From Lewinellaceae bacterium (GTDB lineage: Bacteria; Bacteroidota; Bacteroidia; Chitinophagales; Saprospiraceae): DNA of 42,117 nucleotides. Location of the stretch: the NCBI GenBank assembly GCA_947476195.1, contig CANJPT010000031.1, forward strand, positions 1-42,117, written 5' to 3'. Positions 1 through 42,117 of this stretch are shown here, in pieces (the stretch's first letter is position 1; each line of letters opens with the position of its first letter). A model generated the notes under the pieces. That model made no database searches and was not told the DNA's origin. It worked only from the letters and a program-made list of their open reading frames with translations. Position numbers and translations under genes: made by a program.

Positions 1-2195
1 ATGCCGTAACGCGCAAGCATCTCGCGGTTTCCCTTGATTTGCACTTGCGGGATTTCGATTTGCGGTTCTACGCTCAAATCCACCAAACCATTTATACCTT
101 CTATGCTTGCCTTTATTTCATTGGCAAGGGCATACATCTTTTGTAAATCACTGCCAAAAAGTTTAATGGCAATGTTTGCGCGAGTGCCGGAAAGCATGTG
201 GTCGAGGCGGTGACCGATGGGCTGTCCGATGGTGATATTTGCCCCGGTCACCCCTTTGAGTTTTTCGCGCACATCGACCATGAATGCCTCGCGGTCACGG
301 TCTTTTAACACAAATGGCGCATCGATCTCGGCTGCGTTTACACCCTGTGCATGTTCATCGCTTTCGGCACGACCAGTGCGGCGTGTAGTGATGCCGATTT
401 CAGGTACAGTTAACAAAGCGCGTTCTACCTGGGAGCCGATTTTATTACTTTCTTCCAACGAAATGCCAGGCAAACTCACTGCACTGACAACCAGCGAACC
501 CTCATTGAATTCGGGCAAAAAACTCCGCCCCAAGCGGGACATCAGGACCATCGAACCCAAAAACAGGGCAATGGCAACGACGAAAAGCGGCGTTTTTACC
601 TGCATCGCCCTGCGTAGCGCCGATTCGTACCAACGGTTGAGCCGCTGCACCAGCCAACTTCCTTTGGCTTGCCGGATGAGCATTTTTTCATCCGTCAGCA
701 AATAACTGCACAGCACAGGAGTGAGTGTGACGGCTACCACCAACGATGCGAACAACGCAACAATGAATGAAATCCCCAACGGTGCCAGCATCCGACCTTC
801 CATGCCCGACAGGAAAAACAACGGAATAAATGCAGCGATAATAATAAGCGTGGCATTCAGGATAGACGCACGAATTTCCTTGGAGGCTTCATATACCACC
901 ACAAGGGAAGGCTTCTTTTCAGCGGGTGAACGTAAGGCGTTCTCTTTCAGACGTTTCAGTACGTTGTCCACGTCTATGATCGCGTCATCTACGAGTGCGC
1001 CGATGGCGATGGCCATACCGCCGAGGCTCATGGTATTGATGGTTAAGCCAAGCCATTTTAAGACCAAAATCGCCACTAATAACGACAGCGGAATCGCCAG
1101 CAACGAAATAATAGTAGTGCGGTAGTTCATCAAAAACAGGAACAATACCGCCACTACGAAAAACGAACCTTCGAGCAGCGAACGATTTACATTATTGACG
1201 GATGCCTGTATAAAGTCGCTTTGCCGGAAAATGTCGGAGCGGACATGGACATGAGCGGGCAGATTTTTCTGAATGTCAGCCAATGCCGCGTCCAAACGTT
1301 TGGTCAGTTCCAACGTATTGGTGTTAGGCTGTTTTGACACTGTAAGGATAACTGCCGGGTTGCCACTCAACGCGCCGTCGCCTATTTTGGGCGAGGCTGC
1401 AATTTTCAGTTCAGCCACATCGCTGATTTTCACAGGAAGTTCACCAACGGTTTTGACTACTACGTTGCCCAATTCCTCTAAATTGCCGGTGCGTACCATG
1501 CCGCGCACGATGTATTCGTTGCCGTGGTCATTGATAAAACCTCCAGACGCATTTTGATTGGACGATTCACAGGCTTGAAGCAATTCATTAAGTGTCACGC
1601 CAAAATGTTTCATCTTGACGGGATCAGCAAGCACTTGGTATTGTTTGTATTCTCCACCTATGACGACAACGTTGGCCACACCAGCCGTAGAAAGCAGGCG
1701 CGGACGGATATTCCAATCGGCCACTGTGCGCGTTTCCATAAAATCACTGCTGTCGGAAGTAACTGCGATGAGCATGATTTCACCCATAATAGATGCTTGC
1801 GGGGCAAGCGTCGGGTTGCCGACCCCTGCGGGCAGACCTGCCGAAATCGCAGAAAGTTTTTCTGCCACGATTTGACGTGCCTGGAAAATATCTGTACCCC
1901 ACTCGAACTCGATCCATACAATGCTGATACCAGCTGACGAAGAAGAGCGCACACGGCGCACGTCTGTTGCACCGTTGAGCGCAGATTCGATAGGAAATGA
2001 GACGAGTTTTTCCACTTCTTCCGGGGCCATGCCGTGCGATTCGGTCAACACTACTACTGTCGGAGCGGTGAGGTCGGGGAATACATCTACATCCATGCGG
2101 GAGGCGGTGTAACTGCCCCAAAAGAGAAGTAATATGGCCGCTGCTACAATCATCAACCGATTGTGCAGGGCGTATTGAATTATGTTGTTCAACAT
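1..2195 (-). CDS. Heavy-metal efflux RND transporter, CusA/CzcA family (3' truncated by window)
   Basis: Inner-membrane proton-driven pump of the heavy-metal RND family, partner of the adaptor encoded just upstream. About 731 residues are visible; family members have about 1040, so the C-terminal third lies beyond the left edge. The ATG at 2195 gives MLNNIIQYALHN followed by a hydrophobic TM1 and the typical DVFPDLTAPTV start of the porter domain. TM4 carries GALVDDAIIDVDNVLKR near residue 400, with the acidic pair used for proton relay. The visible end contains HRLDHMLSGTRANIAIKLFG and PQIEIPQVQI, as in CusA and CzcA; the Met in DHML matches one of the CusA porter methionines. The start lies 23 bases after the adaptor stop, so the two form an operon. 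Copper or silver is inferred from context; the sequence alone does not exclude zinc or cobalt. Confidence 0.93.
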   Translation of the reverse strand, partial: MLNNIIQYALHNRLMIVAAAILLLFWGSYTASRMDVDVFPDLTAPTVVVLTESHGMAPEEVEKLVSFPIESALNGATDVRRVRSSSSAGISIVWIEFEWGTDIFQARQIVAEKLSAISAGLPAGVGNPTLAPQASIMGEIMLIAVTSDSSDFMETRTVADWNIRPRLLSTAGVANVVVIGGEYKQYQVLADPVKMKHFGVTLNELLQACESSNQNASGGFINDHGNEYIVRGMVRTGNLEELGNVVVKTVGELPVKISDVAELKIAASPKIGDGALSGNPAVILTVSKQPNTNTLELTKRLDAALADIQKNLPAHVHVRSDIFRQSDFIQASVNNVNRSLLEGSFFVVAVLFLFLMNYRTTIISLLAIPLSLLVAILVLKWLGLTINTMSLGGMAIAIGALVDDAIIDVDNVLKRLKENALRSPAEKKPSLVVVYEASKEIRASILNATLIIIAAFIPLFFLSGMEGRMLAPLGISFIVALFASLVVAVTLTPVLCSYLLTDEKMLIRQAKGSWLVQRLNRWYESALRRAMQVKTPLFVVAIALFLGSMVLMSRLGRSFLPEFNEGSLVVSAVSLPGISLEESNKIGSQVERALLTVPEIGITTRRTGRAESDEHAQGVNAAEIDAPFVLKDRDREAFMVDVREKLKGVTGANITIGQPIGHRLDHMLSGTRANIAIKLFGSDLQKMYALANEIKASIEGINGLVDLSVEPQIEIPQVQIKGNREMLARYG

Positions 2196-2218
2196 TTTTC
2201 TGCTATTTTGGTGATGAT

Positions 2219-3745
2219 TTAGTGTTCGTGACCATGCGCTGGAAGTGTACCTGCGGCTGTACTTAGTTTGATGTTGTACGCACCTTTGGTCACTACCCGC
2301 TCACCCTCGACTACACCGGAAAGCACTTCCACGTTTTGACCGTCACTACCACCAATTTTGAGTTCGCGTTTTTGGAAGGATTCGCCTTCTGTCTGGACAT
2401 AACAGAAGTAACTGTTCTGCTCTTCCATCACCGCCGAAGCCGGGATCACCAATGCCGCCGACTGTGCATTAGTTTTCAAAAACACTTCGATAAATGCCCC
2501 TGGAATTATGCCCTCCTTATTGTCCACCTCGAAAAAAACGGGGATGAACAGCGTGTTTTCCGCCGATTTTCCAATAGAAACCAAGCGGCCATTTAGTTCG
2601 GCGAGAGAATAAACTTTGCCATTTCCCGTCCGGAAATTCGCTGATGTGATACCATTGATTTTTGAAAAAACCGTTTGTGATACCTCGGCTTTTACCACCA
2701 ATTTTTTGCTTTTGGAAATCAGTGCCAACGGTGCACCCGTCTCAACAAACTGTCCGTCAGTAACCAGCAGCGATTTGACAAAACCGGCACGGTTGGTGCG
2801 AATGGTTTGACCGCCCTGTCCGTAATTACCCGACAGTGAAGCCACCAGTGATTGGGCATTTTCGTAGATATTTTTGGCTTGTAGAAAATCCCTTTCCACC
2901 AGAAGCCGGTCGTTGTAAAGTTTTTGACTGCGCTCGAAATCGGCTTTGGCTTTCGCCAGATTGTTTCGCGCTTCCTGGATTTGCAGGGGTGCGTTGCGGT
3001 CGGTCAATCCCTGACTCGATACGGTGAACAGCACTGCGCCAGCCCCAACGGATGAACCCTCAAACAATCCCGATTTGTTGATGCGGACAATACCCGCTGT
3101 TTTTGCCGATACTGTTTCCTCATCGCCGGGCGCGGTAATGACCACGCCCGAAGTTTTCACCACATTGGCGAATGCAGCACGTTGGACTGGTTGGTTGGCA
3201 AAGTCAATTTTCCAGGCTTGCTCTTTCAGGTAAGTGATGTCGTTACCGCCGCCGGATTCGGGTTCCTGTTGGGCGATAGCGGTTTTTTCATCGGCAAAAA
3301 CGGTCACGCTATCTAGTACCACTTGATCGGTATAATCAGGTGTTTTGATGTCGAATACGAGTTTGTAAAGTCCTGGTTTTTCCGGGGTCATGCGCAAACG
3401 GAAAATGCCTGGAATCTGCGGCGCGTCGGCGGTAATGCTTTGGCTACCTGCCGAGCCGCTCATTGTAAGCGTAACGCTACCTTCGCCGATGGCTTTGAAC
3501 GACTCACCAAGGGTGGTGAAATGTGCTGCGAAACGGCTTTCCTGACCCACCACCAAGGGTTTGAACTCCACGAAAAGCTCGGTTTTAGCGGTGTAGAGCG
3601 TGATGGCGAGGGCTTCGAGTTCGGATTCAGCAGCAGGATGGCTGCCATCGGCGTTGTGGGTATGCCCGCCTTCGGCGTCATGGCTATGCGGTTGGCATGC
3701 GGCTACCAAAAGGGTCGCCAGCAAGCCAATGAATATGTGTTTCAT
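2219..3745 (-). CDS. RND efflux periplasmic adaptor lipoprotein (CusB-like, His-rich N-terminus)
   Basis: Membrane-fusion protein of 508 residues linking the downstream RND pump to an outer-membrane channel. The N-terminus is a lipoprotein signal with lipobox LVAAC (Cys17), followed by a His-rich segment (HSHDAEGGHTHNADGSH) that probably binds metal. The first ~170 mature residues form an extra beta-rich domain seen in Bacteroidota CusB homologues. The HlyD-like lipoyl/hairpin core then starts near VKTSGVVITAPGDE, with the coiled hairpin around LQIQEARNNLAKAKADFERSQKL and a C-terminal barrel ending in VVEGERVVTKGAYNIK. The C-terminal tail is also His-containing (AHGHEH). It precedes the RND gene by 23 bases. 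No TolC gene accompanies this pair in the window; it may lie beyond the left end or be shared with the other system. Confidence 0.92.
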   Translation of the reverse strand: MKHIFIGLLATLLVAACQPHSHDAEGGHTHNADGSHPAAESELEALAITLYTAKTELFVEFKPLVVGQESRFAAHFTTLGESFKAIGEGSVTLTMSGSAGSQSITADAPQIPGIFRLRMTPEKPGLYKLVFDIKTPDYTDQVVLDSVTVFADEKTAIAQQEPESGGGNDITYLKEQAWKIDFANQPVQRAAFANVVKTSGVVITAPGDEETVSAKTAGIVRINKSGLFEGSSVGAGAVLFTVSSQGLTDRNAPLQIQEARNNLAKAKADFERSQKLYNDRLLVERDFLQAKNIYENAQSLVASLSGNYGQGGQTIRTNRAGFVKSLLVTDGQFVETGAPLALISKSKKLVVKAEVSQTVFSKINGITSANFRTGNGKVYSLAELNGRLVSIGKSAENTLFIPVFFEVDNKEGIIPGAFIEVFLKTNAQSAALVIPASAVMEEQNSYFCYVQTEGESFQKRELKIGGSDGQNVEVLSGVVEGERVVTKGAYNIKLSTAAGTLPAHGHEH

Positions 3746-3866
3746 TGCGGATGCGTTGATAATGAAATGTTTAGGAAAAAGAACAAGCCTTTGGAATAGC
3801 AGCTAGACTATGACACCGCAATGGGTTCATAAATGTAGGGCTCCGATTCCAATAAGCTAAAACGGC

Positions 3867-4268
3867 TCAACCAAGCGGAGGCCGGAAGATGTCCTGTCCA
3901 AATAGGCGGGAACAGAAATCATTGCTTCCGAAAGCATGCTTTGGCAGGAATTCCTGAGCGTTACTCAGGCTAATTATCGGAAGGTCAGAAGGCAGCAAAA
4001 TATTAAGTGCAACGCAAGATGCATCGGCACACCGAAAAGGCAAATTGGAATGATCCTGACTTGCATCATCGTGATGCTCTCGTCCACCATAGTGCTGGGC
4101 AAGAAAATCGAAAAAAGTCAGATGGTCGCCATGTTCTTGGTGAGCATGGTCATGATGTGCGTAAAAATGAGATACGAGTGCTGGCAACTTCGCCAGCTGT
4201 CCCAATAGCGGAGACATACCCTGCGCAAGCAGGAGTAGGGCGAAGAAGATGGCGACATAATTTCTCAT
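3867..4268 (-). CDS. Small secreted His-rich protein, unknown function
   Basis: Protein of 133 residues, not assigned to a named enzyme family. It begins with an uncleaved or cleavable signal segment (MRNYVAIFFALLLLAQG), then has a His/Asp-rich stretch (HFYAHHDHAHQEHGDH and REHHDDASQDHSN), two cysteines spaced C-x4-C (RCADASC) and a C-terminus ending IFRPPLG. The His-rich stretch suggests metal binding in the envelope. The closing IF-x-PP signature resembles the end of the other small Cys/His protein at 9270-9680 and of small Bacteroidota proteins often found beside metal efflux genes (NCBI HYC_CC_PP-type). That family link is a resemblance, not a demonstrated assignment. It sits 28 bases after the multicopper oxidase gene and 121 bases before the CusB-like gene, all on the same strand. 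Confidence 0.75.
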   Translation of the reverse strand: MRNYVAIFFALLLLAQGMSPLLGQLAKLPALVSHFYAHHDHAHQEHGDHLTFFDFLAQHYGGREHHDDASQDHSNLPFRCADASCVALNILLPSDLPIISLSNAQEFLPKHAFGSNDFCSRLFGQDIFRPPLG

Positions 4269-4296
4269 ACGGGCGCAAAGGTAGGTAAATAAAACC

Positions 4297-7011
4297 TCAA
4301 TAGATCAAGGTGATGCCCGCTCCCAAGCCCATATCGCTGTCATAGTGGGTGGACAAAGCAAAGTATTTGGTGAGGATGTATCTAAACCCGGCCATGTATT
4401 CCTTGTCCGAGTTTACCATAAAATTGAATCTAAGCCGCTTTGCAATCGGAACATCCTCTCGTCCCAGTTGAAAGCGGAACTTGCCATCCGTATCTACCCT
4501 CGCATCGGCGACAAACAACATCGGAAGCACATAGGAGAGTCCCACGACGGCGGCCTTACGGTTGTTTTTGTTGCTTGTTTGCCCGAACATGGTCTTTGCC
4601 TCGTTGCCGAAAATGTTTTTTGGGCTTCCTTCCAAATCGAAAAAACCGTCTTGCAATTTGCCCTCCTTTTTATAATGGTAGTCAAAACCGGCATAAGGAT
4701 AGAGCCATTGCATCTTGCCTAAATACCGCCCAACGGTGGTCTCGCTTTCGTAGCCATGCTCGTCGTGATAGCCGAGATGCCAGAGCGTACCGAATTTCCA
4801 TCGTGTGTTCATCAGCCCAGCCTCGCCGTCCGAGCCGTTGCTTTCGAGGCCGACCCGCGCCATTGAATGAAATTTTCGGTCATCGGCAAACAATTGGCGT
4901 TGTGCCAATTTTGGATTGGGTATCTCGGGGTTCGGGGCTTGATTTTCATACGAAAAAACCCGACCCATGCCGCTCATCATGTGGTAGAGGATATGGCAAT
5001 GGAAAAACCAGTCGCCCTCGACATTGGCGTAGAATTCCAGGGTATCCGTTTCCATCGGCATAATGTCTACGATGTTTTTCAGCGGGGCATACTCGCCCTG
5101 CCCGTTAAGCAACCTGAAATCGTGTCCGTGCAAATGCATAGGGTGACGCATCATAGAGCCATTATGGAGGACAAGGCGCACAATTTCTCCTTTTTTGATC
5201 AGGATTTTATCGCTTTCAGACACCACCTTGTTGTTCAGACTCCAAACGTATCGGTTCATATTTCCCGATAATTCAAAGTGCAATTCCTTTACGGGAGCAT
5301 TTTTGGGCAGTGTTGTTTTGGTGGGCGATTTCAACATCGCGTAGTTCAGGGTCGTGATGTCTGAGAGGGCATTGGCATCATACTGCGCCTCGTCCATTTT
5401 ATGGTCTTCTTTGTGCTTGTCTCTCATTTTGTGCCCTTTTTTTTTCTCCGGCATCCCGGTGATTTCCGGATACATCACGACGTTCATATCCATTTGGTTT
5501 AGCGACATGTTCATGCCCATATCGTCCAGATCACCATTCATTTTCATCATTCCATTCATCATCTTCATGCCTTCAAAATATTTCAGTTTAGGCAATCTGG
5601 TCGCTAATTGTTTAGTACCGGAGCCTAAAAACAAGGATGCCGATTTTGTGCGGTCTTCAGGTGTTACTAAAAACTCGTAAGACATTTTTTCCTCAGGAAT
5701 GGTAACAACGACATCGTAAGTTTCTGAAACGGCTATAAGTAGCCTGTCTACCGCTACAGGTTCTACATCGTTGCCATCATTTGCAACGACGGTTATTTTA
5801 CCGCCTGCATAGCTGAGCCAAAAATTTGTGGAAGCGCCACCGTTTGCAATTCTTAAGCGGATTTTATCGCCTGCCTTGAATTGAGTTAGTTGGCTTTCGC
5901 TTTTTCCATTGATCAGGAACCTTTCGTAATAGACATCGCTCACATCCATTGCATTCATGCGCTTCCATTCGTTGGCGACTTTGGTCTTAAAATACCCTTG
6001 CTTTATGGCTTCTGCATAACTTTGGGTGGTGCCTTTTTTAATAGCAAACCAATCCGTAGCGTTGTGCAACATCCGGTGGACATTGTTGGGGTTCATGTCT
6101 GTCCATTCGCTTAAAACTATGGGTACGGTTGGTATATCCGGCTCCGCCCTTTTGTTCATGATAAAAGCGCCGTACATCCCAATTTGTTCCTGCAACCCTG
6201 AATGGCTGTGATACCAGTGTGTGCCATGTTGAATTATTGGAAACTTATACAAATAGGTGGTGTGAGGCTTTATAGGCATTTGGGTCAGGTAGGGTACACC
6301 ATCAAATCTATTCGGCAAAAACAAACCATGCCAGTGCATGGAAGTTGCTTCGTTCAATTCATTGTGCACATAAATTTCTGCGGTATCCCCCTCTGTAAAA
6401 GTCAGCGCAGGCATGGGTATTTGCCCATTCGCGGCGATGGCACGCCTGGTTTTGCCGGAAAAGTTGACCATGGTATCGCGGAGGTACAAATCATATCGGA
6501 CAGTTCGAGGGGGCGTTTTGTTTGGAATCTTTTTTGTAGGCAGTGATTCGGCCTTGGGTATTTTCTCCATTTTCATGGGGTCTTTGCTGTCACCCATATC
6601 CATAGATTTTGCTGCTGGCGCATCGGTTTTTGGTGCAGGTATGCCCGGTTTCTCCATGTTCATGCCAGGCATTTTTACCGTGTCCTTTTGTATGGCAATA
6701 TGTTCGTGTGTCTCGTGTTCAGGTTTGGGTTTTGGTTTCACTTTTTTGCCCTTCACTTTGACCAAAGTCATACCGCATATTGGGCAAGTACCGGGCTTAT
6801 CATTGTGGACCTTCGGGTCCATTGTACAAGTGTAGTATGAACCGTCGGGCAGCGATTTACCGTTGTTCTGGGCAAAAACGGCGTAGGTGTTGAAGAAAGA
6901 CAACACAAAAACCAGTGTGATCAATTTAGCTTTTTTGGGTGAACCGAAAATCCCGCCAAAACCCGCTATCACTGGCAACACTTTTTGACAAATATTTTTT
7001 TGAAAAGCCAT
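4297..7011 (-). CDS. Multicopper oxidase with N-terminal HMBD and C-terminal CopB-like beta-barrel
   Basis: A 904-residue exported protein predicted to oxidise Cu(I) in the envelope. Residues ~29-48 form the signal segment. Residues 58-87 are a heavy-metal-binding domain (CTMDP...CPICGM). A Lys/His/Met linker follows, then three cupredoxin domains: HWHG at 226-229, HWYHSHSG at 265-272, HPMHLHGHDF at 623-632, and HCHILYHMMSGM at 671-682 with a candidate axial Met. All four copper-ligand motifs are present. A Met/His/Asp-rich insert (about 480-545) resembles Cu(I)-binding Met-rich inserts of CopA/CueO. From ~705 to the end the protein changes character: amphipathic strands ending in aromatic TLIY resemble CopB (PF05275), an outer-membrane barrel normally encoded separately. 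Usual CopA-type oxidases are ~600 residues. The ATG at 7011 lies 18 bases after the haem-binding gene. Confidence 0.93.
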   Translation of the reverse strand: MAFQKNICQKVLPVIAGFGGIFGSPKKAKLITLVFVLSFFNTYAVFAQNNGKSLPDGSYYTCTMDPKVHNDKPGTCPICGMTLVKVKGKKVKPKPKPEHETHEHIAIQKDTVKMPGMNMEKPGIPAPKTDAPAAKSMDMGDSKDPMKMEKIPKAESLPTKKIPNKTPPRTVRYDLYLRDTMVNFSGKTRRAIAANGQIPMPALTFTEGDTAEIYVHNELNEATSMHWHGLFLPNRFDGVPYLTQMPIKPHTTYLYKFPIIQHGTHWYHSHSGLQEQIGMYGAFIMNKRAEPDIPTVPIVLSEWTDMNPNNVHRMLHNATDWFAIKKGTTQSYAEAIKQGYFKTKVANEWKRMNAMDVSDVYYERFLINGKSESQLTQFKAGDKIRLRIANGGASTNFWLSYAGGKITVVANDGNDVEPVAVDRLLIAVSETYDVVVTIPEEKMSYEFLVTPEDRTKSASLFLGSGTKQLATRLPKLKYFEGMKMMNGMMKMNGDLDDMGMNMSLNQMDMNVVMYPEITGMPEKKKGHKMRDKHKEDHKMDEAQYDANALSDITTLNYAMLKSPTKTTLPKNAPVKELHFELSGNMNRYVWSLNNKVVSESDKILIKKGEIVRLVLHNGSMMRHPMHLHGHDFRLLNGQGEYAPLKNIVDIMPMETDTLEFYANVEGDWFFHCHILYHMMSGMGRVFSYENQAPNPEIPNPKLAQRQLFADDRKFHSMARVGLESNGSDGEAGLMNTRWKFGTLWHLGYHDEHGYESETTVGRYLGKMQWLYPYAGFDYHYKKEGKLQDGFFDLEGSPKNIFGNEAKTMFGQTSNKNNRKAAVVGLSYVLPMLFVADARVDTDGKFRFQLGREDVPIAKRLRFNFMVNSDKEYMAGFRYILTKYFALSTHYDSDMGLGAGITLIY

Positions 7012-7029
7012 TTTAGGAACTTCATTTAT

Positions 7030-7497
7030 TTAGTGATTGGTAGCGGTGCTGTCCCTCGAATCGTTTGCCCAATTGAGAAGCAACTCTTTTTCTGAAGGCG
7101 ACAACACCGCATTTCTGTGAAGTAAAAGATAGGAAGGCAAAGGCATTACCCCTCCTTCAATCTGTTTGCCGATTGATTCCAGTTTGCTCCCTTGCCGCCG
7201 CTTCGAGTACGCGCCGAACTCGCTGAAATTCAATTTCTCCTTTCCATTACGAACGTGGTAGGCCATGAACCAACTACCGGGCTGAATATAACTATACCAT
7301 GGGTAATGCGTATTGTTGCTGTGGCAGTCGAAACATGACCTTGCCAAAATACCTTGCACTCCTTCCGGTATATCTAATGTCTTGGAAATATCCGTGTCCA
7401 TAACCTGCCCGGTTTCGTTGCGGGCAGGTTGGATAAACTGGATAAGCAAGAAAATTGCGGTTGCGGCCAACGCTATTCTTTTCAACCGTGCCTTCAT
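7030..7497 (-). CDS. Haem-binding domain protein (single CxxCH)
   Basis: A 155-residue protein of the Haem_bd type (PF14376). An N-terminal hydrophobic anchor (residues ~8-23, ALAATAIFLLIQFI) places it in the periplasm, tethered to or released from the inner membrane. It has one c-type haem motif, CFDCH at 55-59, followed by the family signature HYPWYSYIQP and later GGVMPLPSYLLLH, which supplies a possible Met axial ligand. The motif predicts a covalently bound haem and a role in electron transfer or haem-based sensing; the actual partner is unknown. It starts 2 bases after the DUF3347 gene stop and is followed after 18 bases by the multicopper oxidase, so it could accept electrons from that oxidase. 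That is inference from position only. Confidence 0.85.
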   Translation of the reverse strand: MKARLKRIALAATAIFLLIQFIQPARNETGQVMDTDISKTLDIPEGVQGILARSCFDCHSNNTHYPWYSYIQPGSWFMAYHVRNGKEKLNFSEFGAYSKRRQGSKLESIGKQIEGGVMPLPSYLLLHRNAVLSPSEKELLLNWANDSRDSTATNH

Positions 7498-7499
7498 TT

Positions 7500-8198
7500 T
7501 TATTTGATTTCCTCTTTCACTTTACCACAGGTGTACATTTTTTTGCCATAATAAGGGTTGGCAATTTCTTTGGTCTCACTCAACCAAATAGCTCCTTTCC
7601 CTTTGTCGTACATCGGGCAAAAATCCTCGTACAACGGCTGTCCGGATGGACCAAAGGCTTTCACCAAATCATAAAAATCCTTGCTCAAGAGTGCAAAATG
7701 TTCCCGTTGATGCTCGATGTTGCCACCGTTCGAGCCAATATGTTCGGCATGTTCACGAGCATCATCTTCCACTTCATCGTACATCATTTGCTGTTCGGCA
7801 GTCAAGGCACTTTTGTCGAAACCTTTGAAGGTCGCTTCCAGCGCTTTTCCTGCGGCTGCGGCATCCTGGCTTTTGTCGGCAGTGAACGCATTCTTCAAGA
7901 GCAAGTAACCATCCACGATTGTTTTGATAGAAGTAGTACCTGCTGCTTGATTGTTAGTTGCAGTGCTGCTTGTAGTGGCCGAATTATTCATATCTTTAAC
8001 TTCGGTCAATTCCATCCCGCATTTGGAGCACTTGTCGCCTTTTTTTCCGGTAATCTCCGGGTGCATTGGACAAGCGTACATGGTTTCCATTCCGGATTGC
8101 GCGGAATCTTGAGTCTTGTTCTCATTTTGTGATGGATTGTTTTTACAAGCGGCAAGCCCCAAGAACAGGGCGCAAAGAATCATTATTGAATTTTTCAT
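7500..8198 (-). CDS. DUF3347 lipoprotein with heavy-metal-binding domain
   Basis: A 232-residue predicted lipoprotein (lipobox LGLAAC, Cys18). Residues ~40-67 form an HMBD (YACPMHPEI...CSKCGMEL), the short Cys/His/Met module found on CusB-like adaptors. The remainder, from about residue 85, is a DUF3347 helical domain (PF11827), ending with DFCPMYDKGKGAIWLSE and NPYYGKKMYTCG; the Met, Cys and His residues there suggest a metal site. The function of DUF3347 is not established; it often occurs next to or fused with copper efflux adaptors in Bacteroidota. It follows a paralogous DUF3347 protein that has a different metal-binding head. The start is supported by an AT-rich leader (AAATTTTAAAC before ATG) very like that of its upstream neighbour. 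Confidence 0.88.
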   Translation of the reverse strand: MKNSIMILCALFLGLAACKNNPSQNENKTQDSAQSGMETMYACPMHPEITGKKGDKCSKCGMELTEVKDMNNSATTSSTATNNQAAGTTSIKTIVDGYLLLKNAFTADKSQDAAAAGKALEATFKGFDKSALTAEQQMMYDEVEDDAREHAEHIGSNGGNIEHQREHFALLSKDFYDLVKAFGPSGQPLYEDFCPMYDKGKGAIWLSETKEIANPYYGKKMYTCGKVKEEIK

Positions 8199-8235
8199 TG
8201 TTTAAAATTTGTAAGTGAGATGATAAAAGCAATAC

Positions 8236-9108
8236 TCATTTTAAGGTCTCCGTCACGCTCCCACATGTGAGCATTTGGTTCCCGTAATATGGGTTTTTGA
8301 TCGCTTTTTCGGTGCTGAGCCAATCACCGCCTTTTCCATCATTGTACATTGGGCAATGATCGTAATAGACCGCTGTTTCGGGTTTTACGACCTTCATTAC
8401 TTCGTATATGTTTTTAGACAGGGAAGCAAAGAATTCACGCTGCGATTTGATCTTCTGTGTGATTTTAATCTTCTCAGTATCAGCGCTCAGTTTTGGCTGA
8501 AACTTCATCCAGACGCTGTGATGCGCAGGTTGCATTGCTTCCATTTTTACGACTGCAATAGCATCATAAAGGGTTTTTGCCTGCGCTGCGGCAGTCGGGC
8601 CATCAGAAGCCACCAAAGCATTTTTTAATGCAAAATAAGCCGAGTACACTTCTGATAAAGGGTTTTGATCTGCGGCGGGAACAGCCTGTTTCTTGACTAT
8701 GCTTGCTGTGGACGTGGTTAGCACGGTTGGCGTTGTCGCAAGATTTTCCGTTGACCCTTCCGTCTTTTTAGGTCGCTCGTATTGGCAACACCCCGGAAGG
8801 TTTGCATAAACATCGTCCGGGGCGGAAAATTTGTCACTGTCATAGCCTGCTGCCGCAATGCTTTTCAGCACTGCATCAGCATTCGTTTTAGTACTGTCGA
8901 AAGTGATCTGCGCCATTTTTGTATCCTGATCCCAATCGGCTTTGGCTTCACCTTTTTTGAAGGCAGCCTTTTCGATGGTCTTTTCACACATTCCACAATT
9001 GCCATAAACGATAATCGCCTCGGTTTTGGTGTTTGGAATTTGTGCGTCACAACTGGAGAAAATGAACAATGCCGTCAGGGACATTGCAATATTTTTGAGC
9101 AAACTCAT
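8236..9108 (-). CDS. HMA-domain plus DUF3347 lipoprotein
   Basis: A 290-residue predicted lipoprotein (lipobox FIFSSC, Cys20). Residues ~29-100 form a heavy-metal-associated (HMA/CopZ-like) ferredoxin fold with the metal motif GNCGMC (Cys38, Cys41), followed by PGCCQY near 106-110, an extra Cys pair. From about residue 145 onward it is a DUF3347 domain ending DHCPMYNDGKGGDWLSTE and NPYYGNQMLTCG, closely matching the tail of the next gene. The two neighbours look like duplicates that acquired different metal-binding heads (HMA here, HMBD there). A periplasmic metal chaperone or sponge role is inferred. The gene is preceded by a structured inverted-repeat leader (9135-9226), and its ATG is immediately preceded by an AT-rich segment. 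Confidence 0.88.
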   Translation of the reverse strand: MSLLKNIAMSLTALFIFSSCDAQIPNTKTEAIIVYGNCGMCEKTIEKAAFKKGEAKADWDQDTKMAQITFDSTKTNADAVLKSIAAAGYDSDKFSAPDDVYANLPGCCQYERPKKTEGSTENLATTPTVLTTSTASIVKKQAVPAADQNPLSEVYSAYFALKNALVASDGPTAAAQAKTLYDAIAVVKMEAMQPAHHSVWMKFQPKLSADTEKIKITQKIKSQREFFASLSKNIYEVMKVVKPETAVYYDHCPMYNDGKGGDWLSTEKAIKNPYYGNQMLTCGSVTETLK

Positions 9109-9134
9109 TTTTTAAAATTTAAGCGTAAATGGTG

Positions 9135-9226
9135 AGTATTCCTCGAATACTATTGGCTTTAAGTCTGTAACATTAATACAGACTCAGCCCTACAAGATTT
9201 TAATCTTGGAAAGCTCCGAGAATACT
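9135..9226 (-). promoter_or_regulatory. Multi-hairpin leader upstream of the HMA-DUF3347 gene
   Basis: Three inverted repeats lie in 92 bases, ending 27 bases before the ATG at 9108. Arms 9186-9199 and 9202-9215 pair over 14 positions with one mismatch and two G-U pairs. Arms 9162-9169 and 9177-9184 (AGTCTGTA/TACAGACT) pair perfectly over 8. Arms 9135-9141 and 9145-9151 (AGTATTC/GAATACT) pair perfectly over 7. In addition, 9217-9226 (CGAGAATACT) can pair with 9135-9145 instead, which would compete with the last hairpin. It could be a regulatory leader RNA or a composite extragenic palindrome; the sequence does not decide. Confidence 0.45.
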
Positions 9227-9269
9227 TGAAATGAAGAAACGAATAGGCACACGTCAGGCTAACGCGGCC

Positions 9270-9680
9270 TTAAACACTCACCTTTGGAGGTTGGAAAATA
9301 GTTAAATAAACATCTTCAGGTAAGTGACCGGCAAAGTAGAAGGCCAGTTTTTGCACAGAAGAACCTAAGGGAGATATAATAAAGAACATAGGAGGTGTTT
9401 CTCCTGCAAATGCCGCACCAGAACAACTTATCATACCGCAACCTGAACAATGACAACCATCATTTTTGTGGTCGCAAGGACAGTCGTGGCCGGAATGTTG
9501 ATGTTTGGAATTGCCATTGAGGCGAGTTTGCGCCACGTCTTTAGAACAACATGAATTCGAAGATTTTTGATCACATTTTTCCATGTGATTGGCATCACCA
9601 TTCCCACATGCCAATAGTGCGCCTGTGGGCAACACAAGGAGGCAAAAAAGTAGGAATAAAGTACCTGAGTAAAATCTCAT
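9270..9680 (-). CDS. Small Cys/His-rich secreted protein, unknown function
   Basis: A 136-residue protein using the ATG at 9680 (MRFYSGTLFLLFCLLVLPTG), which gives a clean signal peptide; a TTG 21 bases further upstream would add an implausible charged prefix. The mature part is rich in Cys and His: CGNGDANHMEKC, NSCCSK, HQHSGHDCPCDHKNDGCHCSGCG. The cluster is a strong candidate for binding several Cu(I) or Zn(II) ions. The C-terminus ends LTIFQPPKVSV, matching the IF-x-PP ending of the small His-rich protein at 3867-4268, and the CC plus PP layout recalls the HYC_CC_PP small-protein family of Bacteroidota. It lies 74 bases after the CopB ATPase gene. Function is unknown; a periplasmic metal buffer is an inference. 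Confidence 0.72.
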   Translation of the reverse strand: MRFYSGTLFLLFCLLVLPTGALLACGNGDANHMEKCDQKSSNSCCSKDVAQTRLNGNSKHQHSGHDCPCDHKNDGCHCSGCGMISCSGAAFAGETPPMFFIISPLGSSVQKLAFYFAGHLPEDVYLTIFQPPKVSV

Positions 9681-9754
9681 AGTTCGCTCGCAGATAGGCA
9701 ATTAAAACACTGATAAGTAATAAAAGTTGTTTTTCAATATTGCATTGAGTGGAT

Positions 9755-11842
9755 CTATCTATCAGTTAAATCTTTCCTCAATAATTGCGCATTCAATGCG
9801 ACCACAACAGTGCTTAAACTCATCAAAACTGCCCCCATCGCCGGGCTGAGTACAAATTGCGGATATAAAACTCCTGCGGCCAAAGGAATGGCAACAACAT
9901 TATATCCCGTTGCCCACCACAAGTTTTGCACCATTTTCCGATAGGTTGCTTTGCCAAAATTGACCAACCCAAGTACATCAGAAGGCTTGCTGTCTGTCAA
10001 AATAATATCTGCCGTTTCGGCAGCCACATCTGTGCCAGAGCCAACGGCTATTCCCACATCCGCCTGTGCAAGCGCGGGAGCATCATTCACGCCGTCGCCA
10101 GTCATGGCCACATACTCCCCTTTGGCTTGTAAGTCTTTTACGATTTCAACTTTCTGGTGAGGCAGTACCTCGGCGAAATAGCCGTCTAATCCCAACTGTT
10201 CAGCGACGGCCTTCCCTACGATAGAGTTGTCCCCTGTAGCCATGAATACTTTGATGCCTTGGCTTTTCAACTGCCGTACCGCTTCAGCGGCATCGGGTCG
10301 GATTTGGTCAGATAGCGCAAGGAATCCCACCAATTTATCATCCTCCAATACAAAAACCACTGTCTCGGCAGCTGAACCAACAGCATCGACGGGCAGTTCG
10401 ATGTTCTTTTCCTTCAAATATCCAGGACTGACGACGCTGATATTTTTGCCATCTACTTGACCGGTGATGCCTTTGCCAGTGATTGAGGTAAAATTGGATA
10501 CGGAAGGCAGTGACAAGCCTGCGGTTTTGGCTGCCGCAACTATACCCTGAGCAATGGGATGCTGGCTTTCCTGTTCGAGCGCGGCAGTAGTGGCGAGCAG
10601 GGTGTTTTTATCAAAATCTTTGGAAAGCGTATTGATACGTGATACACCGAACTTCCCTTCGGTGAGCGTTCCAGTTTTGTCAAATACCATCGCCGTAATG
10701 CGGCGTGCATTTTCAAAAGCAGTCCTATTTCGAATAAGCAGCCCGCGCCGAGCGGTCATGGCCGTAGAAATAGCGACCACCAGCGGTATCGCTACACCGA
10801 GCGCATGTGGACAGGAAGTGACCATGACGGTGACCATACGTTCGAGCGCGAAGGCCAGTGTCTGCCCTTTGGCGAGCCAGACGGCCAGCGTCCCAAAGCC
10901 TACTCCCAACGCTATAAAAGTCAGCCACTTAGCCGCGCGATCTGCCAAATGCTGGGTCTGCGATTTAGCAGCTTGGGCCTCTTGCACCAAGGTAATAACC
11001 TTATTGAGGTAGCTGTCTTTGCCGGATTTGTCCACCCGGATTTTTAGGCTGCCCTCTCCGTTGATTGCCCCAGCGATAACTTTCGCGCCTTCTGTTTTTT
11101 GCACCGGGACACTTTCACCTGTTAGCATACTCTCGTTCACGCTACTGCTGCCCTCAGTTACAGTGCCATCCACTGGGATTTTTTCGCCAGGCTTCACCAA
11201 TACGAGGTCTCCTATTTTCAACTCGTCCACGCGCATATCGTGCAACATTTCGCCGCCGTGATACATATGTGCCTCGGCGGGCATCATTTTGACAATCAAC
11301 TCCAAGGCTTTCGAGGCACCGGCAACGGATTTCATTTCGAGCCAATGTCCCAAGAGCATAATAACGATGAGTGTGGCGAGTTCCCAGTAGAAATCCATGC
11401 CCTCCACCAATCTGAACACCACAGCCGTGCTGTATAAGAATGCTACTGTTATGGCCACGCCAATGAGGGTCATCATGCCGGGTTGACGGCGTTTTAGTTC
11501 ATCCCAAAGCCCCATCAGAAACGGCCAGCCGCCATAAAAATAAATGATGCTACCAAGCGCCACCGACACCCAATCGCGACCTGGAAAAGTGAACTGATAC
11601 CCAACGGCCATTTGAAACATTGGGGAAATAGCCACCACGGGCACCGTAAACACAAGACATATCCAGAACCGCCGCAGGAAATCTGCGATCATTTTCGAAT
11701 GGTCATGACTGCCGCCGTGTCCCGAATGGCTTGCACCGTGCATTGCACCTTCCATAACCGTTCCATCGGGCATAGTATGTACACCGTGTTTGGAGTGGTC
11801 TTCGGGTGAAGGGTTTGGATGGTCTGGGTGATTGTGTTTCAT
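9755..11842 (-). CDS. copB: Copper-translocating P1B-type ATPase, CopB-like (CPH motif)
   Basis: A 695-residue inner-membrane pump that exports copper using ATP. The N-terminus (residues 1-50) is a His/Met-rich tail (HNHPDHPNPSPEDHSKHG ... HGASHSGHGGSHDH) in place of Cys-type HMA domains. TGES is at ~241-244; the transmembrane metal motif is CPH (344-346), typical of the P1B-3/CopB class rather than the CPC of CopA; the phosphorylation motif DKTGT has Asp388; HP-locus SQHPIA and GDGVNDAPA follow. Length and motif order are those of complete family members. It begins 7 bases after the stop of the galactose-oxidase-like gene, so the two are co-transcribed and probably translationally coupled. 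CPH pumps have been linked to Cu(I)/Cu(II) or Ag efflux; the exact ion is not decided here. Confidence 0.95.
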   Translation of the reverse strand: MKHNHPDHPNPSPEDHSKHGVHTMPDGTVMEGAMHGASHSGHGGSHDHSKMIADFLRRFWICLVFTVPVVAISPMFQMAVGYQFTFPGRDWVSVALGSIIYFYGGWPFLMGLWDELKRRQPGMMTLIGVAITVAFLYSTAVVFRLVEGMDFYWELATLIVIMLLGHWLEMKSVAGASKALELIVKMMPAEAHMYHGGEMLHDMRVDELKIGDLVLVKPGEKIPVDGTVTEGSSSVNESMLTGESVPVQKTEGAKVIAGAINGEGSLKIRVDKSGKDSYLNKVITLVQEAQAAKSQTQHLADRAAKWLTFIALGVGFGTLAVWLAKGQTLAFALERMVTVMVTSCPHALGVAIPLVVAISTAMTARRGLLIRNRTAFENARRITAMVFDKTGTLTEGKFGVSRINTLSKDFDKNTLLATTAALEQESQHPIAQGIVAAAKTAGLSLPSVSNFTSITGKGITGQVDGKNISVVSPGYLKEKNIELPVDAVGSAAETVVFVLEDDKLVGFLALSDQIRPDAAEAVRQLKSQGIKVFMATGDNSIVGKAVAEQLGLDGYFAEVLPHQKVEIVKDLQAKGEYVAMTGDGVNDAPALAQADVGIAVGSGTDVAAETADIILTDSKPSDVLGLVNFGKATYRKMVQNLWWATGYNVVAIPLAAGVLYPQFVLSPAMGAVLMSLSTVVVALNAQLLRKDLTDR

Positions 11843-11849
11843 AGTTTTG

Positions 11850-14798
11850 TTACCTTAAAATCAATTTTTCAGTCCCCAAAATCACATCCTCCAAACGGGC
11901 CGTTAGTATGTAAACCCCAGGCTGAATCCCTGATGTTTTGAGTATAAAAACTTGCTTGTCTATAGTTTTATCAAATAAGGAATAGTTCCGAACTTGTTTG
12001 CCAGCCGCATCCGTCAATTCAAAACTCATCTTACCAGTCTTTTTTAAACTTATCTCAACCGATAAGAAGCCACCCGAAACCAATGGGTTTGGAAAGACAC
12101 GGAATGATTCTACTAAGCCGGGTTCTTTAATGTTGACTGTAATAATGGTAATCGTCTGCGTGTCAGATGCCGTACCACAGGGTCCCGTTGATATGAGTGT
12201 CACTGTGTACGTTCCGTCATTTGCGTATGTGTGTGTTGGACTGGTTTGAGTGCTTGTACTTCCGTCGCCAAAATCCCACAGATAGCTGCTGGCATTGGTC
12301 GAAGTGTTGGTAAAAGAAGCTGCCGCCCCTAATATGGAATTACTGAAACCGGAAGTAGGTAAAGGGCTAACGGTGATATAATTTGGTTGGGTAGAAGTAT
12401 TGCTACCTGCGCTGTTACTCACCGTTAAGGTCACGGAATATGTGCCGGGGGTTGAATAAAATACTGTCGGATTTTCTACTGAAGAAGAACTGGGTGAACC
12501 ACCGGGGAATTGCCAGTCAAAATTCGTTGCATTGGCCGAAGATGTACTGCTAAACTGTACCGTCAATGGCGCACAACCATCAGTCAGATTGGACGAGAAT
12601 CCTGCTGTCGGAGGAGTAGTTATCACCACCGATTGGGTAGTCGTGTCTGCGCTGCAAAGTCCATTTGCAATGAGCGTCACGATATAAGTCCCATCAGTGG
12701 CATACAGGTGCGAAGGATCGGTCTGCGTACTCGTGCTGCCATCTCCAAAACCCCAAGCATAGATGGTGGCGTTACTGGAAGAATTTATAAATGAAGCTGT
12801 TGCACCATTGACCATGCTACTGAAACTGGCAGTAGTCAAGGGTGGCACCGTGATATAGTTTGTCTGCGTGGTGGAATTGCTGCCAGCACTGTTACTTACA
12901 GTAAGTGTGACGGAGTAGTTGCCCGAGTTCGGATATACCACAGTTGGGTTTTGTGTAGTGGACGAACTGGGTATTGCTCCAGGGAATTGCCAGTTGAAAT
13001 TTGTTGTATTAGAAGAAGATGTGCTGGTAAATTGCACCGTTAGCGGCGCACAACCATCAGTTTGATTAACCGTAAAACCAGCCGTTGGCGGTGTAACAAC
13101 TACCATTGGTGGTCCGGGCAAAATCCGCACCATTCGGGCAACCGAAGGAATATCGTCCACCATTGCCCAGAGCATATACCAGCCTGGCATCGAGCGCAGC
13201 GAATCGTTCGGCACAATAGCTTCTATGCTCTGTCCCTGTTGCGAGAAATTGAGGTCGAGGAAACGGTTTTCTCCACAATTCATCATGTGCGTAACAGCGG
13301 TAGTGCTTTGCAGCACAACGGCGGTAGGTGCATTGGTTCGCCCTGCTTCAAAACGAATCGTGTCACCCCTATTATAATCCGTTTTTGCAAGGTTCAATAC
13401 CTGTGGACGCACCCCTCTGAATAGATAGGGTGGCTTATAAGCATCGATGATACTCTGTGGAGGCTCATTGCCCGGAGCGCCCTCACCGCCTACCACGATT
13501 ATCCGGCCATCGGGTACGAGTGTTGCAAGAGCATGATATTCCCTTTTACGGGGCATGGGCATAAGTCGTCTCCAAGTATCTGCGTAAGGATCATAAAGAT
13601 CTGTCAAATCCATATGCCCCCATTGATTCACAGGAGTCGGGTCGGATGGCTCCTCCTTGAAACCTGCGAGCGTAAGTATATGGCGGTCAGGCAGGAGCAC
13701 GGTTTCTGGACGAGAACGCAAAGGTGCGAAGTTGGATCGCAGCGTCCAGGTATTGGCGATGGGATCATAGCGTTCGACCAGATTTCCACCGCTGCCAGCC
13801 GGAAAAGGTTTGAAGCCAATTGCAATAACGTCTCCTTCGGGCAGGTGTACAAGTTCGTGGTCCACATGATCTCCATTGGGCATCCGGTTGCCCTGTACAA
13901 AATCGGCAGCTAAATTCCATTGTTTTGTAGCTGGGTCAAAAAGTTGAGGCGGGCGGAAAGTCATCAGGGCTTTGCCACTGTAAAGTGTGAGTATGGGCGA
14001 TTGTTCCATGCGGATGGCAACGGTGTCTGCCCATTCAGTAATGCCGGTGATAGGATTGTACAATTCGCTTGTGTTCACACGAACCGGATTAGCCAGTCCT
14101 CCGCCGCCAACGATGAGCAGCCTTCCATCGGCAAGTTGTATCATGGAAGGATACCAGCGATAATCTAACATGGGAGGCAGCGGCTGCCAGGTTTTTGTGG
14201 AACTATTATACTGTTTGACTTTATTGGAACCGGGACCATATATTTCTTGGTCAGTGCCACCCGCCATGATGACTTTACCATTCCAAAGCAGCTTCGGGGC
14301 AACACAACCCTGTACTTTAGTATCGCCTGGAACAGTAACCGTATCATTGGCTGCCGGGTCAAAAGCAAAAGGGTCTTTGGTGCTGTGGCAGTAATAAATA
14401 GTACCATTTGGCAACAGTACCCCCAGGTCTGTGCCCCCGAGCGGTTCGGGAGAAACCATGATTACGTTCCATTGACCTTCCTCGGTTTCGGGGGCGAGTT
14501 GTGCATCGTGGGTGACTGTGCCGATAATATTGGGAATGCTGTTTTGAAAATAAGCAAAGCCGGGTTTGGCAGCACCAAAGGACAAGGGTATCCCGCCTGG
14601 GAGGTTTACCATTAAATACTGTCCTGTAGGATTGGTTCGGGTTTCCCAAAATTGTGTGGTGTCTGCGTTGAACAATGTGATACGGACATTGCTAAGCGGC
14701 GCTCCGCCTGGGCCGATAACAGTACCAGTGAGCGTTTGAGCAGATACGAAGCTGAGATTTGCGGTCAACAAAATGAACGCGAATAATAGATATCGCAT
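11850..14798 (-). CDS. Secreted galactose/glyoxal-oxidase-like copper radical oxidase with PKD and T9SS domains
   Basis: A 982-residue exported protein. ATG at 14798 is chosen because it starts a clear signal peptide (MRYLLFAFILLTANLSFVSA); the upstream in-frame extension overlaps the methyltransferase gene. Order: signal 1-20; carboxypeptidase-regulatory-like beta sandwich ~22-105; Kelch propeller ~110-455; DUF1929 E-set ~463-560; PKD domains ~570-651, 652-727, 729-810, 811-887 in an A-B-A-B pattern; T9SS sorting domain ~896-982. Residues matching the galactose oxidase copper site are all present: Cys165 (VQGCVAP) and Tyr216 (RWYPS) for the thioether cofactor, Tyr421-His422 (REYHA) and His504 (AVTHMM). 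RWYPS is closer to glyoxal oxidases. It predicts oxidation of an alcohol or aldehyde with release of hydrogen peroxide; substrate unknown. It is joined to the CopB gene downstream. Confidence 0.9.
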   Translation of the reverse strand: MRYLLFAFILLTANLSFVSAQTLTGTVIGPGGAPLSNVRITLFNADTTQFWETRTNPTGQYLMVNLPGGIPLSFGAAKPGFAYFQNSIPNIIGTVTHDAQLAPETEEGQWNVIMVSPEPLGGTDLGVLLPNGTIYYCHSTKDPFAFDPAANDTVTVPGDTKVQGCVAPKLLWNGKVIMAGGTDQEIYGPGSNKVKQYNSSTKTWQPLPPMLDYRWYPSMIQLADGRLLIVGGGGLANPVRVNTSELYNPITGITEWADTVAIRMEQSPILTLYSGKALMTFRPPQLFDPATKQWNLAADFVQGNRMPNGDHVDHELVHLPEGDVIAIGFKPFPAGSGGNLVERYDPIANTWTLRSNFAPLRSRPETVLLPDRHILTLAGFKEEPSDPTPVNQWGHMDLTDLYDPYADTWRRLMPMPRKREYHALATLVPDGRIIVVGGEGAPGNEPPQSIIDAYKPPYLFRGVRPQVLNLAKTDYNRGDTIRFEAGRTNAPTAVVLQSTTAVTHMMNCGENRFLDLNFSQQGQSIEAIVPNDSLRSMPGWYMLWAMVDDIPSVARMVRILPGPPMVVVTPPTAGFTVNQTDGCAPLTVQFTSTSSSNTTNFNWQFPGAIPSSSTTQNPTVVYPNSGNYSVTLTVSNSAGSNSTTQTNYITVPPLTTASFSSMVNGATASFINSSSNATIYAWGFGDGSTSTQTDPSHLYATDGTYIVTLIANGLCSADTTTQSVVITTPPTAGFSSNLTDGCAPLTVQFSSTSSANATNFDWQFPGGSPSSSSVENPTVFYSTPGTYSVTLTVSNSAGSNTSTQPNYITVSPLPTSGFSNSILGAAASFTNTSTNASSYLWDFGDGSTSTQTSPTHTYANDGTYTVTLISTGPCGTASDTQTITIITVNIKEPGLVESFRVFPNPLVSGGFLSVEISLKKTGKMSFELTDAAGKQVRNYSLFDKTIDKQVFILKTSGIQPGVYILTARLEDVILGTEKLILR

Positions 14799-14808
14799 AG
14801 ATGTGGAT

Positions 14809-15438
14809 TTAATATGCTGAGGTTGGAAGTCTTCGAAAACTGCAAAATACGAAGTTCTGAATTGTGTCGAATGGGGTGAGGTGATCGGTGGTAATGCAGC
14901 GAATTTTGTGGAAAAAACGGCTGATTCGCTCTGACAAACTGTGCTCTGAATATTGTTTGATTTCCAACCCGCTGCACTTAGTGGGGCCATTTTCGGAAAA
15001 GACGCCTATGACCAAAATGCCTTCAGGGACGATAAACTCTCGCATAGTTTTAATGTGTTTTTCAACTTCTGTATCCGCCGTTAGGAAGTGGAAAGTGGCG
15101 CGGTCGTGCCAGAAATCGTACTGTTTATCAGGTCTAAAATCAATTATATCTGAGACGATCCAACGGATTTGGTGGGCGGCTTCGCCAAGTTCTTGCTGTT
15201 TTTTGTCAATAGCATTTTGAGAAATGTCGAGCACTGTGATATCCTGATATCCTTCGGCAAGCAGGTAATTGACAAATTGGCTCTCCCCACCGCCAACGTC
15301 AATGATTTTGGCTGAGCGGGGCAGCTTTGCGGACTCTAAGAACTCTATGGATGTGGTCGGCATTTCCTGATACCAGCTCGTCTGGGCGAATTCTTTATGC
15401 TGGTAAATTTTTTCCCAATGTTCTTTTCGTGTCGGCAT
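14809..15438 (-). CDS. Class I SAM-dependent methyltransferase
   Basis: A 209-residue cytosolic protein with the Rossmann-fold methyltransferase pattern: motif I IIDVGGGESQFV at ~45-56, then ITVLDISQNAID (acidic residue binding the SAM ribose at the end of strand 2), IRWIVSDIIDF (motif post-II) and FWHDRATFHFLT. The start HWEKIYQHKE is common to small methyltransferases of the Methyltransf_25/TPMT-like group, which act on small molecules or thiols/metalloids. The substrate cannot be read from the sequence. Stop is 10 bases before the radical oxidase start and the gene follows the Asp-box propeller by 44 bases, all on one strand, so it is likely part of the operon. Whether it contributes to metal or metalloid tolerance is speculation. 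Confidence 0.88.
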   Translation of the reverse strand: MPTRKEHWEKIYQHKEFAQTSWYQEMPTTSIEFLESAKLPRSAKIIDVGGGESQFVNYLLAEGYQDITVLDISQNAIDKKQQELGEAAHQIRWIVSDIIDFRPDKQYDFWHDRATFHFLTADTEVEKHIKTMREFIVPEGILVIGVFSENGPTKCSGLEIKQYSEHSLSERISRFFHKIRCITTDHLTPFDTIQNFVFCSFRRLPTSAY

Positions 15439-15482
15439 GGATGTGATTTAAATTTAAATTTCTGCATCGCAGCTACTTCGAA

Positions 15483-16946
15483 TTACTGCACTACAATTTT
15501 CCGGGACTCTTCTCCTTTCTGGGTTTTTATTTTTAAGAAATAAACTCCTTTGGCGAGATGATCTGTTGGTACAGCTACCTCAGACATGTCAGATTTTTGG
15601 CCAAATATTTTGTTTCCAAACACATCGAACAAAGAAATCTCTTGCAACACATCGGACTCGATTTTTACCCAAAAACCACCACCACCCTCAACAGGATTTG
15701 GAAATACTGAAATACCCAACGCCGCGCCTTTAATGGGTTCATAGGTCGGGCTGTTTCCCGTCAAAATGCCTTGACGGTAAAGCACCTGGTGGGAAGTAGC
15801 ATCCACATAAACCAAATGGAAAACTCCATTTCGGAATGCCACTGAAGGCAATTGCAATGTATGATCTGGTACCGAGAAACGATTGACCTGGCTATTTAAG
15901 CCCTCCAGTCCTTTAGTAGAAAAATGGAATAAGATTTCATTCCCATTTTCCACAAAAACCATCCCAATCGTGTCTCCTACAGCTGCCACGTCTGCTTGAC
16001 TTTGACTGATTTGAGGGCCGGACAGTGTAAGAAAATCTAACTGCTGCCCTCCCTGCATTGTACCTGCGTGAAGTGTGCTAAGATAGACGCGCGGCGTACC
16101 ACTCGCCCCACTCATCCAGACTGTAATCAGGCTATCTCCCGAACGCGCCATGCGTGGCCCGGCGATTGGACAAAAGTTGAGTTGCCAATCCGTTGCATCT
16201 ACGTCAGTAGCAGTATCGAACGTAGTCGCTAAATCGGTGGAGCGGCTCATCCAAATGTCTCGAAGGTCTTGATTGTTGTTGCGGAAAAGCAGCCAAATCG
16301 AGTCACCCGAAGCAAGCAGGTCCGAGGTGCAGCACTCACAGACTGCACCACCTGGTGCGGGCGCATTTGCTATTACTGGGGTATCATTGAACGAAAGACC
16401 GCTATCTATAGATCTTCGTACCATGTAATCAGTTTCACCCTGTTTATGCAAAATGTAGCTGACTACCGGGTTATCTGTTCCATCTACAGTAACCGAGGGT
16501 AAAATAGCATAACCGCCAGCAACACTTCCTTGCACAGAAGAGGGTGAACCAAACGTATTACCGCCATCATCGGAACTTGCCAAAAAGATGCCCTGTTGTT
16601 GTTGTTCGAAAACGATAAAAACCTGGCTGCCCGACAACGCCACATCATATCCCCCAAAACCATACAAAAGCGGCTCATAAGGCTCCTGTACCACACCAAC
16701 TGGAGTAGTGAATGCCCCATTCTCAAATCGGGAACACCAGATTTGAGAAGTGTAGTTGACGAAGTCTCCGTTAATGCCGCAGGTTACCAAGGGAGTGCCA
16801 TCGGAAAGCAGCACGATGCGTGGTGATGTGATGGGTCTCGTGGTGGAGTCCACTACGATTGAATCCGACCATTGTACGGTACTTTGTGCTACACCTGAGA
16901 AACTTGAGAGGATGCACGCGAAAAAAACGAAGGTAATTTTTATCAT
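15483..16946 (-). CDS. Secreted Asp-box (sialidase-fold) propeller protein with T9SS sorting domain
   Basis: A 487-residue exported protein. The ATG at 16946 begins a signal peptide (MIKITFVFFACILSSFSGVA); the longer frame starts only with TTG. The body is a six-bladed propeller of BNR/sialidase type with Asp-box signatures SSDDGGNTF and SIDSGLSF. No arginine triad or FRIP-like motif was recognised, so glycosidase activity is not claimed. An unusual Cys cluster CECCTSD (CxCC) lies mid-protein and could bind metal. The C-terminal ~80 residues (ISVFPNPVEGGGGF to ESRKIVVQ) form a T9SS type A sorting domain, so the protein is secreted or surface-attached. It lies between the PKD protein and the methyltransferase. 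Function unknown. Confidence 0.85.
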   Translation of the reverse strand: MIKITFVFFACILSSFSGVAQSTVQWSDSIVVDSTTRPITSPRIVLLSDGTPLVTCGINGDFVNYTSQIWCSRFENGAFTTPVGVVQEPYEPLLYGFGGYDVALSGSQVFIVFEQQQQGIFLASSDDGGNTFGSPSSVQGSVAGGYAILPSVTVDGTDNPVVSYILHKQGETDYMVRRSIDSGLSFNDTPVIANAPAPGGAVCECCTSDLLASGDSIWLLFRNNNQDLRDIWMSRSTDLATTFDTATDVDATDWQLNFCPIAGPRMARSGDSLITVWMSGASGTPRVYLSTLHAGTMQGGQQLDFLTLSGPQISQSQADVAAVGDTIGMVFVENGNEILFHFSTKGLEGLNSQVNRFSVPDHTLQLPSVAFRNGVFHLVYVDATSHQVLYRQGILTGNSPTYEPIKGAALGISVFPNPVEGGGGFWVKIESDVLQEISLFDVFGNKIFGQKSDMSEVAVPTDHLAKGVYFLKIKTQKGEESRKIVVQ

Positions 16947-16985
16947 GCTAATTGAAAATATTGAACCAGCCGCGTATACTAATGA

Positions 16986-17016
16986 TCCCAGCTTGGTTAT
17001 CAATCTCAAGCTGGGA
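16986..17016 (-). repeat. Intercistronic inverted repeat (10-bp arms)
   Basis: Perfect arms TCCCAGCTTG (16986-16995) and CAAGCTGGGA (17007-17016) flank an 11-base loop, between the PKD-protein stop at 17039 and the Asp-box gene start at 16946. There is no run of T after the hairpin on the transcribed strand, so a standard intrinsic terminator is not supported. It may be an RNA-processing or stability hairpin, or an extragenic palindrome. Confidence 0.5.
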
Positions 17017-17038
17017 CCATCAGATAATTCTTGGACTT

Positions 17039-18505
17039 TTATTTTTGTACCACTATTTGTTGAATATGCGGCTCGCCATCAACCATTATTTTCAGGACAT
17101 ATACTCCTGGCATTAGATTAGCCACTGAAATGACCTGAGTATATTCTCCTGCTGTCTGTTCACTTTCTGCTATTGCTGCCACTTTGGCACCAGTCAGGTT
17201 ATATATTTCGAAATTAACCTTTGCATCAATCCCAATTTGATAGAGAATTTTGACAAAGTTCACCGCCGGATTTGGATGGATGGTCATAAATTCAGTTGGG
17301 GACATGGTTCGTTCCGTCGTCGTTTCGTCCTTTTGAGCATAAAATGCATCAATTTCGGCATGGTGTGGGTCATAGAAATGGTGATGACCGTCATGATGAA
17401 CATTGATCTTATAGCATATATGAGCAGAACAACCTATCGTTAAATCCTCAATGAACAGGCAAACGGTATAATGGCCTGTATGTGGAAAGATATGATAAGG
17501 GTTTTCTTCAGTAGAATTTGTACCGTCACCAAATTGCCAAAAATAGGTGGTATGAATAGTTGTCCCGGTGGAAGTATTGGTAAATTGAACACCCAAACCG
17601 GAAGAATCAAAGTGCATAGTAAAAACAGCATGACAATCACTTGGCGGTGCATGATGTACGGTAACGTGATGGCATATATGGCTAGTGCAGCCCCCATCTT
17701 CATCGGTTATAGTCAGGCACACCAAGTAAGTGCCAGGCTCGCCATAGGTGTTCGTGGGATTTTGTTCAGAAGAGGTGTTGCCATCACCGAAATCCCATTC
17801 CCAAGTGCCAATGATTCCATCGCTGGTGGACAGGTCAGTAAAATGAATGGTCTGGTGGTTTGGATTCGGCTGTTGCACGCCAAATTCCGCATGGCACACG
17901 CCTGCTGGTGCATGATGTACTACAACATGATGACAAAAATGACTTGTACAGCCTGAATCATCTGTGATGGTCAGGCAGACGAGATAGGAACCAGGGGCAG
18001 AATAGGTATGTGAAGGATTCTGATCGGTGGAAGTATTACCGTTGCCAAAATCCCATTCCCAGGAGACAATCACTCCATCAGCGGTGGATTGGTCTGTGAA
18101 ATCAATGGTTGGCTGGCTCAGGTCGGGCTGATTTGTCACAAAGGCGGCATAGCACTCATGTGGAGGATGAGTCACCACTACATGATGGCAAAAAGTGGCT
18201 GAACAATTTGGATTATGAGCTGTGATGGTCAGACAAACATTATAGGTGCCAGGGGAGGCATAAGTATGGCTGGGGTTTTGTTCTGTGCTTGTGTTGTCAT
18301 CTCCAAAATCCCAATGATAAGAAGTGATGTTACCATCAGCAGTAGAAAGGTCTTCAAAGACTACCGTGTTTCCATTCACGGTAAAGTGAAAACCCGGATT
18401 GCAATGTTGCGCATTTGCCTTCTGGAAAGAAAGTAGCGCAAAAAGCATGAGGAATGAAAAACGGGGAATTAGGGAAGTGGCAAAATTCGTTAAGGTCTGA
18501 TTCAT
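17039..18505 (-). CDS. Secreted four-PKD protein with repeated Cys/His motifs and T9SS domain
   Basis: A 488-residue exported protein; the ATG at 18505 gives a signal peptide ending near residue 33 (SFQKANAQ). Four PKD domains follow (~34-114, 115-202, 203-290, 291-372), each with the core WDFGDGN-like motif and a TYxxPGTYxVCLTIT strand. Each domain ends with a Cys/His block: CSATFCHHVVVTHPPHEC, CTSHFCHHVVVHHAPAGVC, CTSHICHHVTVHHAPPSDC, and CSAHICYKINVHHDGHHHFYDPHH. PKD domains normally lack such blocks; here they recur in register and suggest a multi-site metal binder, though Cys pairs may also be disulphides. Residues ~405-488 form a T9SS sorting domain. No catalytic domain is seen. Position between the YVTN propeller and Asp-box propeller suggests a shared secreted module. 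Confidence 0.88.
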   Translation of the reverse strand: MNQTLTNFATSLIPRFSFLMLFALLSFQKANAQHCNPGFHFTVNGNTVVFEDLSTADGNITSYHWDFGDDNTSTEQNPSHTYASPGTYNVCLTITAHNPNCSATFCHHVVVTHPPHECYAAFVTNQPDLSQPTIDFTDQSTADGVIVSWEWDFGNGNTSTDQNPSHTYSAPGSYLVCLTITDDSGCTSHFCHHVVVHHAPAGVCHAEFGVQQPNPNHQTIHFTDLSTSDGIIGTWEWDFGDGNTSSEQNPTNTYGEPGTYLVCLTITDEDGGCTSHICHHVTVHHAPPSDCHAVFTMHFDSSGLGVQFTNTSTGTTIHTTYFWQFGDGTNSTEENPYHIFPHTGHYTVCLFIEDLTIGCSAHICYKINVHHDGHHHFYDPHHAEIDAFYAQKDETTTERTMSPTEFMTIHPNPAVNFVKILYQIGIDAKVNFEIYNLTGAKVAAIAESEQTAGEYTQVISVANLMPGVYVLKIMVDGEPHIQQIVVQK

Positions 18506-18698
18506 GCGAAAAAGTGTTGGTAAGGACTTTTTGAAAGAAAGAACGCTCAAATTAAATGGTTCAGTTATTTTGAAGGTGGGATGGGTAAATTGGGATGTTT
18601 GGAATCTTTTCGCAATATACCGGGTAAATCCGCACCGTACCGAATAGTGTGTCAATTTTATCTGACGTTTATACTGGTAGGAATCCTAAAGGTTGCGA

Positions 18699-18721
18699 CC
18701 AGCCAACACGAGGATGGCTGG
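18699..18721 (-). repeat. Inverted repeat downstream of the YVTN gene
   Basis: Perfect arms CCAGCCA (18699-18705) and TGGCTGG (18715-18721) with a 9-base loop; the pairing extends outward to GCG/CGC with a one-base bulge. It lies 32 bases after the stop at 18753 and about 190 bases before the next start. No T-run follows on the transcribed strand, so terminator function is uncertain. The rest of the 247-base gap (18506-18752) shows nothing else clear. Confidence 0.4.
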
Positions 18722-18752
18722 CGCAATCATAAAGCCCTGTATAACCTAAGTT

Positions 18753-19805
18753 TTACTGATTAAGCACCATTCCATTGGGCTTGCTACCGACCACAATATC
18801 CTTTGTCTTAATGTGATTTTCAATATCGATCACCGACACATTGCCTGCACCCTGATTGGTCACAAAGGCTGTAAGGTTGTCAGACGAAAATGCGATAGCA
18901 TGGGCATCCGCGCCTGTGACGAAATCACCTTTTTTTGTCCATGTACCACTTTCCAATTTGTAGTAAGCCACCTTTCCATTAGTCGCATCGCTTACCCACA
19001 GTTCTTCATGGTGGGGGTGATAAGCTGCATACCCAGGTTTGAAGCCAAGTGGAATCGTAGCCGTTACTGTGCTTGTAACTACGTTTAAAACTGAGATAGT
19101 TTGATCGGCTTCGTTGTCCACAAACATATTACCGTCTGTGCCAGGCCATGCGCCTACTGGAGTATGGCCGACTATGACAGTATGTAATATCGCTTTGGTA
19201 GCCGGGTCTATCATCGTTACCGTGCCGTCATCCGTATTTGCAACGAACACCGTAGTGCCGTCAGCGGAGAAAGTAACTTCAGATGGCATTTTACCCGTTG
19301 CTATCTCAGCGATCTTTGAATAATCGGAGGTTTTGAATACTAATACATGGCCTGCCGCAGCACTCTGTGAAACCCAAAGTTCAGACCCAGATGCATTGAA
19401 TACAGCATTATGGGGCAGGTGCTCGGTCACAATTTCATGATGGATTTCGCCCGTGGTCGCATCAATGATCTGCACTTTATAGCTCCCCGTGCCGCTCCCG
19501 TGCCCGCCATGCCCACCGCTCAGGTCGGTGCTGGTTATGGCAACTGCCAACGTTGTTTTGTCGGGGCTAAGATAGACGTGGTGTGGAAAGGTCGCCCCAT
19601 TTAGGCCGATTTCATCGTCTACTTTGGAATCGTTCAAGTTGATAACTGACACAGTACCATCGCCACCGTTCACAATGTAAGCCGCAGGGTAGTCAATGTT
19701 AAGCGGATCGTCGCAAGTCCCGTTGTGTTCGCAGTGATCTTTGCAGGAGTAAATAAGGCCAAGAGTGGCTGCGAACAGGAATATTGCCAAGGTTTTAATT
19801 TTCAT
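18753..19805 (-). CDS. YVTN-type beta-propeller lipoprotein
   Basis: A 350-residue predicted lipoprotein (LGLIYSC, Cys21) with a seven-bladed propeller of the YVTN/YncE type. The blades repeat units such as AAYIVNGGDGTVSVINL, TVFVANTDDGTVTMIDP and TAFVTNQGAGNVSVIDI. After the lipid Cys it has a short Cys/His patch (KDHCEHNGTCDD), and one blade has a Gly/His loop (GGHGGHGSG), both possible metal ligands. Histidines are frequent (FPHHVY, HLPHN, YHPHHEE). Such propellers act as binding scaffolds; some homologues accompany nitrous oxide reductase or cytochrome cd1 systems, but no catalytic haem motif is present. It follows the HMA-MauE gene by 103 bases and precedes the PKD protein. Function unknown; envelope metal binding is inferred. 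Confidence 0.85.
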   Translation of the reverse strand: MKIKTLAIFLFAATLGLIYSCKDHCEHNGTCDDPLNIDYPAAYIVNGGDGTVSVINLNDSKVDDEIGLNGATFPHHVYLSPDKTTLAVAITSTDLSGGHGGHGSGTGSYKVQIIDATTGEIHHEIVTEHLPHNAVFNASGSELWVSQSAAAGHVLVFKTSDYSKIAEIATGKMPSEVTFSADGTTVFVANTDDGTVTMIDPATKAILHTVIVGHTPVGAWPGTDGNMFVDNEADQTISVLNVVTSTVTATIPLGFKPGYAAYHPHHEELWVSDATNGKVAYYKLESGTWTKKGDFVTGADAHAIAFSSDNLTAFVTNQGAGNVSVIDIENHIKTKDIVVGSKPNGMVLNQ

Positions 19806-19908
19806 AATAAATCGTTTTTTTGAATTGCCTGGATGAAATCTTGATTATCCAACACTTAAACGTCTATTCAAGAAAAACAGACCTGCGGTTGCTAACGCGA
19901 AGATATTT

Positions 19909-20643
19909 TTACAAATGCATCAGTAGCATGGCCCCTGACATCGCTACCATCAACACATCTTCAAACAATGTCACTTTACTCATCGGCAAATTGAACACCG
20001 CACCGAGACAGGCGCATTGAAACTGACGCTTCGCAAGCAGGCTTTGAACCACTCCTACAGTGCTGATCCCCATGATTGCGAATGTCAAACTATTAGTAAC
20101 CAAGGGGTTGAAATTAAGCAGAAACAATGCGCCCAATGAGAACTCTATGAACGGATAGACGTAGCCCCAACCCAACCAACGCCGCGCTATCACGTCGTAA
20201 CTGCTGTATGAAGCAGCAAAAGCAGGGACATCAAGCATTTTGAAAAACGAAAAAACGAGAAAAAATCCCGCCATAAAATGGCGCATCCATCGCATCCAAT
20301 CGAAGGCCCCGGCTGCGACTTCTACCAAGAGTGTAGCGCCGAGAATATAGCTGAATATGAGCAGAATGGGCTTGTAAGTCTCCCAAAATGTGCGTGAGAC
20401 CTCTTCAACTGCCAAGGTCGCGGTGGGCGCTACATGAGGAGCTTCAACCAATTGATACTTGGGATAGTCGCGCAGCGCAGCCTGCAAATCGGCAGTAGCG
20501 ACATGATGGCTCATGGTAACTTCTACCTTGCCATCCAAGCATACCGTCGAAGCGGTCACGCCGGGTATTTTTTCAAGCAGGGATTTTACTTTGGAAACGC
20601 AGCCTTCGCAGGTGATGCCTGAAACTTGATATTTGTGTGTCAT
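19909..20643 (-). CDS. HMA domain fused to MauE/DoxX-like membrane protein
   Basis: A 244-residue inner-membrane protein. Residues 1-70 form an HMA metal-binding domain with GITCEGC (Cys12, Cys15). After a linker, four hydrophobic segments follow: ILLIFSYILGATLLV, FMAGFFLVFSFFKML, a PFIEFSLGALFLL segment, and the C-terminal VLMVAMSGAMLLMHL. The loop before the last segment holds QCACLGAVFNLPMSKV, matching the MauE/methylamine-utilisation family (PF07291), whose Cys pair is tied to disulphide or redox handling. Similar HMA-MauE fusions occur in copper and mercury clusters. A role in delivering copper or reducing equivalents across the membrane is inferred. A tandem repeat resembling an AraC operator lies 64-97 bases upstream of the ATG, just after the regulator gene. 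Confidence 0.87.
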   Translation of the reverse strand: MTHKYQVSGITCEGCVSKVKSLLEKIPGVTASTVCLDGKVEVTMSHHVATADLQAALRDYPKYQLVEAPHVAPTATLAVEEVSRTFWETYKPILLIFSYILGATLLVEVAAGAFDWMRWMRHFMAGFFLVFSFFKMLDVPAFAASYSSYDVIARRWLGWGYVYPFIEFSLGALFLLNFNPLVTNSLTFAIMGISTVGVVQSLLAKRQFQCACLGAVFNLPMSKVTLFEDVLMVAMSGAMLLMHL

Positions 20644-20706
20644 TTAGTACAGTGTTTTATAAAAATTTTGACACTGCAAAAGTCAGGGTCATAGCCGTGT
20701 CGGATA

Positions 20707-20740
20707 GTACAGGATTTTGGGAGAGTTGTGCAGGATTTTG
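20707..20740 (-). promoter_or_regulatory. Tandem direct repeats, candidate HMA-AraC operator
   Basis: Two near-identical 13-mers, CAAAATCCTGCAC (20728-20740) and CAAAATCCTGTAC (20707-20719) when read on the minus strand, start 21 bases apart, i.e. two helical turns. They lie between the regulator stop (20743) and the HMA-MauE start (20643). Same-orientation repeats about 21 bases apart are typical of AraC-family binding sites. A smaller inverted pair CAGTGT/ACACTG (20650-20655, 20671-20676) lies nearer the start. Binding by the neighbouring regulator is inference. Confidence 0.5.
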
Positions 20741-20742
20741 TG

Positions 20743-21312
20743 CTAAACTGCGTCCAGTGTCTTCCTTCCGTGCCGCCGATGTTCAGCTTTGAATTGTGTT
20801 GGAGTAATCCCTGTTACTTGCTTGAACTGGTTGCTCAAATGTTGTGTACTGGTATACCCAGTCTGAAACGCGATTTCGCCAATTGACAATTCGTTATACA
20901 CCAGCAGCTCTTTCACCCGCTCGATTTTCTGTGCGATAATGTGCTTCTCAATCGTTACCCCTTCCACTGAAGAGAACAGTTTGCTCAACTGCGAATACTC
21001 GTGGCCTGTTTCGCGGGCTAAGAAATCTGAGAAATTCAAAGACTCTGGTTTTTTGCTCGCCGCGTAATGTATTTCGTTGAGTATCAAATTTTTGATTTGT
21101 GCCACTATTTGACTGTTACGGTCATCAAGGAGTTCAAAACCCTCGGATTCAAGACTTTTGCGTAATTTGGACAACTGTTCAGAATTAGGAGAAGCAGTCA
21201 ATTCTACTTCCCCTAATTCTACGTTTTTTATTTCCAGGTCCGCTTCAGTAAACAATCGCTCAACCGTACGAATACAGCGGGTGCAGACCATATTTTTGAT
21301 GTAGAGCTTCAT
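20743..21312 (-). CDS. AraC-family regulator with N-terminal HMA-like metal-binding head
   Basis: A 189-residue regulator; the ATG at 21312 (MKLYIKNMVCTRC) removes an unlikely upstream extension. Residues ~1-65 resemble a compact HMA domain with MVCTRC (Cys10, Cys13), followed by a helical linker and an AraC DNA-binding domain (~100-185) with IGEIAFQTGYTSTQHLSNQFKQVTGITPTQFK, the canonical second helix-turn-helix. It lacks the usual AraC cupin or DJ-1 sensory domain, so metal binding at the Cys pair is the likely signal. It is a close paralogue of the regulator at 33826-34395 (same length, near-identical layout, both ending GRKTLDAV). It is the last gene of the efflux operon, 49 bases after the second adaptor, and the adjacent direct repeats are a plausible target. 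Confidence 0.9.
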   Translation of the reverse strand: MKLYIKNMVCTRCIRTVERLFTEADLEIKNVELGEVELTASPNSEQLSKLRKSLESEGFELLDDRNSQIVAQIKNLILNEIHYAASKKPESLNFSDFLARETGHEYSQLSKLFSSVEGVTIEKHIIAQKIERVKELLVYNELSIGEIAFQTGYTSTQHLSNQFKQVTGITPTQFKAEHRRHGRKTLDAV

Positions 21313-21361
21313 AATAGCGTAGCGTTTTCTTACCAGAAGGCAAATAAGCAAAATATCTCTA

Positions 21362-22615
21362 TCACATCTTGTGTCCGGCCATGGGATCGGTTCCTTTTTT
21401 GAACACAAATTCGCTGTGCAGCAGATAGGCCCCTGACACTACCACCATCTCGCCTGCTTGCAGTCCCTCGACGATTTCGGTGTAGTCTTCATTGGCAATA
21501 CCGATGCGCACCATGCGACCTTCAAATCCGCCACCCTCATTTTTTGTCCAGAGCGAAACGCCACGATTGTCCCGTATGAGCGCGTTGGTAGGCACCGCGA
21601 GGGCGTGGCGGGTTTTGCCTTTTAGTGTAATCCAAACCTGCATACCCGGTTGGTATTCGCCTTTTGAATTGTGGATTTCCACCCGCGCCAGTACTATTTT
21701 AGAAGAGGCTTCGAGGTTAGGATTTACAAAACTCACCTTGCCACTTAAAATTCTTCCGGGGAAATATGGCAACGAGACCGATGCTTCGCGGGTTTGAGCG
21801 AGAAAGGGCAAATCACTGACATAAAGCTGCGCTTCGGCCCAGAGTGTGCGCAGATCAGCGAGTTTCAGCACCATCGAGCCGGGTGACACGTAACTGCCTT
21901 CGGCAGGCGGTGCTTCCATGACATAACCAGCATAGTGGCTGTAAAAAGTCACTGAGTTTTTGGGAGTGCCCGACAATTCGAGTTCTTGCAACTGAGCTTC
22001 GGTCATGCCCCAAAGCAGTAGTTTGTTGCGGGCGGCTTCTGCGATGCGCGCAAAGTCCAGGTCAGCGTTGCCATAGCGATTTTTGCTTTTCAATGCGAGC
22101 AAATAATCTTGTTGTGCGGCGGCTATGTCTTCGCTGTACAACTCGAAAACGGCTTGCCCTGCCCGTACATATTCGCCTGCGTTGCGCACGAAAAGACGTT
22201 CGATCCTTCCGGTAAGCCTTGCTGTTACGGTATTGATGCCGTTTTGATTTTCCCGGAGGGTTGCGGCGAGGGTGATTTCTTCCCCCACTTGTCGCAGTCG
22301 AACCGTGTCCGTCTGGATGTTGGCGAGTCGGATTTGTTCGGCGCTGAGTTTCACTTCATTGTCTTTTTTGTCAGGCGCAATTTCCACCCGGACCAAAGGC
22401 ATCTTGCAGATCGGGCAGGGGCCGGGTCTTTGTTCCTTGACTTGAGGGTCCATGGAGCAGGTGTAATAGACGTTTTCTTCTGCCGGGGCGGGGGCAGGTT
22501 TGGAGCAGGCAGTTAGGAGCAGTGTTGCGGCGAACAGGCTACGCTTACTAAACTTTTGAAGTTTAGCAAACGTCATCATTTGCTTCGTGGCTATTAGTGA
22601 TTTTATAGCATTCAT
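21362..22615 (-). CDS. CusB-like adaptor lipoprotein with HMBD (second of tandem pair)
   Basis: A 417-residue membrane-fusion protein with lipobox LLTAC (Cys37 from ATG 22615; internal Met13/Met14 are alternative starts). Residues ~50-78 are an HMBD variant (YTCSMDPQV ... CPICKMPL) with Lys in place of the usual Gly. The core follows: lipoyl halves near TVTARLTGRIERLFV and SHYAGYVMEAPPAEG, a short helical hairpin with YSEDIAAAQQDYLLA, and a barrel ending VVSGAYLLHSEFVFKKG. It shares this architecture with the adaptor directly upstream, and both should serve the TolC and RND proteins of this operon. The signal-peptide codons contain a 15-bp inverted repeat (22541-22573). Having two adaptors suggests either a mixed complex or different roles; the sequence does not decide. 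Confidence 0.92.
   Translation of the reverse strand: MNAIKSLIATKQMMTFAKLQKFSKRSLFAATLLLTACSKPAPAPAEENVYYTCSMDPQVKEQRPGPCPICKMPLVRVEIAPDKKDNEVKLSAEQIRLANIQTDTVRLRQVGEEITLAATLRENQNGINTVTARLTGRIERLFVRNAGEYVRAGQAVFELYSEDIAAAQQDYLLALKSKNRYGNADLDFARIAEAARNKLLLWGMTEAQLQELELSGTPKNSVTFYSHYAGYVMEAPPAEGSYVSPGSMVLKLADLRTLWAEAQLYVSDLPFLAQTREASVSLPYFPGRILSGKVSFVNPNLEASSKIVLARVEIHNSKGEYQPGMQVWITLKGKTRHALAVPTNALIRDNRGVSLWTKNEGGGFEGRMVRIGIANEDYTEIVEGLQAGEMVVVSGAYLLHSEFVFKKGTDPMAGHKM
22541..22573 (-). repeat. Palindrome inside signal-peptide codons of adaptor 2
   Basis: Arms 22541-22555 and 22559-22573 are 15 bases each with two differences, both compatible with G-U pairing in RNA, around a central TTG (CAA on the coding strand). 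It encodes the TFAKLQKFSKR part of the signal segment. The same layout (14-15 base arms, CAA centre) is found in the neighbouring adaptor at 23907-23937. The reading frame stays open. Confidence 0.6.
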
Positions 22616-22650
22616 TGTCTGTACGTTGTCAAATCTTGCGTTATTGCCGA

Positions 22651-24030
22651 TCAGTTTAATTTTACAAAGCTCTCGCTGTCCATCAACAACTGCCCATTTT
22701 TAGCGATTTCGTCTTCCGGTGAAAGTCCCGACACCACTTCCAGCATTTGCCCGGTACGGCTGCCGATGCTGATTTTCCGCGACTGAAAGCCCCCTTCTGT
22801 TTTTACAAAGACGACTGTTGTCTTCCCCAAGTCGAGTGCTGCCGTTGCCGGTATCCAGAGGGCGGAGCGACCCATGGCCTGCACCCTGGCAGTGAGTAAA
22901 GTGCCGGGTTTTAGCCGCTCTCCCGGATTAGACAGGTACACCCGAGCCCGAAGGTTTTTACTCCCGGATCCATACATTGGTTCGATATAGTTGATTTTCC
23001 CTCGAAACGGTTCTGCGAATGATTCGATGCGTAATTCGACCGATTGGCCGACTTTCAGCGACTGCACATTGGATGGCGAAAATTCGAGTATCGCCCAAAT
23101 GGTGACAAGACTTTGCAATCCGAAAAGTCGCTGACCAGGCTGGACATACATACCTTCTTTCAGGGAAAATTCGCGGGAGGAAGTTGTGGGTAGAGGGCTG
23201 GGACTTTGCCCTGTTTGGTTGCCGTTCATGCCGTCGGCGGGCATTATTCCAGCAGGACTTGCACTTAGGCTTTCGACCAGCAATCCAGCGTATGGGCTGT
23301 AAACCGGCAACGACAAGAACGGTTTACGATTGGTTTCCACTTCCTGAATTTGTCTGTCGGTCAGACCGAGCAAGGAAAGACGTCGCCGGGAATTTTCGAT
23401 GAGCGTCATGTTATCTGTGTCATTTTCTTTTAAAAAAATCAAGTCCTGCTGTGCGCTGGCAATGTCGGGGCTGTAAATGTCAAGCAGGTGTTCTCCTTTT
23501 TTCACGGACTGGAAAGGGAAGCGAACATAAAGCCGCTCGATACGCCCGCCATAACGGGCTGATACTGCCTTGAGTTGCTTTGCATCGTAAGTCAGGAAGC
23601 CAGACACTTCCAGGCTGTCGGACATGGATTTGTATTCTGGTCGAACGGTGGCAGTTGAGCTAAGCACGTATTGGTTCGTGGGTTTCAATAGGATGTCATT
23701 GCTGTCCGGCCCGACTACGTGATCGGCGTGTTCGTATTCTTTTTTGACCAGGTCCATACCACAAATGGGACAGCTACCAGCTGCGTCGCGCAGGATTTCC
23801 GGGTGCATCGGACAGGTATAAACGGACTTTTCTCCGGTGGTGTGACCTTCGTGTCCGGGGCTCTTCTGAGTACAGGCTGCCAACGTCATCGCTAATGTAA
23901 TCACGAGATTTGACAAATTTTTGAAAGTTGTCAAATCTGCCGTAGCCGAATTTCCCATCCCGAATACTCGGGACAAACTTTCGGGAAGTTGGATCACTTG
24001 GTATTTACCGTTGTTCCAATTCTTTTTCAT
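22651..24030 (-). CDS. CusB-like adaptor lipoprotein with HMBD (first of tandem pair)
   Basis: A 459-residue membrane-fusion protein. ATG at 24030 (MKKNWNNGKY) is preferred over an in-frame GTG three codons upstream; either overlaps the TolC gene end by 26-35 bases, implying translational coupling. The lipobox is TLAAC (Cys53), unusually far from the start: about 40 residues precede the hydrophobic core, and their codons contain two palindromes (23907-23937 and 23958-23973), so the long n-region looks like a product of repeat insertion. Residues ~70-98 are an HMBD (YTCPMHPEI ... CPICGMDL). The core includes ARYGGRIERLYV, YSPDIASAQQDLIFL, YSPYAGLLVES and a C-terminal VVSGLSPEDEIAKNG. A Gly/Ser/Pro-rich insert (MNGNQTGQSPSPLPTTSS) interrupts the second lipoyl half. 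Confidence 0.92.
   Translation of the reverse strand: MKKNWNNGKYQVIQLPESLSRVFGMGNSATADLTTFKNLSNLVITLAMTLAACTQKSPGHEGHTTGEKSVYTCPMHPEILRDAAGSCPICGMDLVKKEYEHADHVVGPDSNDILLKPTNQYVLSSTATVRPEYKSMSDSLEVSGFLTYDAKQLKAVSARYGGRIERLYVRFPFQSVKKGEHLLDIYSPDIASAQQDLIFLKENDTDNMTLIENSRRRLSLLGLTDRQIQEVETNRKPFLSLPVYSPYAGLLVESLSASPAGIMPADGMNGNQTGQSPSPLPTTSSREFSLKEGMYVQPGQRLFGLQSLVTIWAILEFSPSNVQSLKVGQSVELRIESFAEPFRGKINYIEPMYGSGSKNLRARVYLSNPGERLKPGTLLTARVQAMGRSALWIPATAALDLGKTTVVFVKTEGGFQSRKISIGSRTGQMLEVVSGLSPEDEIAKNGQLLMDSESFVKLN
23907..23973 (-). repeat. Two palindromes inside the N-terminal codons of adaptor 1
   Basis: First: arms 23907-23920 and 23924-23937 (14 bases each, one mismatch) around TTG; its outer ten bases, GATTTGACAA/TTGTCAAATC, are perfect. 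A solitary copy of TTGTCAAATC also lies at 22626-22635 in the gap between the two adaptors. Second: TCCCGA (23958-23963) and TCGGGA (23968-23973) around ATAC. They encode DLTTFKNLSNL and SRVFGM respectively without interrupting the frame. They resemble mobile extragenic palindromes that have landed in coding DNA. Confidence 0.6.
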
Positions 24031-25234
24031 AATCCACACGGGTAAGCAGGAGTTGTTGCAATAAGTTAAGTTGGCTAAGGCGGCTCATTTTGAGTTCGAG
24101 CCAAGCGTCGAGGGTCATAAAAAGTTCATCGGTGTTTTGTTCCCAGGCGAGTAGGGTGCTTTGAAATCGCTTGCGTTGGTTGGGGATGATATTCTGCTCG
24201 TAGCGATTTATTTGTTCTTGCAAGGTTTGCATCATCACGAGACGGTCAGTGAGTTTCCCCCGGATTTGATTGGCCAGCTCGGCTTTTTGCCACTCGAAGG
24301 CTTCGAGCCCGTAGTCAATGCCCTCTATTTTGGCTTTGACATCCTTGTTTGCCCAAGGTGCAAGCGGTACGGTGACCATCCCCATAAGTGAAAACTGCCA
24401 GGGTGTTCCACCAAAAGAAAACATATGGTCGAAGCGCAATCCATATTCAGGTTTCAATTTCGAGCGTTGCCATTCCTGCTCAAGCCGGGCAACGCGGAGG
24501 TTTTGTTCTATGGCTCGAAAGTCGCTTCGGTCAGAGATCCGTGAGGTATCGGCTACCGTTGGAATTGTCATTGACGTCCAAGCCGCCGTGTCAATTTCAA
24601 AAAGCAAAGCGGGATCACGTTGCATCAAGGTGTTGAGCATGGCGCGTTGTTGGCGAATATCTCCTTGATACATGGCTTGCATCCGGTCGAGCTCTGCCAG
24701 CTCGGTTTGGGCTTTGTATATACTGCCAAGTTTTTCACGGTTGTATTGGAATCGTTGTTGAGCGCTTTCGATCAGCAGGCGCAAAGCATTTTTACTTTCT
24801 TCCAACACGGCGATTTTCATTTCTGACACCAACCAATTGTAATAGGCAGTTTTTGCCTCGGCAAAAAACATATTCTGCATCACTCCGCGTTCGGCGACTT
24901 CCATACCCGACATGGCACCCATATAGCGTTGTTCTGCTCGTTGCATTTTTCGATTGGGGAACATCTGTTCACTGGTTACCATGAACGCGCCCATGCCTTC
25001 ACTCCATCGTGCCGGATTGTACGGCGTCATCCAAAAACCGCCTCCAACTTGTGGTGGCGGCATGGTAATAGCACCTTTTGCATAAGTATCGAGTTGGCGG
25101 ATACGGGCATCAATACCTTTAAGGCTGGGGTGGGTGGACGCAATGCGGGTTAAGATGCTATCGAGAGAAAGTGGAGTTTGCCCACCAGCCCTGATGACTA
25201 AAAAAAGCAAGCCGATTATAATGGTGTTCTTCAT
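24005..25234 (-). CDS. TolC-family outer-membrane efflux channel (CusC-like)
   Basis: A 409-residue outer-membrane factor completing the tripartite pump. A signal peptide (MKNTIIIGLLFLVIRAGGQ) is followed by PLSLDSILTRIASTHPSLKGIDARI, the typical start of the helical barrel. Long amphipathic helices repeat in two halves, including EQMFPNRKMQRAEQRYMGAM, AKTAYYNWLVSEMKIAVLEE and LRVARLEQEWQRSKLKPEYG. An MPPPQVGGGFWMTPY segment and VTVPLAPWANKDVKAKIE are recurrent in Bacteroidota copper TolC proteins. The ATG is 1 base after the CusA C-half stop, and the end overlaps adaptor 1 by 26 bases. At 409 residues it is at the short end of the TolC range. No lipobox Cys is seen. Confidence 0.92.
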   Translation of the reverse strand: MKNTIIIGLLFLVIRAGGQTPLSLDSILTRIASTHPSLKGIDARIRQLDTYAKGAITMPPPQVGGGFWMTPYNPARWSEGMGAFMVTSEQMFPNRKMQRAEQRYMGAMSGMEVAERGVMQNMFFAEAKTAYYNWLVSEMKIAVLEESKNALRLLIESAQQRFQYNREKLGSIYKAQTELAELDRMQAMYQGDIRQQRAMLNTLMQRDPALLFEIDTAAWTSMTIPTVADTSRISDRSDFRAIEQNLRVARLEQEWQRSKLKPEYGLRFDHMFSFGGTPWQFSLMGMVTVPLAPWANKDVKAKIEGIDYGLEAFEWQKAELANQIRGKLTDRLVMMQTLQEQINRYEQNIIPNQRKRFQSTLLAWEQNTDELFMTLDAWLELKMSRLSQLNLLQQLLLTRVDYEKELEQR

Positions 25235-25235
25235 C

Positions 25236-27146
25236 TCAATCGTTGAGTTGTACGAGTTTCAGTGTCCCTGTTTTCTTTAATTCATATTCTCTTACAAGAG
25301 CCAACATCACCGGCAGCACAATCAGCACGAAAAGCGTAGAGGTAATCAAGCCAAATACAAAGGGAATAACAATAGGTTTCATCACATCACTGCCTGTTCC
25401 AGTGGCAAGCAGCACTGGCAAAAGGCCAATAATATCTACTAATACGGTCATCAATTTTGGACGCAAGCGAAGCACGGCACCGTCATAAATAGCACTTTCC
25501 ACGTCTTCATTAGTGAAGGATTTGTTTGCTTTTTTTAGATTGATTGATTTGTCGTACAGCGAGTTATTCATGTAAACGAGCATTAGGATGCCCGTTTCCA
25601 CGGCTACGCCAAACAGTGCAATAAATCCGACAGCGACGGCAACCGAAAAATTTACATCGAAAAAATAAAGCGAATACGCGCCACCAACCAATGCGACGGG
25701 AATACTGGTAAGCACGATCAATGTTTCACGGAAAGAATCAAATGTGAAATACAATATCATCATAATGATGACGAGTACGATTGGGAGGATGATTTTCAAT
25801 CGCGCATTTGCACGTACCTGATTTTCGTATTGACCACTCCACTCTAAAAAATAACCTTTCGGGAGTTTGATTAAAGCCGCTTCTAATTTCTTTTTCGCAT
25901 CAGCCACCGTGCTTCCCAAATCCCGGTCGCGCACATTGAATAATAACGTTCCGCGCAGCAAAGCGTTTTCAGAATTGATCATCGGCGGGCCATCGGAAAT
26001 ACTCACATCGGCCACTGCTGAAAGCGGAATGGGACCGTAATCCATCGTCTGCATTTGCATTCGTTTCAATTTTTCAATTTTGTCCCTAAAATCCTGTGCA
26101 AAGCGAACGTTCACCGAAAATCGTTGCCGCCCTTCTATCGTGGTGGTCACATTCATCCCACCCAACGCTGTTTCGATGAACATATTCATATCGTCGACGG
26201 TCAGCCCATATCGTCCAATTTCATCTTTTTTGATTTTTATGTCCACATACATTCCACCAGTAATCGGCTCGGCGTATAAATCTTTCACTCCGTCCACACC
26301 CTGCAATGCTGTTTTAAATTGCTGAGCGAGTTCGTTTATGGTATCGAGATTTTGCCCATAGATTTTTACGCCGACGTCCGTTCGGATACCCGTAGATAGC
26401 ATGTTGATTCGGTTGATGATAGGTTGGGTCCAGCCGTTGACAACGCCAGGGATTTGCAGTTTGGCGTTTAACTGGTCAATGATGTCGTTTTTTGTCATCC
26501 CCTCGCGCCACTCCGACTGTGGTTTGAGCAAAACAATTGTTTCAATCATGCTTACCGGAGCATTGTCAGTGGCAGAGTTTGCCCGACCTGCCTTGCCGAG
26601 CACATTTTCCACTTCTGGAAATGCCTTGATGATTTTATCCTGCACCTGCATGATGCGTTTGATTTCGGAGTTGGACACACTGGGCAGTGTAACCGGCATG
26701 AATAAGAGAGAACCTTCATCGAGTGGCGGCATAAATTCTGACCCGAGGCTCAAGACCAACGGAATACTTCCCAGCACCAGTGCCACACTCAACGCAATGG
26801 TTGTTTTTTTCCAGCGCATGCACCAAAGAATGGCAGGTGAATACAGCCACTTGAAAAAACGGGAGACGGGGTGCTTGCTTTCAGATCGGATTTTCCCTTT
26901 CAAAAGCATCACCATGAGCACAGGAACCAGGAATACCACGACAAATGCCGATCCTATCATGGCAAATGTCTTCGTCCATACGAGCGGCGAAAACAACTTG
27001 TGCTCCTGTCCAGTTAGGAATAGAATCGGGCTGAAAGACACCAGCGTGATAAGTATGGAATTTACGATGGCGCTTCCAAGAAGTTTGGATGATTTTTCGA
27101 CCCGCGCTTCCCTTTCTTCGTTGCTGATAGTGTTATTCTGATTCAT
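25236..27146 (-). CDS. cusA: CusA-like RND efflux pump, C-terminal half (separate reading frame)
   Basis: A 636-residue frame carrying CusA from the cytoplasmic loop after TM4 to the C-terminus. It starts ATG at 27146 (MNQNNTISNEEREARVEKSSKLLG), then TM5 (AIVNSILITLVSFSPILFL) and the rest of the pump, including the second porter half, TM7-TM12 and the closing FVLIVLPVMLALVREYE. CusA porter methionines: the Met573 equivalent is present (INMLSTGI), the Met672 equivalent is present (GPPMINSEN), but the Met623 position reads Leu (RYGLTVDD). With the upstream half the total is 1056 residues, matching intact CusA. The two frames overlap by 14 bases (27133-27146), so this could be translated by coupling, or result from a recent frameshift. 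No other damage is seen. Confidence 0.88.
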   Translation of the reverse strand: MNQNNTISNEEREARVEKSSKLLGSAIVNSILITLVSFSPILFLTGQEHKLFSPLVWTKTFAMIGSAFVVVFLVPVLMVMLLKGKIRSESKHPVSRFFKWLYSPAILWCMRWKKTTIALSVALVLGSIPLVLSLGSEFMPPLDEGSLLFMPVTLPSVSNSEIKRIMQVQDKIIKAFPEVENVLGKAGRANSATDNAPVSMIETIVLLKPQSEWREGMTKNDIIDQLNAKLQIPGVVNGWTQPIINRINMLSTGIRTDVGVKIYGQNLDTINELAQQFKTALQGVDGVKDLYAEPITGGMYVDIKIKKDEIGRYGLTVDDMNMFIETALGGMNVTTTIEGRQRFSVNVRFAQDFRDKIEKLKRMQMQTMDYGPIPLSAVADVSISDGPPMINSENALLRGTLLFNVRDRDLGSTVADAKKKLEAALIKLPKGYFLEWSGQYENQVRANARLKIILPIVLVIIMMILYFTFDSFRETLIVLTSIPVALVGGAYSLYFFDVNFSVAVAVGFIALFGVAVETGILMLVYMNNSLYDKSINLKKANKSFTNEDVESAIYDGAVLRLRPKLMTVLVDIIGLLPVLLATGTGSDVMKPIVIPFVFGLITSTLFVLIVLPVMLALVREYELKKTGTLKLVQLND

Positions 27147-28395
27147 TTGCGAGAGATTTCATAGCGTTTTCGACCATTACAATGCCTGCATCCACCAAGT
27201 CACCCACAGCCAATGCAATGCCTGCCAGTGACATAATGTTGGAGGAAATGCCAAACCAACCCATCATAATAAAGGAAATAAGCACCGACAAAGGGATTGT
27301 AATGACCACGATCAAGGTACTTCTTAGGTGCAGTAGGAATATGAAAAGCACCAGACTTACGACGATGATTTCTTCTATTACTGCTTCGCTCAGGGTAGCA
27401 ATCGTAGCTTCGATCAAATCCGAACGGTCGTATGCCATTTTGAATTTTACCCCCGGTGGCAGCCCTTTTTCAACTTCACTCAACTTTATTTTTAAACGGT
27501 CAATCACATCTTTTGCATTTTCACCGTAGCGCATCACGACAATGCCGCCCACTTTTTCGCCTTCTCCGTTTTCATCTACAATGCCAAGGCGGAGTTCACC
27601 ACCCATTTGAACGGCTGCCACATCGCGCACTTTTATGGGTATTGAATTGTGGGTTATTAGAGTGATGTTCTCTATTTCCTTGATGTCTTTGATGTAACCC
27701 AAACCTCGAATGATGTACCCAATATCCGATTGTTCGAACTTTCTCCCGCCCACATCGTTGTTGTTCGCCTTTATTTTGTTGGCGACTTCCATGATGCTGA
27801 TGCCATAATAATTGAGTTTCAAGGGATCAACTACCACCTGGTATTGTTTTTGAAAACCGCCATAAGAGGCTACCTCACTAACGCCTTTCACGGTTTGCAG
27901 CGCGAAACGGATGTACCAATCCTGCAAAGCTCTTAGCTCCCCCAAGTCATATCCCGGAGCATCCAGCGTGTACCAATAGATGTGTCCCAAACCGGTTCCA
28001 TCGGGGCCGAGTGTAGGGATGATTCCATCAGGGAGAAGCCGTTGCGCGTAATTCAAGCGTTCCAACACTCGGGTGCGCGCCCAATAAATATCCACGTCGT
28101 CTTCGAAAACCACGAACACAAAACTCATCCCGAACATGCTGTTGGCGCGGATATTTTTCACCTTGGGAATGCCTTGCAAATTGCTCACGAGCGGATAGGT
28201 CACTTGATCTTCCATGATTTGTGGACTTCTTCCCATCCATTCGGTGAAAATGATGACCTGGTTTTCCGACAAATCGGGAATGGCATCTACGGGCGTGTTC
28301 TTTACGGCGTAAATTCCATACACAGTGACTGCGGCAGCAATCAACAAAACGACAATTCTGTTTTTAAGAGACCAGGTGATTAGCGCATCAATCAT
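27133..28395 (-). CDS. cusA: CusA-like RND efflux pump, N-terminal half (frame ends after TM4)
   Basis: A 420-residue frame covering TM1, the first porter half and TM2-TM4 of a CusA-type pump. Motifs: NTPVDAIPDLSENQVIIFTEW after TM1, GPDGTGLGHIYWYTL, a VDPLKLNYYGISIMEV porter segment, and TM4 ALAVGDLVDAGIVMVENAMKS. It stops at SLANESE, in the cytoplasmic loop where intact CusA continues to TM5. The continuation is in the +1 frame, opened by its own ATG 14 bases before this stop. A stop codon in that frame (TGA) lies four codons before that ATG, so any shift must fall within ~27 bases, which include a TCTCTC tract (27151-27156). The start codon overlaps the end of the P-type ATPase gene by 4 bases (ATGA), so the two are coupled. 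Confidence 0.88.
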   Translation of the reverse strand: MIDALITWSLKNRIVVLLIAAAVTVYGIYAVKNTPVDAIPDLSENQVIIFTEWMGRSPQIMEDQVTYPLVSNLQGIPKVKNIRANSMFGMSFVFVVFEDDVDIYWARTRVLERLNYAQRLLPDGIIPTLGPDGTGLGHIYWYTLDAPGYDLGELRALQDWYIRFALQTVKGVSEVASYGGFQKQYQVVVDPLKLNYYGISIMEVANKIKANNNDVGGRKFEQSDIGYIIRGLGYIKDIKEIENITLITHNSIPIKVRDVAAVQMGGELRLGIVDENGEGEKVGGIVVMRYGENAKDVIDRLKIKLSEVEKGLPPGVKFKMAYDRSDLIEATIATLSEAVIEEIIVVSLVLFIFLLHLRSTLIVVITIPLSVLISFIMMGWFGISSNIMSLAGIALAVGDLVDAGIVMVENAMKSLANESE

Positions 28396-31154
28396 GGTTT
28401 TTCATTTTGAAAATATTTTAAATGCTTGCCCAACCGGATGATAACCATCGCCAGCAGGCCTGCTACAATACTGACTGACCAATCGTTAGCTGACATTGGA
28501 GCAATAGAAAGAGCAGTTCGTATTGGGGTAATTTGATATGCCAATATGATGATGCCGATACAAGAAGCAATGGCAAACCACACATAACGATTGCGTACAA
28601 CCTCGGTGCGCCAGAACGGAAGCCCCATCGAGCCCATGTTGAATACATGAAATAGTTGGGTGAATATCAAGGTGAAAAACAGAATGTTGTTGCAAAGTGA
28701 GGGTAACCAAACCATTCCAGCGTGAATGGTATAATGGCTGAAATACACTGCTCCAATGGTTGTAGTCGTAATGACTATCGCATAGAAAAAAATACGCCGC
28801 CAACGGACTCTGTCAATAATAGGTTCTTCGGTGGGACGCGGCTTTTTCTTCATTACATCTGGTCCTCCCGGTGTAACGCCCAAAGCCAAAGCTGGCAAGA
28901 CATCCGTGACAAGGTTGATAAAAAGGATTTGCAAAGGCTTCAATTGAAAATGTAGAAACAGCACGGATACAATAGCGATCACTGCCAATTCGCTCATGTT
29001 GCAGGATAGAAGGTAAATGACAAACTTGCGGATGTTGTCGAAAATGACCCGCCCCTGCCGGATGGCTACGACGATGCTGGCAAAACTGTCGTCGCGAAGC
29101 ACCATATCGGCTACGTCTTGTGCCACCTGGGTGCCGCGTTTGCCCATGGCGATTCCGATGTCGGCTTTTTTGAGCGCTGGCGCGTCGTTCACACCGTCGC
29201 CAGTCATGCCCACGATGGCTTTGCGCTCCTGAAAAACCCGTATCAAATCGAGTTTCTGTTTGGGACTGACACGGGCAAATATTTTGGCGGATGCCCAGCG
29301 CGATTTATCCGCCGCCTTGAGTTTCTCAAAATCCGGCATCTCTTTTCCCAGTACCACATCGGTTTCATCGGAATCTATAATACCCAACTGCCTGCCAATG
29401 GCTTTCGCGGTAGCGGGATGGTCGCCAGTGACCATAACCACCTCGATACCAGCGTCCCGGCATTGACGGATGGCGGCAGGAATTTCTTTTCTGGGTGGGT
29501 CTATGAGCCCGAAAAGACCAGCAAAAACCAAGTTTTCAGTCAGTTCCTTCGAGCCTTTCGCATCCATTTTAAAGGCCCCTGCAATGACTTTCAACCCGGA
29601 GGAAGCCATTTTTTCCGCTTCGGCGAGCCAGGTCTTCCGAGCCTTCGAGGTCAGTGGGGCGTTTTTGTCGGCATCAAGCAGCAAAGAACAACAGTCAAGC
29701 AAGTCTTCAACAGCCCCTTTGGCAAAAACCATATTGCCTTCCGGGGTCTTGTGCAAGGTGGCCATGATTTTGGTTTCGGAAGAAAATGGCATTTCCGACA
29801 GCTTGGGGGATTTGTGTCGGTGGACGTTGATGTCTTCACCCATTTGGAGCGCGAATTTTAGCAAGCCCGTTTCGAGTGGGTCCCCGATTTCCTTAATACT
29901 TTTTTTGTGGGCAGCAATCTCCGAGTTGTTGCACAAAATAGCAATTTGCAGGAGGCGGCGATACTGCGCTTCCGGCAAATGCCCAAGGGGTAAATCAGTG
30001 TCATCGTCGCTTTTTGCCCAGGCACCACCTTGTGATGCCAGTGCTTCGACTTCCAATTTGTTTTGCGTGAGCGTGCCCGTTTTGTCGGTGCAGATGACCG
30101 TGGTTCCGCCCAGCGTTTCCACTGCCGAAAGTTTGCGTACAATCACGTTGCGGCGGGCTAATCGGAGCATACCCTGTGCCAGTGCGAGGGTGGCAACAAT
30201 GGATAAACCTTCCGGGACGGCGGCTACAGCCAGTGCAATGGAGGTTTCAAACATTTCCAGGATTGGCTTACCGCCAATCAAGCCCACACCAAAAATGACG
30301 ACCACCAGACCGATGGTAATTTTGATAAGCCGACCACTGAACGCTTCCAATTTCTTTTCCAAGGGGGTAGCAGCCTGTTCGGAGGTGCCGACGAGATGGG
30401 CGATTTTTCCCAATTCAGTATTCATCCCCGTTCCGACGACTACCGCCCAGCCATTGCCTTTGGTGACGAAAGTTCCTTTAAAAAGAAGGTTCGATTGTTC
30501 TGCCAGCGGCGTGTCGGCGGGTAGAACGGCGGGTGCTTTTTCTACAGGGACGCTCTCGCCGGTGAGGGATGCCTCGTCCACTTGTAGTTGGCTACTCTTG
30601 TAGAGGCGGGCATCAGCGGGGGTCATGTCCCCGGCTTCGAGGTAAATCACGTCGCCGGGTACCAGCATTTCGATGTTAATTTCCGACAAACTGCCCCCGC
30701 GAAACACTTTGGCAGAAATAGCCACCATTTTTTTCAAGGCAGCCATGCTGCGCCCTGCTTGGAACTCCATGTAAAAACCTATGATGGCATTGATGAGCAC
30801 CACCACTAAAATGGCGATCCCATCCAGCCATTCCTGAAAGGCAAACGACGCAGCTGCCGCCACGACCAACAGCACGACAAGGGGGCTTTTAAACTGCCGT
30901 AGGAATATTTTCCAAGCAGGTGTTTGTTCCGCTTGGGCAATAGTATTGGGGCCGAAGGATTCCAGCCGGGTCGCTGCTTCTGCCGCAGAAAGGCCCTGCT
31001 TTATATCAGCATCCAGACGTGCAAACAATTCGCCGTCCTGCGAAGCCCAGATAGGGACTTCCGATTGGTTGAGCAGCTCGTTTTTGCCCGTGTTGGCCAT
31101 TTCAGTGGATACTTTTTTGGATTTTACGCTGCTAATGCTTTTTTGTGTTCCCAT
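28392..31154 (-). CDS. P2A-type (Ca-ATPase-like) cation-transporting ATPase
   Basis: A 920-residue P-type ATPase with all core motifs: TGES at 198-201, DKTGT with Asp357, HPATA and GDGVNDAPALKK. The ion-site residues follow the SERCA pattern, not the copper P1B pattern: TM4 AAVPEGL (Glu315), TM5 LSCNMSELAVI (Asn and Glu), and TM6 INLVTDVLP (Asn, Thr, Asp). No CPx motif and no HMA domain are present. Calcium or manganese transport is therefore more likely than copper. It is nevertheless coupled to the CusA gene by a 4-base overlap, and its own start overlaps the end of the preceding secreted-protein gene by 23 bases; Met19 at 31100 is an alternative start without overlap. Why a Ca-type pump sits at the head of a Cus operon is unclear. 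Confidence 0.93.
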   Translation of the reverse strand: MGTQKSISSVKSKKVSTEMANTGKNELLNQSEVPIWASQDGELFARLDADIKQGLSAAEAATRLESFGPNTIAQAEQTPAWKIFLRQFKSPLVVLLVVAAAASFAFQEWLDGIAILVVVLINAIIGFYMEFQAGRSMAALKKMVAISAKVFRGGSLSEINIEMLVPGDVIYLEAGDMTPADARLYKSSQLQVDEASLTGESVPVEKAPAVLPADTPLAEQSNLLFKGTFVTKGNGWAVVVGTGMNTELGKIAHLVGTSEQAATPLEKKLEAFSGRLIKITIGLVVVIFGVGLIGGKPILEMFETSIALAVAAVPEGLSIVATLALAQGMLRLARRNVIVRKLSAVETLGGTTVICTDKTGTLTQNKLEVEALASQGGAWAKSDDDTDLPLGHLPEAQYRRLLQIAILCNNSEIAAHKKSIKEIGDPLETGLLKFALQMGEDINVHRHKSPKLSEMPFSSETKIMATLHKTPEGNMVFAKGAVEDLLDCCSLLLDADKNAPLTSKARKTWLAEAEKMASSGLKVIAGAFKMDAKGSKELTENLVFAGLFGLIDPPRKEIPAAIRQCRDAGIEVVMVTGDHPATAKAIGRQLGIIDSDETDVVLGKEMPDFEKLKAADKSRWASAKIFARVSPKQKLDLIRVFQERKAIVGMTGDGVNDAPALKKADIGIAMGKRGTQVAQDVADMVLRDDSFASIVVAIRQGRVIFDNIRKFVIYLLSCNMSELAVIAIVSVLFLHFQLKPLQILFINLVTDVLPALALGVTPGGPDVMKKKPRPTEEPIIDRVRWRRIFFYAIVITTTTIGAVYFSHYTIHAGMVWLPSLCNNILFFTLIFTQLFHVFNMGSMGLPFWRTEVVRNRYVWFAIASCIGIIILAYQITPIRTALSIAPMSANDWSVSIVAGLLAMVIIRLGKHLKYFQNEKP

Positions 31155-31707
31155 ACAGCCTATTGATGCGCATCATTTTATGCGCATCGTCGTACCTGGG
31201 CAGTTCACTATCGGTTTTAAACTCTGCCATCACCGCATCATGGAAGGCGTGGTTGTCGGGAAAAGCAGCTACAAGATTGCCTATCGTGAGCGGTTGGATA
31301 AGGCTGGAGGCATCTTTGCTGAAATACCATTTTGTTTGAGCAGGCTGGCTTTTCCCCATTGAAGCGGTGAAGACTTTGTAAAGTAAAATATCCTCTCCAG
31401 GATTGACCATTGGGTACACTTTTTTCTGGTAGAGCCGTTCAACGGCTCCGGAACAATACCGAACGGCGTACACGCTATTCTTGTCAATTTTATATGTTTT
31501 CCCTTCGTGTTTCACAATTACTCGGCTTCGTTTGAACAGCGGGTCGGTATTGATTTTGTGCGATTGGGAGTCGCACCGGATGGCGTATTCAAGTTTGCCG
31601 CTTTCGAAATCTTTTGCGGTTCGGAAGATGCCGCTGCTACGGGTTTGGGCACAGATTGTTGCCGTAAAAAAAACGGCAATGAACAATAGAAGAAATGAGT
31701 AGTTCAT
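31132..31707 (-). CDS. Secreted protein of unknown function
   Basis: A 191-residue exported protein: signal peptide MNYSFLLLFIAVFFTATICA, then RSSGIFRTAKDFESGKLEY, a mixed alpha/beta body with two conserved-looking cysteines (IRCDSQSH and VRYCSGAVER), and a helical end with MAEFKTDSELPRYDDAHKMM. No enzyme motif is recognised. Layout resembles small Bacteroidota envelope proteins without assigned function that lie near metal genes. The C-terminal codons overlap the Ca-type ATPase start by 23 bases, which argues for co-expression. It follows the SRPBCC gene by 40 bases. Confidence 0.75.
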   Translation of the reverse strand: MNYSFLLLFIAVFFTATICAQTRSSGIFRTAKDFESGKLEYAIRCDSQSHKINTDPLFKRSRVIVKHEGKTYKIDKNSVYAVRYCSGAVERLYQKKVYPMVNPGEDILLYKVFTASMGKSQPAQTKWYFSKDASSLIQPLTIGNLVAAFPDNHAFHDAVMAEFKTDSELPRYDDAHKMMRINRLYGNTKKH

Positions 31708-31747
31708 AAAAAATCGCGCTTTTGAGCATGAATTGAATATCAGAAAT

Positions 31748-32230
31748 TTACTGGGACTCGAATGCTTTTTTTGTATCGTTCAACATATTGTTCAGACACC
31801 AATTGCAATAAATTCCTCCAAAAAGAAAGGAGAGCAACCTATAGAACCAACCCTTTGGTGGCTCGTAGGCGATGGATATCGTAACCATGGTTCCGTTTTC
31901 AGAAGGGGTGATTTCAAACCCCATACGATACCAGCGCATGATGATGATTTGCGCGTCGCCAATCGTTTCCCATTCTTTCAGTTTGGGAGGCATCCACTTA
32001 GTTACGACTTGTGTGAAATCCATGTTCATGCCCATCATCTTTCCGTACCAGCGGTACTTTGCGTTGAGGCCCACGGCGTTCGGTGAAAGTTGTTCCAATG
32101 TCAATTTGCTGCCCATCATCATCATGGAACTTTCACTCATGTGCATGCCCGTTTTTGAAAAATCATCCATTTGAGCGAATACCTTTTCGGGCGGAGCTTG
32201 AATGGCGATGGTTTTATGCCTTGATTTCAT
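31748..32230 (-). CDS. SRPBCC (START-like) domain protein
   Basis: A 160-residue protein beginning at ATG 32230 (MKSRHKTIAIQAPPEKVFAQMDDF); a TTG-started extension was not used. The opening beta strand and helix, the KYRWYGKMMGMNMDF centre and the long C-terminal helix match the SRPBCC/polyketide-cyclase fold, which binds hydrophobic ligands in a cavity. It is Met-rich for the family (SESSMMMMGS, GKMMGMNM), which in this context could reflect copper binding. No signal peptide is seen, so it is cytosolic. The C-terminus has a hydrophobic patch with paired cysteines (FGGIYCNWCLNNML). Function unknown. Confidence 0.82.
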   Translation of the reverse strand: MKSRHKTIAIQAPPEKVFAQMDDFSKTGMHMSESSMMMMGSKLTLEQLSPNAVGLNAKYRWYGKMMGMNMDFTQVVTKWMPPKLKEWETIGDAQIIIMRWYRMGFEITPSENGTMVTISIAYEPPKGWFYRLLSFLFGGIYCNWCLNNMLNDTKKAFESQ

Positions 32231-32275
32231 ATGAGTACTTTTGCAAAGATTATTCAACTCTCTGTGGTCGAATAA

Positions 32276-32309
32276 TGATAGATGTCAACACGGGGCGTGA
32301 CATCTATCA
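32276..32309 (-). repeat. Intercistronic inverted repeat (12-bp perfect arms)
   Basis: TGATAGATGTCA (32276-32287) and TGACATCTATCA (32298-32309) are perfect inverted copies around a 10-base GC-rich loop. It lies 17 bases after the stop of the four-helix membrane protein (32327) and 45 bases before the SRPBCC start (32230). No T-run follows in the direction of transcription, so it may be an extragenic palindrome or processing hairpin rather than a terminator. Confidence 0.55.
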
Positions 32310-32326
32310 AGGGCTTACTGGGCGGG

Positions 32327-32749
32327 CTATTTATGCAGCCGGTAAAGAATTAACGCAATTGCCCACGGCAGGGTAAAAGTTAAAAGAAGCCATTTGAAAT
32401 CTGAACCGATCATAAAGTTCACCACCGTCATTGCTCCTATTGAACTGATTCCCGCAAGGGCAACCATACCAAATGCGCCGCTCGCCCGTGCTCGAAAGGA
32501 AGTTCTTGCAATGAAAACAGTCAGCACACCTGTCGTGAAAATGTAGCCGCCCATCACCCAAAACACTTTTTGCAGCCAATCCGTCAGGCGGGGAATATCC
32601 GCTTCTACCATTTTCCATGTAGAGCCCATGTAGGACAGGTCTTCAGGTAACAAGGCCGGACGCAGAAAAACGAAATAAACGCCCATTGCCACGAGAAGAA
32701 GCCCGCCCAGTACAAGTAAAGAGGCCGAATACGGTTTGAGTTTCATCAT
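32327..32749 (-). CDS. Small four-helix inner-membrane protein, unknown function
   Basis: A 140-residue protein with four hydrophobic segments: SLLVLGGLLLVAMGVYFVFL (~9-28), VFWVMGGYIFTTGVLTVFIA (~62-81), GMVALAGISSIGAMTVVNFMI (~93-113) and WLLLTFTLPWAIALILY (~119-136). Between the first two lies a soluble loop, RPALLPEDLSYMGSTWKMVEADIPRLTDWLQ. No family was recognised with confidence and no metal motif stands out. Two adjacent ATGs (32749 and 32746) are possible starts. The gene begins 11 bases after the Met-rich lipoprotein stop, so both are probably co-expressed. An inverted repeat follows the stop. Confidence 0.75.
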   Translation of the reverse strand: MMKLKPYSASLLVLGGLLLVAMGVYFVFLRPALLPEDLSYMGSTWKMVEADIPRLTDWLQKVFWVMGGYIFTTGVLTVFIARTSFRARASGAFGMVALAGISSIGAMTVVNFMIGSDFKWLLLTFTLPWAIALILYRLHK

Positions 32750-32760
32750 TTAATCGGTAC

Positions 32761-33180
32761 TTATTGCTTCTTTTCCATGTTCATGCCCTCCATATCGCAC
32801 ATCCCTTTCATGGACTTCATGACGTTTGGGTGCGGTTTCATCGCGCCCATCATCATATCGCACCTGGATTGGTCGGCATCGCACATTTCCATGGTCTTGT
32901 CCATCATGGATTTGCACATGGCTGGGTCCATTTTGCAGTTGGCCATCGTTTTCTCCATCATTTCAGCTTGCATGGTGTGGTCGTTTTTCGCCATCTCAAC
33001 CCCGTGTTTTACCTTCATGGAATCCATGACTTCATTCATGTAGGCCCCGTTGTTCATTAGGGCGGAGATGATTTTGCCGCGTTCGCCTGCGTTGGCGACT
33101 TCATTGACCGCAGATTCGTTGCATTGTGTGAACGAAATCACCGCCGCAACGAAGAGCAGGAGAATTGCTGTCTTTTTCAT
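32761..33180 (-). CDS. Met- and Cys-rich lipoprotein, candidate copper-binding protein
   Basis: A 139-residue predicted lipoprotein; ATG at 33180 gives MKKTAILLLFVAAVISFTQC with the lipobox Cys20. The mature ~118 residues contain about 25 Met and 5 Cys in helical MxxM/MxxxM/CxM spacings: MQAEMMEKTMANCKMDPAMC, KSMMDKTMEMC, SRCDMMMGAM, KSMKGMCDMEGMNM. Such Met-rich arrays bind Cu(I) or Ag(I) in the oxidising envelope (compare CusF, CopC-type and PcoE/SilE proteins), though no homology to those was seen. It is probably all-helical. Position just after the Csp terminator and before a membrane protein suggests its own promoter, but none was identified. Function as a periplasmic copper sponge is inferred from composition and context. 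Confidence 0.82.
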   Translation of the reverse strand: MKKTAILLLFVAAVISFTQCNESAVNEVANAGERGKIISALMNNGAYMNEVMDSMKVKHGVEMAKNDHTMQAEMMEKTMANCKMDPAMCKSMMDKTMEMCDADQSRCDMMMGAMKPHPNVMKSMKGMCDMEGMNMEKKQ

Positions 33181-33269
33181 GCTATTTTTATTTAAAAGTT
33201 GAGTTGATAAAGCCGTCAGCCTAAAGGCTGTTAGCATATAGTTACACCAAACCGCTTTCCAGGATTGTT

Positions 33270-33329
33270 AGAAAATAAAAATCTCCTCCCACAGCACCCC
33301 GAAGAGAAAACATAAGTGGAAGGAGATTT
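33270..33329 (-). terminator. Intrinsic terminator after the copper storage protein gene
   Basis: Reading leftward, arms AAATCTCCTTCCAC (33316-33329) and GTGGGAGGAGATTT (33279-33292) form a 14-pair stem with one G-U or mismatch position, followed by TTATTTTC. It starts 8 bases after the Csp stop (33337-33339). Stem plus T-rich tail fits an intrinsic terminator and separates the Csp unit from the Met-rich lipoprotein gene. Confidence 0.75.
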
Positions 33330-33336
33330 CAACAGC

Positions 33337-33672
33337 TTACATTTTGCTCATGTTGCTGCACTCCGTGGCACATTTGCGGCAGGCTTCAGCGCACTTTTTG
33401 CAATGGTCCATGTGCGAATGCTTTTCACATTCAACAGCGCAGGCGGTACAGATTTCAGCACAGAGTTTACAGATTTGGTTTGCAAACTCACTTCCGCCAG
33501 CCATTGCTTGCACGGCTAAAAGGCAAATTGCTCCGCAGTCATGGTCTAACTTGATGCAACGCGCGAACATTTTAAGGTCCTGTTCATCCAGGCATGCACT
33601 TGCACAATGATAACATTCTACCGCGCACGCAGAACAGGCTGCGATACAGCTTTGATACTTTTGATGACTCAT
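33337..33672 (-). CDS. csp: Four-helix-bundle copper storage protein (Csp/DUF326)
   Basis: A 111-residue protein with 19 cysteines, beginning at ATG 33672 (MSHQKYQSCIAACSACAVEC). Cys residues occur every 3-4 positions along each predicted helix: 9, 13, 16, 20, 23, 27; 39, 46, 50; 68, 71, 75, 78, 82; 91, 94, 98, 101, 105. This is the pattern of the Csp family (DUF326, PF03860), whose bundles fill with many Cu(I) ions. There is no signal peptide, so it corresponds to the cytosolic Csp3 type. It is the only evident cytosolic copper buffer in the window. It is preceded by a long inverted repeat 9 bases before the ATG and followed by a terminator; the HMA-AraC regulator lies directly upstream, so regulation by it is likely. 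Confidence 0.93.
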   Translation of the reverse strand: MSHQKYQSCIAACSACAVECYHCASACLDEQDLKMFARCIKLDHDCGAICLLAVQAMAGGSEFANQICKLCAEICTACAVECEKHSHMDHCKKCAEACRKCATECSNMSKM

Positions 33673-33680
33673 AGTGTTTG

Positions 33681-33712
33681 TTTGTATCGTGAAAGAATTT
33701 TCACAATACAAA
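33681..33712 (-). promoter_or_regulatory. Long inverted repeat immediately upstream of csp
   Basis: Arms TTTGTATCGTGAAA (33681-33694) and TTTCACAATACAAA (33699-33712) are 14 bases with one mismatch around GAAT. The repeat ends 9 bases before the csp ATG at 33672. It could be a repressor operator overlapping the start of transcription, or an RNA hairpin that blocks ribosome entry. On the minus strand CATCTTTG (33708-33715) overlaps it and resembles a Bacteroidota -7 box (TAnnTTTG) with one deviation. Confidence 0.5.
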
Positions 33713-33825
33713 GATGAGTCCACACATGCCCTGACCCAGTACACAATTCAGAACAATAGTTACATCATTCACACATGTAAAGGGGGCTTTCCAGAATAAT
33801 ACTGTAGAGGAGTGCAAGATTGGAA

Positions 33826-34395
33826 TTATACCGCGTCCAACGTCTTCCGCCCGTGTAGCGTGCGCTCGGCCTTGAACTGAGTCGGGGTCATACCCATCAC
33901 CTGCCGGAACTGGTTGCTCAGGTGCTGTGTGCTGCTATAGCCTGTCTGAAAGGCGATATCACCAAACGACAGTTCATTATATATCAGCAACTCTTTTACC
34001 CTTTCGATTTTCTGGGCGATGATGTATTTCTCAATCGTCAGGCCCTCCACTGACGAGAATAGTTTGCTTACCTGAGTATAACCATGGCACGTTTCGCGCG
34101 CCAAGAAATTGGAGAAATTCATCCTTTCCGACTTTCTGCCCGCCGCGTGGTGTATTTCGTTGACCACCAAGTTTTTGATTTGCGCTATCAATTGGCTGTC
34201 GCGGTCGTCAAGCAGTTCAAAGCCCTCCAATTCAAGGCTTTGGCGCAGCGCAGCCAACTCTGCCGGATTGGGCGAAGCGGCCAATCCCACCTCGCCCAAC
34301 CGCACTTTTTTCGGCTCTAAGCCCGCTTCTGCCAGCAAACGCTCAATAGAGCGGATGCACTGTGCACAAACCATGTTCTTGATGATGAGGGTCAT
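33826..34395 (-). CDS. AraC-family regulator with N-terminal HMA-like head (paralogue)
   Basis: A 189-residue paralogue of the regulator at 20743-21312. Residues ~1-65 are the HMA-like head (MTLIIKNMVCAQCIRSIERLL, Cys10 and Cys13), followed by an alpha-helical linker (IAQIKNLVVNEIHHAAGRKSE) and the AraC DNA-binding domain with FGDIAFQTGYSSTQHLSNQFRQVMGMTPTQFK and the same GRKTLDAV ending. The head differs mainly in residues 13-40, consistent with a different metal affinity or partner. Start overlaps the multicopper oxidase stop by 4 bases (ATGA), so the regulator is made with the oxidase. It directly precedes csp. Copper sensing is inferred from the Cys pair and context. Confidence 0.9.
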   Translation of the reverse strand: MTLIIKNMVCAQCIRSIERLLAEAGLEPKKVRLGEVGLAASPNPAELAALRQSLELEGFELLDDRDSQLIAQIKNLVVNEIHHAAGRKSERMNFSNFLARETCHGYTQVSKLFSSVEGLTIEKYIIAQKIERVKELLIYNELSFGDIAFQTGYSSTQHLSNQFRQVMGMTPTQFKAERTLHGRKTLDAV

Positions 34396-36095
34396 TGTTT
34401 CACAAAAATGCCAGTGTAGGTTTTACCACCTGATTGAATCTGTACAGCATAAGAACCAATAGGCAATTTGCCCAGTTCAATATTTCCACACCCTTTAGAA
34501 ATCAGTATGGTTTGTTGTAAAACCAGTTGCCCTAATGCATTGTATACATTGCAAAAAGCGCTTTCCGTCAAAGAATTGTTCAGATTAAAAAAGACCGTTT
34601 CGCTCACCGGGTTTGGGTAAAAGTGTAGATTGTTTTCCACCTTTTCCACCGTCCCGCTCGCAGCTGCTTTCACTATGAATTGTCCCATCATCCCGTTATC
34701 CTCATGACTCAGGATATGGCAGTGATACATATACGGTATATCCGAATCGCTGAAATCATCATACCGGACAACAATTTTAACAGAGCCGTTCATCGGCGGC
34801 ACGGTTATCACATCTTTCCGACCAAGCAAATTGGTTGCTGGCGTGCTCCCGCCGACAGAAACCACCCAAAACGAATTGCCGTGCAAGTGAAATGGGTGCG
34901 CCATCATGGTTTGGTTGGTCAATGTCCAGACTTCCGTTTTTCCTTGTTCGACCGTGAAATTGATATTTTCCATATCGAATTTTAATCCATTCAGATAGAA
35001 ATTCGTCATGCTCATCATCGGTTGGGCGGTCATCGCGAGGCTACGGGGCGTTGCACCGGTTTGTGAGAGCGGAGCATTTGCAATCAAGGTTGCCGGAATG
35101 TTCGTCACGGGATTAGCGGTAGGAGCGGTCACTGAAATGGTCATCAGGTCAAAATCGGTATCATCCAACGGGCCCATCATATTGTTTCCACCGCCCATGT
35201 TCATCATCATGCCCCCAGGATAGCCCTGTGGGAGTAGGCTGCCGAATTGTTTCAAAGTGAGTGATTGTCCTTCTTTTCCCGTCAAATCCACCAAAATTTC
35301 AGCGCGTTCACCGGGAGAGAGGATAAGTTTCGACATTGAGACAGGTGCATCCAGAAGCCCCCCGTCACTGCCGATTTGGTTAAATATCAAGTTGTTGGAT
35401 AACCCAAAGTCAAAATACCGATGGCTCGAACCATTCAACAACCGCAATCGCACCACTTGAGCGGGCAAGTTGAGGGTCGCTCCCCGAAGCACGCCATTTA
35501 CGAGCACCTCGTTGTCTAATTCATCCATTTCCACAATTTGCTTATCGGTGCCAAAGGTCTTCCATTGAAATACGAGCGGCACATCATCTACGCCGTAAGT
35601 CCTGGGTAGCTGGAGCGCAGCCTCCTCATCGTCCCGGACAATGATAAAACCAGCAGCACCTTTTACGACTTGATTGAGTGTCTTGCCATGTGGGTGTGGG
35701 TGATACCAGTATGTCGCCGCATGGTCTTTCACTTCGAAGCTCGGCGACCAAGTTTCGCCTGGTAGAATTGGATTGTGCGGGCTGCCGTCATTGTGCGGAG
35801 CAACGTGCAAACCATGCCAGTGGACGGTAGTGGTATCGCCCAATTGATTGTGGACATTGAGCGTAACGGTTTCACCTTTTTTCAGAATCAGGGTGGGCCC
35901 TAATTGTGAGCCGTTGTAGCCAATTGTATTGGTTTTGATCCCAGGAAAAATTTCGCTCGTGCCATGTTGTACTGTCAGGTCAAATGTGGTTCCATCGAGC
36001 GCGTATGGTATCGGAACCGTCGTTTGGCCTGAAGATGTTGCCGCTGAAAAGAGCAAGAAAGCGAGGGTTATTGGCCGAAAAAAATTGAATTTCAT
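34392..36095 (-). CDS. Secreted CueO-like multicopper oxidase with T9SS sorting domain
   Basis: A 567-residue exported oxidase; ATG at 36095 gives signal peptide MKFNFFRPITLAFLLFSAATSSGQ. Three cupredoxin domains carry all copper motifs: HWHG (92-95), WYHPHPHG (130-137), HPFHLHGNSF (400-409) and HCHILSHEDNGMM (458-470). A short Met-rich loop (GGMMMNMGGGNNMMG, ~294-308) matches the Cu(I)-binding insert of CueO-type cuprous oxidases. Residues ~490-567 form a T9SS type A sorting domain, so unlike CueO it is predicted to be secreted or anchored at the cell surface. It likely oxidises Cu(I) using oxygen. It sits between a haem-motif T9SS protein and the HMA-AraC regulator, whose start overlaps its stop by 4 bases. 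Confidence 0.94.
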   Translation of the reverse strand: MKFNFFRPITLAFLLFSAATSSGQTTVPIPYALDGTTFDLTVQHGTSEIFPGIKTNTIGYNGSQLGPTLILKKGETVTLNVHNQLGDTTTVHWHGLHVAPHNDGSPHNPILPGETWSPSFEVKDHAATYWYHPHPHGKTLNQVVKGAAGFIIVRDDEEAALQLPRTYGVDDVPLVFQWKTFGTDKQIVEMDELDNEVLVNGVLRGATLNLPAQVVRLRLLNGSSHRYFDFGLSNNLIFNQIGSDGGLLDAPVSMSKLILSPGERAEILVDLTGKEGQSLTLKQFGSLLPQGYPGGMMMNMGGGNNMMGPLDDTDFDLMTISVTAPTANPVTNIPATLIANAPLSQTGATPRSLAMTAQPMMSMTNFYLNGLKFDMENINFTVEQGKTEVWTLTNQTMMAHPFHLHGNSFWVVSVGGSTPATNLLGRKDVITVPPMNGSVKIVVRYDDFSDSDIPYMYHCHILSHEDNGMMGQFIVKAAASGTVEKVENNLHFYPNPVSETVFFNLNNSLTESAFCNVYNALGQLVLQQTILISKGCGNIELGKLPIGSYAVQIQSGGKTYTGIFVKQ

Positions 36096-36133
36096 TGCGT
36101 TGAAAATTGAATGATGGGTATTGAGCAAAAAGA

Positions 36134-36982
36134 TTATTGCTTCAAAAAAGTGGTTTGACCGAGCACAGCACCATTTTCGTTGGTAATGCGCAGGCGATAA
36201 ATTCCCGATTGCAAATCTGCTACCGACAGATTGTTTTGCGTTAAAGCCGTACTGGACAAAAAGCGACCGTCTCCTGACCAAACTTCCGCCATACGAGTCG
36301 AGCCATTGTCCGAGTCCCCAACTACAGAGAAGTGAACTACATCAGAAGCAGGATTCGGCCACAGCTGCAAACGATTGATCGAAGTGGGATCTTGCAGCCC
36401 CAATGCAATGGAATCTGGTATGAGATGTACCATTAGCGTGTAGGTATCATCGCCGCTCAGTGCGTGATTATGGTTGGAGGCCAATCCAGCGAGGTAAAGC
36501 GTGATATTGCCCACATTGGTCGCCGGGGCTTTCCAATGGAAGGTCCAGGAAAGGCTGTCAGGTGGTGTGGCATCCGCGCCACAAGGAGTATGCGACACAT
36601 ACTTGCGGGGGCCATCATTGTACGTCCGGGTGCGAACCGCGTCGTCGATTGTGAAGGTGCCGATGGTAGTATTGCCTGCGTCTTTCAATGCCAGTCCAAC
36701 AAAGCCAAACTTATCGAGTCCGGTTTGACGCATTGTGACGGTTGCATTAAAAGATTCGCCGGGGGTGTATCGCAGGGTGGTATCGCTGAGCACGAGTTGC
36801 AAGCTACCGGGTCCAGTGTTGGCAATGCCGCCGTGACAACCAGTGCAACTACTTTCACCTGGCGCGCCCGTGTGCCCGCCTACTACAGGCGAGTCGCAAG
36901 GGCCATCGGGTGGAGATGAAAAATTTGCCATTGTGAATAGCATGGCAACGAGCATTGGAATAAGTAACGTTTTGATTGTCAT
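36134..36982 (-). CDS. Secreted Reelin-like (choice-of-anchor V) protein with CxxCH and T9SS domain
   Basis: A 282-residue exported protein using ATG 36982 (MTIKTLLIPMLVAMLFTMANF). Soon after the signal comes HTGAPGESSCTGCHGG (Cys46, Cys49, His50), a c-type haem motif typical of the choice-of-anchor V/Reeler-like family in Bacteroidota. A beta-sandwich follows (~65-190: LQLVLSDTTLRYTPGESF to DTYTLMVHLIP), then a T9SS sorting domain (~200-282, LQLWPNPASDVVHFSV to TTFLKQ). The haem motif is attached to a secreted, T9SS-targeted scaffold, suggesting surface electron transfer. Whether haem is really inserted cannot be told from sequence. It lies 62 bases after the di-haem peroxidase gene and 38 bases before the multicopper oxidase gene. 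Confidence 0.85.
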   Translation of the reverse strand: MTIKTLLIPMLVAMLFTMANFSSPPDGPCDSPVVGGHTGAPGESSCTGCHGGIANTGPGSLQLVLSDTTLRYTPGESFNATVTMRQTGLDKFGFVGLALKDAGNTTIGTFTIDDAVRTRTYNDGPRKYVSHTPCGADATPPDSLSWTFHWKAPATNVGNITLYLAGLASNHNHALSGDDTYTLMVHLIPDSIALGLQDPTSINRLQLWPNPASDVVHFSVVGDSDNGSTRMAEVWSGDGRFLSSTALTQNNLSVADLQSGIYRLRITNENGAVLGQTTFLKQ

Positions 36983-37044
36983 AGATTTATTTCTGTTTTT
37001 CAAGATTTTTGGAGGACTAATCGTCTCAAGTTGTTCTTGATCTT

Positions 37045-38127
37045 CTATTCTGGCCTTGCAAAAGCAGTATTGTTCAAAAAATCGTTGTCCGTCAATGTTT
37101 TCAAAAACGCAACCAAATCCGCTTTGTCTTGTGCGGTTTTTTGAAGCCCTCCCGGCTGGAGATTGTATTGAAGGATAAACTCAACGGTCGAAGAATTCTT
37201 TACGCCATGATCATAATGGTCAATCACTTCCTCTATCGTTGCAAAACGCCCGTCATGCATGTAAGGTGCAGTATGTTCAATATTCCGCAAGGAAGGAACT
37301 TTAAACCTGCCCCGGTCTGCCGGGTCATTGGTTACTTTTTTGCGGCCTTCGTCTGTCATGCTGGAGTCTGTGTCAAGGCCATTGTTCATAAATTCATCAT
37401 TCGTAAAGTTATGTCCAGCGTGGCAATGGAAACACTCCATGCCCTTTGTGCTACCAAACGGATCATATTCGGTAAAAAACAACACGCGGCCACGCTCTTC
37501 CTCTGCCGTCAAGATGGCAGAACCTTGTAAATACTGGTCGTACTTCGAGTTATTGGAAATCACGGAGAGCATGAACTGCTCCAAGGCCAGGCTCACTCGC
37601 TCTGGATTTACGGTGGCATCGCCAAAAGCTCGAATAAACTGGTCTGTGTATTTTTTTTCTGCCGAAAGTTTCGTCACCACATTCGGCAGCGTCTCATTCA
37701 TTTCGAGCGGATTCTGAATCGGCCCAAGGGCTTGGTCTCGCACATGCGGCGCGCGGCCATCCCAAAACAAGCCGTTTTGGTGCCAAGCCAAATTCATGAC
37801 AGCCATCGCCTGTCGGTCGCCGGGCAGTTTTTCCACCCCGATGCTGAACCGGCGTATATCTGAAAAAGCGTCTTGTTGCTTGTGGCAATCAGCACAGGCT
37901 TGGGAGCCGTCTTTGGAGAGCATTTTTTCGTAAAAAAGCATGCGGCCCAATTGCACTCCTGCTACAGTGAGTTTGTTGTCGGCAGGCAGTTCTGGCGTGG
38001 GGAAGTCACCAATTTTTAAGTCGTATGGCGTGGAGTCGTAAGTGGCGGGTGTTTCCACGGGTTCCTTCGGATCGCAAGCAGCAAAGAGGCAAGAAACCGA
38101 AAAAAAGGTGAACAATATTTTTTTCAT
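37045..38127 (-). CDS. Di-haem cytochrome c peroxidase/MauG-MbnH-like lipoprotein (2)
   Basis: A 360-residue predicted lipoprotein (ATG at 38127; lipobox LFAAC, Cys18). Two c-type haem motifs are present: CADCH in the first domain and CFHCH in the second, with the family signatures LGRMLFYEKMLSKDGSQACADCH, FWDGRAPHVRDQALGPIQNPLEM, FKVPSLRNIEHTAPYMHDGRFATIEEVIDHY. This is the bacterial cytochrome c peroxidase/MauG superfamily. Members use hydrogen peroxide and high-valent iron either to detoxify peroxide or to modify a partner protein; MbnH converts a Trp of MbnP to kynurenine. The MbnP-like gene two genes upstream makes the latter role plausible. Sequence alone does not separate peroxidase from MbnH function. 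A second homologue is encoded directly upstream. Confidence 0.92.
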   Translation of the reverse strand: MKKILFTFFSVSCLFAACDPKEPVETPATYDSTPYDLKIGDFPTPELPADNKLTVAGVQLGRMLFYEKMLSKDGSQACADCHKQQDAFSDIRRFSIGVEKLPGDRQAMAVMNLAWHQNGLFWDGRAPHVRDQALGPIQNPLEMNETLPNVVTKLSAEKKYTDQFIRAFGDATVNPERVSLALEQFMLSVISNNSKYDQYLQGSAILTAEEERGRVLFFTEYDPFGSTKGMECFHCHAGHNFTNDEFMNNGLDTDSSMTDEGRKKVTNDPADRGRFKVPSLRNIEHTAPYMHDGRFATIEEVIDHYDHGVKNSSTVEFILQYNLQPGGLQKTAQDKADLVAFLKTLTDNDFLNNTAFARPE

Positions 38128-38140
38128 AATCTTTGAATTG

Positions 38141-38148
38141 TAAGTTTG
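38141..38148 (+). promoter_or_regulatory. Candidate plus-strand -7 box (TAAGTTTG)
   Basis: TAAGTTTG is an exact match to the Bacteroidota -7 consensus TAnnTTTG, reading rightward 79 bases before the small plus-strand ORF at 38227. No clear TTTG -33 box at the right spacing was found; only a T-rich run lies upstream. The box is 14 bases inside the region upstream of the minus-strand peroxidase start, so a divergent arrangement is possible. Confidence 0.35.
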
Positions 38149-38226
38149 CAATGCGGCAAGAAATTGCAGCCGGTCTAACTGGCTCAACCGCATTTTTGAA
38201 ATGAGCCTAAAAAGCGCCTTTTGCGA

Positions 38227-38349
38227 ATGAAGACTTTAAGAAGTCGAAAATTCAAAAAGGCTAACCAGAAAAGGATTTATTATTTTTTGGAACTCATTAT
38301 TAAAATCGGAAATATCCTTGTTATCTTGGAGCAATTATTGAACGGTTAG
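38227..38349 (+). CDS. Small plus-strand ORF, 40 residues, hydrophobic and basic
   Basis: An ATG-started frame of 40 codons (MKTLRSRKFKKANQKRIYYF, then a hydrophobic LELIIKIGNILVILEQLLNG). The peptide has a basic head and an apolar helix, like small membrane peptides common in Bacteroidota. It is the only frame on the plus strand with supporting signals: a -7 box at 38141-38148 and an intrinsic terminator 6 bases after its stop. Family unknown; an untranslated small RNA using the same promoter and terminator is an alternative. No strong ribosome-binding site is visible, as usual in this phylum. Confidence 0.35.
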   Translation: MKTLRSRKFKKANQKRIYYFLELIIKIGNILVILEQLLNG

Positions 38350-38354
38350 TCCGT

Positions 38355-38390
38355 GAAGCTCAGAGTTCTCTCTGGGCTTCTTTTTTATTT
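38355..38390 (+). terminator. Intrinsic terminator, plus strand
   Basis: Arms GAAGCTCAGAG (38355-38365) and CTCTGGGCTTC (38370-38380) pair over 11 bases with one U-G pair around a TTCT loop, followed by TTTTTTATTT (38381-38390). The T-run orientation shows it works on rightward transcription. The T-run overlaps the stop codon of the minus-strand gene at 38385. It supports a real plus-strand transcript ending here. Confidence 0.65.
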
Positions 38391-39413
38391 ACTGAACTCA
38401 GGATTTTTCACAAATTTCTCATCTGTCAAACTCCGTAAAAACGCTATCAAATCTGCCCGTTCTTGCACCGTCAATGTGAATGGTTTGAGCAAGGAACTTT
38501 TGTTCGGATGTGCTTTTCCACCTGTTTGGTAATGGTCAATCACGGCTTCAAGCGTTGACAGACTGCCATCGTGCATATAGGGTGCTGTGAGAGCAACATT
38601 GCGCAGACTTGGCACTTTGAACACTCCGCGATCACTTTCTAATCCTGTCAACCGAATACGCCCAGAGTCGGGATAGACCTCGTAAAGGCCATTGTTCGTA
38701 AAGTCTTGATTCGTAAAAAGAAAACCACCATGACATTTCGAACAGTTCAACCTTTCGCTTTGGAACAATTCAAGGCCGCGTTTTTCTGCGGCTGACAAAG
38801 CATTGTTTTTTGCTTGAAACGTATATTGGTCATATGGAGAATCGCCGCTGAGCAATGTCCGTTCGAAAGCCGAAATGGAGCGTGTGATGACAAAGGCATC
38901 CGGTGTTCGTCCGTAGGCTTTTTCTGCCATTAGGACATATTCCGGCATTTTTTGTAAGCGTTCCGCTACGAGCAAAATGTTGAAATCGAATTCATTATGC
39001 TCTTGAATAGGCACCAGGATTTGCATTTCCAAAGTGGGTACCCCGCCCTCGCGTAAGAGTTTCTTCTGATAAGCCACATTGGCTAAAGTCGGTGCATTGC
39101 GCGTGCCTGCCCGATTATCAATCCCCAAACTCACTGCCGTGCTGTCTGAAAAAGCAAGGTGTGGAGCATGACACGAACCGCAGGAACGCGTACTATCAGC
39201 CGACAGCACCGGATCGTAAAATAGCCGCCTTCCCAAGGCAACCCGACTCTTGGTCAAAATGTTGTCCACGGGAATATCAGGAAAAGAAAAACCCGCTGGA
39301 ACGCGCAGCACATATTCATCCGTTTCCGGAGGAGTCACGGGTATTTGATCTTCCTTTCGGCAGCTAGCCAAAGGCAGAAATAGTAGCATACAAAAAGAGA
39401 CAAAACGGCGCAT
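38385..39413 (-). CDS. Di-haem cytochrome c peroxidase/MauG-MbnH-like lipoprotein (1)
   Basis: A 342-residue predicted lipoprotein (ATG at 39413; LPLASC, Cys18). Haem motifs are CGSCH (Cys78, Cys81, His82) and CSKCH (Cys224, Cys227, His228). Signatures of the MauG/CCP superfamily include VALGRRLFYDPVLSADSTRSC, PIQEHNEFDFN and FKVPSLRNVALTAPYMHDGSLSTLEAVIDHY. It lies directly after the MbnP-like gene, separated by a strong hairpin, which is the gene order of MbnP-MbnH pairs. A role in oxidatively modifying the MbnP-like protein, or in peroxide removal next to copper oxidases that release hydrogen peroxide, is inferred. It is similar but not identical to its downstream neighbour. An in-frame GTG at 39458 was rejected because it precedes no signal. 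Confidence 0.93.
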   Translation of the reverse strand: MRRFVSFCMLLFLPLASCRKEDQIPVTPPETDEYVLRVPAGFSFPDIPVDNILTKSRVALGRRLFYDPVLSADSTRSCGSCHAPHLAFSDSTAVSLGIDNRAGTRNAPTLANVAYQKKLLREGGVPTLEMQILVPIQEHNEFDFNILLVAERLQKMPEYVLMAEKAYGRTPDAFVITRSISAFERTLLSGDSPYDQYTFQAKNNALSAAEKRGLELFQSERLNCSKCHGGFLFTNQDFTNNGLYEVYPDSGRIRLTGLESDRGVFKVPSLRNVALTAPYMHDGSLSTLEAVIDHYQTGGKAHPNKSSLLKPFTLTVQERADLIAFLRSLTDEKFVKNPEFSK

Positions 39414-39426
39414 GGCTGGTAGTGCA

Positions 39427-39459
39427 AGTGGTGCCACAACTTTAATTCGTGGCACCACT
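39427..39459 (-). repeat. Hairpin between MbnP-like and MauG-like genes (11-bp perfect arms)
   Basis: AGTGGTGCCAC (39427-39437) and GTGGCACCACT (39449-39459) form a perfect stem with an 11-base loop. It starts 11 bases after the MbnP-like stop and ends 13 bases before the MauG-like ATG. It lacks a downstream T-run. It may be an RNA-stability or partial-terminator element that keeps the MbnP-like message more abundant than the peroxidase message. Confidence 0.55.
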
Positions 39460-39470
39460 ATGAGAGAATA

Positions 39471-40469
39471 TTAATGTTTGACTACCAACTGTTTGCGCGC
39501 CAACAAATTACCATTTTCATAGAAAGCGTACTGATAGATGCCTTCTGGAAGTGTGGCGGTTTCTAAGCGTACTGTACCGTAAGCTGTCAGCCCAGTCAGG
39601 CTACGCACTTTTTGACCAAGTGTGTTAGTCAGTACCAGTGTGAGCCCGCCTGAAGCCGGAAGGGTGTATTCAAGCATTGTTTCTGCATTGGCAGGATTGG
39701 GTGAGGCTTTGATATTAAGTGAGTTGACCTCTACCTCGTGCGTAGCTGATAGAGCAGGCAGCACGATAAAATTCTGCGTGGCTGCATTGTTCATCATGCT
39801 GATGTTGGGTGCCGCGCTTCCGTGTTGGATAAGGTTGCCCGTCATCGCCATATTTTTGAACAATTGGGCATAGTCTATTACAAAATGCAGATGTAGCACC
39901 CCATTTGAGGCATCTTTCATGCCTGTAAGTTCTAATGTCTTGTAGAGTGCGTCGCCGAGATTGTGAAACTCGAAAGCCGTTTCAGGTATTCCGTCGCCAT
40001 TGTTATCCACCTTACCCTCAATCGCCATGAAACGGTAGCCTGCCGTCCATCCCCATTGCATTGAAGGGTTTTGCGGAGCAAGCGGATGGCTGGCTGGATA
40101 AGAAGCTGGATCGAGGTGGTTAACGGCCTGCGGAACACCAAGGTGCAGGGTCACACCATGTGCTGCTTCAACTGGCCAGGCACCGAGATCAAATTCTGCC
40201 GTTGGGTTTTTCGCGTCTATCAGCAGATATTGGTCAGTGAGTGGCATGATCATGCTATCCGGATGATGGATTTCCACTTCTGAGATATAGAATTCGGCCC
40301 GCGTGAGTTTTATTTTTTTGTTGTTCCAGATGCTGAAAACAGTTTGATTAATTACCAGTGGATCTGATCCAACCTTGTGGTCAAAGGAGAACACGACTTG
40401 GCTGTTTTGGGAGAAAGCCGTTGCAGCAAAGGCGATGAAAAGCAGGAATAGTGTGGATATGCGCTTCAT
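39471..40469 (-). CDS. MbnP-like copper-binding protein with T9SS sorting domain
   Basis: A 332-residue exported protein: signal peptide 1-20, MbnP-like domain (PF20243 type) ~23-235, T9SS sorting domain ~252-332. Domain signatures include FSIWNNKKIKLTRAEFYISEVEI near the start and QWGWTAGYRFMAIEGKVDNNGDG (Trp139, Trp141), the segment that holds the conserved Trp region in MbnP proteins. His and Met residues are abundant (HLHF, HHPDSMIM, FKNMAMTGNL). MbnP proteins bind copper and are modified by the di-haem enzyme MbnH, turning a Trp into kynurenine. A MauG/MbnH-like gene follows directly. Unlike canonical MbnP, this one ends in a T9SS domain, so it is secreted or surface-bound. Which Trp is modified cannot be read here. 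Confidence 0.88.
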   Translation of the reverse strand: MKRISTLFLLFIAFAATAFSQNSQVVFSFDHKVGSDPLVINQTVFSIWNNKKIKLTRAEFYISEVEIHHPDSMIMPLTDQYLLIDAKNPTAEFDLGAWPVEAAHGVTLHLGVPQAVNHLDPASYPASHPLAPQNPSMQWGWTAGYRFMAIEGKVDNNGDGIPETAFEFHNLGDALYKTLELTGMKDASNGVLHLHFVIDYAQLFKNMAMTGNLIQHGSAAPNISMMNNAATQNFIVLPALSATHEVEVNSLNIKASPNPANAETMLEYTLPASGGLTLVLTNTLGQKVRSLTGLTAYGTVRLETATLPEGIYQYAFYENGNLLARKQLVVKH

Positions 40470-40534
40470 TGAAAAAAATTTGTTGGTGAAAGAATTTTGA
40501 TATTGTTTTTTGAAAGATGACCGATTGGGGTGTA

Positions 40535-42117
40535 TTATTTTCCCAGAACAATTTTACGAGTAGTTGAGAATGTTTCACTGGAAATAGATAGCATGTAAAC
40601 ACCATTGGGCAAATCACTCAGACTGAGTAGATGCGAATTTGAATTGCCGTGAAAGTTGGCTAACTTTTCACCCAAAAGGTTTGTCAATTCTAGCGAGACT
40701 TCATGGGAGGATTCAGGTAGTCGAACGAGCAAATTGCCAGAAGTTGGATTAGGTGATACTTGTATCTGAGCAGCCCAAGCCAATTCTTCAGTATTGGACA
40801 CTTCTCCAGGAACGATTTTTTTTAGCGTGTTTTGAGTCCTGTTGGTGAACCAGATTTCTCCTTCAGGGCCAATTTTTATTCCAGTTATTCCAGCTTGACC
40901 AGTTACAATGCGTCCCAATTCTGCAAAACCATTTTCGATATCATAAACAATAATATCGCCGTTGGCAAAGTCGCTCACCAAAAGCCGGTTTCCGATGATT
41001 TCGATACCAGAAGGGCGAATGAGCCCTTGATTAATGATGACCGCCCAGGTGACATTGCCCATTTCTGAGTGTTCGGCAAGCGGCTCATTGATCAGCGGAA
41101 GTGTATTCACGACCGAACCAGAATTAATGTCAAGGCGTAGCACACGATCATTTCCATTGTCCACCACATAAAGCCAGCCACTGGTTTTATCCAATACCAT
41201 GTGGCTTGGCACAAACCCGTCTTTTTTCACGGGTATTTCCAAATAACGGCGCACAATGCCGTCACTGTGGTCATCATTGCCCGCGCCATGATCTTTCCCG
41301 AAGTCATAGCGTACGATGGTTTCATTCCAGCCGTCGAATACCCAGAAAACATTGTCTGCCTCATGTGCAATACCCATACTGTATGGGCTGCCGTGCAGCA
41401 TATCAAGGTGGCTGCCGTTGCCACCGGAGGGTTGAGCATAAATGTTAGGGTCGCTTGACCACAATGCGGGACCTGTGAATGAACCTCCATTATGATTGGC
41501 ATCTTTGACACCTGGAGATGTGGAAAAATTGAAATTATCGTCGCTGAATGCAATCCCGGTAGGTAGTGACATAAAATGCCAAGCATTCCCATCCACTCGG
41601 TTTAGAAAAGTTTGGTTTGGCTTGCCAGCATCGTAAATGGTAAGTGTGCTGCCTCCCAGAGCTTCCGTGCGCTCATTGACGACCCAGAGTTCATTTTTCG
41701 CCAGAATCGGAAAAAAATCCAAATCGTTCGGCTTGTTAAGTTGATTGGCCGCTGTAGCTACTGTTGTGTAAATTGGAGCAGCTAGCAGGAACTGGTCCAC
41801 GATATTTGGCGGCACGATATCGGGGAAGATTTCAGTCTCGAACGACAGTACATTGTTGCCAGCATTTTCATCGGCGATACCATTAACCGACACAATGGAC
41901 ACCTGAATATTGTGAATGCCTGCATCGATGGATGTCCAAGGAGTCGGATGGTGGAACTCATAATAATCGAAAGGGGCAATGCTCAAACTGCTAACTAAAG
42001 TGGCAACAGGAATACCGCCATCAACGGTGTAGGCAATCTCCAAAGACGTAATGGGGGTCACGCCATTGTTGAAAACCACACCGCTGACATGATTTTCTGC
42101 TGCAACCAAACCGTAGG
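40535..42117 (-). CDS. Secreted NHL/SMP-30-like propeller protein with T9SS domain (5' truncated)
   Basis: At least 527 residues, with the N-terminus beyond the right edge; the frame stays open through 42117. The start of the visible part is a beta-rich CARDB-like segment (VSGVVFNNGVTPITSLEIAY ... SFETEIFPD). A six-bladed NHL-type propeller follows (NELWVVNERTEALGGSTLTIY, FWVFDGWNETIVRYDF, WLYVVDNGNDRVLRLD, LLVSDFANGDIIVYD, EIWFTNRTQNTLKK). The end is a T9SS sorting domain (IQVSPNPTSGNLLVRL to TRKIVLGK). His-containing loops (HEADNVF, KDHGAGNDDHSDG) are present. No catalytic residues are recognised. It precedes the MbnP-like gene by 65 bases, but an operon link to the copper genes is unproven. 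Confidence 0.82.
   Translation of the reverse strand, partial: YGLVAAENHVSGVVFNNGVTPITSLEIAYTVDGGIPVATLVSSLSIAPFDYYEFHHPTPWTSIDAGIHNIQVSIVSVNGIADENAGNNVLSFETEIFPDIVPPNIVDQFLLAAPIYTTVATAANQLNKPNDLDFFPILAKNELWVVNERTEALGGSTLTIYDAGKPNQTFLNRVDGNAWHFMSLPTGIAFSDDNFNFSTSPGVKDANHNGGSFTGPALWSSDPNIYAQPSGGNGSHLDMLHGSPYSMGIAHEADNVFWVFDGWNETIVRYDFGKDHGAGNDDHSDGIVRRYLEIPVKKDGFVPSHMVLDKTSGWLYVVDNGNDRVLRLDINSGSVVNTLPLINEPLAEHSEMGNVTWAVIINQGLIRPSGIEIIGNRLLVSDFANGDIIVYDIENGFAELGRIVTGQAGITGIKIGPEGEIWFTNRTQNTLKKIVPGEVSNTEELAWAAQIQVSPNPTSGNLLVRLPESSHEVSLELTNLLGEKLANFHGNSNSHLLSLSDLPNGVYMLSISSETFSTTRKIVLGK

Follow-up and report, generated by a model that had tools for sequence, protein, structure and literature searches.

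The window analysed here, a 42,117 nt stretch of contig CANJPT010000031.1 from a Lewinellaceae bacterium, contains a gene for a predicted copper radical oxidase surrounded by copper-handling genes (Table 1). The first-pass annotation had placed the oxidase gene in a copper island, 7 bases from the gene for a CopB ATPase, and both statements were borne out. The ATPase scored 605 bits against the TIGR01511 model (cut-off 397), indicating the copper P1B type, and carries CPH, which we take to be the mark of CopB-type ATPases, in place of CPC. With its His-rich N-terminus and no match to an HMA domain in Pfam, it was assigned to the CopB-type P1B ATPases. The island also includes genes that the first-pass annotation did not mention, namely two for di-haem enzymes and one for an MbnP-family protein. 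The best family for both di-haem proteins was the MbnH model TIGR04039, with scores of 243 and 299 bits that are below the cut-off of 362.85. The MbnP-family protein exceeded the gathering cut-off of PF20243 (113.3 bits versus 27) and did not reach that of TIGR04052 (50.8 versus 140).

Table 1. Features of the copper island and of the oxidase gene in the window
Feature	Position	Strand	Remarks
HMA+DUF3347 (HMA below cut-off), HMBD+DUF3347, haem-binding-domain protein, HMBD+CopA-like multicopper oxidase	4297..9108	(-)	
CopB-type copper P1B ATPase	9755..11842	(-)	CPH motif, His-rich N-terminus; 7 bases downstream of oxidase
Copper radical oxidase (galactose/glyoxal-oxidase-like) gene	11850..14798	(-)	982 aa; Pfam, residues, fold model
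His504 codon, E-set domain	13287..13289	(-)	galactose oxidase H581
Tyr421-His422 codons	13533..13538	(-)	galactose oxidase Y495-H496
RSR, aa 361-363	13710..13718	(-)	clade-specific in comparison made; RTR in one outside protein
GDHxDHE, aa 309-315	13854..13874	(-)	clade-specific in comparison made; directly precedes predicted strand
RPPQ, aa 282-285	13944..13955	(-)	clade-specific in comparison made; AGPS or similar in most outside proteins
Trp215-Tyr216 codons in RWYP	14151..14156	(-)	GlxA W288 and following Tyr; galactose oxidase Y272
Cys165 codon, predicted thioether cysteine	14304..14306	(-)	galactose oxidase C228, GlxA C121
Cys137-His138 (YCH)	14385..14390	(-)	clade-specific in comparison made; ends a predicted strand
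Methyltransferase (TehB-like among Pfam matches)	14809..15438	(-)	10 bases upstream of oxidase
HMA+MauE, AraC regulator, two CusB-like adaptors, CusC-like outer membrane protein, CusA-like permease (split into two ORFs)	19909..28395	(-)	
Cys-rich DUF326 protein, Csp1-like	33337..33744	(-)	below Csp1 model cut-off
Multicopper oxidase	34392..36281	(-)	T9SS tag
Two MbnH/MauG-like di-haem enzymes	37045..39458	(-)	each 2x CXXCH
MbnP-family protein	39471..40469	(-)	WGW; T9SS tag above NCBIfam cut-off, below Pfam's

The mechanically called reading frame of the oxidase begins at 14990 on the (-) strand, and we set the start at 14798 as this agrees with the signal-peptide-like N-termini of orthologs. 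From this start, the protein consists of a signal-peptide-like N-terminus, a CarboxypepD_reg domain, a kelch core with a GO-like E-set domain, four PKD stretches and a T9SS-like tail. Pfam matched the kelch repeats, the four PKD stretches and, at 56.5 bits (cut-off 25), GO-like_E_set (PF09118), presumably the current name of DUF1929, in agreement with the Kelch plus DUF1929 frame proposed earlier. Glyoxal_oxid_N (PF07250) remained below its gathering cut-off (31.6 versus 37.5 bits), and no discoidin domain was matched in the Pfam scan of the oxidase. The T9SS tag scored 21.5 bits, below the Pfam cut-off of 27, and TIGR04183 had no match in this protein at E ≤ 0.001. Among 10 relatives, seven were above the TIGR04183 cut-off, one was slightly below it and two had no match at E ≤ 0.1. 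The proposed T9SS secretion is likely for most members of the clade described below and marginal for the window copy.

Structure prediction had been suggested as a check on the family assignment, and an AlphaFold2 model of the core (aa 105-563, the kelch and GO-like E-set domains; mean pLDDT 82.9, pTM 0.88) fell among the solved AA5 copper radical oxidases. When the model was used to query Foldseek, ranks 1-27 were all AA5 oxidases, with TMq 0.73-0.85, and ranks 28-50 were designed and other kelch proteins, with TMq of at most 0.46. Designed kelch proteins lead by sequence, but on this separation we reject a chance kelch similarity. The top TM-score, 0.84-0.85, was to GlxA of Streptomyces lividans/coelicolor (PDB 4unm). 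In the structural alignment, the oxidase and GlxA are only 16-18% identical. The same fold is seen in fungal galactose oxidase (AA5_2; 1gof), with a TM-score of about 0.79. Against the NCBIfam GlxA model NF052501, with a cut-off of 800 bits, the window oxidase scored 101.3 bits and 10 relatives scored 98-132 bits.

The five copper-site residues named in the first-pass annotation, Cys165, Tyr216, Tyr421, His422 and His504, are numbered exactly, and in a HMMER alignment with PDB chain 2eid all fall on their galactose oxidase equivalents (Table 1). They also correspond to GlxA by position, and the order of the copper and Tyr-Cys residues, the distance between the Cys and the next GGT, the Trp immediately before the ligand Tyr and the His in the E-set domain are as in GlxA. 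All five are invariant in the 16 rows of alignment A2 and in the 19 clade rows of the comparison table. The second-shell Trp of the GlxA type, W215, is likewise invariant (19/19 rows). Where galactose oxidase has GGSW, the window oxidase has GGGG and so no equivalent of Trp290; GGSW was found in none of the 19 clade rows, which have RWYP instead, as the earlier reading of RWYPS implied. As it has no Trp290 equivalent and its rim residues differ, the protein is not galactose oxidase proper (AA5_2). With the residues of the copper and thioether site and a kelch propeller plus E-set fold, it is a predicted AA5-like copper radical oxidase, and both lines of evidence back its earlier identification as galactose/glyoxal-oxidase-type.

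Within the AA5-like proteins, the window oxidase belongs to a deep, separate Bacteroidota clade. Four motifs, YCH, RPPQ, GDHxDHE and RSR, were kept in 19/19 clade members and, bar the single RTR, were missing from 15 other bacterial AA5-like proteins; the partial protein L115 was left out of these 15 and of the tree. They are missing from an RWYP-type protein on a Streptomyces plasmid (L118), though GlxA itself was not one of the comparison rows. Matches of less than 42% identity were excluded from the clade, as was a 28-residue stretch of genome G020 that matches at 61% and contains a stop. In one genome search, six of the nine matching genomes carried only proteins below 42% identity, and several of the excluded weaker proteins were reused as outside rows in the motif comparison and the tree. 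The conserved charged residues His311, Asp313, His314, Glu315, Arg361 and Arg363, together with Cys137-His138, are probably on the rim of the pocket, and the galactose-oxidase-type bacterial proteins in the comparison have different residues there. As the clade thus probably has a conserved charged rim of its own, its substrate is probably not galactose and may be charged.

Bacterial members had been described as rare, and within Bacteroidota this holds: PF09118 was detected (E ≤ 1e-8) in 5 of 395 genomes, including the source genome of the window. It had no match in 14 control genomes. The relevant passages of a 2013 survey restrict the prokaryotic members to Proteobacteria and Actinobacteria (PMC3543389).

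The association with copper genes extends beyond the window. At least one copper marker was present in the flanks of 18 of 20 oxidase loci, and at least three in 14. The controls were 40 stretches, five of which are shorter than 11 kb, drawn from seven of these genomes; two had at least one marker and none had three. Three markers need not mean three genes, as paralogous markers (two multicopper oxidases, two MauG-like, two CusB-like) can match one gene. Contigs found twice were counted once (L061-L068, L073 and L074 are those of L046-L053, L055 and L056, and L071 is that of L088), and two G455 fragments were left out. As L072 and L114 are nearly identical and both were counted, at most 19 of the 20 loci are independent. 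Loci L049, L052 and L087 have a single marker each, and L050, with 2.2 kb flanks, has none. The distant member L086 (flanks of 6.1 and 3.2 kb) has no copper marker, and Nramp, DtxR-type and DHOR di-haem genes are nearby. Eight of 32 matching plasmid records were examined, and a relative, WP_013768967.1, is found in a copper operon on plasmid pHALHY01 of Haliscomenobacter hydrossis DSM 1100. We conclude that the oxidase belongs to copper-handling islands as an accessory component and is associated with the island as a whole.

Linkage of the oxidase to the MbnH/MauG-like and MbnP genes is a notable part of this association. Some MauG-like match was present in all 42 genomes of the genus, making presence alone a weak marker, and MauG1 was therefore counted only at 61% identity or more. 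Counted in this way, with G010 and G018 having only partial matches, it was found in at least 23 of the 42. A close MauG1 orthologue was present in at least 11 of 13 oxidase-bearing and at least 12 of 29 oxidase-free genomes (Fisher p=0.010, ignoring kinship), and in 9 of those 11 it was on the oxidase contig, within 35 kb. As MauG1 occurs in oxidase-free genomes and was not among the matches listed for oxidase-bearing G025 and G030 (82 and 89% complete), the two genes are not strictly interdependent.

The reading that we favour, and consider probable, is that the protein is an exported Tyr-Cys copper radical oxidase that makes H2O2, is accessory to copper islands and has a specificity of its own clade, with H2O2 possibly serving MbnH and MbnP. 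One copper ion would be held by Tyr216, Tyr421, His422 and His504, and a thioether between Tyr216 and Cys165 would form the radical cofactor. To judge from residues and fold, the enzyme would oxidise a small alcohol or aldehyde and reduce O2 to H2O2, either on the cell surface or close to it. Copper exported by the pumps of the island may load the enzyme, and its H2O2 could be used by the di-haem MbnH/MauG-like enzymes and MbnP. Peroxide may have a part in copper handling.

AA5 oxidases have been tied to haem peroxidases in the GlxA-DtpA system of Streptomyces (PMC4736821) and the fungal AlcOx-Perox tandem (PMC9770985), as far as the parts of these papers drawn on here describe them. The likeness lies in a genetic or functional tie; here, the haem proteins are di-haem MbnH/MauG-like enzymes, encoded 2.5-35 kb from the oxidase where one contig carries both, and the tie is purely one of genome context. 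In the MopE/CorA-CorB system, as outlined in part of PMC3912023, the copper-binding partner adjoins a di-haem MauG-like protein. MopE/CorA-CorB and MbnP/MbnH combine a copper-binding partner with a di-haem MauG-like gene, as does the island in the window. We know of no radical oxidase in the described loci of either system.

A more elaborate version, which we regard as rather unlikely, is a peroxide relay at the surface. The oxidase would turn excess copper and an alcohol or aldehyde into H2O2, and the MbnH/MauG-like enzymes would use this to convert a Trp of MbnP, by kynurenine formation, to a copper ligand. The H2O2 might also help to maintain the oxidase in its active state. If so, copper toxicity would drive the formation of its own binding sites.

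Somewhat less improbable than the relay is a GlxA-like role in oxidising a glycan of the cell surface (sheath, capsule or biofilm), with the island location reflecting the need for copper or co-travelling sheath genes. The top Foldseek TM-score of GlxA, the probable export of the protein and the PKD domains that extend the oxidase in three loci are consistent with this, as are accounts, in the portions cited, of GlxA in glycan deposition (PMC4736821) and of a hyaline sheath enclosing growing H. hydrossis (PMC3156403). However, in the part of the window's ORFs that was scanned we recognised neither a glycan synthase nor a glycosidase, and copper markers flank the oxidase in nearly all loci. In Streptomyces, the neighbours of glxA given in part of PMC3543389 are cslA and an endoglucanase gene, unlike the copper genes found here.

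The first-pass annotation suggested, as one of two options, that copper export is coupled to loading of the oxidase; direct coupling, with the CopB ATPase as dedicated loader, we find improbable. The tight spacing, 5-7 bases by tblastn coordinates, recurs in just 3 of the 20 loci (the window, L046 and L055), so coupling to the ATPase specifically is not supported and the pair is not a general conserved unit. A copper-ATPase homologue (at least 35% identity) lies on the same strand within 5 kb in 12/20 loci, but gene order, distance and ATPase type differ; the homologue is sometimes upstream of the oxidase, and an AraC gene intervenes in three loci. No such homologue turned up in the sequence flanking the oxidase in L054 (8.7 and 9.1 kb), L069, L086 or L087, or in L049, L050 or L053, where the flanks are short, and L047 has just a 33% homologue, 6.5 kb off on the opposite strand. 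Equally doubtful is an abundant exported copper sink, binding and passivating copper with incidental catalysis: additional conserved His, Asp, Glu and Cys-His positions, probably on the active-site face, and likely copper-binding neighbours (MbnP family, DUF326 and HMBD proteins) fit it, but one mononuclear site per 982 aa is costly and every redox residue, including the second-shell Trp, is retained in 19/19.

Functional studies of bacterial copper radical oxidases had, in the 2013 text as excerpted, been made for GlxA and FbfB only (PMC3543389). Among the open-licence papers in the matches listed, we recognised none on AA5 oxidases of Bacteroidota or in copper islands. What is new here is a deep Bacteroidota AA5-like clade that has its own conserved motifs and is tied to copper islands, a source of candidate enzymes, probably of new specificity, that includes the member in cultured H. 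hydrossis DSM 1100. It also suggests a possible connection of copper stress with extracellular peroxide and with the peroxide-driven biogenesis of copper sites. Members of the clade are carried by some uncultured bacteria and by this one cultured sludge bacterium.

The oxidase of the window (see table), present as a single copy in its own genome, is a 982 aa protein when the start is taken at 14798. A longer mechanical ORF extending to 14990 runs into the upstream methyltransferase gene, and orthologues begin alike, with about 20 mostly hydrophobic residues then a QTLTGTV-like sequence; the start at 14798 is therefore preferred. The protein includes CarboxypepD_reg, kelch repeats, a GO-like E-set domain (above cut-off) and four PKD stretches, and ends in a T9SS-like tail that scores below cut-off. 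The first-pass annotation had placed the five copper-site residues of a copper radical oxidase at Cys165, Tyr216, Tyr421, His422 and His504, and checking the sequence confirmed all five, which HMMER aligned to C228, Y272, Y495, H496 and H581 of fungal galactose oxidase. The equivalents by position in the chain of the Streptomyces oxidase GlxA are C91, Y259, Y471, H472 and H559, with the cysteine, which HMMER did not pair with Cys165, matched through the ungapped stretch leading to the next GGT. The available text of PMC4736821 describes a GlxA C121G variant; chain C91 is C121, giving a numbering offset of +30. Chain W258 is thus W288, which is mutated in PDB 5lxz and 5lqi according to the entry titles and is matched by Trp215 here.

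The core (aa 105–563) was modelled with AF2 from 16 aligned sequences (mean pLDDT 82.9, pTM 0.88). When the model was used to query the PDB with Foldseek, ranks 1–27 were exclusively AA5 oxidases (TMq 0.73–0.85; GlxA 0.84–0.85, galactose oxidase approximately 0.79), and ranks 28–50 reached at most 0.46.

In an unrooted tree of 34 bacterial AA5-like proteins, some outside rows of which are on long branches, 19 Bacteroidota proteins were set apart, with support of 100/100, by a stem 2.17 changes per column long. YCH, the Cys, RWYP, RPPQ, GDHxDHE, RSR, EYH and TH are found in all 19. The comparison set outside the clade comprised 15 complete proteins, nine encoded in Bacteroidota genomes and six on plasmids from other bacteria. 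Each retains the five copper-site residues; YCH, RPPQ and GDHxDHE are absent from all of them, and in one protein RTR stands in place of RSR. Nine of the outside proteins are of the galactose-oxidase GGSW type and six of the RWYP type, to which every clade member belongs. In the AF2 model, the clade motifs fall either where the second strand of a blade ends or immediately ahead of a blade's first strand. As the catalytic Tyr and Tyr-His are likewise predicted just before first strands, kelch topology would probably place the motifs on the active-site face.

Matches of at least 60% were found in 13 of the 42 genus genomes. A profile search of 395 class genomes added two members from outside the genus (G462 and G737), with weaker proteins in six other genomes. 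A genome-contig scan returned 15 loci, most of them the genus genomes over again, all in Bacteroidota MAGs and nine titled Saprospiraceae. Among plasmids, a 61% homologue is carried by pHALHY01 of Haliscomenobacter hydrossis DSM 1100, where its annotation reads 'galactose oxidase-like domain-containing protein'; matches in the remaining 31 plasmid records were all below 60% (23–30% among the matches listed). The L072 oxidase is nearly identical to the H. hydrossis copy, and copper islands carrying the oxidase may be mobile. A 2013 survey, in its available text, placed prokaryotic GlxA-like proteins in Proteobacteria and Actinobacteria only (PMC3543389), and we recognised no published work on this clade in the available text of the open-licence literature searched.

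Encoded on the same (minus) strand as the oxidase are the copper ATPase, DUF3347/HMBD/HMA proteins, two multicopper oxidases, CusB/CusC/CusA-like proteins, a DUF326 protein, two MbnH/MauG-like di-haem enzymes (MauG1 and MauG2) and MbnP. Fifteen copper markers were drawn from the window itself, so that their count measures resemblance to its island. In flanks of up to 10 kb, at least one marker was present at 18 of 20 oxidase loci and at least three at 14, whereas among 40 control stretches picked blind from seven of the genomes two had any and none had three (Fisher test, 3.6e-11 and 2.2e-9, respectively, ignoring kinship and paralogous markers). The markerless loci are L050, with 2.2 kb flanks, and L086, from another family. 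The distant L086 oxidase has Nramp, DtxR-type and DHOR genes in its vicinity, again with a di-haem protein near an oxidase. L087, the other distant member, has MbnP, HMA-MauE and AraC genes nearby.

Spacing of 5–7 bases between oxidase and ATPase genes was seen at 3/20 loci (the window, L046 and L055), the same three at which the oxidase match spans the PKD-extended length; the H. hydrossis ATPase gene lies 71 bases upstream of the oxidase. A close MauG1 orthologue (at least 61% identity; partial in two genomes) was present in 11/13 oxidase-bearing versus 12/29 other genus genomes (Fisher P = 0.010). It lies within 35 kb of the oxidase on the same contig in nine of the 11, and on another contig in G032 and G455. 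As MbnP-MauG2-MauG1 units also occur without the oxidase, it appears to be an accessory addition to a copper module.

AA5 oxidases require copper for their cross-link and produce H2O2, and MbnH uses H2O2 to form kynurenine in MbnP. In the available texts, two precedents link AA5 oxidases to haem peroxidases (PMC4736821, PMC9770985), a Trp-derived cofactor depends on MauG, and the kynurenine of CorA and MopE is suggested to be made by MauG-like di-haem proteins (PMC3912023). On these grounds, we think that the oxidase would serve copper handling at the cell surface; the main rival reading is a GlxA-like glycan role. The boldest reading of a copper-handling role, that the peroxide would be supplied to MbnH/MbnP, seems to us unlikely.

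The CusA-like RND permease of the window is split into two ORFs; matches to its N- and C-parts adjoin in L047, L051, L089, L090, L095 and L101, and pHALHY01 has two adjoining annotated permease genes. Two T9SS-tagged proteins recur, the 524 aa one beside MbnP/MauG genes at several loci and the Reeler protein near the oxidase at some. The two small proteins are possibly exported copper binders.

Coordinates of the oxidase and other features
Feature	Sequence	Position	Strand	Detail
Oxidase	window	11850-14798	-	
CusA-like RND permease, two ORFs	window	25236-27146 and 27133-28395	-	14-base overlap
T9SS-tagged protein	window	40535-42109	-	no other family above cut-off
Reeler/choice-of-anchor-V protein	window	36134-37003	-	one CXXCH
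Small proteins	window	3867-4268 and 9270-9701	-	no Pfam matches; one His-rich, one Cys-rich
DHOR-type di-haem gene	L086	1872-3092		
H. hydrossis oxidase	L114	19695-21677		plasmid-borne
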